From Elusimicrobiota bacterium (lineage in GTDB: Bacteria; Elusimicrobiota; Elusimicrobia; FEN-1173), in assembly GCA_022703335.1 (NCBI GenBank), contig JAKLDV010000003.1, positions 1 to 49,064 on the forward strand: a stretch of 49,064 nt of DNA, given 5' to 3'. The notes beneath the pieces were generated by a model that saw only the letters and a list, made by a program, of their open reading frames with translations, was not told where the DNA came from and did no database searches. The translations under genes were made by a program, and so were the position numbers. Of the stretch, positions 1-49,064 are shown piece by piece (the first letter of the stretch is position 1; the number at the start of each line of letters is the position of its first letter).

Positions 1-1364
1 TTGGAGCCGTCCTCCGATTCCCAGAACAAGTGATGATCCACGCCGGTGATCCCGAATTTTTCCGGATGGGTGTTGAGCATCGTTCCCTTATCCACCACCG
101 TGAACGACTGGCTGGCCAGGACGGTGTCGATGTTCGGCCGCACGCGCCGGAGGAACGACAGGGTTTCCTGGAAATCCTCGCGGGTCTCGGTCGGCGGCCC
201 GAACAGAATGTTGATCTGCAGGCCGATGCCGGCCTCGTGGGCGTCCTTCAGGACCTGCTCGGCGTTGGCCACGGTGAAATGCTTGTTCATGTTTTTCAGG
301 ACACGTTCCGAGCCGCTCTCGATGCCGACGCCCAGCCACTCGCAGCCGGCGCGGGCGAGTTTCCGGAGGAAGTCCCGGTCCATGTCCGGCCGGACGATGG
401 CCTGCCCCGCGAACCGCACCTTGACTCCGTTCTCCAGGATCAAATCGCACAAGCGCGAGAGGGCGCGCATGTCGCCGTTGAGGAGCGACCCGATGAAATA
501 AAAATAGTCCACCCCGGGATAACGGCTCATCTGGAGCGTCATCTCCCGGAAGATGCGATCCCCGCTCATCGAACGGAACCGCCGCCAGAACTGCCATTCG
601 CTGCAGAAATGGCACTGCCGGACGCACCCCCGGCTGTCGAAGATCTCCAGCCGTTCCGGCTGGCGGTATTTTTTCCCGACGATTCCCTCCGCGAAATCGG
701 AATAGTCCGGGATGGGAAGTCCGTCCATGTCTTCCAGCAGGGGGCGGTCGCCGGCGTCCACGGGACGGTCGTCCACGCGCATCAAGACGCCGGGGATGGG
801 GCCGTCGAGGGAACCCCGCCGCCTTACCTGGCGGACCACGTCCACAAGGACCTCCTCCCCTTCCAGCAGGCACACGGCGTCCACGCACGGCTCCTTGACG
901 AAATGCCGGCCGGCCTGGGCGCGGGAACACTGCGGCCCGCCGAACACGACGACGCGGGACGGGTCCTCTTTTTTGACGCGCCGGGCCAATTCCAGACTCA
1001 AGAGAAACGAGGTGGTGTGCGTGGTGAAACCGACGACGCGCGCGCCGCTGTCCAGGATGTCCCGGACCGACCGGTCGACGAGGGCCGGGTTTTCGCCGAC
1101 GAGCTGCGCGATGCGGCTCGGGTTTTCCCAGAACACGTAATAGTCCTTGTCGTCCCACAACTTGCGATAGGTCTCGGGAACGCCGTGGTAGAGCGCGTTG
1201 TTCAAATCGAAGCCCCGCACGCCGATCTCTCGCGCGCGCAGATACGCCGACAACGCCGCGATGGCGTACGGCGGACAGTCCCGCCCCCAGCCGGGGCACT
1301 GGACCAGCGCCACCTCACAGGAACCGGCTTTCGGCCGCTCCTCGCCCGCCTCTCTTCCCGTCAT
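1..1364 (-). CDS. B12-binding radical SAM protein (3' end beyond window)
   Basis: The reading frame is open from an ATG at 1364 to the left edge, about 454 residues, and the C-terminus is cut off by the window. The N-terminal ~180 residues look like a cobalamin-binding Rossmann domain, including a GGPQCS stretch near residue 142. The radical SAM signature CVRQCHFC (Cys247, Cys251, Cys254) follows, then a TIM-barrel-like part with a GVGIESGSE motif. This is the layout of B12-dependent radical SAM methylases and related enzymes; the substrate cannot be read from sequence. Its ATG overlaps the TGA of the beta-helix gene (ATGA), so it is the third or fourth gene of the unit that starts near 4710. 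Confidence 0.9.
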   Translation of the reverse strand, partial: MTGREAGEERPKAGSCEVALVQCPGWGRDCPPYAIAALSAYLRAREIGVRGFDLNNALYHGVPETYRKLWDDKDYYVFWENPSRIAQLVGENPALVDRSVRDILDSGARVVGFTTHTTSFLLSLELARRVKKEDPSRVVVFGGPQCSRAQAGRHFVKEPCVDAVCLLEGEEVLVDVVRQVRRRGSLDGPIPGVLMRVDDRPVDAGDRPLLEDMDGLPIPDYSDFAEGIVGKKYRQPERLEIFDSRGCVRQCHFCSEWQFWRRFRSMSGDRIFREMTLQMSRYPGVDYFYFIGSLLNGDMRALSRLCDLILENGVKVRFAGQAIVRPDMDRDFLRKLARAGCEWLGVGIESGSERVLKNMNKHFTVANAEQVLKDAHEAGIGLQINILFGPPTETREDFQETLSFLRRVRPNIDTVLASQSFTVVDKGTMLNTHPEKFGITGVDHHLFWESEDGS

Positions 1365-3388
1365 TCCTCTCCCCGCCATTCCATGGTTTCGGTTCCGTTT
1401 TTCTCCCACCGGTTGGAATCCAGCCCCGGCCGGGACGAGGCCCCGGTGGCCACCGCGATCTTGTTCCCGACGAACCGGTTCTTCCTCACCCGCGGGACGG
1501 ACTCGCCGACGCACAGGAGCGCGACGTTGTCCGCCCCCTCAAAATAGTTCTTTTGCACGAACGGGCCCGAACGGTCCCGGCAGACCAGCCCCCGTCCGTT
1601 GTCCACGCAGCGGTTTTCCTCCCAGCGCGGAAAAGCCGTCCCTCCGCACGTGCCGGCGGCATAGGAGTTCTTCAAGAAACTGTTTTTTTTCACCAGGGCG
1701 CGGTCCTTTTCGAAGTGTCCGATGCCGGTGGCGTTCTTGGAAAAAATGTTTTTCTTCACAACGACCGGAGCCTCGCTGGAGGAACTCACCCCCTCGCGGC
1801 GCTGGCCCTGAAACACGTTGCGCCGGAGGTCCGCGGCGACCCACGGGCCGATACCGACGCCGACGGCGTTCGCCTGGAAGGTGTTGCCGGCCAGCAGCAG
1901 CCGGGCGTTGTCCAACCCTTGAACGCCCGCCTGGGCGTTGTCCTCGAACAGATTCCCCCGGCCCCGCACCGCCGCGCGGTGCCGAACGAGAACGCCGTGC
2001 GACCCCTGCCTTAAAAAATGATTCCCCGACATCGCCGCCCGCGACGTCTCTTTCAACTCCAGAGCGACCCCGTTCTCATCGAAACGGTTCCGGCGGCAGA
2101 GGACCCTCGACGCGGCGGCCAGGTCCAGCGCGGCGGCCGACTGGGCCCGGAACTCGTTTTCCTCCAAAGAACCGCGGGCCCCCCCGCAGAACTCCAGGCC
2201 CGTTTTGTTTCCGGACAACCGGGAACGGACGACGGAGACGACGGAGCGGTCCTGCAACTTGCCGGCGGAGGCGTTCTTCTGGAACTCACACTCCCGCAAA
2301 CGAAGACGGCTTTTCCCCTGAGAGGAGATCGCCGTCCCGTTCTCCCAAAAACGGCACGCCGTCATCTCGGCGCGGACGCCGTCCTGGGTCTGAAGCGCCG
2401 CCTCTTTCAAATGCCCATGGAGGAACGCGCGCCGGAACCGAAGCCGGGCGCGGCGCAAGCCCCGCACGCCGACGGAAGACCCCGGACCGATCTTATCGTC
2501 GTCGGACACCAGATGGGCGTCGTCCAGGACCTCATATCCCACCGCGTTATGCAGAAACCTGTTGCCTCGAGCGTGGCCGTGGGACTTGTCCTGTAGGAAA
2601 ACGGCGATCTTTTCGTGACCCTCGAAGGCGTTGGTGTTGAGGTCTATCCAGGCCCGCCCCTGTCCCAGAAGTCCCGCCTCGCTGTTGTTCCGGAAACTGC
2701 ATCGCTCCATCCGCGCGAAGGAGGCGTCGTCGGCGCGGACCCCCCACTGGTTCTCAAAAAAATAGTCCCCCTCCGCGAGAACGGCGGCGAAGTCGTAACT
2801 CAATATCCCGCGCCCATTGGAAAAAAAAGAACTGTCCGTCACCGAGACGCTGCCGAACCCGGCCGCGGAGAGACCGGTCTCGCTTCCGCTGAACTTCCCT
2901 CCCTGCACCCGCAGATGCGCGCGGTCATGGCACAGAACCCCGGCCCGCGCGGCATGGGACAACTCCACCCATTCCATGTCGGCCCGCGCCCGGCCCAAAA
3001 GGACGATGCCGCCCCACGTTTTGCCCTCCGGCAGGAACCGAACCGGCTTCTCCGTTGTGCCCCGGACGACGAGGCGTCCCCAACAAATCAAGCGGCCGAA
3101 GGCGAGGTCGTTGCCCTGGAGCTGTCCGCGGTCGCCGGAACGGAGGAATTTGTATTTCCAAAGAGGCTTTTCCGCCGTACGTATCTGGGTTCCCGGATCG
3201 ACCTCGAGAACGGCACCGGAGGGCACCACCACGTCTCCCAGGAGACGCACCTCCCCGCTCCAGCGGGTCGTCTTGGGCAAAAAACCGACACAGTGGCCCG
3301 GGGGAAGTCCCTGGGAAAGAGTCTCCGTGCGACAAACCGGCCAGGACAAGGGCTCCTCGACGCTCTTGAAAATCCCCCCCCGCGCCAT
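1361..3388 (-). CDS. Right-handed parallel beta-helix repeat protein
   Basis: A 675-residue protein built from many ~20-25 residue repeats of the form N-x-F-x-x-N-x-x-G-V/A-x, for example NNSEAGLLGQGRA and FSKNATGIGHFEKD. This is the pattern of NosD/pectate-lyase-like parallel beta-helices. The ATG at 3388 lies 5 nt past the upstream radical SAM stop codon. The open frame continues upstream, but that part is a shadow of the radical SAM gene. I see no convincing signal peptide, which is unusual because such helices are usually exported. The fold often binds or cleaves polysaccharide, but no catalytic residues can be named. It sits between two radical SAM genes and could be a partner or a substrate of them; that is inference. 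Confidence 0.85.
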   Translation of the reverse strand: MARGGIFKSVEEPLSWPVCRTETLSQGLPPGHCVGFLPKTTRWSGEVRLLGDVVVPSGAVLEVDPGTQIRTAEKPLWKYKFLRSGDRGQLQGNDLAFGRLICWGRLVVRGTTEKPVRFLPEGKTWGGIVLLGRARADMEWVELSHAARAGVLCHDRAHLRVQGGKFSGSETGLSAAGFGSVSVTDSSFFSNGRGILSYDFAAVLAEGDYFFENQWGVRADDASFARMERCSFRNNSEAGLLGQGRAWIDLNTNAFEGHEKIAVFLQDKSHGHARGNRFLHNAVGYEVLDDAHLVSDDDKIGPGSSVGVRGLRRARLRFRRAFLHGHLKEAALQTQDGVRAEMTACRFWENGTAISSQGKSRLRLRECEFQKNASAGKLQDRSVVSVVRSRLSGNKTGLEFCGGARGSLEENEFRAQSAAALDLAAASRVLCRRNRFDENGVALELKETSRAAMSGNHFLRQGSHGVLVRHRAAVRGRGNLFEDNAQAGVQGLDNARLLLAGNTFQANAVGVGIGPWVAADLRRNVFQGQRREGVSSSSEAPVVVKKNIFSKNATGIGHFEKDRALVKKNSFLKNSYAAGTCGGTAFPRWEENRCVDNGRGLVCRDRSGPFVQKNYFEGADNVALLCVGESVPRVRKNRFVGNKIAVATGASSRPGLDSNRWEKNGTETMEWRGEE

Positions 3389-3393
3389 GTCCG

Positions 3394-4542
3394 TCAAGGA
3401 GCGACCGGAACGGGCGACGGCAGCGCCAAGGCGAGCAGACGGTCGATCACCGGATTGGCCGTGCACATCAGCCAGCAGTCGCACCGACCGGCGTCGATAT
3501 GCTCCCTCAACCGACGGGCCTTGTCGTTCTCCCACAAAACGTCGAACGGAGTCTCCCTCACGTTCCCCACGGGTTTTTTCTTGTGCGGGGAACAAAAAGA
3601 AACGTTGCCCCACGGATCGAGCATGGCGTATCGCCGGCCGGCCAAACACGGAGGAAAGTAGCGTTTCGGTTCGAAACCGTAGTCCACCAGCGTCCGCCAA
3701 TAATAAAGCCGCGCCCACAGCCATTTCAATTTGTCGGCCTCGTCCCGATAAATGTGGCCGACGGCGTCCGCCTGTCGACACAACCGATCCACGAGGGCGT
3801 CCACCTGCCGGGACACCTCCCCCAACTGGGCCCGCGTCCAGCGGAACACCTCCGTCCCTTCTTTTTGGACGACGTATTGAGCGCCGAAGCCGCACTTATG
3901 AGCCTCGGCCCAGTCGTGGACCGCCGTGAGCTCCCGGTAATTGTGCGGCGTCATCGTGTAGGTGATGCTGACGTCCACCGACGGGTAGCGTTCCCTCAAG
4001 AAGGCGATGGTCTTCACCATCCGGTCCCAGGACCCCGGCGCGCCCCGCATTTTGTCGTGAACGGGGCCGATGCCGTCCATGGAGGTGCCGACCCACAAAC
4101 GGGGAGCGCATCGGGAAAATATCTCGTCGAGCCGGGCGCGGATGAGCTCCTCGTTGGAAAGGTTGCTCAGGATGCCGATGGACGCCGACGGTGAATGCGC
4201 GGTGAAAAAATCGACGAGCTCCACGGCGTCGTTCTTGAGCAGAGGCTCTCCGCCGCTCAAGACGAGGACCTCGAGGCGGGACAGCTTCTTCGATCCGCGG
4301 ACGAACCTTTTGATCTCGTCGGCCCCCATCTCCAGCGAAACCTTCGTGCTGTCCTGCCGTTCCTGTCCCCAAAGATCGCAGATCCGGCATTTCAAGTTGC
4401 ACCGGTAGGTCAACTCAAAGTGCAGTTCCCGAAGGACCTCGTCGTCGGCCGTAAAGACAGGCCATCGAGCAAGACCGGAGTCTTTCCAACGGTCCAGTTT
4501 CGGATAGATAAATTCTTTAACGGTGGCGTTTGGTTTTTTCAT
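3394..4542 (-). CDS. Radical SAM/SPASM-type maturase
   Basis: A 382-residue protein with the radical SAM motif CNLKCRIC (Cys48, Cys52, Cys55) in a typical ELTYRCNLKC context, a GGEPLL motif near residue 117, and a Cys-rich C-terminus (FPPCLAGRR, NVSFCSP, CDCWLMC) suited to auxiliary Fe-S clusters. SPASM enzymes modify peptides or other macromolecules with 5'-deoxyadenosyl radical chemistry. The ATG overlaps the TGA of a 33-codon ORF (ATGA), and a near-consensus sigma-70 promoter lies about 170 nt upstream. The substrate is unknown. A glycan-type radical SAM enzyme is a possible alternative. Confidence 0.92.
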   Translation of the reverse strand: MKKPNATVKEFIYPKLDRWKDSGLARWPVFTADDEVLRELHFELTYRCNLKCRICDLWGQERQDSTKVSLEMGADEIKRFVRGSKKLSRLEVLVLSGGEPLLKNDAVELVDFFTAHSPSASIGILSNLSNEELIRARLDEIFSRCAPRLWVGTSMDGIGPVHDKMRGAPGSWDRMVKTIAFLRERYPSVDVSITYTMTPHNYRELTAVHDWAEAHKCGFGAQYVVQKEGTEVFRWTRAQLGEVSRQVDALVDRLCRQADAVGHIYRDEADKLKWLWARLYYWRTLVDYGFEPKRYFPPCLAGRRYAMLDPWGNVSFCSPHKKKPVGNVRETPFDVLWENDKARRLREHIDAGRCDCWLMCTANPVIDRLLALALPSPVPVAP

Positions 4543-4640
4543 TGGAAATCAACCGGTCGGCACGGACGGCAGAGGCGAGAAAATAACGCGTCGTATCGGA
4601 AAAATCTCGGCCTAAAAAACTTGAAAGCTGGCTTGAACAT
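4539..4640 (-). CDS. Small ORF (33 aa) overlapping the radical SAM start; possible precursor or leader peptide
   Basis: A 34-codon frame begins at ATG 4640 behind AAGGGG with a 5-nt spacer. It ends in a TGA that overlaps the ATG of the SPASM gene (ATGA), the same coupling used by real genes in this region. The product is cationic and aromatic. It starts MFKPAFKFFRPRFF, contains the tail motif LCRPCRP with two cysteines, and ends in VDFQ. It lies in the leader transcribed from the promoter at 4717-4745. It may be a precursor peptide for the adjacent maturase, or a short regulatory leader peptide. A chance ORF cannot be excluded. I recognise no family. Confidence 0.45.
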   Translation of the reverse strand: MFKPAFKFFRPRFFRYDALFSRLCRPCRPVDFQ

Positions 4641-4680
4641 GGGTTCCCCTTAGTTACAATAGCGCCCCAAAAAGCCAGCT
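4626..4680 (-). promoter_or_regulatory. Inverted repeat in the radical SAM operon leader, attenuator-like
   Basis: Nine-base perfect arms, AAGCCAGCT at 4672-4680 and AGCTGGCTT at 4626-4634 on the plus strand, enclose a 37-nt loop holding the AAGGGG ribosome site and start codon of the small ORF. On the minus strand the distal arm is followed by a run of six T (complement of 4614-4619). Either translational masking or transcription attenuation would fit. I do not recognise it as a known riboswitch class. Confidence 0.45.
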
Positions 4681-4716
4681 CCCAAACGTGCTCGTATCGC
4701 TGAAAAATGCGGGTTT

Positions 4717-4745
4717 ATTGTACTATGCCCCCCACTCCTTGTCAA
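4717..4745 (-). promoter_or_regulatory. Strong sigma-70 promoter for the radical SAM operon
   Basis: On the minus strand a perfect -35 box TTGACA (4745-4740) and a -10 box TACAAT (4722-4717) are separated by exactly 17 nt. Transcription would start near 4710 and give a leader of about 170 nt before the SPASM gene. It is the best-matching promoter I found in the window. The 309-bp gap 4543-4851 otherwise holds the small ORF, the inverted repeat and, on the plus strand, a possible -10 box TATCCT at 4836-4841 for the nucleotidyltransferase gene. Confidence 0.8.
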
Positions 4746-4851
4746 CCTTGCGCGAATATCATTTTCATGCTAATTTCTAGAGTCGAAACTGATTTCGCAT
4801 TGCCGGATTTCCTTGTATTTTTCTCCCGTTCCGGGTATCCTTTCTCCAGAC

Positions 4852-6447
4852 ATGAAAATGGTCCGACCCCTCCTCCGGCGTCACATCGTTTCCCTCGCGT
4901 TGCGTTCGTCCGTTTTTCGTTCCCTGTTCGCTTCGTTCTACGCATTCCTCCTTCTCCTTTTGAAGCGCCGGGCCGCCGCCGGCGCCCTGAAAACTCTCTA
5001 TCTTCGCCAGGGACTCCTCGAACCGGAATGGATCCCGGGCGCCAGCGACATCGACACCCTATGGGTATGTCCGAAACCGGACATCTCCGGGACGCACACA
5101 GGCCGCCTCCTACGCCGGCTGGCGCAACTCAAGAAACTGTTCCCCTTCCTGGGAGAATCCCAGGTGGTGGACGAAGCCGAACTTTCCGCCTATCTTCGTC
5201 ACGGCGACGCCAAACGCCGGACCGCCGTCCAATGGAAACCCCTCCACGGCCAACCGCTGCCGCCGGGACCGCCGACGGATCCGGCCGGCTGGGAATGGCC
5301 CTGGGATTGTTGGGCGCAGGCGTTCGACGCCCACGAACTCCTCCTGCAATGCTATTTTTCCGAGGAAGACGGCGCGGCGACCCGTCGGCTGAACGCCCGC
5401 AAACACCTGCTCGATGTGCACCGCTGGTTCTTCGCCATGGATTCCGGCGCCCCGCCGCCGACCCGGGAAGAAACCGCCCATAAAATCTCCGCCCGGTCCG
5501 CCGCCGAGGCGGACCCTGAAAAAAGCTGGGCTCTTCCGCTCCTTCAGTCCGCGGACCTCCCTTTGGGGAAATTCCCCCAGGTCCTGGCGCGCACCATGAC
5601 GTGCCTGCGCCGCCGGGGAGACAACATCGTCTCACGTTTTCCGTCGGGAAAAAACGCCCCCCCGCCGCCGGCAGGCCGCCCCCACGACGACGCCTGGGAA
5701 CGGCAGGCGTGGGAAAAACGGTTCCGTGCCCTGCGGGAACGGGACGGCGAGGGGATCTCCGGCCTGGCCTGGGACACGGTGCGCCGGGCAACGATCCTGT
5801 TGCGGGACGACCTCCCCGAGGACGCGGCGGCGGAACTTCTGAAAACACTGCGGCATTTCAAAAAGGGGGACCGCGGACTGCGGGGCCCCCTCACGGTGGT
5901 CCCGGAACAACTCTTCCGTCTCCGTCAATGGAGCATCGCCGAAGGAACCCCTTTCGGGCCCTACGGTCTCCGGACGGACATCCCCGCCGGGACGTCGGCG
6001 GCGTGGCGGCCGTCGACGCGCCCGCTGCTCCGAAACCATTTTTGCGGCCAGATCGGCCTGCCCAAAATATCGCCGCCGCCCGCGCCCGTGCTCGACCGGC
6101 TCGCCCGCCAAACGGCCGCCGATTGGCTCCTCAACCGACGGACCTATCCTCTCGCGGCCCTGTCCAGCCCGCCGCTCTACGTGTGGCAATCCCTCCTGAT
6201 GCCGGCTCTTTCGGCCCGGCTCTATCTGTTCGCCGGCATCGCAAGCGACCCTCACGACCTGGAGGGCGCCCTGCTTCTCTGCCGGGAGACGTTTCCCGAA
6301 GACAAACCCTGGTGGGACGCGCTGCTGCGGACGTTGGAGGTGGAGGAGCCCGCGTGGGACGGGCGGGCGGTGCTGGAGACGATGGAACGGGAGGCGGCCG
6401 GCTTCGAAAAAACGGCCGGGGCGCTGTTAGAGGGACTGGGCGGGTAA
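4852..6447 (+). CDS. Nucleotidyltransferase-fold protein of a peptide-modification type cluster
   Basis: A 531-residue protein. A hydrophobic stretch (about residues 21-38) precedes a GASDID motif at residues 63-68, which matches the G-x-S-D-x-D metal/NTP-binding signature of DNA-polymerase-beta-like nucleotidyltransferases. The remaining ~450 residues are not recognisable. An upstream TTG at 4813 is in frame, but ATG 4852 is preferred because a -10-like TATCCT lies 10 nt before it and no ribosome site is seen. The gene is divergent from the radical SAM operon and its 3' end overlaps the convergent glycosyltransferase gene by 21 nt. Nucleotidyltransferase-like proteins accompany PqqD/HprK-like pairs in some RiPP clusters; a role with those genes here is inference. 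Confidence 0.65.
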   Translation: MKMVRPLLRRHIVSLALRSSVFRSLFASFYAFLLLLLKRRAAAGALKTLYLRQGLLEPEWIPGASDIDTLWVCPKPDISGTHTGRLLRRLAQLKKLFPFLGESQVVDEAELSAYLRHGDAKRRTAVQWKPLHGQPLPPGPPTDPAGWEWPWDCWAQAFDAHELLLQCYFSEEDGAATRRLNARKHLLDVHRWFFAMDSGAPPPTREETAHKISARSAAEADPEKSWALPLLQSADLPLGKFPQVLARTMTCLRRRGDNIVSRFPSGKNAPPPPAGRPHDDAWERQAWEKRFRALRERDGEGISGLAWDTVRRATILLRDDLPEDAAAELLKTLRHFKKGDRGLRGPLTVVPEQLFRLRQWSIAEGTPFGPYGLRTDIPAGTSAAWRPSTRPLLRNHFCGQIGLPKISPPPAPVLDRLARQTAADWLLNRRTYPLAALSSPPLYVWQSLLMPALSARLYLFAGIASDPHDLEGALLLCRETFPEDKPWWDALLRTLEVEEPAWDGRAVLETMEREAAGFEKTAGALLEGLGG

Positions 6448-7671
6448 CGCTTTTTTCCGTCGATAATTCTCCATTATTTCCTTGTAAAAATCGTCCACCT
6501 GGTCGGCGAGCCGGTCCCAATCGTAGGTCGTCTCCACCAACTTCCGCGCGTTCCGTATCAACCGGTCGCGCAGGACCCGGTCGAAAATCAGCCGCGCCGT
6601 TTTTTCCGCGAACTCCCGCGGATTCCGTCCCAAGAGGTAATGCTCCTCCGGCCGGGCCTGCAGCCCGCGGGCGCCCACGGGCGTGGTCACCACCGGGAGC
6701 CGCATGGCCCAGGCCTCCAATATTTTCCCCTTGATCCCCTCCCCCAGCCGCAACGGCGCCACAAAAACGTCCGCCTTCTCCAGATAGGGTTTGACGTCCT
6801 TGACCGTTCCGGTCACGTGGATCCGCGGGTTCTTCTGCAGGTCCTCCACCGCTTTGGTCACGCCGGAGCCGACGACCCACAGATGGACGATGGGGCAGAG
6901 CTTTTCGATGAGCGGAAAGATCTCCCTGCAAAAATAGAGGATGGCGTCCTCGTTGGGATAATGCATGTAATGGCCCACGTAAACCAGGTGCGCCTCCGCC
7001 TCCCGGGGACTCGTCCCGTTCTGGCGGCCCGGCGAAAAATGTTTCAGGTCCACCCCCGTGTAGATGCATTGGACCCGCAGGTCCGGAAGAAAACTTCTCA
7101 ACTTCTCCGTGTCCGGAGGCGTCAAGGTCACCACGCCGTCCAGCCCCCGGCAGGCGTCCATCTGGTATTTCACCAGCCGCATCCACTCCACGACCCTTCC
7201 CCACCGCCGCCAGCCCGTCATCTCCCGGAAATACGACCGGAAAAAAGAGATGTTGCTGATGTCGTGTTCCGTAAAGACGACCGGGACATCCCTTATCCAC
7301 CGCCGATAATACGCCATTTGGACGAATTCGATGTGCACCAGGTCCGGCGGAGATTCCCGCAGCAGCGTCTGCAGGGAAGCCGCCATGGCCGGGGAATAAC
7401 AGCTCTTGACGATCTCGGGAAGGAAAAGCTCCTCCGCCGCCGGGACCGGCGCGGGGCTGAGCAGGACGGGATAGACCGCTTTGCAGAATTTTTTCAGCGC
7501 GGGCACGTCCCAGACCTGCTCCTGTTTGTTGATGAAGGAAAGCACCGTGAAGTCGTATCGGTCGGAGAGGAGCCGGAGGATGGTATGGACGCGCTTCTTG
7601 CCGCCGTCGACGGGCGGCGAGGGCAGGAACGGCATCAGGAAAAGGACGTGGGGCTTGCGCTTGCGCGGCAT
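6427..7671 (-). CDS. GT4-like glycosyltransferase
   Basis: A 414-residue protein with the GT-B layout. The N-terminal domain starts with PHVLFLMPFLPSPPVDGGKK, whose Gly-rich turn suits acceptor binding. The C-terminal domain carries LGEGIKGKILEAWAM with the E-x7-E-type nucleotide-sugar site, followed by PVVTTPVGARG. It belongs to the family 4 retaining glycosyltransferases, probably cytoplasmic or membrane-associated. The ATG at 7671 is 4 nt past the stop codon of the 47-aa ORF. It is the last gene of the minus-strand unit that begins near 16374 and is a paralogue of the protein at 13066-14337: both have an H/E-I-E-x-x-Q-M-A segment and the G-I-K-G-K-I motif. Confidence 0.92.
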   Translation of the reverse strand: MPRKRKPHVLFLMPFLPSPPVDGGKKRVHTILRLLSDRYDFTVLSFINKQEQVWDVPALKKFCKAVYPVLLSPAPVPAAEELFLPEIVKSCYSPAMAASLQTLLRESPPDLVHIEFVQMAYYRRWIRDVPVVFTEHDISNISFFRSYFREMTGWRRWGRVVEWMRLVKYQMDACRGLDGVVTLTPPDTEKLRSFLPDLRVQCIYTGVDLKHFSPGRQNGTSPREAEAHLVYVGHYMHYPNEDAILYFCREIFPLIEKLCPIVHLWVVGSGVTKAVEDLQKNPRIHVTGTVKDVKPYLEKADVFVAPLRLGEGIKGKILEAWAMRLPVVTTPVGARGLQARPEEHYLLGRNPREFAEKTARLIFDRVLRDRLIRNARKLVETTYDWDRLADQVDDFYKEIMENYRRKKALPAQSL

Positions 7672-7675
7672 CCGC

Positions 7676-7819
7676 TCAGTCCCGCGGCCGGCGAAACCCC
7701 GCGCCGCGCAGGACCAGCTCGGTCCAGCGTCGCAGGAAAATGGCGGCGACCTCGCGCGTCAATTTCCAGACCGCAACGCCGCGCCGCACAGGAACGCGCC
7801 AGTCCGTGGGAAGGGCCAA
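7676..7819 (-). CDS. Small ORF (47 aa), function unknown
   Basis: A TTG at 7819 stands 8 nt behind GGAG, which itself follows the stop codon of the peptidase-like gene. The frame ends at 7676, 4 nt before the next start codon, so it fills the gap between two genes exactly. The product begins with TLALPTDWRVPVRRG or near it, has an amphipathic central part (VWKLTREVAAIFLRRW) and an Arg-rich tail. No family is recognised. It could be a small accessory subunit, a substrate peptide, or a remnant. Its position and ribosome site favour translation. Confidence 0.5.
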   Translation of the reverse strand: MALPTDWRVPVRRGVAVWKLTREVAAIFLRRWTELVLRGAGFRRPRD

Positions 7820-7831
7820 GGTTTTTCTCCG

Positions 7832-8443
7832 TCAGTCGGCGGCCGCGGGCGCCAACGCCTCAAAGAAGCCGTCGGAGAGCCGGAGGACCGCCCGCCAATA
7901 AAAATCGCGCCCGCCGTCCAACACGGGGACGAGACACAAAAGAAAACCGCGCGCCAACAGGCGCAGGGGGCCGCGGCCGCGCAGCGAAACCCCCAGGACC
8001 GCCACGAATCCCCGACGGTAAATGTTCCCGAAAACCCAATCGGCCGACCGCAGGAGTTTCGCAAAAACGAGGAATCCCAAACTCCCGATTCTCACCCGGC
8101 CGCCCGCCCACGGGAAACGTCTTTCCCGCCGCCGGATCTCCGTGACCCGCCCCACCATGATGCCGTCGGCGGAGTCGCCGGAAAAATTCCAATCCCCCAT
8201 CGTCCGATAGCGCCACGACGGGCCCCTCCGGCTTTTCCACAACAGCCGGTGGACGACGTAGCCCACCGCGGGACCGCCGGCCAGCGCCGCCAGGACGACG
8301 AGGTCCCCCGTCCGCAGGACCTCCCCCTCGCAACGCTGAAAACGGATGGCGTCCCCCTCCCGCAGCAGCGGCGTCATCGAGGGCCCCTTCACCTGGAACC
8401 AATCCTCCGCCCCGGCCGGCGGCGATCCCGGAGAGGCGCTCAT
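7832..8443 (-). CDS. S26B-type (Ser/His) signal-peptidase-like protein
   Basis: A 203-residue protein. The motif VKGPSMTPLL gives the nucleophile Ser22, GYVVHRL gives His65, and TMGDWNFSGD (81-90) matches the conserved T-x-G-D-x-N-x-x-x-D box of signal peptidases. Histidine instead of lysine places it with the Sec11/SipW type (S26B). Unlike those, it has no membrane segment before the serine; hydrophobic stretches lie only in the ~100-residue C-terminal half, which I do not recognise. The start ATG 8443 overlaps the ABC ATPase stop (ATGA). Peptidases of this kind occur in modification clusters with PqqD and HprK-like genes, where cleavage of a precursor is the presumed job; here that is inferred. 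Confidence 0.78.
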   Translation of the reverse strand: MSASPGSPPAGAEDWFQVKGPSMTPLLREGDAIRFQRCEGEVLRTGDLVVLAALAGGPAVGYVVHRLLWKSRRGPSWRYRTMGDWNFSGDSADGIMVGRVTEIRRRERRFPWAGGRVRIGSLGFLVFAKLLRSADWVFGNIYRRGFVAVLGVSLRGRGPLRLLARGFLLCLVPVLDGGRDFYWRAVLRLSDGFFEALAPAAAD

Positions 8444-9213
8444 GTTCCGCGGGCCTCCGCCGTTTTTTTCATGCGCAGGGCCACGGTGTTTTCGTATTTC
8501 GTTATCACCGAGGGGACATCCCCGAACGCCATCTGGCGGCCGCCGTCGATGTAGACCGCCTTGTCGCATACGCCCACGATATCGTCCATGGAATGCGACA
8601 CCAAAATGATCGTTTTCCCCTGCTCCTTGATCTTTCTGAAAAAACGTTTGCACTTCTCCCGAAAGTAGGCGTCCCCCACCTCGAGCGTCTCATCCACCAG
8701 CAGAATGTTCAGGTCCGCGTGGATGGCGATGGAGAAGGCCACCCGCGACGCCCAGCCCACCGACAGATCGGCCACCGCCGCGTACAGGTAGTCGGAGAGC
8801 TCGGAGAACTCGATGATGCTGTCGAGTTTCCGTCGGAATTCCCGCCCCGTATACCCCAACAGGGCCGCGCAAAGTTTCAGGTTCTGCATGACCGTCAACT
8901 GCGGCAGCAGGCTGACCCCCAACGCCAAAAAGGGGTTCACCGGCCCGTTGGACTCCACCCGCCCCTCGTTGGGCTGGAGTATGCCCGACAGTATCCGCAA
9001 AAGAGTGCTCTTGCCGGAACCGTTCGGACCGATGACGCCCAGCCCTTCCCCGTGTTCCACCCGGAAAGAGACGTTCCGCAGCGCCCAGAAACTGCGCGTG
9101 GGCTGATGCCCCTGGACCCAATAGCGGAACTGCTGGCCGAGCATCTTCTGGCGCATGGTGCCGATGTCGAACTTCTTCCCGACGTTTTCTGTCAGGACCG
9201 CGAAGTTCCTCAT
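8440..9213 (-). CDS. ABC exporter ATPase, polysaccharide-export type
   Basis: A 257-residue ATPase with Walker A GPNGSGKST, a signature region LSVGWASRVAFSIA, Walker B ILLVDETLEVGD and switch His in LVSHS. Its similarity is to the KpsT/Wzt/TagH family, which energises export of lipid-linked glycans through ABC-2 permeases. No C-terminal carbohydrate-binding domain is present, so export need not be coupled to recognition of a glycan end. The ATG at 9213 overlaps the permease TGA (ATGA). With three glycosyltransferases in the same unit, glycan or glycolipid export is the likely role. Confidence 0.93.
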   Translation of the reverse strand: MRNFAVLTENVGKKFDIGTMRQKMLGQQFRYWVQGHQPTRSFWALRNVSFRVEHGEGLGVIGPNGSGKSTLLRILSGILQPNEGRVESNGPVNPFLALGVSLLPQLTVMQNLKLCAALLGYTGREFRRKLDSIIEFSELSDYLYAAVADLSVGWASRVAFSIAIHADLNILLVDETLEVGDAYFREKCKRFFRKIKEQGKTIILVSHSMDDIVGVCDKAVYIDGGRQMAFGDVPSVITKYENTVALRMKKTAEARGT

Positions 9214-9998
9214 GGGAATTTTTCCGCGAAATGCGGTTCCCCTTTCTTGAAGAACCGGTAGCCGAACCACGCCAGCGCAAGCGAGAACAACAGCAATATC
9301 CCCAGAACGCGCGGAGAAGGCCATTGGTCATAGACCATGAACTTCCTGGTCTCTGCGATGACCTGGGCCATGGGGTTGAGCAGGAGTATCTGCCGCCGGT
9401 CCGGCGCGACGATTTCCACCGGGAAAAAAATGGGGGTGACGAAAAAGCCCGTCATGGTCACGATCTCCCAGATGCGCACCATGTCCTTGTAGTCCACCGC
9501 CAGGCGCGCCAGGAGGAACGACGCCCCCAGGATCATCACCGTCTCCAGCAACACCAGTCCCGGCAGCAAAAACCACTTCAACGAGGGCGCGTCCCCGAAG
9601 GCGAACAGGAACGGGATCATCACCCCGAGTTCCAGGAGATGGATCAGCAGGTTCGTAAAGACCGACGAGATCACCAACGCCGACCTCGGAAAAATGAAGT
9701 TCGAGATCAGCCCCGATTTTTGCAGCAGCGACGTCATCCCCCCGGTCGTCCCCTTCACAAAATAGTTCCACTGCACCACCCCCACCAGCAGGTACATGGG
9801 AAAGGACGGGACGTGGTTCCCCATCCACTTGACGAACAGGGCGTAGAGGACGACGAACATGAGCGTCGGATGGAGCAGCGTCCAAAGGAACCCCAACAGG
9901 GTGCTCTGGTCCCGCAACTTGAACTCGCAACGCGTCAGTTCCTTCACGAGGTTCCAAAAATGCTGGGGTGTCACGTGCAGACGGTTTGTGTAGGTCAT
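9210..9998 (-). CDS. ABC-2 type exporter permease, polysaccharide-export type
   Basis: A 262-residue membrane protein with about six hydrophobic segments and the typical N-terminal motif of O-antigen/teichoic acid exporters, LRDQSTLLGFLWTLLHPTLM, followed by a Trp-Asn-Tyr-Phe segment (VVQWNYFVKGTTGG). It pairs with the ATPase that overlaps its stop codon. It starts 4 nt past the stop codon of the sulfatase-like gene. Confidence 0.93.
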   Translation of the reverse strand: MTYTNRLHVTPQHFWNLVKELTRCEFKLRDQSTLLGFLWTLLHPTLMFVVLYALFVKWMGNHVPSFPMYLLVGVVQWNYFVKGTTGGMTSLLQKSGLISNFIFPRSALVISSVFTNLLIHLLELGVMIPFLFAFGDAPSLKWFLLPGLVLLETVMILGASFLLARLAVDYKDMVRIWEIVTMTGFFVTPIFFPVEIVAPDRRQILLLNPMAQVIAETRKFMVYDQWPSPRVLGILLLFSLALAWFGYRFFKKGEPHFAEKFP

Positions 9999-10002
9999 CT
10001 CC

Positions 10003-11319
10003 CTAATCCAGGTAGCCCAACTGCCTCAGCCGGGCCACGATGTCGGCCGAGGGTTTTTCATTACGGCCGGCCTCTGATTCTACCGCAGAACCTTCCTGCC
10101 TTTCAATCGATAACAACCGCCTCTTCAGCGGCGCGAACGGTTTCCGCGACCGGGGGTCACAGGGATGCCGTTCTCCCCAATCCCGGCGGAGGTCGTAGGC
10201 CCTCCATTCGTCTTTCTCGCAGTCGCGGATCAATTTATGCCGGCCCCGGCGGAGCCCCCGCAGGAGGGCGGTCCCTCTCTCCGCCGGTCCGGAAGACGGT
10301 TCCGAAAAAGACGACCGCGGGGAGGCGAAATGTTCCATGTAGATTTCGGAGGGCCGCGTCGGGCGCGGCCCCCAGCAGCGGGACAGGCTCTTCGACGGAA
10401 GACCGGGGGGCGGTCTCAGGCCGAAAAATTCCAGGATCGTGGGGAACACGTCCATCAGCCCCACCGGAACGTCTATTTTTTCCCCGCGCGGGAACGACCC
10501 GTTGCCGCTGAAAATCACCGGCACGCGGACCTCCGTCTCCTCCAGACCGACCGGATGCGGTTCGCCGTGGTCTCCCAGGATCACCCACATCGTCGACTCT
10601 TCGCACCCGAGGGAGCCCACGAGGTCCCGCAAAGGACCCAGTTCGTTCCGGTCGAAGAAATTGACGGCGTCCAGATACGCCGCCAACCTTTTGTCCAAAG
10701 CGCGACCGCAGGGTTCCCGCAACGCGCGGTAAAGCGCGTCCGGATCGGCGATGGGCCGGCCGGCGCGCCGCTCCCATTGCGCCTCGGTGAGATAATCGTG
10801 CACGGAGGCGGTGTGAAAGAATACGAAAAATCTTTCCCGTCCATGCTCCCGCAGCCAGCGGAAAACCCCGGAAAGCCGTTCTTCGAAAAGATGCGTGCTG
10901 ATGTCGCGGAGGTCGTCAAAACCTCGACGGAAACCGAACGAATCCGAATGGAAGATGTGCGGCATGCCGGAGGCGCTGAGGGTGGAGAACCCGGCCGCCT
11001 TGAAGAGTTCCGCCAGGAGGGGCACGCCGGCCGGGACCTTTTCCTGTCCGAACAACGACCGCACGCCGTGTCGCCAGGGCCACTGGCCCGTGAAAAGGCC
11101 GGCGTGCGCGTTTGTGGTGTATGGCGAACTGCTCACCGCGCCGGAAAAATGAACCCCCGTCCGCGCCAGGGCGTCCAAAACGGGCGTCCGGCGGCGCGCC
11201 GGCAACGCGGGGTCCACGGCGGCCAGATAACGCGTGTCGTCCTCGCACGCCGGGGCGTCGAAACGCAGGGAGTCGACGGAAACGAGGACGAGGTTTCGGG
11301 GAGCGGCGGTCTTTTTCAT
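10003..11319 (-). CDS. Sulfatase-superfamily hydrolase/transferase with Thr in the nucleophile position
   Basis: About 438 residues. The N-terminal metal-binding motif is VSVDSLRFD (Asp16), the C-terminal one GDHGEPH, and the protein ends in a sulfatase-like LRQLGYLD. Where formylglycine sulfatases have C/S-x-P-S-R-x-x-L-x-T-G, this protein has TTNAHAGLFTG (residues 68-78). The nucleophile position is therefore Thr68 and the Ser/Arg pair is lost, which argues against sulfate-ester chemistry and for phosphodiester or phosphotransfer chemistry. The start is uncertain: ATG 11319 follows the previous stop (TAAAATG), whereas GTG 11340 has GAGG in front and would overlap that gene by 20 nt. No signal peptide is visible, so it may act in the cytoplasm. 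Confidence 0.85.
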   Translation of the reverse strand: MKKTAAPRNLVLVSVDSLRFDAPACEDDTRYLAAVDPALPARRRTPVLDALARTGVHFSGAVSSSPYTTNAHAGLFTGQWPWRHGVRSLFGQEKVPAGVPLLAELFKAAGFSTLSASGMPHIFHSDSFGFRRGFDDLRDISTHLFEERLSGVFRWLREHGRERFFVFFHTASVHDYLTEAQWERRAGRPIADPDALYRALREPCGRALDKRLAAYLDAVNFFDRNELGPLRDLVGSLGCEESTMWVILGDHGEPHPVGLEETEVRVPVIFSGNGSFPRGEKIDVPVGLMDVFPTILEFFGLRPPPGLPSKSLSRCWGPRPTRPSEIYMEHFASPRSSFSEPSSGPAERGTALLRGLRRGRHKLIRDCEKDEWRAYDLRRDWGERHPCDPRSRKPFAPLKRRLLSIERQEGSAVESEAGRNEKPSADIVARLRQLGYLD

Positions 11320-11320
11320 T

Positions 11321-12682
11321 TTATAGGATCGATTTCCCACGCAAGGTCCTCGGAAGGGGGTGTCCCAAAAGTTTCAGCACCGTCGGCGCGATGTCGATGA
11401 TCCGTATCTTTCGCCGGCCCCTCAACGGGACGTCCGTCCCGCCCAGCCAAAAAAATCCGTTCCGGGCATGGACCGCGTCATCCGGCCCGGTGTCGTTTTC
11501 CCGCAAGTAGAGACCGTTGTGCCCCAGGGTCCCGGCGGAACGATGGCCCAGATCGTCCAAATAGACCAGCAGGTCCGGCGGCTGGCCCCGCCACGATTTA
11601 TCGGACAAGAGGACCTGATTCTTCCAGCCCTCTCCCCCCGGGCCGCGCAAGCCCCGGAAAGCGCGGGCCAGTTTCCGGCGGAGCGGCTCGTAGTCCCTCC
11701 TCGACACCGCGCCGGCCGGTTCCCGCCCCTTCACGTTGATGAATATCCGGGCGTAATACCCGCCCCAGCCCCAGGCGCGGGTGCGCGGCCAGTCCACGTC
11801 GCAGGACTCGATCGGCGTCGGCTTTTCCGGATATCTCTTCAATTTCAAATAACCCTCCCGCAAAAGCCACTCGTTCACGCAGAAACATCCGTTCATGCGT
11901 TTCGACCCGTGATCGGACGCCAGAAGCACCGCGGTGTCCGCGGGGAGCTCCCCGAAGAGCGATTCCAGCTGCCGATCCAAAAATCCGTAATAGTCCGGGA
12001 TGGCCCTTTCGAATTCGTTCCCCGGCCGATAGCCCGGATGTCCCTTGTCGAAAAACTTCCAAAACGCGTGGTGCATCCGGTCCGGCCCGATGTCCACGAA
12101 CATGGCGAAATCCCACGGATGGTTTTTCAGGAGGCGCTTCGTCATTTCGAATTTATGCCGGGAGGTCTCATAGATCTGGGCGAGTGTCGACGCCCGGTCT
12201 TCCCGCCGGAATTCCGCGTCCAGCCGGGGCCGGGCGCCGAGCCAGGACTCGATCTGCTTCATCACGGCCGGCGGCGTGGCGTACGGCGCGGACGAAGGCG
12301 TCAAAAGACAGGAGACCCACGGCCCGCGGATGCGGCGCGGCGGGTAGGCGGGCGGAACGCCCACCACGACGGAGGGCCGGCCCCGTCGGCCCAGATAATC
12401 CCAAACCGCCGGCTCTTTTATGGAGGTCGACGAGGCGAGCCGGATGTCCGAGTAGGGATTTTCCCCCCTCTCCCGGAAACCGTACACCCCCAGTTCTTTC
12501 GGTTCTTTCCCGGTCGCCAGGACGGCCCAGGCGGGCACCGTGATGGGCGGGTCACAAGAAACCATTTCGCCGTACACGCCCCGCGACATGAGGCGCCGGA
12601 CGAACGGCATCTTAAAATCGGGGTGGTCGAAGAACAATTCCGGGGGGATGGAATCCAAACCCGCGATCAGAACGCGCGTCAC
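11321..12682 (-). CDS. Type I phosphodiesterase / alkaline-phosphatase-superfamily enzyme
   Basis: A 453-residue protein. Metal ligands are visible at Asp10 (AGLDSIPPE), DRMHHAFW and SDHGSKRM. The nucleophile is probably Thr48 in PPITVPAWAVLATG, the pattern of nucleotide pyrophosphatase/phosphodiesterases and related phosphoglycerol or phosphonate enzymes. The start is GTG 12682, with AAGGA 9 nt upstream. Two enzymes of one superfamily lie side by side here, so one may build and the other trim a phosphodiester decoration on the exported molecule (inference). Confidence 0.88.
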   Translation of the reverse strand: MTRVLIAGLDSIPPELFFDHPDFKMPFVRRLMSRGVYGEMVSCDPPITVPAWAVLATGKEPKELGVYGFRERGENPYSDIRLASSTSIKEPAVWDYLGRRGRPSVVVGVPPAYPPRRIRGPWVSCLLTPSSAPYATPPAVMKQIESWLGARPRLDAEFRREDRASTLAQIYETSRHKFEMTKRLLKNHPWDFAMFVDIGPDRMHHAFWKFFDKGHPGYRPGNEFERAIPDYYGFLDRQLESLFGELPADTAVLLASDHGSKRMNGCFCVNEWLLREGYLKLKRYPEKPTPIESCDVDWPRTRAWGWGGYYARIFINVKGREPAGAVSRRDYEPLRRKLARAFRGLRGPGGEGWKNQVLLSDKSWRGQPPDLLVYLDDLGHRSAGTLGHNGLYLRENDTGPDDAVHARNGFFWLGGTDVPLRGRRKIRIIDIAPTVLKLLGHPLPRTLRGKSIL

Positions 12683-12762
12683 GCGACGATGTCCTTGGCC
12701 GATGGGGAAGGAGGGACGGGGGGAGAAACGGAGGGGGACTTCAACGTCTTATGAAAAGAAGG

Positions 12763-13041
12763 TCACTTTCCCGGCGTGACGAGGTTCTCCTTCTTCATTT
12801 TTTTTATGATGGCGGACACGTCTTTTTTGACCGTGGCGACTTTTTGGCCGTAATCCTCGGCGACCTCCTCGGCGATGGCCTCCTCGGAAAGCCCCTTGCC
12901 GATGAGTTCCCAAATCTTGCTCCCGGTCTCGTTCAACGAATAATACACGCTGGTTTCCAAATCCAGGATGACGACCTCGTCGTCCACTTTTCTCCACGCC
13001 ACGTGTTTTGCATGGCGCCCCACCGCTTGCCCGATACGCAT
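12763..13041 (-). CDS. PqqD-family peptide chaperone/carrier protein
   Basis: A 92-residue protein with the PqqD pattern: VDDEVVILDLETSVYYSLNE (residues 19-38), then GSKIWELIGKGLSEEAIAEE and a C-terminal helix DVSAIIKKMKKENLV. PqqD-like domains bind leader peptides and deliver them to modification enzymes. No radical SAM gene is adjacent (the nearest is 8 kb away); the closest partner is the HprK-like gene one gene upstream. ATG 13041 has AGGAGG-type purines just before it. An 80-nt gap separates it from the phosphodiesterase gene. Confidence 0.88.
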   Translation of the reverse strand: MRIGQAVGRHAKHVAWRKVDDEVVILDLETSVYYSLNETGSKIWELIGKGLSEEAIAEEVAEDYGQKVATVKKDVSAIIKKMKKENLVTPGK

Positions 13042-13065
13042 AGTTCCTCCTCTAAAAACCGCGAC

Positions 13066-14337
13066 TCACCGCCACAAGATCCCGCTGTTTCCGTAACTTC
13101 GGTCCGGGGCGGACACCCGCCGATAAAACGCATCCAACCGCTCCGCGCATTTTTCCCAGGACAGGTTCTTCTCCACCCACTGCCGCGCCGGCAAAACCAT
13201 CGACTGACGGAGCGTTTTATTTTTTAGCAAATTAATCGTCTCTTTGGCAAACTCCCCGGCGTCGCGGCCCAGACGGACGAAGCCCCTCGTCTCCGGAGGG
13301 AACCCGGACATGGCGGACGGGGTGGCCGCCACGGGGAGACCGACGGCGAACGCCTCCACGATCTTTCCCTTAATCCCCCACCCCAGCCGGGTGGGCACGA
13401 CGAACACGTGCGCCGCCTTGAACGCGCCGACGATGTCCTCCACGTATCCTTCGACGCGCACGTTTTTCCCGGCCCGCTCCTTCAGCCAGGCCGGAACGCC
13501 GGCGCCCACGAACGTGATGCGGGCGTCGGGGAGCTCGTCGAGGATGAGCGGCCATATCTCGTCCAAAAAATACCGGGCGGCGTCCGCGTTGGGCGGATGA
13601 TGGAAATAACCGACGAAAAGAAGTTCCGGCCGGCGCATCTCCGGCTCGACTTTTCGGAACGAGAACCGCGACAGGTCCACCCCCAGAGGCACATAGCCGG
13701 TCGGCACGGTCGAGGGCCCCCACGTATCCCACCAACGCATGTCCTCCGGACTGGTCAAAACAACCCCCTGAAACGCTTCCGCCGTCCAATAATGGCTCCA
13801 CAGTCCTTTCAACCACGCCCGCACCCGTTCATGGACGGGCCAACCGCGCCGGCCCGCATGCAACGAGTTATTGAACCATACCCAGCCCACATCGTGCTCC
13901 ACCAAGATCGTCGGGGGACCGAAAACGAAGCGGCGGCACCCCGCCATCTGGATATGTTCGATCTCGACCAAATCGTAGCGTTCCTCCCGCAGGGCTTTCT
14001 GGAGGACGCCCCCCATCCTCTCAAAAGCGGGGCCTTCCGAGACTTTCTTGTCCAAAAAATCCGTCCACAGATTTTCCGAGGAGGCCGGGACCAGGTAGGT
14101 CTTTTCAAAGAGCATGGCCAGCCGCAGTTTCATCGCCGAGAGAGCGACCCGGTCGTTGAACGTCGCCTCGCTGACGAACGTCGCCAAGGAAAACGCGTAT
14201 TTCTCCTTCAACAAACCGGCGAGTTTCCATATCCGGATGTTGGTGCTCTCAAAAAGCGGGAACGGCGGATGGGGCGCCACGATCAACACCCTTTTCCGGC
14301 TGTCCTTCTTCGTCTTCATGCGCCGGCTCTCACGCAT
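13066..14337 (-). CDS. GT4-like glycosyltransferase
   Basis: A 423-residue GT-B protein. RVLIVAPHPPFPLFESTNIR marks the acceptor-domain start; PTRLGWGIKGKIVEAFAVG and PVAATPSAMSG mark the nucleotide-sugar site. It is a clear paralogue of the enzyme at 6427-7671. ATG 14337 overlaps the HprK-like stop by 8 nt; an in-frame ATG at 14319 is an alternative start. It probably acts in assembly of the glycan exported by the ABC pair. Confidence 0.92.
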   Translation of the reverse strand: MRESRRMKTKKDSRKRVLIVAPHPPFPLFESTNIRIWKLAGLLKEKYAFSLATFVSEATFNDRVALSAMKLRLAMLFEKTYLVPASSENLWTDFLDKKVSEGPAFERMGGVLQKALREERYDLVEIEHIQMAGCRRFVFGPPTILVEHDVGWVWFNNSLHAGRRGWPVHERVRAWLKGLWSHYWTAEAFQGVVLTSPEDMRWWDTWGPSTVPTGYVPLGVDLSRFSFRKVEPEMRRPELLFVGYFHHPPNADAARYFLDEIWPLILDELPDARITFVGAGVPAWLKERAGKNVRVEGYVEDIVGAFKAAHVFVVPTRLGWGIKGKIVEAFAVGLPVAATPSAMSGFPPETRGFVRLGRDAGEFAKETINLLKNKTLRQSMVLPARQWVEKNLSWEKCAERLDAFYRRVSAPDRSYGNSGILWR

Positions 14338-15310
14338 CTTCGAACGTCTCCATCGTCACGGAAACGGTTTTCGCGTTGGCGACCGTATCGCGGCTCAGCC
14401 GCCACAGGTAAACCCGACGGCATGCCAAAAGCCTCATCATCGTCCGCGTCCGCGAAAAAGCGTTCTTCAACAACCCCCCCGTCGCCCGGACGTCCCACCG
14501 CAAAAGATATTCGCGCCCCTGCGGAACGCCGACCCCGACCAGCAGGGACGAGATCAACGCCGGCGCCGCCCGCCAAGCGGCGACCCGTCGCAACAATTTC
14601 TCCCCCGGCGCGGCCCACCCCCTTTGTCCCACAAAAATGGCCGACGGGACGAACGGCCCCCCGACGGCGATCCGTCCCTTCCAATAATCGATGTCCACCA
14701 ACATCTTCGGCCCATATTCTTTTCGGCGGAAAACCCGCTGCATCGATTCCGGGATCCCGTCGATGTTCCGGTCGCCGCAAATGCCGACCCTCAGCGGGAA
14801 CGGCCACAACCTCCCCTGTTCGTCCACCAGCGGCGTGTCCTCCGAAACCAGCCGCACGGGAAAACTCCGGAGCGCTTCCAGCGCGAAGGTGGTTTTCCCG
14901 CCGCCCATCGGCAGGAGCATCAGCGCACATTTGCCTCCCCATTCCAGGGCCAGGCCGTGCACCCGGTGCAACCCGCGCCGGTCCAGCATTTCCCCCACGC
15001 GGCTCAACAGCAGCAGATATCCCAACTCATGCAGCCGATGCGGTTCCGCGCAAAAGACGCCTCCCTCTTCCTCGGAAAAATCGTAATCCACGACGGCCTC
15101 CGGGTCGTGGTGGACGAACCGCCGGGAATTTTTCTTTTGCGGCACCGCCGACGGCGGGAGGGTCGCGCTCAGGCCCAATCGAACATGCGGCATGGACTTT
15201 TCCGGATCCGCCCGGAACCATTGAAAATCCCTCCGGAATTCCTCCAGAATGGATTCAGCCTCCGATTCGATCGCCGCGCGCACCCCATAGAAATCCAAAA
15301 AAAGCTTCAT
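14330..15310 (-). CDS. HPr-kinase-like P-loop protein
   Basis: A 326-residue protein. Its phosphate loop LPMGGGKTTFALEAL (Lys139, Thr140) is followed by RLVSEDTPLVDEQGRLWPFP, which aligns with the LISDD-type Walker B of HPr kinase/phosphorylase. The ~120-residue N-terminal part is not like HPr kinase, and I see no HPr gene nearby. HprK-like kinases linked to PqqD proteins are known from peptide-modification clusters; in some lasso peptide systems such a kinase phosphorylates the precursor. The ATG overlaps the GT2 stop (ATGA). Protein or peptide phosphorylation is the likely activity; the substrate is unknown. Confidence 0.82.
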   Translation of the reverse strand: MKLFLDFYGVRAAIESEAESILEEFRRDFQWFRADPEKSMPHVRLGLSATLPPSAVPQKKNSRRFVHHDPEAVVDYDFSEEEGGVFCAEPHRLHELGYLLLLSRVGEMLDRRGLHRVHGLALEWGGKCALMLLPMGGGKTTFALEALRSFPVRLVSEDTPLVDEQGRLWPFPLRVGICGDRNIDGIPESMQRVFRRKEYGPKMLVDIDYWKGRIAVGGPFVPSAIFVGQRGWAAPGEKLLRRVAAWRAAPALISSLLVGVGVPQGREYLLRWDVRATGGLLKNAFSRTRTMMRLLACRRVYLWRLSRDTVANAKTVSVTMETFEDA

Positions 15311-16335
15311 GTGTCCCGTCCTGCCGACGGCGAATTCAACCCCGGCCGGAGGAAACCGCACACCAATCCCGCGCCGTACGTCATATGCGCTCCCGAAATC
15401 AACAGGCCGACGCACCCCGCGCCTTTCACGCCAAGACGGTCTTCCCACAGCGCCCGGGCCATTTCCCACCCCAGAAACCCGAGGTATACCCCCAACGGGA
15501 GGAAGATCGCCCCCGGGCGGACCCACGGAAGCGTCAGAAGATACACCACCATCAGACTCGGCGCGGCGCAGACGGCCCGGAAACTCCCCGGCACGCGCCG
15601 CCACATGTGTCCCCGGCCCACGCCGGAATGCCAGACCTGCCTCAAAAATCCGCCCCACCCGTTCCGGCGCTCATGAAAAACCTCCAGCGCCGGAGAATAC
15701 ACCAACCGGACCCCGTCGTTCTTCAAGCGGGTCAGCAAAACGTTCTCCTCGTTATAGTGGAAGTCCTCGGGAAACGCGGGGCGGCCGGCCTGAAAGAGGG
15801 CCCGCCGGAACATCAGGTTGCACAGGATCAGGTCACCGTCGTCGGCCGCGCGCCGGCGACCCAAGGGACGATACCGCGCCCGCATGCGGCCCGTGCCCAG
15901 CCACGACGTCAACACCCGCCCCACGCACCGCTGGAACGGCGTGGCGTCTTTCGGCGTGCTGTTCGGTCCGCCGATCACCCCCGCGGCCGGTTCCGCTTCC
16001 ATCTCCTCCCGCATCCGAAAAAAGATGTCCGGCGGCACCGTCACATCGTCGTCGATGAAATAGACCCATTCTCCCCGCGCCGAGAGCGCGCCGAGATTGC
16101 GGGCGCGGCCTTTCGAGGAACGTTCCAGTTCCACCCAGCGAAAATCCGGCCGCGACGCCGCGTGTTTCTCCGCCCAGCCCCGCGTCTCCGCGTCGGCGCC
16201 GTTGATGACGAGAACAATCTCCCCCGGCAGCGGCGGCCGACACGCCTCCACGCTTCCGATGCATCGCACCAGAGGCTCCAACCGTTTATGGGTGATGACG
16301 ACGACGCTGAGGAGGATGGATTCGGGATTGGTCAT
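15307..16335 (-). CDS. GT2 family glycosyltransferase with C-terminal membrane segment
   Basis: A 342-residue protein. The GT-A start is ILLSVVVITHKRLEPLVRCI, the metal-binding triplet is in VYFIDDDVTVP, and an EENVL segment matches the catalytic-base ED(E)V region. Two hydrophobic segments near the C-terminus (LMVVYLLTLPWV, GAIFLPLGVYLGFLGW) suggest a membrane anchor. ATG 16335 is chosen because the extended -10 box lies 39 nt before it; the open frame upstream would start at a TTG inside the promoter. It is the first gene of the coupled unit 16335-6427. Confidence 0.92.
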   Translation of the reverse strand: MTNPESILLSVVVITHKRLEPLVRCIGSVEACRPPLPGEIVLVINGADAETRGWAEKHAASRPDFRWVELERSSKGRARNLGALSARGEWVYFIDDDVTVPPDIFFRMREEMEAEPAAGVIGGPNSTPKDATPFQRCVGRVLTSWLGTGRMRARYRPLGRRRAADDGDLILCNLMFRRALFQAGRPAFPEDFHYNEENVLLTRLKNDGVRLVYSPALEVFHERRNGWGGFLRQVWHSGVGRGHMWRRVPGSFRAVCAAPSLMVVYLLTLPWVRPGAIFLPLGVYLGFLGWEMARALWEDRLGVKGAGCVGLLISGAHMTYGAGLVCGFLRPGLNSPSAGRDT

Positions 16336-16373
16336 TCGATATTCGGCACCGGCACCGTTTCGACAATGAGGGA

Positions 16374-16382
16374 AGTGTAACA
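16374..16382 (-). promoter_or_regulatory. Candidate extended -10 promoter of the glycan/PqqD operon
   Basis: The minus strand reads TGTTACACT, an extended -10 (TG-n-TACACT) about 38 nt before the GT2 start codon. No good -35 box is seen. It resembles TGTTATACT before the CRP-family gene at 45040. Confidence 0.45.
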
Positions 16383-16416
16383 AATTTTCAACCGACGCCC
16401 GCCCCTCCCGAAAAAC

Positions 16417-17085
16417 CTACCGGCCGCGCAGATACTTCAGGAGTTCTTTTTCTTTTATCGCCCCTTCACGCCGGAGAACCCAATGATAGGTGGAGGCGTC
16501 CAGGATGGTGGAGGGCTCCCCCACCGGGCACCGGCCGGCGTCCAAAACGACGCCGACTTTTCCGCTGCAGAACGTCCGGGCCTGCGTTCCGCTGCGAGCC
16601 GGTGTCCCGCCGGAAATGTTCACGCTGGTGGTCGCCAACGGCTGGCCGAACTCCCGTAAAAGTTCCAGGGCCACGCGGTGCTTCGGGATGCGGACGGCGA
16701 TGGTGTCCTTCCCGCCGGCGACCCAGCGGCCGAGCGGGGACGTTTTGAAAATGACCGTGAGAGGCCCGGGCCAGTAGCGGTCCAGAAGGCGGCGCAGCCG
16801 GGCGGGGATCGGTTCGACGAGCGCCCGCGCCTGGTCGAGATGCGCCACCAGAAACGGCAGGGGCTTTTTATAGGACCTTCCCTTCAGGCGGTAGATCCGG
16901 CCGATGGCTTCCGGGCGGAACGCGCCGGCCGCCAGACCGTAGACCGTGTCCGTCGGGAAAACGACCAGCCCGCCGGACCGAAGACTCTCCACCGCCGTTT
17001 GCACGGCGGTCCGCTCCTCCGTCCGCAAGGCCCCGCGGCCCGCAACCTTCATGACCTTCGTTTTCAGGGGAACAATCCGGGACAC
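16417..17085 (-). CDS. tsaC: Threonylcarbamoyl-AMP synthase (Sua5/YrdC family)
   Basis: A 222-residue protein that forms L-threonylcarbamoyl-AMP for the t6A37 modification of ANN-decoding tRNAs. Characteristic stretches are GGLVVFPTDTVYGLA, RLKGRSYKKPLPFLV, the WPGPLTVIF segment and TTSVNISGG. The length fits the short YrdC-only form without a Sua5 C-terminal domain. The start is GTG 17085 or ATG 17052; neither has a strong ribosome site. It follows argJ by 34 nt on the same strand and is probably cotranscribed. Confidence 0.92.
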   Translation of the reverse strand: MSRIVPLKTKVMKVAGRGALRTEERTAVQTAVESLRSGGLVVFPTDTVYGLAAGAFRPEAIGRIYRLKGRSYKKPLPFLVAHLDQARALVEPIPARLRRLLDRYWPGPLTVIFKTSPLGRWVAGGKDTIAVRIPKHRVALELLREFGQPLATTSVNISGGTPARSGTQARTFCSGKVGVVLDAGRCPVGEPSTILDASTYHWVLRREGAIKEKELLKYLRGR

Positions 17086-17119
17086 TTTTTTTCTTCTGGG
17101 AGGGGAGACTCCGCCCGGC

Positions 17120-18379
17120 TCACGTGGTGTAGTCGGCGTTGATGGAAATATAGTCTTTGGAATAATCGCAGGTCACGTAATGGGCCCGCCCTCGGCCCCG
17201 GCGCAGATCCACGCGGATGACCACCGTGTCCTTCTTCAGTATCTTATGGAGCGCTTTTTCGGAAAAAGCCGCCCGAGCTCCCCGGCGGAACACCACCACG
17301 TCGCCGAACCGGATCTCCGCCGTGGAAGGATCGAAGGGGACCCCGGCCCGGCCGAGGGCCGCGATCACGCGGCCCCAGTTCGGGTCCGCCCCGTGAAGCG
17401 CGGTCTTCACCAGAGGAGAGGTGGCGATGGTCGCCGCGGCCCGGGCCGCGTCCTCCTCGCGGGCGGCGCCCTCCACGAAGATCCACGCCGTGCGGGTGGC
17501 GCCCTCGCCGTCCGCGGCGATCTGCGCCGAGAGGCTCAAACAGACACGGTCAAGCGCCTCTTGAAATTTCCTCCGCGCCCCCGCCGAACTCCCCCCCACG
17601 CCGGCCGCGCCGTTGGCCAACAGGAAAACGCTGTCGTTGGTGGAGGTGTCGCCGTCCACCGTCAGCCGGTTGAACGTCGCCGAGGCCGCCTCCCGCAGAT
17701 CCTTCCGCAGGGCCGCCGCGGGGAGCGCGATGTCGGTCAGGAGAAAAACCAGCATGGTGGCCACGTCCGGATGGATCATCCCGGCCCCCTTGGCGCATCC
17801 CCACACGGTCACGGTTTTTCCCCGCACAGAAAAACGTTCCAGCGCCGCCTTCGGACGCGTGTCGGTCGTCATGATGGCGCGCAGGGCGGCCCCGACGGAC
17901 GACGGGCGGCCGGCCCGAACGAGATCCACGAGTCCGTCCACGCCGGCCTTCAGCGGGACCGGAGGAAGATATCGCCCGATCACGCCGGTGGAAGCCACCA
18001 ACACCTGGGCCGGAGCCACGTTCAGTCCGCGGGCCGCCGTGCGCGCCGAGGAGGCGGCGTCCGACAGGCCGCGGGCGCCGGTACAGGCGTTGGCGCAGCC
18101 GGAATTGGCGATCACCGCCCGGACGGACCCCGCCGTCCGAAGATGCCGCCGGCTGAGCAACACCGGCGCGGCGACCACGCGGTTGCGCGTGAAAACCCCG
18201 GCGGCCGCGGCGGGCCGAGCGGAATAGAAGAGCGCCATGTCCTTTTTCCCCGGTTTCGACGAGATGCCGCACCGGACGCCGAAAACGGAAAAACCCTTGG
18301 GCAACGCGGAGTTCTTCAGCGCCGCCGGGCGGGCCTTCGCCAGGGCCAACAATCTTTTCAACGGCAGATCACCGGCCAC
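17120..18379 (-). CDS. argJ: Glutamate N-acetyltransferase / ornithine acetyltransferase
   Basis: A 419-residue ArgJ, which recycles the acetyl group from N-acetylornithine to glutamate in arginine synthesis. The self-cleavage site lies in KGAGMIHPDVATMLVF, where the Thr after Ala becomes the N-terminal nucleophile of the beta chain. Other family marks are NSGCANACTG, IMTTDTRPK and the C-terminal GADPNWGRVIAALGR. It starts with GTG directly after the argC TGA, behind GAGG at 8 nt. Whether it also uses acetyl-CoA cannot be decided from sequence. Confidence 0.96.
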   Translation of the reverse strand: MAGDLPLKRLLALAKARPAALKNSALPKGFSVFGVRCGISSKPGKKDMALFYSARPAAAAGVFTRNRVVAAPVLLSRRHLRTAGSVRAVIANSGCANACTGARGLSDAASSARTAARGLNVAPAQVLVASTGVIGRYLPPVPLKAGVDGLVDLVRAGRPSSVGAALRAIMTTDTRPKAALERFSVRGKTVTVWGCAKGAGMIHPDVATMLVFLLTDIALPAAALRKDLREAASATFNRLTVDGDTSTNDSVFLLANGAAGVGGSSAGARRKFQEALDRVCLSLSAQIAADGEGATRTAWIFVEGAAREEDAARAAATIATSPLVKTALHGADPNWGRVIAALGRAGVPFDPSTAEIRFGDVVVFRRGARAAFSEKALHKILKKDTVVIRVDLRRGRGRAHYVTCDYSKDYISINADYTT

Positions 18380-19399
18380 TCAGAGAGCCTCACCTTCGTC
18401 GAAGCCGAACATCAGGTTCATGTTCTGCACCGCCTGGCCGGAGGCCCCCTTCACCAGGTTGTCCAGCGCCGACAGGACCACCACCCGGTTGGTCCGCTCG
18501 TCCACTTTCAGATTGATGTCGCAGTAATTCGTGTGGGCCACGTTCTTCGTCTGCGGCCATTCTTCCCCGGCCAGGAGCCGGACGAATTTTTCCCGGCCAT
18601 AGTCGTTCTCAAAAACCGCCCGCACCGCGGCCGCCGACGTCTTTTTCTTCAGCGTGGCGTAGGCCGCCGCCAGAATCCCCCGGTTCATGGGGACCAAGTG
18701 GGGCACGAAAGTGATCCGCGTGGGTCGGCCCGTCGTCTCGGAAAGCGTCTGTTCCACCTCCGGGGTGTGCCGGTGATGCGCCACGGCGTAGGCTTGAAAA
18801 TTTTCCGTCACCTCCGAGAAGTGGTACATCGACGACAGCTTTTTCCCCGCGCCGGAAACGCCGGACTTGGCGTCCACGATCAACGAGTCCTCGTCCACCA
18901 ATTTGTGCCTCAACAGCGGAAGCAGCGCCAGCGTGGCGGCGGTGGCGTAACAGCCCGGATTGGCCACCAGCGCGGCGGACCGAATCCGTTCCCGCCACAG
19001 CTCCGGCAACCCGTACACGGCCTTTTTGAGGAGGTCCGGCGCCGGATGTTCGACGCCATACCACTTTTCGTACGCCTTCACGTCCTTCAGCCGGAAGTCC
19101 GCCGATATGTCGACGGCCTTCTTGCCGTGCCGGAGGAACTCGGCGATGGCCCTTCCCCCCACCCCGTGGGGCAGCGCGAAAAACGCCACGTCCGACTCTT
19201 TGGCCAACCGGGCGATGTCGGGCTTTTCCAGGACGAGGTCGTATTTCTTCCGGAGAGACGGAATCACCTCGTCGATCCGCTTGCCGGCGGACGATTCGGA
19301 GGTGACGTGCTTCACCTTCACATGGCGGTGGTTCAAAAGGATTCGTAAAAGTTCCGCCCCGGTGTACCCGGTGGCCCCTACGACAGAAACGTTGATCAA
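18380..19399 (-). CDS. argC: N-acetyl-gamma-glutamyl-phosphate reductase
   Basis: A 339-residue ArgC, the NADPH-dependent reductase of arginine synthesis. It has the nucleotide-binding VSVVGATGYTGAELLRIL and the catalytic cysteine in NPGCYATAATLAL; HRHTPE and FVPHLVPMNRGIL are family marks. The start is TTG 19399: GGGGAGG stands 5 nt before it, and the protein then begins exactly at the Rossmann strand as in homologues. The longer frame running upstream has no support. argB and argD are not in the window. Confidence 0.96.
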   Translation of the reverse strand: MINVSVVGATGYTGAELLRILLNHRHVKVKHVTSESSAGKRIDEVIPSLRKKYDLVLEKPDIARLAKESDVAFFALPHGVGGRAIAEFLRHGKKAVDISADFRLKDVKAYEKWYGVEHPAPDLLKKAVYGLPELWRERIRSAALVANPGCYATAATLALLPLLRHKLVDEDSLIVDAKSGVSGAGKKLSSMYHFSEVTENFQAYAVAHHRHTPEVEQTLSETTGRPTRITFVPHLVPMNRGILAAAYATLKKKTSAAAVRAVFENDYGREKFVRLLAGEEWPQTKNVAHTNYCDINLKVDERTNRVVVLSALDNLVKGASGQAVQNMNLMFGFDEGEAL

Positions 19400-19412
19400 G
19401 GAAACCTCCCCG

Positions 19413-20090
19413 TTATGTCTCTTTGAGTTGAGGCGACAGCACCACGATGACCTCGCCCTTGACGGTCTCGCGGCGGCCCAGTTCCAAAACAACGTCGTCC
19501 AGCCGGCCCCGAATGAACTCTTCGTGCAGCTTCGTCATTTCCCGGCCGATCACCGCCGGGACGTTGCCGAACACGTCCCGGGCCGCGGACAGGGCGGCCT
19601 TCAGGCGGAACGTGGACTCCATGAAAACCACCGTGCGGTCGGCGCCGACCCGCTGGAATTCCTTCTTCACGCGGCCGGCGCGGCGAGGCAGAAAACCCAG
19701 AAACGAAAATTCGTCCGCCGGCAACCCCGACGCCGACAGCGCCGCCGTCACCGACGACGGGCCGGGGATCGGGACCACCGGGACGGAAGCGTTCACCGCC
19801 TCCGCCACCAGCCGCCCTCCGGGGTCCGAGATGCCGGGCGTCCCGGCGTCGGTCACCAGCGCCACGCGTTCGCCGCGCCGCAGGCGCTCCAAAAGCCGCG
19901 GCGTCTCCCGGCGATGAACGAAATTGTCGTATCGCACCACGGTCTTGCGCAGGCCGAAATGGGCCAGGAGCTGCCAGGTCCGGCGGGTATCCTCGCAGGC
20001 GACCACGTCCGCCTCGGAAAGCGTCTTCAGCGCCCGGGGCGACACGTCCTCCAGATTGCCGATGGGCGTGGCCAGCACGAAAAGCGGCAC
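19413..20090 (-). CDS. rsmI: 16S rRNA (cytidine1402-2'-O)-methyltransferase
   Basis: A 225-residue RsmI of the tetrapyrrole-methylase fold. Visible motifs are LFVLATPIGNLEDVSPRAL at the N-terminus, CEDTRRT, LVTDAGTPGISDPG and VVPIPGPSSVTAALSASGL. It is shorter than E. coli RsmI (about 286 residues) and lacks the extra C-terminal part, as in several phyla. GTG 20090 is chosen because GAGGAG stands 7 nt upstream, 12 nt past the stop codon of the HD-GYP gene. Confidence 0.95.
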   Translation of the reverse strand: MPLFVLATPIGNLEDVSPRALKTLSEADVVACEDTRRTWQLLAHFGLRKTVVRYDNFVHRRETPRLLERLRRGERVALVTDAGTPGISDPGGRLVAEAVNASVPVVPIPGPSSVTAALSASGLPADEFSFLGFLPRRAGRVKKEFQRVGADRTVVFMESTFRLKAALSAARDVFGNVPAVIGREMTKLHEEFIRGRLDDVVLELGRRETVKGEVIVVLSPQLKET

Positions 20091-20101
20091 TGTCAAACTC
20101 C

Positions 20102-21358
20102 TCAGGCCACGGCCGACGGGTGGCGTTTCTCCTCGGCCTCCAGGGACCGCAGGAACGCGTCGACGATCTTCGGGTCGAACTGGCTTCCCGCGCCTCGTTT
20201 CAATTCCTGGATGGCGGCCTCTCGGGAAAGCGCTTTCCGGTAGGGCCGGTCCGACGTCATCGCCTCCCAGGCGCTCACCACGGACACGATCCGCGCGCCC
20301 AGAGGAATCTCCTCCCCCGCCAATCCGTCGGGGTAGCCCTGCCCGTTGTACCACTCCTGATGATAAAGGACCATCGGCGCCGCGGGCGCCAAAAACGACA
20401 TGGGGGAGATGATCTGCGAGCCGATCTTGGGATGTTTCTTGACGAGGGCGTATTCCTCGCTGGTCAGCTTGCCGGGTTTTCTCAGAATGGAATCCACGAT
20501 GCCGAGCTTGCCGATGCCGCGCATCATCGCCGCGTATTCCACGTACTGGATCATCTGTTCCGGCAAATCCAACTGCTGGGCGATGGCCCGGGCATGTTCA
20601 TGCGCCCGGCTCGGCGCCTTCTGGACGTTCGCCTCCTTGGCCTCCAAGGCCTGCAGGAGCGTCTGCATCAGATCGATGTTGAATTTTCGGAGACTGTCGT
20701 AGAGTTCGAAATTTTCCAGGGTGATCGCCGCCTGGTCCGCCAGAATTCCCAGCAGGCGGATTTCCCGCTCCTCGAAAAATCGGGCCGACTCCGCGTTGAC
20801 GTTCAACACCCCGATCACCCGGTCCTTCACCCGCAACGGCACGCTCACCATGGCCTGCGTTTCCAGCCCGGACTGGGTGGACCGGAGAAACCGCTTGTCG
20901 GAGCGGATGTCCTCCACGTAAATCGTTTTGCCGGTCTGCGCCACCCGGCCGGCGATCCCTTCCCCCACCCGCAACCGGGTGGCGGCGTCCTGGACGGACA
21001 ACCCCTGAGACGCCGAGATCTCCAGCGTTTCTCCATCGAGGGTCAGGAGCATCAACGAACCGATTTTCGTCTGCGCCAGCCGACAGGCGTTCTGCACGAT
21101 GGTGTCGCACAGTTCCCGACGATTGGCCGGCCCCGTGCCGCTCATGCCGAGCCGATAGAGACTCGCCAACATGGCCACCAGGGTGTCCAGCCGCGCCACG
21201 TGCTGCTGCAGATACTCCTGGGTGTCCTCCAGGCGGCGAATGTATTTATTGCCCTGTTCCCGCTCCAGCCGACCGGCGCGGCGAAGGCCGGCCAGCGCCA
21301 CGATCAGGAGCGCCAGAACCGCAACGAGAACCCACAGCAACACGTCCGCCTCCTCCAT
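20102..21358 (-). CDS. Membrane-anchored GAF-HD-GYP protein with degenerate metal site
   Basis: A 418-residue protein: an N-terminal membrane helix (LLWVLVAVLALLIVALAGL), a short coiled coil, a GAF domain (about 75-215) and an HD-GYP domain (about 230-410). Canonical HD-GYP proteins have LHDIGK, HHERWDGxGYP and VADxFDALT; this one has MMRGIGK, YHQEWYNGQGYP and VVSAWEAMT. The His-Asp dyad and other metal ligands are replaced while the GYP loop and SDRPYR are kept. It is therefore probably not a c-di-GMP hydrolase but could bind the nucleotide or a partner. ATG 21358 is only 19 nt downstream of tRNA-Ser. Confidence 0.9.
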   Translation of the reverse strand: MEEADVLLWVLVAVLALLIVALAGLRRAGRLEREQGNKYIRRLEDTQEYLQQHVARLDTLVAMLASLYRLGMSGTGPANRRELCDTIVQNACRLAQTKIGSLMLLTLDGETLEISASQGLSVQDAATRLRVGEGIAGRVAQTGKTIYVEDIRSDKRFLRSTQSGLETQAMVSVPLRVKDRVIGVLNVNAESARFFEEREIRLLGILADQAAITLENFELYDSLRKFNIDLMQTLLQALEAKEANVQKAPSRAHEHARAIAQQLDLPEQMIQYVEYAAMMRGIGKLGIVDSILRKPGKLTSEEYALVKKHPKIGSQIISPMSFLAPAAPMVLYHQEWYNGQGYPDGLAGEEIPLGARIVSVVSAWEAMTSDRPYRKALSREAAIQELKRGAGSQFDPKIVDAFLRSLEAEEKRHPSAVA

Positions 21359-21377
21359 GTCCGATGGTCTTCAAATT

Positions 21378-21469
21378 CGGAAAGGGAGGGATTCGAACCC
21401 TCGGTACGGGCTTACACCCGTACAACGGATTAGCAATCCGCCGCCTTAAGCCAGCTCGGCCACCTTTCC
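21378..21469 (-). tRNA. tRNA-Ser(GCT)
   Basis: On the minus strand a 7-bp acceptor stem (GGAAAGG with CCTTTCC), the anticodon loop TTGCTAA (anticodon GCT), a long class II variable arm (TACGGG with CCCGTA) and a T arm GAGGG-TTCGAAT-CCCTC are all present. The discriminator base is G, as expected for serine, and CCA is not encoded. It reads towards the HD-GYP gene, so both may share a transcript. Confidence 0.96.
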
Positions 21470-21472
21470 CAC

Positions 21473-21585
21473 GGGAATGCTGGCCATGCGGCCAGCCGTG
21501 GCACCTGAAAGCACTGAGGCGCCGCTTTTGCGCCTCACCGAAAGCAAAGCTTTCGAGGAGAGTGCTCAAGGTGCACGGTATTCCC
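21473..21585. repeat. Structured tandem element, copy 1
   Basis: A 113-nt element that folds into nested helices: GGGAAT with ATTCCC (ends), hairpin GCTGGCC-ATGC-GGCCAGC (21479-21496), GTGGCACCT (21498-21506) with AGGTGCAC (21569-21576), AGCACT with AGTGCT, hairpin GAGGCGC/GCGCCTC (21516-21536) and hairpin CGAAAGC-AAA-GCTTTCG (21539-21555). It begins 3 nt from the 5' end of tRNA-Ser. The transcribed strand cannot be told; if minus, it could be part of the tRNA precursor. It matches no RNA family I know. Confidence 0.65.
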
Positions 21586-21599
21586 AAATAAAACCAGCA

Positions 21600-21710
21600 G
21601 GGGAGTCGCCCCTCGGGGGCGCTGCCGGCATCCAAAGCGCTTCGGCGCCGTATTTGCACCGAGCAGGAAACGAAGCTTCCTCGGAGCGCGCGCGGGTGCC
21701 ATCCACCCCC
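21600..21710. repeat. Structured tandem element, copy 2 (diverged)
   Basis: It aligns end to end with copy 1 and has the same helix order: GGGG/CCCC ends, CGCCCC-TCG-GGGGCG hairpin, GGCATCC (21627-21633) with GGGTGCC (21694-21700), TCGGCGC (21642-21648) with GCACCGA (21656-21662), AGGAAAC (21665-21671) with GCTTCCT (21675-21681). In the last two helices four pairs differ from copy 1 by changes on both sides (G-C to T-A, A-T to C-G, C-G to A-T, A-T to G-C). Both copies end in CCCAAAT followed by a variable base and AA. Confidence 0.62.
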
Positions 21711-21740
21711 AAATCAATTCGTATCGAAAAATCCTATCGT

Positions 21741-21950
21741 TTATGGAATCCTTTGTCCATGCGCGTTTTGAGCGACTGCCAATTCACTGCAAATCGATGG
21801 GACGGCCGCCCCCACTCCGCCAATCTCATCCGCGACCTCTTGCAAGTCCGCCGTGGAGAGATGTCCGCATTATCGCTCGGAGACCACAACGCTGCTGTGT
21901 CCCAGTATCCGTAGAAAATCGACGAAAAAATTGCCCCGAATGGCCTCCTT
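21741..21950 (-). pseudogene. Remnant of a tyrosine recombinase/integrase C-terminus
   Basis: The minus strand encodes LRILGHSSVVVSER, which matches the LGHSS...T/SERYAH box around the catalytic tyrosine of phage-type integrases. The frame then meets TAA; a single-base shift continues it as Y-A-D-H-L-S-T-A-D-L-Q-E-V-A-D-E-I and on to a stop at 21741. Nothing like the upstream catalytic Arg boxes can be recovered before about 21950, so this is a decayed 3' fragment. The bases 21951-22092 show no gene. Confidence 0.65.
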
Positions 21951-22092
21951 CCCCGATTTTCCGGCGCGCAAACTCGCGGCCCCCCATCCCCTTCGGGCCG
22001 CTCAACCGATCGGCCGCGATCCGCTCCCGATAAGATCGAGCCCGTCATAACGCTCTTCTGGAATTTTCTATCAAAAGATTTCAAAAACCCAT

Positions 22093-23175
22093 TTAAAACT
22101 CGTAATGGACCATCCAGTTCCAGCGGTTCGCGAAATATCGTTTTGCCTCGGGTTGGTCTTTGTAGATCGCCTCCAAATACGTGTATTCCAGGCCCGTGCT
22201 GAGGGATTTCGTAAGATTGTAACGGACGTTGCCGTACGTTTTTCGGTTTTCCAGATTGGTGTTCAGGGGGATCGTCGCGCCATCGCGCAGTTTGACGCGG
22301 GCATGCCCCGCGGCGGCGCTCCATCGGGTTTGGAGATATTTAATCTCCGCCCAGCCGCCGTCCTCTTTTTGTTTGAACCCGGACAGGCCGAAATAGTCGG
22401 CGATGTTTTCGCCCGTATAAGCCTCCCCGCTGAAAACCAGAGACCCCCATTTGACCTTCAAGTCCAACGCGCCGGCATCGACGGACCCTTTGGCGCCGGC
22501 GGCGGGGAGGGGATGGGCGGTTTGGCTTTCGCGTCCATACAGACCGCTGACCCCCGCGTCCAGGTGCGCGGATTGGTAACCGATGCGCGCTTGGCCGTCG
22601 GGCCGGGCCATGTTTTCACGCCGGCTGTAGGCGCGATTGATGGACGCCTGAAAACGGAACGGGCCGAAGGACGAGTTCTCATACCGGACTTGCGGCCGCC
22701 AGAAACCGATGTTGCCCGAATACAGGCCCAGGGAAAAATCGAACGTGTCGGGAAGCAGCGGCGAGACGACGTCGGCCGTTTGGCCGGCCAATACGACATG
22801 CGGCCCGCGCTGGGCGCTGACGAAGGCTTTCCGCATGCGGATGCCGTTGCTGATCTCGTTGCTGGCCACCTGGCTTTCGTCCCCGTAAAAATCCATTTCC
22901 ACCGCGCCGGACAGATTGTATCCGTCCTCTTCCTTGGCGGCTTTCAGTCCGAACCGGGTCTGCCGCGCGTGGATATTGAAGTTTTCACCTTTGCTGCCCG
23001 TGACATAGAAAACCCGGTCGCCGTTGTCGCGGAACATCTGTTGAGTGTCCATATAGACGGTGTCCACGTGCACAAATCCGTAAAGCGTCACGTCCAAAGC
23101 ACGCGCCGCCCCGGGGACGATCAGCCCCATTATTGCCATCCATACGCATTTTCTTCTATTGGTTCTTCGTGTCAT
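22093..23175 (-). CDS. Outer-membrane porin (DcaP-like)
   Basis: A 360-residue protein with a signal peptide (basic start, core VWMAIMGLIVPGAA, cleavage after ARA) and repeated amphipathic beta strands ending in a C-terminal Phe (WNWMVHYEF), the outer-membrane insertion signal. Early strands LDVTLYGFVHVDTVY and HARQTRFGLKA resemble DcaP-type trimeric porins for small acids. The start has AAGGAG 8 nt upstream. It follows cstA after 91 nt on the same strand and may let the transporter substrate cross the outer membrane (inference). Confidence 0.85.
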   Translation of the reverse strand: MTRRTNRRKCVWMAIMGLIVPGAARALDVTLYGFVHVDTVYMDTQQMFRDNGDRVFYVTGSKGENFNIHARQTRFGLKAAKEEDGYNLSGAVEMDFYGDESQVASNEISNGIRMRKAFVSAQRGPHVVLAGQTADVVSPLLPDTFDFSLGLYSGNIGFWRPQVRYENSSFGPFRFQASINRAYSRRENMARPDGQARIGYQSAHLDAGVSGLYGRESQTAHPLPAAGAKGSVDAGALDLKVKWGSLVFSGEAYTGENIADYFGLSGFKQKEDGGWAEIKYLQTRWSAAAGHARVKLRDGATIPLNTNLENRKTYGNVRYNLTKSLSTGLEYTYLEAIYKDQPEAKRYFANRWNWMVHYEF

Positions 23176-23222
23176 ATAAACATCTCCTTTTATAAGCCGA
23201 AACAGATCTCAATCCCCATCCC

Positions 23223-23246
23223 GCCCTTCCCCTGAAACGGGAAGGC
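23223..23246 (-). promoter_or_regulatory. Hairpin between cstA and the porin gene
   Basis: GCCTTCCC and GGGAAGGGC (minus strand) form a bulged stem with a 6-nt loop. No T-run follows, so it is more likely an mRNA-stabilising or processing hairpin than a terminator. Confidence 0.35.
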
Positions 23247-23266
23247 TTCCGGACAGAAATGTTCCC

Positions 23267-25192
23267 TCACGCCACTTCGCTCAATTTGGGATCTCTGGTG
23301 CCGTTGAGGTATCCATGCCACTTGTAAGACATGTCCGCCAAAATCAGTATGGCGAGGAGGACCATGGTGACAATCAGGAACTGGTCGATCCGGAGGTTCA
23401 GCGCCTCCGCGCCCGTCGACGCCCGCGCCGCTTTTGCCGAGAAAACGCCGATCAGTTGCCAAGCGGCCGTGAAGGTCGTGACGTACATGAACGCCATGGG
23501 GATCAAGGTCGTCCAGGCGTATCTCGCCTTGCCGGACTTGATGATGAGGGTCGTCCCCACGCCGAACGCCACGGCGGCCAGAAGCTGGTTCGCCACGCCG
23601 AACATGGGCCAGATGGTGGAGATGCTTCCCGCATGGATGAGGTAGACCCACAAAAAAACAATGATGAAACTGGTGATCCATATATTCAAGGCCGTCCGGT
23701 GTGTCGCGATGGGCTTGTAAATGGCGCCGCCGATTTCCTGAAGGATGAACCGTCCCACGCGGGTGCCCGTGTCCACCAAGGTCAGGATGAAGAGCGCCTG
23801 GAACATGATGGCGAAGTTATACCAATAAGGCATCGACGCGGCGCCGCCCAGAATGCCGGAGAGGATGGCGGACATGCCCACCGCCAAAGACACCGGCCCG
23901 CCGGGCCGGCCCGCCAATTCGATGCCGACCTGTTGCGAAAACTCCGTTATTTTTCCGACGGGGAATCCCAGCGCGGCCAGCTGGTCGAAAGGAATCGGGG
24001 CGTTGATGGCGAAATAGTCGCCGGGGATCAGGATGCTGGCGGCGATCAGCGCCGTCACGGCCACCAGGCTCTCGGTCAGCATGGCGCCGTAGCCGATCAA
24101 CGGAATGTCCGCTTCGGACATGACCATCTTGGGCGTCGTCCCGGAAGAAATCAATCCGTGAAACCCTGAGATCGCGCCACAGGCGATGGTGATGAAAAGG
24201 AACGGAAAAACCGTTCCCGGAATGATGGGGCCGGGCTCGGAGGCATACCGCGTCACCGAGGGCATCTGCAGGGTCGGAGACATGATGAATATCCCCACCA
24301 CGAGGAGAAGGAACGTGCCGATCTTTATATAGGTGGAGATGTAATCGCGCGGGCAAAGGAGCACCCAGACCGGCAAAACCGAGGAGAGGAAACTGAGCGC
24401 GCCGATGAAAAGGATGAGATGGTTCCGCGAAAGAGTGAAGAAGGGGGCCAACGACGAATCGGGGATGAACCGCCCGGCATAAACCGCCGCCAACAACAGG
24501 AGCGCGCCGATGATGCTTCCTTCCCTAATCTTTCCCGGTCTGAATTTAAAAAGATAAAAACCCATGGCGATGGCGATGGGAATGGTCAGGGAAACCGTGA
24601 AGGTGCCCCACGCACTGCCCGCAAGGGCGTTGATGACCGCCAACCCCGAGCCGGAAACGGCCACGATGATGTTGAACAGGATGACAAAAGCGGCGGCCAT
24701 GCCGCTGACAACACCGAGTTCCTCTTTGACGATCTGCGCCAGGGAGTGGCCGTTCCGTCGGACCGAGGCCAACAGGATGATCATGTCGTGCACGGCGCCG
24801 CCCAATGTGGCGCCGATGAGTATCCACAGGAATCCCGGAAGGTAGCCGAATTGCGCGGCCAAGGTGGGACCGATGATGGGGCCGGCTCCGGAAATGGCTG
24901 CGAAGTGATGCCCGAAAAGGACCCAGCGGGGCGTCGGCTGGTAATCCATCCCGTCTTTCAGACGGAACGAGGGCGGGATGCGGTTGGAATCGAGGGCGAG
25001 GACCTTCGAGGCGATGAAAGAGCAATAGAACCTGTAGGAAAGGGCGTAGATACACAAGGCCGCGACCACCAGCCACAGAGCGTTCACGTTTTCCTGGGGT
25101 CGCCAAACGCCGACCACCACCGCCAGGGCCGCGGCGGCGACGAGCGAAACGATCAGCCAGCCGATTTTGAGGAGGGCCGACGTCTTACCCAT
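23267..25192 (-). CDS. cstA: CstA-family carbon starvation / pyruvate-peptide transporter
   Basis: A 641-residue inner-membrane protein with many hydrophobic segments and CstA-family stretches such as ISGAGPIIGPTLAAQFGYLP, LGGAVHDMIILLASVRRNG, ISGFHGLISSGTTPKM and FGVANQLLAAVAFGVGTTLI. Members take up pyruvate (BtsT) or peptides under carbon limitation. ATG 25192 overlaps the stop codon of the sensor-phosphatase gene by 8 nt, which ties the transporter to that signalling protein. It is somewhat shorter than the ~700-residue enterobacterial proteins. Confidence 0.95.
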   Translation of the reverse strand: MGKTSALLKIGWLIVSLVAAAALAVVVGVWRPQENVNALWLVVAALCIYALSYRFYCSFIASKVLALDSNRIPPSFRLKDGMDYQPTPRWVLFGHHFAAISGAGPIIGPTLAAQFGYLPGFLWILIGATLGGAVHDMIILLASVRRNGHSLAQIVKEELGVVSGMAAAFVILFNIIVAVSGSGLAVINALAGSAWGTFTVSLTIPIAIAMGFYLFKFRPGKIREGSIIGALLLLAAVYAGRFIPDSSLAPFFTLSRNHLILFIGALSFLSSVLPVWVLLCPRDYISTYIKIGTFLLLVVGIFIMSPTLQMPSVTRYASEPGPIIPGTVFPFLFITIACGAISGFHGLISSGTTPKMVMSEADIPLIGYGAMLTESLVAVTALIAASILIPGDYFAINAPIPFDQLAALGFPVGKITEFSQQVGIELAGRPGGPVSLAVGMSAILSGILGGAASMPYWYNFAIMFQALFILTLVDTGTRVGRFILQEIGGAIYKPIATHRTALNIWITSFIIVFLWVYLIHAGSISTIWPMFGVANQLLAAVAFGVGTTLIIKSGKARYAWTTLIPMAFMYVTTFTAAWQLIGVFSAKAARASTGAEALNLRIDQFLIVTMVLLAILILADMSYKWHGYLNGTRDPKLSEVA

Positions 25193-26537
25193 TGAATTTC
25201 AAGGCCAGCATCGTGATATCGTCGGACTGGGGAGCATCTTTGACAAAAGCTTGGACATCCCCCAACACATTCCGGACCACGGCCGCCACGTCCGCCCCCT
25301 TCCGTTCCGAGATCGTCTCCTTCAAACAGTCATCCGTGAACTGGCGGCCGGACGGGTCCATGGCCTCGGTCACGCCGTCCGTGTAGAGGAAAAAAGAATC
25401 GCCCGGATTCAGTTTCAACTTTTGATCGACGAATTTGGCTTCTGGAAGAGGGCCGAGCACAAAAGCCCTGTTGACGTCGATGAATTCAAAGGGACTTTCC
25501 GAAGCCGCGTGAAGCGGCGGGTTGTGTCCCGCGTTGGCGAACTCCATCTCGCCCGTCCGTATGTCCAAAACGGCGCAGAAGACCGTGGCGAACATGCAGG
25601 CTTCGTTGTCCGGAGATAGAATTTTGTTGACGGCGGCCAAAATTGCCGCCGGGGAACTGCCCTTGAGGGCCTCGGTCCTCAACAACGTTTTGGCGATCAC
25701 CATGAACAAGGCGGCCGGGACCCCCTTGCCGGAAACGTCGCCGATGGTCATATAGAGCCGCCGATCGTCGATGAGGGTGAAATCATAGAAGTCGCCTCCC
25801 ACCTCCTTGGCGGGGTACATCACGGCGTACAGATCGAATTCCTTGCGGTCGGGAAACGGCGGGAACGTCCGAGGCAGCATGGACGTCTGTATTTCATGGG
25901 CCGCCTTCAATTCGCCTTCGATCCGGTCCTTGGCGGCCGCGGTTTCCTGCTGTCTCCTGTAATTCACGATGATGAAGCCGTAAACATACATGCCGAAAGC
26001 GTTGGCGAAAACCATGGGGAACGCGATGTTTTCCACCAAAACCATGGCCTGGTCGAAGGGACGCGCCAGGAGAAGCACCAACCCCATATGGAAAAACTCA
26101 AACAGGGCCATATAAATCGATCCCTGGAAAGGGGTCACGATCCGCCTCTTCTTATAGAGGTACACCAGGCCGCCCCCGAGACCGGCCAGAACGGTGGAGA
26201 CCGTGCAGGGAATGACGGTGAACCCGCCCATGAAATAGCGATGCGTCGCCCCGATCAGTCCCGCTCCCAAGCCGACGAAAGGCCCCCCCACCAACCCGGC
26301 GAGGGCGGGCCCCAGGTCCCGGGTGTTGGCGTAGGCGCCGAAAATATTGAACCCGGCCAACGTTCCATAGATGGAGAAAATCCCGAAAATCAGGCTCAAC
26401 AATATCCCATTCCGAATGGTTATCTTTTCCTGATCTATGGAATAAAGACGGTTGTTGATCATAATGTAGACCACAACCATCAAAACACAGATGAATTCCG
26501 TCAGATTGACGGAGATATCGATAATGGTTTTAAGCAT
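25185..26537 (-). CDS. LytS-type 5TM sensor fused to an RsbU/SpoIIE-type PP2C phosphatase
   Basis: A 450-residue protein. Residues ~5-195 are hydrophobic and carry the 5TMR-LYT pattern NTRDLGPALAGLVGGPFVG, HRYFMGG and VSTVLAGLGGG. After a short helical linker (AHEIQTSMLPRTFP) comes a PP2C domain with EVGGDFYDF, IGDVSGKGVPAALF and a C-terminal SDDITML giving the metal aspartates. LytS-type modules in BtsS/YpdA respond to pyruvate but normally sit on histidine kinases. Here the output would be dephosphorylation of an RsbV-type STAS protein; two are encoded 7-10 kb away. Confidence 0.92.
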   Translation of the reverse strand: MLKTIIDISVNLTEFICVLMVVVYIMINNRLYSIDQEKITIRNGILLSLIFGIFSIYGTLAGFNIFGAYANTRDLGPALAGLVGGPFVGLGAGLIGATHRYFMGGFTVIPCTVSTVLAGLGGGLVYLYKKRRIVTPFQGSIYMALFEFFHMGLVLLLARPFDQAMVLVENIAFPMVFANAFGMYVYGFIIVNYRRQQETAAAKDRIEGELKAAHEIQTSMLPRTFPPFPDRKEFDLYAVMYPAKEVGGDFYDFTLIDDRRLYMTIGDVSGKGVPAALFMVIAKTLLRTEALKGSSPAAILAAVNKILSPDNEACMFATVFCAVLDIRTGEMEFANAGHNPPLHAASESPFEFIDVNRAFVLGPLPEAKFVDQKLKLNPGDSFFLYTDGVTEAMDPSGRQFTDDCLKETISERKGADVAAVVRNVLGDVQAFVKDAPQSDDITMLALKFNG

Positions 26538-26638
26538 CGCGTTTACCCCAGAACACGGATCCCGCTAAAGGGGGATGCGGCCTCCGGTTCTCCCTCTCTC
26601 GATTGTTGAGATCGCTTTTTCCCGAAAATCTCTCCGCT

Positions 26639-27586
26639 TCAGATTTTTACGACGCGAAACCCGATGTCAAAAAAATAGGTGTAGGTGTAGTTCGTATCGT
26701 AACGGTAAGCGCAGAAGGCGAAATTGTTGTCGTCCTTATACCAACTACCCCCGCGCTTCTCCTTATAGACGGCGTCGGCGGCGCCCGTCGGGTCGGTCTG
26801 GTCCTCCGGTGTGTAAGTGCTGTACCAGTCGTTCACCCATTCTTCGACGTTGCCGGCCATGTCGTACAGACCCAAAGCGCTCTTGCCGCCCTCGTAGCTG
26901 CCGACGTCGGTGGTGTGTCCGACGGAAAGTCCGAAGTTCATGAATTCAGGCTTATAGTCGTTGCCCCACGGAAAAATCCGCCCATCGTTGTGCGTGGCCG
27001 CGTATTCCCACTCCGCCTCGGTGGGGAGCCGGTAGCCGTGTTTGCCGTAAACGGCGCAGGACCAATCGGTCAAATTGTACAGCGCATCCAGTCCGGCCCG
27101 TTCGCTGAGCATATTGCAGTAAAAGGCCGCTCCGTTCCACGTGACATAAACAAGGGGTCTTTTCTCCTTCCCCTTTTCGACGACGAAAGCCTTGCCGTCA
27201 AACGAAATCTCACATTTGATTCCCTTGAAGTTGGCGTTCAAGTCGAGCAGTTCCTGCGAGTCCCCCTGGGCATTCTGAACGGTGACATTGTTTTGATAAT
27301 CGCCGGATAGATATTTTTTTTCCAGGGCGTAGTTGAGCACATCGCAAAACTCGGCGTTGGTCACCTCGAATTTGCCCATTTCAAACGAACGGGTCAGGGT
27401 CACCTTATGCACGGGAAAACCCAGGCGCAAGCCGTTGGGGAAAATATACCCCATGGCGAAACTTCCCGCCGGGACCTTCACCATCTTCGGGAAAAGTCCG
27501 GCTTCCTTCGGTTTCGCTCCGAGGAAACCGGTCCCTCCGCTCAACGCCAACGCGACAACCAAACTTATCTTTAATAGTTTTTTCAT
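26639..27586 (-). CDS. Secreted SUMF1/formylglycine-generating-enzyme-domain protein
   Basis: A 315-residue protein with a signal peptide (MKKLLKISLVVALALSGGTG). The SUMF1 fold is marked by MVKVPAGSFAMG, FEMGKFEVTNAEFCDVL, YRLPTEAEWEYAA, DMAGNVEEWVNDWYS and KRGGSWYKDD, ending in IGFRVVKI. The paired active-site cysteines of true formylglycine-generating enzymes are not evident, so this is probably a binding or structural member and not a sulfatase activator. ATG has GAGGGGGG a few bases upstream. Confidence 0.88.
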   Translation of the reverse strand: MKKLLKISLVVALALSGGTGFLGAKPKEAGLFPKMVKVPAGSFAMGYIFPNGLRLGFPVHKVTLTRSFEMGKFEVTNAEFCDVLNYALEKKYLSGDYQNNVTVQNAQGDSQELLDLNANFKGIKCEISFDGKAFVVEKGKEKRPLVYVTWNGAAFYCNMLSERAGLDALYNLTDWSCAVYGKHGYRLPTEAEWEYAATHNDGRIFPWGNDYKPEFMNFGLSVGHTTDVGSYEGGKSALGLYDMAGNVEEWVNDWYSTYTPEDQTDPTGAADAVYKEKRGGSWYKDDNNFAFCAYRYDTNYTYTYFFDIGFRVVKI

Positions 27587-27652
27587 AAATCCCCCCTCAA
27601 ATCTCGTTCGTTTTTGGAAATTTTCAAGTCCACGGATTTCCGCGTCCGCATC

Positions 27653-28252
27653 TCAGGCTTTCGCCACACTCACGCCGGCCGGCGGCGCCGCCGCCAGCAT
27701 CTTGCCGGCGATACGGAACAAAACCGGGACGATGAGCCCCCAAACAAACGCCGCCAACAACAGGCTGGTCTTCCCGTAATTGAGCGTCCCCACGCCCATG
27801 ACGGACGCGTTGTGAAAAATGGCCACGCCGAAAAGGAAACCCACCACGAAACCGCGGATGATCCTGCCCTGCATGAACCAGAGATAATCCCCCATCTTCA
27901 GAGCGAAGTTGATCCACAAGGCCAGTATCCACAGAGGGCACAGGGGGGCGGGCAAAAGGAAGCGGGTGGATTCCGCGGGCGTGTACAACCCGGCGGCGAT
28001 CATGATCGTTTCCGTCAGAAAACCGATCCCCCCCACCAGCAGCACGACCTTCATTTGCTGACGGCGGTTTTTTCTCCCGGCGAAATGGATGACCGCGAGC
28101 AACGCGACCACCGCGGGACCCAGCCAGGGGATCCCCCGCACGGCGCCCTGATAACACGCCACGATCCCGACGATGAACACCGCCGTCGTGACCAGTTGAT
28201 GGACAATGAACCGGAGGAACAGTTTCCTTTGGGCCGCTTTTTCGTCGTTCAT
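27653..28252 (-). CDS. DUF2878-like integral membrane protein
   Basis: A 199-residue protein with about six hydrophobic segments. The short motif PLCPLWILALWINFALKMG around residues 102-120 and the GGIGFLTETIMI helix resemble DUF2878 proteins of unknown function. ATG 28252 is chosen because the remaining upstream frame is the shadow of the ThDP-enzyme gene; the gap to that gene is 14 nt. Confidence 0.75.
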   Translation of the reverse strand: MNDEKAAQRKLFLRFIVHQLVTTAVFIVGIVACYQGAVRGIPWLGPAVVALLAVIHFAGRKNRRQQMKVVLLVGGIGFLTETIMIAAGLYTPAESTRFLLPAPLCPLWILALWINFALKMGDYLWFMQGRIIRGFVVGFLFGVAIFHNASVMGVGTLNYGKTSLLLAAFVWGLIVPVLFRIAGKMLAAAPPAGVSVAKA

Positions 28253-28266
28253 GGCGGATCCCGTCT

Positions 28267-29934
28267 TCAGGGCTTCGCCGGCTCGTTGTAGGGATTGAAC
28301 GGCGGATAAATATCCGGTTCGACGACCACGTCGATCAAGGCCGGTTTGCCGGACGCCAATGCCTTCTGGAACGCCGGGGCGAAGTCCTCGATCTTCTCGA
28401 CACGAAAACCCAGCGCGCCGCACGCCTCGGCGTACGCCTTGAAATTCGGATTCAAAAAGCGATTGAACACTTCGGCCTTCCGGATCCGCAATTGAAACAT
28501 CTTGATGATGTTGAATTCGTTGTTGTTGAAAATGACCCACACCACGGGGATCTTGTTCTCCACGGCCGTCATCAGCTCGAACCCGGCCATTTGGTAGTCC
28601 CCGTCGCCCACGGCGGCGACGACCGTGCGTTCCGGCACGGCGCATTTGATGCCGATGGACGAATTCACGTTGACCGCCATGGGGCCGAAGCTCCCCGGGT
28701 TCTGGTAGTTCTGACCCTTCGTGAGTTTCAGATAAGCGGCCAGCCAGAGCATGTGCGCGCCCGCATCACCCAGAATAATGCTTTTTTCCGGCAGGTGCTT
28801 GGATATTTCCTGAACGAGTTGGCCCGGATGGATCTTGGGCCCCTTGTGATCGATCTTTTCATCCGCGAATTTTTTTTCGACGGGCATTGCCGCTTTTTCC
28901 ACCCGGCTGACGCGACGCCCCAGGCTTTCGTTAAGTTTTTGTATCGCCGGTTTGACGTCGGAGACCATGTAATAGTCCGCCTGATAGTAGCGGCTGATCT
29001 CGTGGGGATCGATGTTGATCCGGAACAGGAGCTTATCGGCGAAAAGGTCCTTATTGAACATCCAGGTGGACCACTTGGCGAAAGAATTGCCGATGGCGAT
29101 CACGGCGTCGGCTTCCTTGAAGGCCCGCTTGGCCCCGAGGTCCCCGGAAATGCCGGTCATCCCCAAATGCAGGGGGTGGTCTTCCGGCAGCATCCCCTTT
29201 CCGTCCATGGTGGTCATAAACGGGATTTGGAATTTTTCCACGAACGCCAGGAGTTCCTTTTCGGCCCCGCTGCGCACGCAGCCGTAGCCCAAAAGCGCCA
29301 CGACCTTCTTCTTTTTTTCCAGGAGTCCGGCCAACGCATCGGCGAACTGTTCGACGTTTTTGGCCAGGGGCAGGACGGGCCTGATCTCCAGCTTGATCGG
29401 GCGGACGTTGGGCACCTCCACCTTCATTATGTTGTAATCCACGTGCAGGTTCACCGGGCCGGGCCGGCCTTCAAAAGCCAGGTTGATGGCTTCTTCGAGG
29501 ATGTCGCAGGTCTGTTCCGGCCTTTCGATCATGAAGGCCCCCTTCGTGGTCGCACGGAACATGGCTTGCGTGTCCGGCGTGCGGTGTAGCCCCGTGGTTT
29601 CGCCCAGATCTCCTTTGCCGCGATACTCCTTCGGGGCGTACGGCGAGATGCAAAGGATGGGCAACGAATCAGACAGGGCGACCGCCACTCCCGAGAAAAG
29701 GTTGATGACGCCGGGCCCGGCCGTGGAGAAACACACGCCGAGCTTGTTGGAAAACATCGCATACCCGCAAGCCATGAACGAAGCGGCCTGCTCGTTGCGG
29801 ATGATGACGGTCTTTATTTTTTTGGACTTTTCCAGGGCGAACAAAATGTCCGAATCGGACTGTCCCGAGCCGCCAAAAATCGTGTCGACTCCGATATCTT
29901 CCAGCGTTTTAACGATTACGTCTCCGATATTCAT
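28267..29934 (-). CDS. Thiamine-diphosphate enzyme, acetolactate synthase/pyruvate oxidase-like
   Basis: A 555-residue three-domain ThDP enzyme. The activating glutamate is Glu48 in IRNEQAASFMA, the N-terminal domain has FSTAGPGVINLFSG, and the cofactor motif is VGDGDYQMAGFELM followed by NNNEFNII. Family members act on pyruvate or other 2-oxo acids, or on oxalyl/sulfopyruvate-type substrates; which one cannot be decided. No ilvN-type small subunit lies nearby, so ordinary branched-chain synthesis is less likely. A link to pyruvate is consistent with cstA and the LytS-type sensor downstream. Confidence 0.88.
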   Translation of the reverse strand: MNIGDVIVKTLEDIGVDTIFGGSGQSDSDILFALEKSKKIKTVIIRNEQAASFMACGYAMFSNKLGVCFSTAGPGVINLFSGVAVALSDSLPILCISPYAPKEYRGKGDLGETTGLHRTPDTQAMFRATTKGAFMIERPEQTCDILEEAINLAFEGRPGPVNLHVDYNIMKVEVPNVRPIKLEIRPVLPLAKNVEQFADALAGLLEKKKKVVALLGYGCVRSGAEKELLAFVEKFQIPFMTTMDGKGMLPEDHPLHLGMTGISGDLGAKRAFKEADAVIAIGNSFAKWSTWMFNKDLFADKLLFRINIDPHEISRYYQADYYMVSDVKPAIQKLNESLGRRVSRVEKAAMPVEKKFADEKIDHKGPKIHPGQLVQEISKHLPEKSIILGDAGAHMLWLAAYLKLTKGQNYQNPGSFGPMAVNVNSSIGIKCAVPERTVVAAVGDGDYQMAGFELMTAVENKIPVVWVIFNNNEFNIIKMFQLRIRKAEVFNRFLNPNFKAYAEACGALGFRVEKIEDFAPAFQKALASGKPALIDVVVEPDIYPPFNPYNEPAKP

Positions 29935-30070
29935 GGTTGTATTCCCATCCTTTCGCTTTTCCGCAAGTCTTTGGCGACCTTCTTCATCCGAAAAACACTT
30001 TTCGCGCGGAGGTCAGCACCATTTTATGGCGCGAACCACCGCGGCGCCAGCCGAATCTCCCGTTAATCCG

Positions 30071-30892
30071 TTACTTCAAGACCAGCGGCTTTTTCCGGGA
30101 AACCGTCCGGCGATGCGTGAACGCCGGCCATCCCAAAACAACCGCCGAATAGACCTGATGGCCTTCGGGAAGATTGAGCATTTTCCCCAAACGCGGCGGA
30201 TCATACAGGCACATTCCCACGATACAACTGCCCAGCCCCATGGCGTGGGCCTGCAACATGAGATAGTCCATGGCGACGCACACGTTGTACCAGGAAAAAA
30301 CGTCTTTTTGAGGAGCGCACCCGAAAACGACGCAGGGCGCTCCACGGAAAATGGGGTGTCCTCCCTTGTCGAACGCGTCCAGGATAGCCCGGGAGCGTTT
30401 CATTTCCTTGCTTGTTTCCGGCATCCCCTTGGTTTTCATCAGGGCCACAAACGCCCGGAACCCGTCCAGGACGGCCGATTCTATTTTCTGTATCGCCTCC
30501 TTGTCGTCAAGGATCACGAACTCCCGGTCCTGCGAATTTCCGTCGGACGGCGCCTGGGAAGCCACCCGCAGCAGCCGGTCCAGCGCCTGTCTTTCGACCG
30601 GTTGGGACAGGAAATGCCGAACGGAACGTTTCGAGGACAAAAACTTCTGCATGGTGTCGTCGTCGACGGAGGGCTCCACGGGAACGAAGTCTTCCGCGTT
30701 CAACTCCGCGTGACTCAGCGCCCCGGTCGGACACACCGACACGCAGTGGCCGCAACGCAGACATCCCACGTCTTCCAAAAAACGCGGCGGCTTCCCCTTG
30801 CTTTCCTGGACGAGGGCTGCGTAGGGACAATCTCTCACGCACAAGCCGCAGCCTCGGCATTTCTGTCCGTCGACTTCAACCAGTGGCGTCAT
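30071..30892 (-). CDS. Ferredoxin-nitroreductase fusion protein
   Basis: A 273-residue protein. Two 4Fe-4S motifs occupy the N-terminus: CRGCGLCVRDCPYA (Cys12, 15, 18, 22) and CLRCGHCVSVCPTG (Cys44, 47, 50, 54). From about residue 85 the FMN nitroreductase fold begins with RSVRHFLSQPVERQALDRLL, with APSDGNSQDREF for FMN contact and a C-terminal GLGSCIVG. Such fusions pass electrons from ferredoxin-like clusters to FMN; the substrate is unknown. ATG 30892 overlaps the stop codon of the SnoaL-like gene (ATGA). Confidence 0.93.
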   Translation of the reverse strand: MTPLVEVDGQKCRGCGLCVRDCPYAALVQESKGKPPRFLEDVGCLRCGHCVSVCPTGALSHAELNAEDFVPVEPSVDDDTMQKFLSSKRSVRHFLSQPVERQALDRLLRVASQAPSDGNSQDREFVILDDKEAIQKIESAVLDGFRAFVALMKTKGMPETSKEMKRSRAILDAFDKGGHPIFRGAPCVVFGCAPQKDVFSWYNVCVAMDYLMLQAHAMGLGSCIVGMCLYDPPRLGKMLNLPEGHQVYSAVVLGWPAFTHRRTVSRKKPLVLK

Positions 30893-31326
30893 GACGGCCC
30901 GTTCCTTTGGACTTCCTGTTTTTTCGCCGATTGGCACAGCGTCCCCTGTTGGGCCACGAACTTCCATCGGCCGTTTTCTTTGACGTAGACGCGCGTGTAC
31001 AGGTAAGCGCCCCCGATGGATTCTCCCGCGCCCTTGGCTTCGACGGTATTTTTCAGCGTCAGCACGACGGTGTCGTTCCCGTAAGCGCGGGCTTTGACGT
31101 CGTCATAACGGAGCGTTTCATACGCCGCGTTCTTGACCCACTCGAGATAAGCTTTTTTGCTCGTTACCATGAACCCGAACGGCGTGATGTATGACCAGTC
31201 CTCGGCGTAAAGGTCGTCGAGATACGCGATGTCCTTCCGTTGAAGGGCCTCCCCCCTTTGACGATCGAGTTCGAGGACCTCCTGCTCCATGTGGGCGGCC
31301 GACGGAGATCGGTTCTCGCCGGTCAA
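30889..31326 (-). CDS. SnoaL/DUF4440-like NTF2-fold protein
   Basis: 145 residues from TTG 31326, which has GAGG 5 nt upstream; ATG 31290 (133 residues) is a plausible alternative start. The sequence EQEVLELDRQRGEALQRKD, AEDWSYITPFGF, LKNTVEAKG and GRWKFVAQQGT follows the DUF4440 pattern of NTF2-like domains. These fold as dimeric cones that bind or isomerise small molecules. The stop overlaps the next gene's ATG. Confidence 0.8.
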   Translation of the reverse strand: MTGENRSPSAAHMEQEVLELDRQRGEALQRKDIAYLDDLYAEDWSYITPFGFMVTSKKAYLEWVKNAAYETLRYDDVKARAYGNDTVVLTLKNTVEAKGAGESIGGAYLYTRVYVKENGRWKFVAQQGTLCQSAKKQEVQRNGPS

Positions 31327-31393
31327 AACGACCTCGCGCTCCGTCCGAAGGACGGACGTTGCTCTCTTTTCGGTTTTCGCTGCGCCATGGCCA

Positions 31394-32155
31394 TTACTTG
31401 GCCAAAACCTCCACCAATTTTTTCCCGTAGGCGATGGACGACTCCACCGAAAGGCCCGTCACGAACGGGTGGTCATACGCCACGCACGGCTTTTCCCGGG
31501 TGGCCATATCGTCGGAGATGCATTTGCCTTTGGGGCCGACGGCGTCTTCCACGATGTCCTGCAGGGGGATCGCGAAACCCGGCGTCATCAAGTCCGTTCC
31601 CTTGTTGTCGGGGGACGCGCCGAGGAGATCGTAGGTCAGGTCGAAATCCACGAAATCCCATTTGCGCGGATGCGCGGTGACGGTCTTGCCGTAGATGACG
31701 CTTTTGTAGCCGTTGTTCGGATCCCGCGTGAACGCGAGCGCGCCGACGGAATAACAGATCGCCCCCACCACCTTTTTATTTTTCACACAGTGAAGGATCA
31801 TCCGATGTACGGCCGGGTTGTTCGTGATATCGAGAGGGTTTCCCGGCCCGCCGGTCATCACCAAGGCATCGTAATCCTCGATTTTGGCGTCCTTGATTTT
31901 TATGGGGTTGTCCCACTCGCCGTTGGCGAGGAGTTCCTTGGTCCGTTTCACGACTTCCGGCGTGTTGACCTTCACCTTCTGATAGCCGTCCACGAACTCG
32001 GGATCCATGCTGATCTTGATGGGGAGCGGTTTTTTTCCCAAATAGGTGGCCAACGTCACCTGATGTCCCGCTTTTTTCAAAGCATCCCAAGGCGCCTGCA
32101 ATTCTTCCGCCCAGACCGAGTAATTTGTCGCCAATACGAGAACTTTTTTGCCCAT
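31394..32155 (-). CDS. DJ-1/PfpI family protein
   Basis: A 253-residue class I glutamine-amidotransferase-like protein. The nucleophile elbow is VVGAICYSVGAL with Cys135, and an acidic residue at Glu17/18 sits where DJ-1 family members hold the glutamate that activates the cysteine. The length and ALVMTGGPGNPLDI resemble the larger DJ-1/Hsp31-like subgroup, often glyoxalase- or stress-related. ATG has AAAGGAG about 7 nt upstream. Confidence 0.88.
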   Translation of the reverse strand: MGKKVLVLATNYSVWAEELQAPWDALKKAGHQVTLATYLGKKPLPIKISMDPEFVDGYQKVKVNTPEVVKRTKELLANGEWDNPIKIKDAKIEDYDALVMTGGPGNPLDITNNPAVHRMILHCVKNKKVVGAICYSVGALAFTRDPNNGYKSVIYGKTVTAHPRKWDFVDFDLTYDLLGASPDNKGTDLMTPGFAIPLQDIVEDAVGPKGKCISDDMATREKPCVAYDHPFVTGLSVESSIAYGKKLVEVLAK

Positions 32156-32213
32156 GTCATATCTCCTTTTCTATTCAATTTAAAACGATTTACAACTCTT
32201 CCCGATCGCCGCG

Positions 32214-32561
32214 CTAAACCTTGTCGGTATAACCTTTCACTTCCCGCAACGGACTGAATACATCGATGGCCTCAGTTTCTCCGACGGAAGTGAACGAATG
32301 GGGTTCGTTCGCCGGCACAAAATAAGCGTCACCGGCCTTGAGGATTTCCATCCGTGCCCCGATTTTCACCTTAAAACCGCCCTTGATGATGTAACCGAAC
32401 TGTTCGGACTCATGGCTGTGTTCCGGCAAGGACACGCCGTCCACGAAGTTCCAGTGCATCACGTTCATCCGGCGGCCACCCCCCAGATACTGTCCCCAAA
32501 CACCCTTGAAAGCCTCCTTCTTTTCAATGCTTTCGTGATGTCGATATATATCGTCCGCCAT
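32214..32561 (-). CDS. Small cupin-domain protein
   Basis: A 115-residue single cupin barrel. Cupin motif 1 is GVSLPEHSHESEQFGYIIKG (His, His, Glu) and motif 2 DAYFVPANEPHSF (His), enough for a metal site. The start ATG 32561 has AGGAGG 6 nt upstream, which excludes the upstream in-frame ATG. It lies between two DJ-1/PfpI genes, spacing 58 and 29 nt. Enzyme or sensor roles are both possible. Confidence 0.9.
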   Translation of the reverse strand: MADDIYRHHESIEKKEAFKGVWGQYLGGGRRMNVMHWNFVDGVSLPEHSHESEQFGYIIKGGFKVKIGARMEILKAGDAYFVPANEPHSFTSVGETEAIDVFSPLREVKGYTDKV

Positions 32562-32590
32562 GATTCCTCCTTTAATTGCCAAAACCGCCC

Positions 32591-33160
32591 CTAACCACGG
32601 GGGGCAATCAAATCAATGATTTTCCGGGCAAAGGGCGCGAAGAGCCCCCCCGTGCGCGCCGTGACGAGGTCGTCGTCCCGAACGATGTCCTGGTCCACAT
32701 ATTGGGCGCCCGTGTTGCGGACACTGCCAATGACGTTGTTGTGGCAGGTGACCTTGCGCCCGCGTATCACTTCCGGAATGGGATCGAAGATCCACAACGC
32801 ATGGCAGATCAGTCCCTTCAGAATCTTTTTCTCCGCCATGACCCGTTTCATGAACTGAACGGCGGGAGCCAGATCGCCCGGTTTTTCCGCGTACCGCAAC
32901 ATGTCCGCCACCATCCCCGCGGGCACAATGATCGCCGCATACGAGCGGAGCGTTGCGTCGTCCATGTTTTCAAAGCTTTTCTCGACCGTCATCGACATCC
33001 CAAGTTCCAGCCCTTTGAACGTCAGCCGGGGCTGGCCCCAAAGACGCGTCAAGAATTCGACGTCCATCCCTTCTTCCTTGAACCGGTTCGAATAATAGAC
33101 GATCTCCTGGTCAATGAACCGATTCTCCAACAGAATCCCTATTTTTTTCACAGAAGCCAT
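32591..33160 (-). CDS. DJ-1/PfpI family protein (second copy)
   Basis: A 189-residue DJ-1/PfpI domain. It starts KKIGILLENRFIDQEIVYYS, has the putative nucleophile Cys119 in GLICHALWIF, and contains KVTCHNNVIGSVRNTGAQYV, typical of the PfpI/YhbO subgroup. It is clearly diverged from the copy at 31394-32155, so this is not a recent duplication. The ATG follows GAGGAG and lies 13 nt past the stop codon of the RsbW-like gene. Confidence 0.88.
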   Translation of the reverse strand: MASVKKIGILLENRFIDQEIVYYSNRFKEEGMDVEFLTRLWGQPRLTFKGLELGMSMTVEKSFENMDDATLRSYAAIIVPAGMVADMLRYAEKPGDLAPAVQFMKRVMAEKKILKGLICHALWIFDPIPEVIRGRKVTCHNNVIGSVRNTGAQYVDQDIVRDDDLVTARTGGLFAPFARKIIDLIAPRG

Positions 33161-33173
33161 ATCGTCTCCTCGG

Positions 33174-33581
33174 CTATTTGTTCTTGTATAGTGTCAAAAC
33201 GTTGCGGGCACCCTCGCGACGATAAAGGACCTTGTCCATGATTTTTCGAATCATGAAGATGCCCAGCCCGCCGATCTTTCGCTGTTCCATGGACAGGTTG
33301 GTATCGGGCGCCGGCAACGAAAGCGGGTCGAACGGAATTCCCGAATCGGAAATCTCGATGCATATCCCGCGACCGTCCTCGACGGGGCCGCACGCCACAT
33401 CCACGCTCCCCGGACCGGACGGATACGCGTAACGGACCACGTTGACGAGAGCCTCTTCGGACGCCAACCGGAGTTCGCCCATTTGTTCTTTCGAAAACCC
33501 CACTTTTCCGGCATGTTCGAGAACGAACGCGATCATGCCTTCCAGATTATCCAAAACGGCCGGAAAGGTTTTCCTTTCCAT
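33174..33581 (-). CDS. RsbW-type anti-sigma factor serine kinase
   Basis: A 135-residue GHKL ATPase: N box EEALVNVVRYAY (Asn47), G1 box EISDSGIPFDP (Asp79) and G2 box KIGGLGIFMI. RsbW-type kinases phosphorylate an RsbV-type STAS protein and bind a sigma factor or other target. ATG 33581 has GAGGA 6 nt upstream and is preferred to an overlapping TTG at 33608. The gene lies 23 nt after the STAS gene, the usual rsbV-rsbW order. No sigma factor gene follows. Confidence 0.92.
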   Translation of the reverse strand: MERKTFPAVLDNLEGMIAFVLEHAGKVGFSKEQMGELRLASEEALVNVVRYAYPSGPGSVDVACGPVEDGRGICIEISDSGIPFDPLSLPAPDTNLSMEQRKIGGLGIFMIRKIMDKVLYRREGARNVLTLYKNK

Positions 33582-33604
33582 GGGGGGTCCTCTTCTTATC
33601 CGGA

Positions 33605-33925
33605 TCAACCGGGGTATTGATCCTGGACGATCATGAAGTTGTCCAAGCCGCTCATTTTAATGACGTTCAACACCGCCGCCGGGGCTCCGATCAGATAGAG
33701 TTTGGCGTCGGCGCCGAGTTTTTGCTTGGCGAAAATAATGACGCGCAAGCCCGCGCTCGAAATATATTCGAGATCCTTGGCGAAAAAAACCAGGTTGGAA
33801 ATTTTCTGCGCGCTCAACTCCCGCAATTTTTCCTGAAACTTCGGGGCGCTGGCGGCATCGAGACGTCCGGTCAAAACGATTTTCGCCGTTCCATCCTTGC
33901 ATTCCATCGAATAGCTTGATTCCAT
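33605..33925 (-). CDS. RsbV-type anti-sigma factor antagonist (STAS domain)
   Basis: A 106-residue STAS domain. The phosphorylation site is Ser57 in LEYISSAGLRV, and the strand IVLTGRLDAASAPKF matches RsbV/SpoIIAA. When unphosphorylated it would bind the RsbW-type kinase encoded next to it. ATG has AAAGGAGG 6 nt before it, one of the strongest ribosome sites in the window, consistent with high output relative to the kinase. Confidence 0.93.
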   Translation of the reverse strand: MESSYSMECKDGTAKIVLTGRLDAASAPKFQEKLRELSAQKISNLVFFAKDLEYISSAGLRVIIFAKQKLGADAKLYLIGAPAAVLNVIKMSGLDNFMIVQDQYPG

Positions 33926-33941
33926 AAGCTACCTCCTTTAA

Positions 33942-36062
<2,121 letters not shown>

Positions 36063-36066
36063 GCGC

Positions 36067-36405
36067 CTATCCGGCCTTCAAAGCGCGGACAGCTTCGTCG
36101 GCGGAGGGGTGGTTTTTGAAAAACCCCCCGAAACCGGTCATTTCCATCACGTCTTTGACCTCATCGCCGACGCCGGCCAAAGCGACCTTGCCGCCCCTGG
36201 AAGCGGTCTGCTTGGCCACCAAGAGGAGAACTCTCAATCCGGCGCTGGAAACATAATCACAACGAGACATGTCCATTACGAGACGGGCGCCGGGAAGAAC
36301 GAGGGGCATGATCTTCTCCTGGGCCTGCGCGGACGTGTTGCCGTCCAGCTTCCCTTCGACAGTGATGACCGATACGCCGTCCCGCGTTTCTATTTTCAGT
36401 TCCAT
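36067..36405 (-). CDS. RsbV-type STAS domain protein (second copy)
   Basis: A 112-residue STAS domain with the phosphosite Ser54 in CDYVSSAGLRVLLLV and the strand VSVITVEGKLDGNTSAQAQE. It shares the SSAGLRV site with the STAS protein at 33605-33925 but is otherwise diverged. Two antagonists and one kinase in a single gene run suggest two inputs or two targets. It starts 10 nt past the stop codon of the AGE-like gene. Confidence 0.92.
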   Translation of the reverse strand: MELKIETRDGVSVITVEGKLDGNTSAQAQEKIMPLVLPGARLVMDMSRCDYVSSAGLRVLLLVAKQTASRGGKVALAGVGDEVKDVMEMTGFGGFFKNHPSADEAVRALKAG

Positions 36406-36415
36406 GTCCGGCGCC

Positions 36416-38236
36416 TTATTTTCCGGTCGGAACCATACGGACTTTGATCTTGGGGCGATAGTTCAGCGTGGGCAATTCCACCGTGAGTTTTTCCGCGTCG
36501 AATTTTTTCCAGGGATTGCCGTCGATCCAGACGTCGGCCAAGCGGACGCTTCCCGGAGGAAGGATGTCCGGCTGAACGCGGAGCACGCTGTCGGCGAAGC
36601 CGTTGACGACGGGTTTGAAGTAGAGTTCCAGTGGCTGCCCGGTGCTGAGCAGGTTGGTGTAGACCTGCGACAGGTAGCACAGTTCGATGGAATGGTACCC
36701 GCTCATGGAATGGCACCCTTTCAAGCGCTCGTTCCCCATGAGGTAGGGGATGCCGTGGTTGAGGACGTTGAAATACACGGAGCCGTCGTCGTGGTCCAGG
36801 AAGAACGTGTTGTAGAAAGCCGCCGATTCCCTCGCCAGCTTGAGATACTCGGGATTTTTCAACACGCCGAACATGATCATGTAGGCCAAAATGCCCTGCT
36901 CCTGCTGCCACCAGGCTTTGCGGTCGTGCCAGCAAAAGCGATGGACCTCTTCATCCCCCCGCAGTTCGCGTTCAACCACGTCGTACCAACCGCCGCGCTG
37001 AACGTCCATGCCGACCTTGGGCATGAGCTCGGCGATCTTCTTCGAGAGTTCCACATATTTCTTGTCCGGCTTGGCGCTGTTGATGCGCATGAGGTTCCAC
37101 GCGATCTTGAGGTTATGTCCAATCACGGCCTGGTCCTGCTGCCAGCCCCAGGTCAGGTCGCGGCTCCAGTCTTCCATGAAACGCTCGTTCACGAAGGGGC
37201 TGTGTCCGTAGTCGGGGAAATGGTTGACGATGCAGTCGGCGGTGTAGGCGAGGAAGTCCTTGTACCGGTTGTCGCCCGTGGCCAGATAGAGGTTGACGAG
37301 GTAGGCGGGCGCGTGGTCGCCCACCGAGTTCCAGTTCTTGCGCGCCTTATTGCGGCCCAGACTCTCGCTGCGGGGGTCGAGCGTGATGGGATCGATATGG
37401 GAGAAATACCCGTCCCGCTGCTTGTCGAGGAAAAACCGGTCGAAGAGGTCGACCGTCATTTTGATGTCTTTGAGGATCAATGGATCGCCCGTCACGCGGT
37501 AGGTCTGGGTCGGGCCGGCCAACGCGTAGATCTGTTCGTACATGGGGATAGCGTCGTAATCGTCGCCGAACTCCGAGGCGAATATCTTGTGCTCCCCGTC
37601 CCCCTTGACGTCGATACCGTGATACCAGTAGACCACGTTTTCGTCCGTGTCGTAGAAGCGCATGTGGTCGCGGAGATAGGCCGTCCCCTTTTCAGCGGCC
37701 TCAAGGAAACGATCCTCGCCGGTCAAAAGGAACGTGGAAGCAAAACCGTAGACGAGGCGTGAAATCGTGTCCGTTTCCTGACGATGGTCGCCCTTGCGCG
37801 CGCCGCTGAGAGACAACATGGTGCGGTAGTTGCGGTAATCGATTTCCTTGCCCAGGAACTGGGCCCGGATGAAAAAATCGGCGATGCTGGTGGCCTGTTT
37901 GATCCACCAATCGGGCTCTTCAAAACGGTATTCGTCGACGCTTTTCCCCGGAAAATCGATCGTTTTGGCTTCGAAAACATGCGTCCCTTTTTGGGGATAA
38001 AAAACGCCGTACGCGTACAGATATCGGCCGGGAACCAAATGGTCGTGGAGCTGGCCCGTGAAATCCACGTACGCTTCGTCCAGGTTGCGGGGACCGCGGG
38101 CATACGTGCTGGGCGTCAGCTTGACGGAGAACTCACGTCCATCATACGTTTTAAGACCGAAAACCCCTTTGGCTTTATCGAAAGCGGTGACAACACCGGC
38201 GATCGCGTCGGAAAACTCGAAGTTCATGCGTTCCAT
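36416..38236 (-). CDS. AGE-like (alpha/alpha)6-barrel sugar enzyme with an N-terminal beta domain
   Basis: A 606-residue protein. The first ~100 residues (AIAGVVTAFDKAKGVFGLKT, GREFSVKLTPSTYA) look like a small beta-barrel. The rest has helical repeats with WWQQEQGILAYMIMFG and VDLFDRFFLDKQRDGYFSHI, resembling N-acylglucosamine 2-epimerase / cellobiose epimerase-type barrels. Catalytic histidines cannot be assigned with certainty. Neighbouring glgX suggests work on glucose or glucan-derived sugars. The start is ATG 38236 or 38227. Confidence 0.7.
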   Translation of the reverse strand: MERMNFEFSDAIAGVVTAFDKAKGVFGLKTYDGREFSVKLTPSTYARGPRNLDEAYVDFTGQLHDHLVPGRYLYAYGVFYPQKGTHVFEAKTIDFPGKSVDEYRFEEPDWWIKQATSIADFFIRAQFLGKEIDYRNYRTMLSLSGARKGDHRQETDTISRLVYGFASTFLLTGEDRFLEAAEKGTAYLRDHMRFYDTDENVVYWYHGIDVKGDGEHKIFASEFGDDYDAIPMYEQIYALAGPTQTYRVTGDPLILKDIKMTVDLFDRFFLDKQRDGYFSHIDPITLDPRSESLGRNKARKNWNSVGDHAPAYLVNLYLATGDNRYKDFLAYTADCIVNHFPDYGHSPFVNERFMEDWSRDLTWGWQQDQAVIGHNLKIAWNLMRINSAKPDKKYVELSKKIAELMPKVGMDVQRGGWYDVVERELRGDEEVHRFCWHDRKAWWQQEQGILAYMIMFGVLKNPEYLKLARESAAFYNTFFLDHDDGSVYFNVLNHGIPYLMGNERLKGCHSMSGYHSIELCYLSQVYTNLLSTGQPLELYFKPVVNGFADSVLRVQPDILPPGSVRLADVWIDGNPWKKFDAEKLTVELPTLNYRPKIKVRMVPTGK

Positions 38237-38289
38237 ACGATAGTCATCCCCCTATTTTTTCACATCGCACATAGAAATATTGAAGCCTA

Positions 38290-38321
38290 AGGACCGCGTC
38301 CCCGAAAAAATCGGCGGTCCT
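38290..38321. repeat. Inverted repeat between the RND and AGE-like genes
   Basis: Perfect 8-bp arms AGGACCGC and GCGGTCCT surround a 16-nt loop that itself pairs in part (CCGA with TCGG). On the plus strand CCTTTT follows, on the minus strand no T-run, so it is not a clear terminator for the minus-strand RND gene. The 184-nt gap holds no ORF that I can support. Confidence 0.4.
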
Positions 38322-38420
38322 CCTTTTAACAGCGCCCCATAAACGGGGGCAACTCCGTTCAAAATAATCCCGTTGCCGAAAAATCGAATTACGTTTTGTA
38401 TCGCGCTCCCAGCGCCTCGG

Positions 38421-41400
38421 TCAGGAGGGGCTTTCCATGGTTTCGCCCAAGGCTTGAAGGGCCTCTTGTGTGAGCGAAGCCTCTTTTTCGGATTCAAAGC
38501 GGACCACGAGGCTGTAGGCGCACGGAACGACGAAGAGGGTCAAAAGCGTGGAAAGAAACACGCCCCCGATGACCGCCACGCCCATGGGCGCGCGCAGTTC
38601 GGCGCCCGGCCCCAACGTAAGCGCGCTGGGAACGGCGCCGGCGATGATGGCCAGGGACGTCATCAAAATGGGCCGGAGCCGGAGCGGGCAGGCTTCCAAG
38701 AGCGCGTCCCTCACCCCTTTGCCGGCGAGACGCCGCACGTTCGTGAAGTCCACCAGTAAAATGGAGTTTTTCTTCACGATGCCCATCAGCAACAGTATGC
38801 CGATCATGCTCATCATGTTGAGCGAGTGGTTCGACAGCCAGAGGGCGCCCAGGGCGCCCGAGATGCTGAACGGCAGGGCCAGCAGGATCGTGAACGGGTG
38901 GATGAAACTGTTGAACTGCGCCCCGAGGATCATGTACGCGATGGCGATGCCCAGCAACAGGGCGAAAACGAGGTCCTGAAAGGCCTCTTTGAACTGCTCG
39001 GAACTGCCCGCCGGAACCATGCGATAGCCTTCCGGCAAAACTTCCTTGGCGATCTTCTGCGCCGCGGTCATCGCCATCGCCTGTGACTTGCCGGGCGCGA
39101 CGTTGCCGAACACCGCGACGGCGCGCTCGCGATTTTCGCGCGAGATGGCGAGCAGCGTGGGTTTTTCCAAAACCTTGGTGACGGCCGACAGCGGGATCAA
39201 TTCGCCCCGCACGTTGCGCACGAAAAGGCGGGAGATATCGTTGGTCTTGGTGCGGAACTCGTCCGTCAGGCTGACACGGACGTCGTAACGCCGCCCGCCC
39301 TTGGTGTATTTTCCGACGCGCACCCCGCCGACGCTGGAATTGATGGTGCGCGCGATGGCGGTCACCGTGACGCCGCGTTCCGCCGCCGCTTGACGATCCG
39401 GCACGACGCGCACTTCCGGAACCCCCACCTGATAACTGGTATCCACGTCCATCGCCAGGCCGCTTTTGAGCAGGCGGTCGCGGATCGCTTCGGCGTATTC
39501 GCCGAGTTTGTCCCACTCGGGCCCGATCACGGAAAACTCCAGCGGGAAACCGCGGCCGCCGCCCATGGCCTGCGAAAGGTCCTGAATGGCCACCCGGCGC
39601 ATGCCGGGAATGGCGCCGGCCTCTTTACGCACGACCTGCATGAACTCCTGTTGGGTCAAGGGGCGGCCTTTTTGCGGATCGATCGGCCGTTTTTCACGGT
39701 CTTTCATGGTCAAATACACGAGAGCGGTGTTGACCTGCCCGCCGCTGCCGCCGCCGACCGATCCGAGGAACCGCTCCACTTCCGGCCGGGACAACAGGAA
39801 CTTTTCCATCTCCTTGTACACGTTATCGGTGAAAGCGAGGGAAGACCCGGGGAGCGTCTGCAAACGACAGATGAAAACGCCCTGGTCCTGGGACGGCAGC
39901 ATCTCGAAGCGAAGTTTCCCGGCAAGGCCCAAAGACACGAGGAAAACAAACGCCGCCCCCAGAATCACCTTCCAACGATGATTGAGGGAAAACGTCAGCA
40001 AGCGGTGATAGCCGTTGGTGAGCCGGGCCATGAAAACGTCCATTTTTCTTCCCATCCATGTGTCGTGCCCCACCTCCAAGAACCGGCTGCAGCGCATGGG
40101 CGCGATCGTAATGGCCTCCAACAACGAAAAAGCCACCGCGACCGATATGGTGACGCCGAACTGGTAGAAGTATTTTCCGATGATGCCTTTCATGAACGCC
40201 ACGGGCAGAAATATGGCGATGACGGCGCTGGAGATGACGATGACGGAAAACGTGATCTCCCGCGCGCCGTAGATGGCGGCCCGAACCCGGGTCTCCCCCT
40301 CCTCGCGGTGGCGCACGATGTTTTCCAGCACCACGATGGCGTCGTCCACCACGATGCCGATCACCAGAGAAATGGCCATGAGCGTGATGGTGTTCAGCGT
40401 GAAGCCCAGAAAATAAATGACCATGACGGTCCCGCCCAGGGCCGTGGGGATGGCCAGAAAAACGTTGAGGGTGGACGTCCAGGCGCCCAGGAACAGCCAA
40501 CACACCAAAGACGTCAAAAGAACGGCCAGCACCAGCGTGACGATGAGCTCGTGAATGTTTTCCTTGATGAACGTGGTGGAATCGAAATTGACGGAAATAT
40601 CTATGCCCGGCGGCAGATCTTTGCGGATATCGGCGATCTTCTTCTTGACGCGGTCGGCCACCTCCACCGCGTTGGCGCCCCTTTGCTTGCGAATGCCCAA
40701 GCCCACGGCGGTCTTGCCGTCGGCCCTCGCCAAACGCCGGACGTCCGCCAGTCCTTCCTTCACCTCGGCGATGTCTTGAAGGCGGATCATCTTCCAAAGG
40801 AACCCCTGCCCCGCGCGCGTCGGGATCGAGATCCGGCTGAACTCCTCCGCCGTGGCGGCTTCGCCCATCACGCGCACGTTGCGTTCCGCCTGCGACGTCT
40901 GCAAGACGCCCGCCGGCAGTTCGGAATGTTGCGCCTGGATGGCGCTGACGGCGTCGTCCACCGTGAGTTGCAGGTTGTGCATCTTCGACGGGTCGAGCCA
41001 CACGCGCAAGTTGGGTTCGATGAACCCCTGGAGGGACACTTCCCCCACGCCGGGGATCGTCTGGAACCGGTCCTTCAGGTGGTCCTGGACGTACTGTGAA
41101 ATCTCCAAATAGGAACGCGTGCCGGAAACGCCGACGAACAGGATCGGCTGGTCCTCCGGATTCACCTTTTGGATGCTCGGGGGATCCATGTCCCGGGGCA
41201 TGTTGTACTGGGCGGCGGCGAGTTTGGTCTGGACTTCCTGCACCGCCACGTCGATGTTTTTGCTGAGGTCGAACTCGGCGGTCACGTTGGCGAAACCGTA
41301 GCGCGACGTGGACGAGATCTTCCGGATGCCTTCCACGGACATGATGGCTTCCTCCACCTGATCGACGATCTCGTTCTCCATCACTTCCGGCGCGGCCCCT

Positions 41401-41555
41401 TCCCAGCTCAGCGAAATATTCACGTTGGGCAAATCGATGTCCGGGTTCTGCGAAACGCCCATCCGCTGGAACGCGATGCCGCCGAACAACAGCAATGAAA
41501 TCATGAGCATCCAGGCGAAAACGGGCTTCTTGATGGACAGATCGGACAAAATCAT
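38421..41555 (-). CDS. RND-family efflux permease (HAE1/AcrB-like)
   Basis: A 1044-residue inner-membrane pump with two halves of six TM helices and large periplasmic loops. The start KKPVFAWMLMISLLLFGGIA is typical; the TM4 proton-relay pair is in GIVVDDAIVVLENI, the matching lysine region in GIVKKNSILLVDF, and the porter-domain DQGVFICRLQTLPGSSLAFT is present. It exports hydrophobic or amphiphilic compounds by proton antiport. ATG 41555 overlaps the TolC-like stop (ATGA). A periplasmic adaptor gene, normally first in such operons, is missing. Confidence 0.96.
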   Translation of the reverse strand: MILSDLSIKKPVFAWMLMISLLLFGGIAFQRMGVSQNPDIDLPNVNISLSWEGAAPEVMENEIVDQVEEAIMSVEGIRKISSTSRYGFANVTAEFDLSKNIDVAVQEVQTKLAAAQYNMPRDMDPPSIQKVNPEDQPILFVGVSGTRSYLEISQYVQDHLKDRFQTIPGVGEVSLQGFIEPNLRVWLDPSKMHNLQLTVDDAVSAIQAQHSELPAGVLQTSQAERNVRVMGEAATAEEFSRISIPTRAGQGFLWKMIRLQDIAEVKEGLADVRRLARADGKTAVGLGIRKQRGANAVEVADRVKKKIADIRKDLPPGIDISVNFDSTTFIKENIHELIVTLVLAVLLTSLVCWLFLGAWTSTLNVFLAIPTALGGTVMVIYFLGFTLNTITLMAISLVIGIVVDDAIVVLENIVRHREEGETRVRAAIYGAREITFSVIVISSAVIAIFLPVAFMKGIIGKYFYQFGVTISVAVAFSLLEAITIAPMRCSRFLEVGHDTWMGRKMDVFMARLTNGYHRLLTFSLNHRWKVILGAAFVFLVSLGLAGKLRFEMLPSQDQGVFICRLQTLPGSSLAFTDNVYKEMEKFLLSRPEVERFLGSVGGGSGGQVNTALVYLTMKDREKRPIDPQKGRPLTQQEFMQVVRKEAGAIPGMRRVAIQDLSQAMGGGRGFPLEFSVIGPEWDKLGEYAEAIRDRLLKSGLAMDVDTSYQVGVPEVRVVPDRQAAAERGVTVTAIARTINSSVGGVRVGKYTKGGRRYDVRVSLTDEFRTKTNDISRLFVRNVRGELIPLSAVTKVLEKPTLLAISRENRERAVAVFGNVAPGKSQAMAMTAAQKIAKEVLPEGYRMVPAGSSEQFKEAFQDLVFALLLGIAIAYMILGAQFNSFIHPFTILLALPFSISGALGALWLSNHSLNMMSMIGILLLMGIVKKNSILLVDFTNVRRLAGKGVRDALLEACPLRLRPILMTSLAIIAGAVPSALTLGPGAELRAPMGVAVIGGVFLSTLLTLFVVPCAYSLVVRFESEKEASLTQEALQALGETMESPS

Positions 41556-42823
41556 TTCAACGCCTCCTCGGGGCGAGCCCCGGCCGCGATTTCCAGTTTG
41601 ATGGCGTTCAGCCGGGACTGAACTTGAAAGTTGGTGAGGGACAATTCCGCCAAGTTGAGGCGGTTCAGCGATTCGAGCACTTCCAGGCTCGTCACCAACC
41701 CCTGGCGGTCGTCCCGCAGTTGGATCCCATAGTCGCGGCGGGCCAGATCGACGGCCTTGGCCTGCAACTCACATTGTTTTTGCGCCGACAAGACATCGCG
41801 ATAGGCGTTGCGCACTTCCAAATCCGCCTGGCGGAGAACGAACCGAAGCGTTTGCTCCTGGACACGAAAAGCGGCCAGGGCCGAATCCACGGCGCCGGTT
41901 CTGGCGCCCCAGGCCCAGAGGGGAACGTTGACGCCCAACGAGGCGTCCCATTTCGTTTCCTTGTAGAACTTCGGCCGGTAGGAATAAAGGTTCAGCCCCA
42001 AATCGATTTTGGGGAGATAGTCCCCCCGCCTGAAATCCACGACCCCCTTGGCCGCGCTCACGGCGGCCTCGGCCGATTGAACGTCCGGACGGGAATGGAG
42101 GCGCGACAAATAACTTTCCAACGACCGCACAAAGGTCTGCGTGGAAACCTCCGTTGCCGGCGGCGGCTGCACGGGCCGGCCCGACAGGTAGGTCAGGAAA
42201 TCCACGTAAGCGCCCACCGACCGGCTATGCTCCTCTCCCTGGGACTGGAGCGCGGTGATCTGATAATCCTGCTGGATGGGCTCCGCGTTTCTGGAACGCC
42301 CGACGCGGACGCGTTCGCGCAATTCGTTAAGCCGGTCGTTGGCCAACGCGATCAGCCGTTCCGTCGAAGCGACGTTTTGCCGGGCTTCCACAAGACCATA
42401 AAATGCCCCGGCCACGTCGACCAGGAGCAGTTGTTCGACGCGCTGCTTGTCGTATTTCGCTTGGGCAATGGAATGGCGGCCGGCGCGCAGGGCGGCCAGT
42501 TCGCGGTATCCGGTCAGTCCATATTTTTGGATTTGAAACGCCCCGGTGTGTTGTGTGTCCTTCCGGCGCTGCCAGAACGTGTCGTGCTGGAACGATAAAT
42601 CCGGCAGGTTCGCGCCCCGCGTCTGTCGGTAAAGCGCTTCGGCCTGAGAAACGGACTGTTCGCTGATGGCGATTTTTTCGCTGTTGGCGAGCGCCGAAAC
42701 ATAGACGTCCCGGAGCGTTGTCAAGGGAACGGCGTCCGTGCCGGATTCCTGGGCCATCGTCAGGGTTGGAAGAACCGCCATGAGACCAACAATAACGAGA
42801 TTCAAAAATGTCCGCGTTGTCAT
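41552..42823 (-). CDS. TolC-family outer-membrane channel
   Basis: A 423-residue protein with a signal peptide (LVIVGLMAVLPTLTMA) and two TolC-type repeats of long coiled helices, e.g. LRDVYVSALANSEKIAISEQ and ALYRQTRGANLPDLSF, with the second repeat near FRRGDYLPKIDLGLNLYSYR. It would provide the outer-membrane duct of the RND pump whose gene overlaps it. No lipobox cysteine is seen. ATG has AAAGG 5 nt upstream. Confidence 0.92.
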   Translation of the reverse strand: MTTRTFLNLVIVGLMAVLPTLTMAQESGTDAVPLTTLRDVYVSALANSEKIAISEQSVSQAEALYRQTRGANLPDLSFQHDTFWQRRKDTQHTGAFQIQKYGLTGYRELAALRAGRHSIAQAKYDKQRVEQLLLVDVAGAFYGLVEARQNVASTERLIALANDRLNELRERVRVGRSRNAEPIQQDYQITALQSQGEEHSRSVGAYVDFLTYLSGRPVQPPPATEVSTQTFVRSLESYLSRLHSRPDVQSAEAAVSAAKGVVDFRRGDYLPKIDLGLNLYSYRPKFYKETKWDASLGVNVPLWAWGARTGAVDSALAAFRVQEQTLRFVLRQADLEVRNAYRDVLSAQKQCELQAKAVDLARRDYGIQLRDDRQGLVTSLEVLESLNRLNLAELSLTNFQVQSRLNAIKLEIAAGARPEEALK

Positions 42824-43290
42824 AAAAACCTTTCGATGATTTTTTACGGGCGGGCGCTGTTCAAAATCCTAAAGCAGGTAGTCCCAACCCCGGAATGTTG
42901 GCGCGCACCGCGCCCATTCGATACGCGCTTCTGCCGGCTCGAACCCATCGATGAACACCCCGGCCCCGGCCTTGTTTAGACGCATGTCATTCATAAATGC
43001 CGAGACCTCAGGACGCACCGTCCCCGAAAGATCCAAGTTTTCATTATAAGCCGATGAAAAGACAGAGCTACCGACTTCGAAGAACAACCCTTATATCACA
43101 GGCTTGATGTTGCGGAAATATCGCGGTAAAAAAGCGACGGGTTACTTTATCTTTTCCCCTTTCCGATATCAACAAGAATTTGAACGGCGGAGCGCCCGGC
43201 CGGGGCCGAGGGGAGGGTGTAAAATCGCAGGCGATTTTGCCACCCATCGCCTTTTCCGCCGGCCGGCCAGGTTTGATATAATCCGAACCC
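42824..43290. other. 467-nt intergenic stretch between TolC-like and GT39-like genes
   Basis: No gene is supported here; a 72-codon minus-strand frame starting at TTG has no ribosome site. On the minus strand a TATAAT at 43048-43043 could be the -10 box of the TolC-RND unit (no good -35), giving a ~210-nt leader that contains the hairpin GGCGCG-GTG-CGCGCC near 42900. At 43215-43245 GGGTG/CACCC and AAAATCG/CGATTTT form a strong hairpin without a T-run. Confidence 0.4.
43274..43282 (+). promoter_or_regulatory. Extended -10 promoter 8 nt before the GT39-like ATG
   Basis: TGATATAAT, an extended -10 (TG-n-TATAAT), ends 8 nt before ATG 43291. Transcription would start within a few bases of the start codon, so the mRNA is probably leaderless; no ribosome site is present. 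Confidence 0.6.
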
Positions 43291-44889
43291 ATGCACCCCT
43301 CTCTCCCGCAAACGCCTCCGCCGGCGACGAAGCCCTGGACGTCGCACCTGCTCCCGCTCCTTGTCCCCCTCCTCGCCTTTTCCCTGTTCGGTTGGTGGCG
43401 CATCGACCTGCCGGGGCTTCACGGCGAAGAAATCGGCCCGATGGGACCCCTTCTGGGATGGATGGTCCACGGCCCTTTCAGATTCCTCTTCGCGGGATAT
43501 CACGGGCCGGTCGAAGGCCTTTGTTCCATGCCCTTCGTTTTCGTTCTGGGGTCTTCCGTCGGGGCCGTGCGCCTGATGCCCCTTCTCGCCGCCCACGGAA
43601 CCATCGCCGCCCTCTACGGCTTGGCCTTCCGCCTCTCGCGGAACCGCGGGACGGCCTTCGCGGCCGCCCTCCTGTTCGCCCTGGCCCCGACGTTCGTTGC
43701 GGGGACCCGGGTCGGCCTCCAGTCCGGGGCGATCCTGCTCTTCTTCACGCTGGGCGCATTTTTCTTCGGCCACGCCTGGCTGACCTCCGGACGATGGCGG
43801 GACCTCCTGTTGACGGCCGGCTTTCTGGCGCTCGGCGCCGGATGCCGCGTCTGGGCGGTGTTCTTTGATGCCTCTCTTTTCCTTGCGCTTCTCTTGACCC
43901 TCCCCCGCTCCCTGTTTTTCTTCCGAAAAAACGCCCGCCCGCTGGCCGCGGCCGGGATCCTGTTCGCCGCCGTGGCGGGAACGCCTTACCTTATAGAATA
44001 CGCGCGCGGAGCGGACGTGCTGGCGGCCGTGACACAACGACAGGCCGAGCATCCCTCCGGCTTTCAAAAAAACGCCGCCGCCTGCTTTCGGAACATCCAT
44101 CGCTTGATCGACGGCACGGGTTATTTTTACGACATGGCTTCCCCGCCCATGAAAGACGCTCTGAACCGTCAGAAAATACGCCTGGCGGGACCTGCGATTT
44201 TTTGGAGCACACTCCTGTTTGTGGTCTTGAAATCATTATTCCATCGCCCCTCCGTCCCCCCGGTTCTTCAATTCCTTGCCGCCCTGATCGTCTTTCACTT
44301 TTCCGGAAATTTCCTTGTAAGCCACCCCCGGACCGACTACCTCTTCGTCCTCTTGCCGTTCATGTTCCTCTTTCTCGCTGTTTTTTGGGGACGCTCCTTT
44401 CCTGCCCGGGGAAAGCGCCGGCATCTCCCTCTTCTCCTGTTGTCTTTTTTCTTCGTTTCCCGTTCCCTGTCGGTCCTTCGGACCTACACGACCCATCTTG
44501 CCGAAACCGGCGGGTGGGCCGAATACTCCACAACATTGACCGGGCTGGGAGAAACCGTCCGATGCCTGGGTTTTCGGCAGGTTTTCCTTCCGGAGGGGGA
44601 ACGGCCGGCGGGGAACACCCTTCGTTTTCTCTCCGCGCCCCATGGTCAAGTCCAATACATTCCCGCCGCCGCGGCGGTATCCGAACGTTTCCTTCGGGCC
44701 GGGCCGACCACCGCCTTCGTCGGCGTTCACTCGTGGCGAAGCCGCCGGCCCGGGTCCATCGCCTCTCTCATCGAGAAAACGGCCGAGCAACAGGGTTACG
44801 AAAAGATGTCGTTCTTCTCCTTCGACGACGAGCCCCTCGCGGACCTTTTTTATAAACCCATCCCCGCCCGCAAAAAACCTTCCCGTTAA
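43291..44889 (+). CDS. GT39/ArnT-like integral membrane glycosyltransferase
   Basis: A 532-residue membrane protein with roughly ten or more hydrophobic helices. The first periplasmic loop holds LPGLHGEEIGPMGPLLGW with acidic residues where GT39/PMT-type enzymes have the catalytic Asp/Glu, and later GTRVGLQSGAILLFFTLGAF. Such GT-C enzymes transfer sugars from polyprenyl-phosphate donors on the periplasmic side. The C-terminal ~130 residues are soluble. Acceptor and donor are unknown. Confidence 0.78.
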   Translation: MHPSLPQTPPPATKPWTSHLLPLLVPLLAFSLFGWWRIDLPGLHGEEIGPMGPLLGWMVHGPFRFLFAGYHGPVEGLCSMPFVFVLGSSVGAVRLMPLLAAHGTIAALYGLAFRLSRNRGTAFAAALLFALAPTFVAGTRVGLQSGAILLFFTLGAFFFGHAWLTSGRWRDLLLTAGFLALGAGCRVWAVFFDASLFLALLLTLPRSLFFFRKNARPLAAAGILFAAVAGTPYLIEYARGADVLAAVTQRQAEHPSGFQKNAAACFRNIHRLIDGTGYFYDMASPPMKDALNRQKIRLAGPAIFWSTLLFVVLKSLFHRPSVPPVLQFLAALIVFHFSGNFLVSHPRTDYLFVLLPFMFLFLAVFWGRSFPARGKRRHLPLLLLSFFFVSRSLSVLRTYTTHLAETGGWAEYSTTLTGLGETVRCLGFRQVFLPEGERPAGNTLRFLSAPHGQVQYIPAAAAVSERFLRAGPTTAFVGVHSWRSRRPGSIASLIEKTAEQQGYEKMSFFSFDDEPLADLFYKPIPARKKPSR

Positions 44890-44914
44890 CCGGCCGCGCC
44901 CTCCGTTCCCCCGC

Positions 44915-44934
44915 GACATGACGGATGTCATGTC
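44915..44934. promoter_or_regulatory. Palindrome upstream of the CRP-family gene, possible operator
   Basis: GACATGAC-GGAT-GTCATGTC is a perfect 8-4-8 dyad about 94 nt before the -10 box of the CRP-family gene. Its size suits a dimeric CRP/FNR-type regulator, so it could be an autoregulatory site. As a hairpin it could also end the GT39-like transcript, but no T-run follows. Confidence 0.45.
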
Positions 44935-45024
44935 CAAACACCGTCGAGCATCATGGCGCTTCCAACGCCTTTCCGCTTTAATCATGTCTTGCGCCACACG
45001 GCCCGATGGGCGGACCCTCCCATT

Positions 45025-45033
45025 TGTTATACT
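45025..45033 (+). promoter_or_regulatory. Extended -10 promoter 6 nt before the CRP-family ATG
   Basis: TGTTATACT (TG-n-TATACT) ends 6 nt before ATG 45040. The predicted start of transcription coincides with the start codon, so the message is probably leaderless. Confidence 0.6.
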
Positions 45034-45039
45034 TTGGGA

Positions 45040-45816
45040 ATGCGCTCCGATTATTACCCGAAACTCCTGTCCGCCCGCCGAACGTTGAGCGCGACGGAGA
45101 AATCACGGCTCCTCGAAACGTTCGGTCTCCGCGTGCCCATGTTCCACCGCCTCCCGAAACAACTGGCCGCGGAGCTGGCGGAGGCCTCCGGCGTGCGGGC
45201 CTACGCCGCCGGCGAATTCCTGTGCCGCCCGGGAGACCCGGCGCGCGAGTTGTGGGTTCTTTTAAAAGGGCGGATCAGCATCCACCGCACCAGCTGGAAC
45301 GGGCACCGCGTGGGGATCGAGATCCTGCTGCCGGGCGACGTTTTCGGGTTGTCGGCCATGCTCTTCGGCACGTACCCGAACGAAATCCTCGCCGCCCGGG
45401 AATCCGTGGTCGCTTCGATTCCGAAAACCGTGATGATGAAAGCCATCGAACGGTGCCCGGAACTGGCACGGGAAATCCTCCTCGTGTTCGGACAGAGACT
45501 GCGGTTCATGGAAACCCAACTGGTTCTGTCCCGGGAGAGCGCCGAAAAACGGATCGTTGCGGCGCTTCTCTATCTCTGCCATAAGTTCGGCCCCCGGCTG
45601 CCGCTGACCCGGGTCGAATTGAGCGAGATGTCCGGGACCTCCCCGGAAACGACGATCCGCGTTCTTCAGCGGTTGACTCGCCGGGGAGGCCTCCGCAAGG
45701 CGCCCGGAACGCTCCTGTGCCACGTGCGGACGCTCAAGACGATGCTGGAAGCCGAGGAAAACCCCGGTCCGTCTTGGGACGTGCCCGACGGCCCGCCCTC
45801 CTCCGTCCCTCGTTAA
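45040..45816 (+). CDS. CRP/FNR-family transcription regulator
   Basis: A 258-residue protein: N-terminal cyclic-nucleotide-binding-like barrel (GEFLCRPGDPARELWVLLKG, GIEILLPGDVFGLSAMLFG), a long dimer helix, and a C-terminal winged helix with LTRVELSEMSGTSPETTIRV as helix-turn-helix. There is no FNR-type cysteine cluster, and the barrel lacks the clear R-S/T pair for cAMP, so the effector is unknown. ATG 45040 is preferred over the upstream frame because of the adjacent -10 box. It lies directly upstream of the porin and importer genes and may control them. Confidence 0.9.
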   Translation: MRSDYYPKLLSARRTLSATEKSRLLETFGLRVPMFHRLPKQLAAELAEASGVRAYAAGEFLCRPGDPARELWVLLKGRISIHRTSWNGHRVGIEILLPGDVFGLSAMLFGTYPNEILAARESVVASIPKTVMMKAIERCPELAREILLVFGQRLRFMETQLVLSRESAEKRIVAALLYLCHKFGPRLPLTRVELSEMSGTSPETTIRVLQRLTRRGGLRKAPGTLLCHVRTLKTMLEAEENPGPSWDVPDGPPSSVPR

Positions 45817-45860
45817 CGTTTTTTCTGCGACACATTTTTATCCATCCCGGAGGTCCACGT

Positions 45861-47204
45861 ATGCGGAACACGTGTTTTTTTGTATTCGGCGGGATCGTCC
45901 TCCTCGCCGGCCTGGTGGGTCGGGCAGCGGCTCGCGCGGAGGAGTCCTCGGCGGCGTCCCTCGAAGAACGCTACCGCCAACTGGAACAAAAACAGAAAAT
46001 CCTGGAACAGCGCCTGGACAACGCCGACGCCCGCGCCAAAGAAACGATCCTCGTCACGGCCGACCCCAAAAACGGTTTCTCCCTGAAATCCCCCAACGGC
46101 GCCTTCGCCCTGAAGTTCACCGGGTACGCCCAGGTGGATTATCGGGCCTATGTGGACGACGACGCCAAGGCGTTCGGCGACCAGTTCTTGCTGCGCAAGG
46201 TGCGGCCGACGCTCGACGGCGTACTGCACAAATCCGTGGATTTCCGCATCCAGCCGGACTTCGGCGGCGGGACGACCGCCGTTCAAGACGCCTACGTGGA
46301 CCTGCATTATTCACCCCTCGCCCGGGTGAAAGCGGGTAAATTCAAGTTCCCGCTCGTCCTGGAAGCCCTGCAAAACGACACCGCGGGTCACTTCATCGAA
46401 CGCGCCTATCCCAGCGCCCTGACGCCCTCCCGGGACGTGGGCGTCCAATGGAGCGGCGACTTCACCAAGACCGCCCTGACCTACGCCGTCGGCGTGTTCG
46501 ACGGCGGGGCGGACGGCACCAGCCCCAATGGCGACGGTGCCGACAACAAGGATTTCGTGGGCCGCGTGTTCCTCCATCCTTTCAAGAACAGTTATGGATC
46601 GCTCCTAAAACAACTGGGGGTGGGCGCCGCGGGCAGTTTCGGCAAGGAGAAAGGGACCGCCGCCGCCCCCGGCGTGGCCTCTTATAAGGACACGGCCCAA
46701 CAGACGTTTTTCTCCTATCGGTCGGACGTGGTGGCGGACGGAAAACGCGTGCGTTTTTCTCCGCAAATGTATTGGTATCCCGGGCCGCTGGGAATCCTGG
46801 CCGAATACGCCAACTCCTCCCAGGAGGTGAAACGCGCCACCACGACCATCACCCGGGCGCAGCTCATCCACCGGGCCTGGCAGGTCGCCGTCTCTTGCGT
46901 CCTGACGGGCGAAAGCTCTTCCTATAAAGGGGTGAAGCCCCGGACCGTGTTCGATCCGGCCAAAAAAACCTGGGGGGCGCTGGATCTGGTCGGCCGATAC
47001 ACCGAAGTGGCGCTGGACCGGGACGCCTTTCCCCGCTATGCCGAGCCCGCGAAATACGCCCAGCGGGCCCGCACCTGGACCGGCGGTTTCAACTGGTATT
47101 TGAACGACAACGTGAAGTTTTCTTCCGACTACGATTACACCCGCTTCACCGGGAATCGCGTTCCCAACCGGTCCGTTTTCTGCCGGCTTCAACTCGCCTA
47201 TTAA
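45861..47204 (+). CDS. OprP/OprO-like outer-membrane porin
   Basis: A 447-residue protein. A signal peptide (FFVFGGIVLLAGLVGRAAARA) precedes a ~30-residue coiled coil (ERYRQLEQKQKILEQRLDNA), then a beta barrel with the family start GFSLKSPNGAFALKFTGYAQ and QFLLRKVRPTLDGVLHKSVD, ending in CRLQLAY. The family includes phosphate- and pyrophosphate-selective trimers, but many members pass other anions. ATG 45861 has GGAGG 7 nt upstream. It is followed after 23 nt by an importer, so it may supply the outer-membrane step for the same anion. Confidence 0.92.
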   Translation: MRNTCFFVFGGIVLLAGLVGRAAARAEESSAASLEERYRQLEQKQKILEQRLDNADARAKETILVTADPKNGFSLKSPNGAFALKFTGYAQVDYRAYVDDDAKAFGDQFLLRKVRPTLDGVLHKSVDFRIQPDFGGGTTAVQDAYVDLHYSPLARVKAGKFKFPLVLEALQNDTAGHFIERAYPSALTPSRDVGVQWSGDFTKTALTYAVGVFDGGADGTSPNGDGADNKDFVGRVFLHPFKNSYGSLLKQLGVGAAGSFGKEKGTAAAPGVASYKDTAQQTFFSYRSDVVADGKRVRFSPQMYWYPGPLGILAEYANSSQEVKRATTTITRAQLIHRAWQVAVSCVLTGESSSYKGVKPRTVFDPAKKTWGALDLVGRYTEVALDRDAFPRYAEPAKYAQRARTWTGGFNWYLNDNVKFSSDYDYTRFTGNRVPNRSVFCRLQLAY

Positions 47205-47227
47205 AAACTTTCCCAAGGAGACTCGCC

Positions 47228-48274
47228 GTGTTCAAAAAAATCGTCCCCCCCCTCTCGTTGTCGAAACGGAACATCCTTTCTCTCGCGCTGCTCCCGCTGC
47301 TGCTCGGCGGAACGGCGACGGGCGCCGAGCCGGTCATCAAAGTGGGCGTTTCACCGACCACCAGCTCCTCGGCTCTCTACATCGCCCTGGAACAGGGCTA
47401 TTTCAAAGAACAGGGGCTCAACGTCAAGCTCGTCACGTTCCCCTCCTCGGGGGCGCCCATGACGATCCCTCTCTCGCAGAACCAGTTGAGCGTGGGCGGA
47501 GGAAACCTCAGCGCGGGCCTGTGGAACGCCATCCAGCAGAACCTGGGACTCAAACTCGTGGCGGACAAGGGCAGCGTCTCGAAGGAACACGACTACATCG
47601 GACTTCTGGTCCGCAAAGACCACGTGGACAGCGGCCGGTACAAATCGCTCCAGGACCTCAAGGGTTTCACCCTGGGGCTGACCGCGCTGAACGGCGTGTC
47701 CCAGGAGATCGTGACCGAACTGTTCCTGAAAAAAGGCGGGCTGACACCGAACGACATCCGGCTGGTGAAGATGTCCTACGCGGAGATGAACGTCGCCCTG
47801 CGGACGAAGAACCTGGACGCCACCGTCAACCTGGAACCCTACCTGACCCAAGCCGTGCTGGACGGCTTCGCCGTGCGCGTGGCGGGCTCCTACGACGTGT
47901 ATCCGGACCAGCAAAGCGCGGCGATCATCTATTCCCCGGGGTTCGCCCAAGACCGGACGGGCGCCGCCGAAAAGTTCATGGTGGCCTACCTCAAAGGGGC
48001 CCGCGATTACGAGGACGCCTTCACCAAAGGCAAGAACACGGCAAGGATCATCTCCCTCCTGCAAAAACATCTGCAGATCTCCCCTGAGGCCGTCTGGGAG
48101 AAACTGATCCCGGCCGGCATCAACCCCGACGGCCGACTCAACCTCGCCTCCCTGGAGAGAGACCTGGCCTGGTACAAGGACAAAGGTTACCTGACGGACA
48201 TGCCCGACCTGCAAAAAGCCGTGGACCACCGCTTCGTCGAAAAAGCGCTGGAGACGCTGGGCCCCTACAAGTGA
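47228..48274 (+). CDS. ABC importer substrate-binding protein, NitT/TauT/SsuA type
   Basis: A 348-residue periplasmic binding protein with a signal peptide (NILSLALLPLLLGGTATGA) and the NMT1/SsuA-like fold: VIKVGVSPTTSSSALYIALE, QGYFKEQGLNVKLVTFPSSG, SVGGGNLSAGLWNAIQQ and DLKGFTLGLT. The ligand could be a sulfonate, nitrate, pyrimidine precursor or another small anion. The start is GTG 47228 behind AAGGAG. Its TGA overlaps the GTG of the ATPase gene. Confidence 0.93.
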   Translation: MFKKIVPPLSLSKRNILSLALLPLLLGGTATGAEPVIKVGVSPTTSSSALYIALEQGYFKEQGLNVKLVTFPSSGAPMTIPLSQNQLSVGGGNLSAGLWNAIQQNLGLKLVADKGSVSKEHDYIGLLVRKDHVDSGRYKSLQDLKGFTLGLTALNGVSQEIVTELFLKKGGLTPNDIRLVKMSYAEMNVALRTKNLDATVNLEPYLTQAVLDGFAVRVAGSYDVYPDQQSAAIIYSPGFAQDRTGAAEKFMVAYLKGARDYEDAFTKGKNTARIISLLQKHLQISPEAVWEKLIPAGINPDGRLNLASLERDLAWYKDKGYLTDMPDLQKAVDHRFVEKALETLGPYK

Positions 48275-48984
48275 TCCTCGAAGTCGCCGGCCTCACGAAA
48301 AGCTTCGACGAACGTCCCGTCCTCGACGGCATCTCCCTCCAGGTCGAGGCCGGCGAATTCGTCGTCCTCATCGGCCCCAACGGATGCGGGAAGACGGTGT
48401 TCCTGAAAATCCTCTCCGGCCTCATCCCGCCCTCCTCCGGCCGACTCCGGCTCGCGGGCCCGACCACCATGGCCTTCCAGCGATCGCCTCTCTTCCCCTG
48501 GATGACGGTCCGGGAAAACCTCCTCATCAGTCTCAACGACCCGTCGTTCCGGGGACGCGCGGAACGGGAGGTGGCCGCCTGGCTGGAGGAGTCGAACCTT
48601 TCCCGCTGGGCGGATTTCTATCCCCACCAGATCTCCGGCGGCATGAGACAAAAAGTCAACGTCATCCGCAGCCTGATGAGCAATCCGCCCCTGGTCCTCA
48701 TGGACGAGCCCTTCGCGTCGTTGGACTATCTGGAGCGCCGGCGACTGCAGACCTTCGTCTCCCGTCTGCAACTCGCGAAAAAAACGTCGCTGGTCTTTGT
48801 GACCCACGACATCCCCGAGGCGATCTTTCTGGCGGACCGGATCCTCGTCATGTCGGGAAACGGGAAGATCGAGACGGACCTCCGCTGTCCGCTGCCGCGG
48901 CCGCGGGAACACGAGACCCTGCCGCGGGAAGCCGCCTACCCGGACCTCTATGAAAAACTTTCGAAACTCCTCTCCGGCAATTAA
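48271..48984 (+). CDS. ABC importer ATPase, SsuB/TauB type
   Basis: A 237-residue ATPase: Walker A GPNGCGKT, Q-loop MAFQRSPLFPWMTVREN, signature ISGGMRQKVNV, Walker B LVLMDEPFASLD and switch His in VFVTHDIPEA. All catalytic positions are intact. It starts with GTG overlapping the binding-protein stop codon, and its 3' end overlaps the permease start by 35 nt. Confidence 0.95.
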   Translation: MILEVAGLTKSFDERPVLDGISLQVEAGEFVVLIGPNGCGKTVFLKILSGLIPPSSGRLRLAGPTTMAFQRSPLFPWMTVRENLLISLNDPSFRGRAEREVAAWLEESNLSRWADFYPHQISGGMRQKVNVIRSLMSNPPLVLMDEPFASLDYLERRRLQTFVSRLQLAKKTSLVFVTHDIPEAIFLADRILVMSGNGKIETDLRCPLPRPREHETLPREAAYPDLYEKLSKLLSGN

Positions 48985-49064
48985 AGGGATTTTTTTCGGG
49001 GCCGTCCTCCCCCTGCTGATCCTGGCGGCCTGGGAAATCCTCGGCCGGACCCGGGTCGTCAACC
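48950..49064 (+). CDS. ABC importer permease, SsuC/TauC type (5' part only)
   Basis: ATG 48950 opens a frame that continues to the right edge: a short basic start MKNFRNSSPAIKG, then a hydrophobic helix GIFFGAVLPLLILAAWEILG, as in the first membrane segment of SsuC/TauC-type permeases. Only 38 residues are visible. Confidence 0.85.
   Translation, partial: MKNFRNSSPAIKGIFFGAVLPLLILAAWEILGRTRVVN

Follow-up and report, generated by a model that had tools for sequence, protein, structure and literature searches.

A probable lasso-related, cyclase-free peptide pathway within a glycan assembly and export operon of an Elusimicrobiota bacterium

The window (the whole stretch of DNA that was analysed) comprised 49,064 nucleotides of contig JAKLDV010000003.1 from an uncultured Elusimicrobiota bacterium (GenBank assembly GCA_022703335.1). 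The genes of the cluster are listed in Table 1. An earlier note had described a minus-strand unit (16335-6427) with a convergent gene (4852-6447), and every gene was located where that note had placed it, with neighbouring genes of the unit abutting or overlapping. Its three glycosyltransferases (one GT2, two GT4) and its ABC-2 exporter pair (permease and ATPase) were recovered by Pfam matches. Two enzymes had been called phosphodiesterase-like; this held for the one matching PF01663, while the other matched PF00884. The genes within the interval proposed (4852-16335) are real, but the interval was too short, since the radical SAM/SPASM, beta-helix and B12-binding radical SAM genes belong to the cluster too.

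Table 1. Genes of the cluster, with positions in the window and the basis of each assignment
Feature	Position	Strand	Basis
GT2 glycosyltransferase	15307..16335	-	PF00535 E 6e-21
HprK-like kinase	14330..15310	-	fold and motif; no convincing Pfam match
GT4 glycosyltransferase b	13066..14337	-	PF13692 E 9e-24; kept in L012
PqqD-type discrete RRE (B1-like)	12763..13041	-	PF05402 E 5e-18
Type I phosphodiesterase/nucleotide pyrophosphatase family enzyme	11321..12682	-	PF01663 E 1e-35; kept in L012
Sulfatase/alkaline-phosphatase-superfamily enzyme	10003..11340	-	PF00884 E 1e-24
ABC-2 permease (Wzm/RfbD-like)	9210..9998	-	PF01061 E 8e-11; NF050109 below cut-off
ABC ATPase (TagH/Wzt-like)	8440..9213	-	PF00005 E 5e-20; NF010065/NF010066 below cut-off
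S26B archaeal-type signal peptidase-like enzyme, candidate leader peptidase	7832..8443	-	TIGR02228 E 9e-6, below cut-off
GT4 glycosyltransferase a	6427..7671	-	PF13692 E 7e-29; TIGR03087 E 4e-63, below cut-off
Nucleotidyltransferase (NT; pol-beta type, SDxD motif), convergent	4852..6447	+	conserved residues and fold
Radical SAM/SPASM enzyme (rSAM9 family)	3394..4542	-	PF04055 and PF13186
Right-handed beta-helix protein	1361..3388	-	PF13229 E 3e-44
B12-binding radical SAM enzyme, cut by contig end, start approximate	3..1379	-	PF04055, PF02310

The rSAM9-family gene adjoins PqqD/NT or HprK in relatives, the B12-binding radical SAM family was seen in 21 of 45 loci, and the ABC-2 pair was present in 16 of the 45. 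Comparison of gene order across genomes, as suggested earlier, found the order of the cluster conserved in G005. In the syntenic relative L012 the sulfatase position was taken by a gene resembling APS kinase, as judged by eye. Genes were called using a simple purpose-made caller and some neighbours were mis-called in high-GC loci; the argument therefore rests on domain matches, not on gene calls.

No convincing Pfam family was found for the kinase or the NT, even when all members were searched, and both assignments therefore rest on folds. The kinase model (AF2, pLDDT 93.8) matched the PEP-carboxykinase-like P-loop kinase fold using Foldseek. In the family, H118, G138 and K139 are invariant and D158 is nearly so, the H-to-K spacing is the same as in BsfK (H148/K169), and the residues H...GxGK[ST]...D described in BsfK are mostly retained. 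The window kinase has Glu at the position of the first Asp in most members, and the first P-loop Gly is missing. The HprK_rel_A/B models were matched by 27-29 of the 42 family members (best E 5e-8 for A and 4e-7 for B) and gave no match to the window member. PF07475 was matched by 3 of the 42 only (best E 0.015) and TIGR00679 at best with E 0.003, neither being a clear match to HPr kinase/phosphorylase. The PDB sequence search with the kinase returned P-loop matches only, and a collection scan by N-terminal patterns returned three loci only. The NT model (AF2, pLDDT 80.7) was closest in Foldseek to the aminoglycoside adenylyltransferases AadA/AAD(9), with a probability of 1.00 and an E-value of only about 0.01. 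Residues S65, D66 and D68 were invariant in 18 sequences, and little was found in the PDB with the NT sequence.

The best NCBIfam models for the PqqD-type RRE were lasso_PqqD, below cut-off, and the best PDB match was the TbiB1 lasso RRE (E 2.5e-10), as compared with E 0.003 for a "PqqD family protein" (9x8z). Since this RRE is closest to lasso RREs, PQQ biosynthesis was rejected. The earlier note had seen neither a transglutaminase-like leader peptidase nor a lasso cyclase, and in agreement with this lasso B2 (PF13471) was absent genome-wide and none of the nine Asn_synthase matches in the genome fell in the window. A single polypeptide combines S26B peptidase, beta-helix and NT in many relatives. 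The Ser/His/Asp motifs of the S26B enzyme (GPSM, VVHR and TMGD), a candidate leader peptidase, align with the N-terminal domain of these fused proteins, and the window beta-helix protein is a separate homologue of their middle domain (phmmer, E down to 3e-16). A member of the GT2 family lies no more than two genes away from HprK in 31 of the 43 loci; a GT2-NT fusion was present in three genomes (L146, L127 and L109), the HprK locus of which is without GT2. The closest NCBIfam model to the GT2 was mycofactocin MftF; the score was 70 bits, where the cut-off is 280, and an MftF equivalog was rejected.

The candidate substrate is a family of peptides of 34-49 residues having a lasso-type leader ([YW]xKPx[LIV]xxHGx[LI]) and a conserved tail that is very short (about 1-9 residues) and invariant within clades. 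The peptides are under purifying selection (pN/pS 0.11-0.34). Curated lasso-leader models reach their leader region, below cut-off, and a PDB sequence search with the peptides gave no match. The window was searched for a precursor by regex, profile and DNA pattern without a match, and none was found in L012 either. Two peptides are encoded in trans in the window's own genome, on contig C236 between GT4 and GT2 genes and on contig C252 between B12 radical SAM and GT2 genes. The peptide or protein carrier supposed by the earlier note has a candidate with an RRE-binding leader motif, in two copies outside the interval; these were assigned by motif only, as candidate partners of the window RRE and kinase. 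Translational coupling to PqqD is frequent: most PqqD-precursor pairs show a 4-bp overlap between the precursor gene and the PqqD stop. Other precursors directly adjoin GT genes. PqqD, peptide and kinase stand together in one operon in one clade; several genomes have separate loci for the kinase, for PqqD/NT and for the peptide. No single phospho-acceptor position is conserved: Ser mostly stands at +3 (Bsf register) in the f9 and f11 peptides but not in those of f14 and f13, and the L072 tail contains no Ser or Thr. A lasso peptide was rejected because B2 is absent, the cluster contains no cyclase and the tail is too short for a ring and tail with Asp/Glu at 7-9.

Co-occurrence was counted over 295 Elusimicrobiota genomes, using the same set for all families. 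The kinase was present in 45, the NT in 42 and both in 39 (Fisher p 1e-38); at the genus level 21 genera were in common, of 25 and 22 respectively (p 2e-15). PqqD accompanied the kinase in 42 of the 45 kinase genomes. Precursors were detected in 32 genomes, always accompanied by PqqD and in 31 by the kinase (p 6e-30; genus level p 1e-9), and 14 of the 45 kinase genomes were without a detected peptide of the [YW]xKP family. The earlier note had let its proposal hang on whether these families recur together, and they do. No earlier report of the gene set in Elusimicrobiota was found in the literature; preprints and most subscription papers were outside the search.

Given the parts, the peptide family, the purifying selection, the gene linkage, the fusions and the phyletic co-occurrence, the glycan assembly/export operon probably contains a lasso-related, cyclase-free RiPP pathway of the kind described in Bacillota as Linear Polyphosphorylated Peptides (LPP; LppA-K-B-S-D-N; Popov et al. 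2026, PMC13381572). Ribosomal micro-peptides (34-49 aa; C236, C252) with a YxKPx[LI]xxHGx[LI] leader would be bound at that leader and presented by the PqqD-type RRE, the HprK-like kinase would phosphorylate a hydroxyl residue of the short tail, and the S26B peptidase would take off the leader. These steps we infer by analogy. Experimental precedents are LppK/LppS/LppB (PMC13381572), BsfK/BsfB1, in which BsfB1 raises BsfK activity (PMC10368454), and PadeK/PsmK/PsmN, in which PsmN was reported to put hexoses on phosphoserine (PMC9266682). More conjecturally, the NT together with the GT2 might add a nucleotide or sugar onto the phosphate, the remaining GTs and the sulfatase/phosphodiesterase might elaborate the glycan or edit it, and the product, the nature of which is equally conjectural, might be exported by the Wzm/Wzt-like ABC-2 pair. 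Points against a pathway of the LPP kind are the lack of a precursor in the window and L012, the motif-only assignment, the lack of a fixed phospho-acceptor, the residue changes of the window kinase, the 14 kinase genomes without a peptide, the weak NT fold E-value, an ABC-2 pair as against an MsbA-like pump, and LppN, the LPP NTP transferase, which was inactive when tested and was suspected by its authors to want an absent partner (PMC13381572).

The adjoining of peptide genes and GTs, tails that are only a few residues long yet invariant within clades, the presence of the ABC-2 pair at 16 of the 45 loci and the GT2-NT fusions would also suit an unlikely reading in which the micro-peptide serves as primer or anchor, its tail being phosphorylated and glycosylated, extended to polysaccharide by the GTs and exported by the Wzm/Wzt-like pair. 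However, many kinase loci have no ABC pair nearby, peptide and polymer are without a direct link, and LPP precursors have long cores. A bacterial peptide-primed polysaccharide, with the tail-phosphorylated micro-peptide priming a surface polysaccharide built by NT-GT2 and exported via the Wzm/Wzt-type transporter, is unlikely. A tail that ends up as a small cofactor or as a signal (cf. mycofactocin, PQQ), carrying a sugar chain and modified by the radical SAM enzymes, is distinctly unlikely: the tails are short and invariant, radical SAM genes occur in many loci and MftF is the nearest model to the GT2, but several loci are without radical SAMs, mycofactocin has no kinase, NT or S26B peptidase, the exporter is of surface type, and the GT2 score is far under the MftF cut-off.

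The kinase and NT might instead have an intermediate of the glycan, sugar or lipid, as their substrate, with the peptide in a separate PqqD/radical SAM pathway sharing the loci. The different loci of kinase, PqqD/NT and peptide in several genomes agree with this, as does an NT fold nearest to sugar-acting enzymes; with the kinase in 31 of 32 peptide genomes, a single operon of PqqD, peptide and kinase in one clade, and peptides as the substrates of characterised homologues, it is very unlikely. Glycan loci are gene-rich and mobile, and this cluster has three GTs and a polysaccharide-type exporter, so that a chance neighbourhood of ordinary surface-glycan genes was considered. It is hardly credible, being already contradicted by the co-occurrence; the fusions also speak against it. 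Because gene order is kept in G005 and the families are found together across the phylum, the cluster is more than chance.

Mycofactocin has a short C-terminal core. The mycofactocin system (MftA-F) resembles the Elusimicrobia cluster in its RRE-type chaperone, radical SAM enzyme and a GT2 glycosylating a RiPP, and differs from it as stated above. The HPr-rel-A/B systems (TIGR04352, TIGR04355 and TIGR04353) likewise pair an HprK-related kinase with a PqqD-family partner; they are uncharacterised, no peptide for them was described in the literature searched, and their models match the relatives' kinases weakly and the window kinase not at all. In the phosphorylated lasso peptides (paeninodin, pseudomycoidin and Bsf) the precursor has a [YW]xxP leader and is acted on by a B1 RRE, an HprK-like kinase and sometimes an NT, whereas here the genome lacks B2, the cluster lacks a cyclase and the tail is too short for a lasso.

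LPP is the nearest known system. Common to both are a discrete RRE, an archaeal-type (SipW-like) S26 peptidase, here a candidate leader peptidase, the lack of a cyclase and a setting in polysaccharide loci, together with an HprK-like kinase and an NTP transferase, each judged by fold and motif. The LPP precursor motif, YxxPxVLxHQxIxFETxxS, and YxKPx[LIV]xxHGx[LI] have in common the spacing of Y1, P4, hydrophobic 6, H9 and I/L12, but the Q, FET and S3 of the LPP motif and core are largely missing here, and the LppA core has 45 aa as against a tail of about 1-9 residues. Unlike LPP, which has an MsbA-like pump, the Elusimicrobia set has the ABC-2 Wzm/Wzt-type pair, S26-beta-helix-NT and GT2-NT fusions, a precursor often in trans and the GT2 as constant partner. 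With its place next to the kinase in most loci and its fusion with the NT in three genomes, the GT2 is a candidate for the suspected partner of LppN, and the LppN question is therefore directly testable. Gene fusion also ties phosphopeptides to glycan assembly beyond neighbourhood alone. LPP was said to be restricted to Bacillota, its final product and function being unknown (PMC13381572). The Elusimicrobia set extends this kind to a distant phylum, with the core down to a few residues, and the cluster appears to be an LPP-type pathway in which the cores are tiny, domains are fused and the glycan exporter is of ABC-2 type.

All genes named in the earlier note were confirmed in place, ten on the minus strand and a convergent nucleotidyltransferase (NT) gene on the plus strand, and three further minus-strand genes run on beyond that set toward the contig end. 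The genome comprises 2.66 Mb in 268 contigs, of which the window is one complete contig (C192). Judged only by gene position, the ABC pair, sulfatase and phosphodiesterase may act in the pathway; an ABC-2 permease of the window's family was present in 16 of 45 kinase loci.

Genes of the window and peptide genes elsewhere in its genome (GT2, GT4: glycosyltransferases)
Feature	Position	Strand	Remarks
GT2, HprK-like kinase, GT4, PqqD, PF01663 phosphodiesterase, PF00884 sulfatase-family enzyme		-	minus-strand unit, in order
ABC-2 permease and ATPase, S26B-like peptidase, GT4		-	remainder of unit
NT		+	convergent to unit
Radical SAM/SPASM	3394-4542	-	
Right-handed beta-helix	1361-3388	-	
B12-binding radical SAM		-	truncated by contig end
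Peptide MSKKKLIKTSGSKRGRRYVKPHLTVHGRLERVVYGMEFTPD	C236:34674-34799	-	flanked by GT4 and GT2
Peptide MRRKVRSSKPAGKKTYKKPSITKHGRLHVYASPPF	C252:2830-2937	+	flanked by B12 radical SAM and GT2

The folds of the kinase and NT are predictions, since neither window protein had a convincing Pfam match. The kinase model (pLDDT 93.8) matched PEP-carboxykinase-like P-loop kinases, a superfamily that also contains HprK; HprK was not among the 50 matches listed. Relatives of the window kinase matched the HprK-related kinase B and A models. In the family alignment His118, Gly138 and Lys139 were invariant and Asp158 nearly so; in the window kinase the first P-loop glycine is missing and Glu157 replaces the Asp of most members. 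His and Lys stand 21 residues apart, as in BsfK (H148, K169; PMC10368454). The NT retains an SDxD motif, and its model may resemble aminoglycoside adenylyltransferases, the top structural matches at an E of only 0.01. A membrane protein with C-terminal TPRs was often found near the kinase (L014:10114-11973 and 16 other loci); by eye only, it resembles TMTC-type glycosyltransferases.

The comparisons of co-occurrence and gene order proposed in the earlier note both bore out the association. Among 295 Elusimicrobiota genomes the kinase was found in 45, the NT in 42 and PqqD in 110, with kinase and NT together in 39 (Fisher p 1e-38). Because Fisher tests ignore relatedness, the genus-level value is more cautious (kinase in 25 genera, NT in 22, both in 21; p 2e-15). 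The sharing persists where the two genes occupy different loci. The order NT/GT4/ABC/phosphodiesterase/PqqD/GT4/HprK/GT2 recurred in G005, a genome from another family of the same order. Three close relatives of the window's genome in the sample (G001, G003, G004) were without kinase, NT, peptide and PqqD alike.

Relatives carry, next to PqqD, the kinase or a GT, a short gene encoding a peptide of 34-49 residues, with a lysine-rich start, a [YW]xKPx[LIV]xxHGx[LI] motif (rare deviations) and a short tail (e.g. ...SEVASAFKP, ...SQTALARSY, ...ADVAAFSALY, ...SIVEGD). A profile built mostly from near-kinase loci and run on all 295 genomes placed it in 32, all with PqqD and 31 with the kinase; the remaining genome is 79% complete. 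These genes are real, since pN/pS was 0.11, 0.34 and 0.33 in three clades and, in most PqqD-peptide pairs, the stop of the first gene and the start of the second share four bases. No peptide gene of the family was found in the window; the genome encodes two, both outside C192. The peptide of G005 (100% complete) likewise lies in trans, so fragmented assembly alone does not explain the arrangement. In the Bsf numbering (Tyr at -17) the +3 position, which is the site used in Bsf, is Ser in several f9/f11 clade peptides (ARSY, AHSY, AFSALY, SFSYTY) but not in other clades.

Several neighbouring genes were also recorded. A DegT/DnrJ-type sugar aminotransferase gene (assigned by Pfam search of the L078 copy only) immediately precedes the peptide gene in G290 and the f13 clade (L069, L078, L111, L132), overlapping it in 3/4. 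In the f14 clade (L018:7734-8720 and relatives) a FabD-like acyltransferase-domain gene separates peptide and kinase at 13 loci, and 10 have a UbiA-type prenyltransferase close by, which hints at a lipid step. Next to PqqD and several B12 radical SAM genes, kinase-bearing genomes outside the class encode different short peptides with YKKPxLKKY (L131:9788-9886, L133:4241-4354), possibly counterparts. The window's genome has a second PqqD system (contig C198, L020:2064-4426), in which genes for an HprK-related protein, PqqD, a radical SAM/SPASM enzyme and a precursor whose core is rich in cysteine (MSKKKKPYKKPTLLSEKIIEQAALGCKKCTSGNPIVQARCSAQLSSS) precede ABC transporter genes; G155 encodes a precursor resembling this one (L134:10858-11004).

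In many relatives an S26B domain (conserved Ser, His and Asp), beta-helix and NT form a single polypeptide; the window encodes them by three genes. Three genomes (G277, G287 and G037) instead have the NT fused to a GT2, for which the window's GT2 was the best match in two of three. Their kinase loci have no neighbouring GT2; elsewhere a GT2 of this family stands no more than two genes from the kinase in 31/43 loci. MftF, which glycosylates a RiPP, was the top-scoring model for the window's GT2, yet far below cut-off.

By analogy with characterized systems, PqqD would present the micro-peptide, the kinase would phosphorylate its tail and the S26B enzyme would remove the leader. In the Linear Polyphosphorylated Peptides (LPP) of Bacillota, whose clusters sit in capsule loci, presentation of a YxxP leader falls to LppB, repeated phosphorylation of core residue Ser3 to LppK and leader removal to SipW-like LppS; LppN showed no activity, and the authors suspected a missing partner (PMC13381572). 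BsfK, boosted by its leader-binding protein (RRE), also acts on Ser3 (PMC10368454). Given the GT2-NT fusions and PsmN, reported to put hexoses on phosphoserine (PMC9266682), we conjecture that NT plus GT2 might add a sugar to the phosphate.

A lasso pathway was rejected. As the earlier note had observed, no lasso cyclase or transglutaminase-like leader peptidase is seen in the cluster; the latter (B2) was absent genome-wide, and all nine Asn_synthase matches in the genome lie outside the window. Compared by description, the pathway is one that would work like an LPP pathway, agreeing in RRE, kinase, S26B peptidase, NT and absence of a cyclase. Because transporter type, full precursor motif and phylum differ, we term it an LPP variant and not a member.
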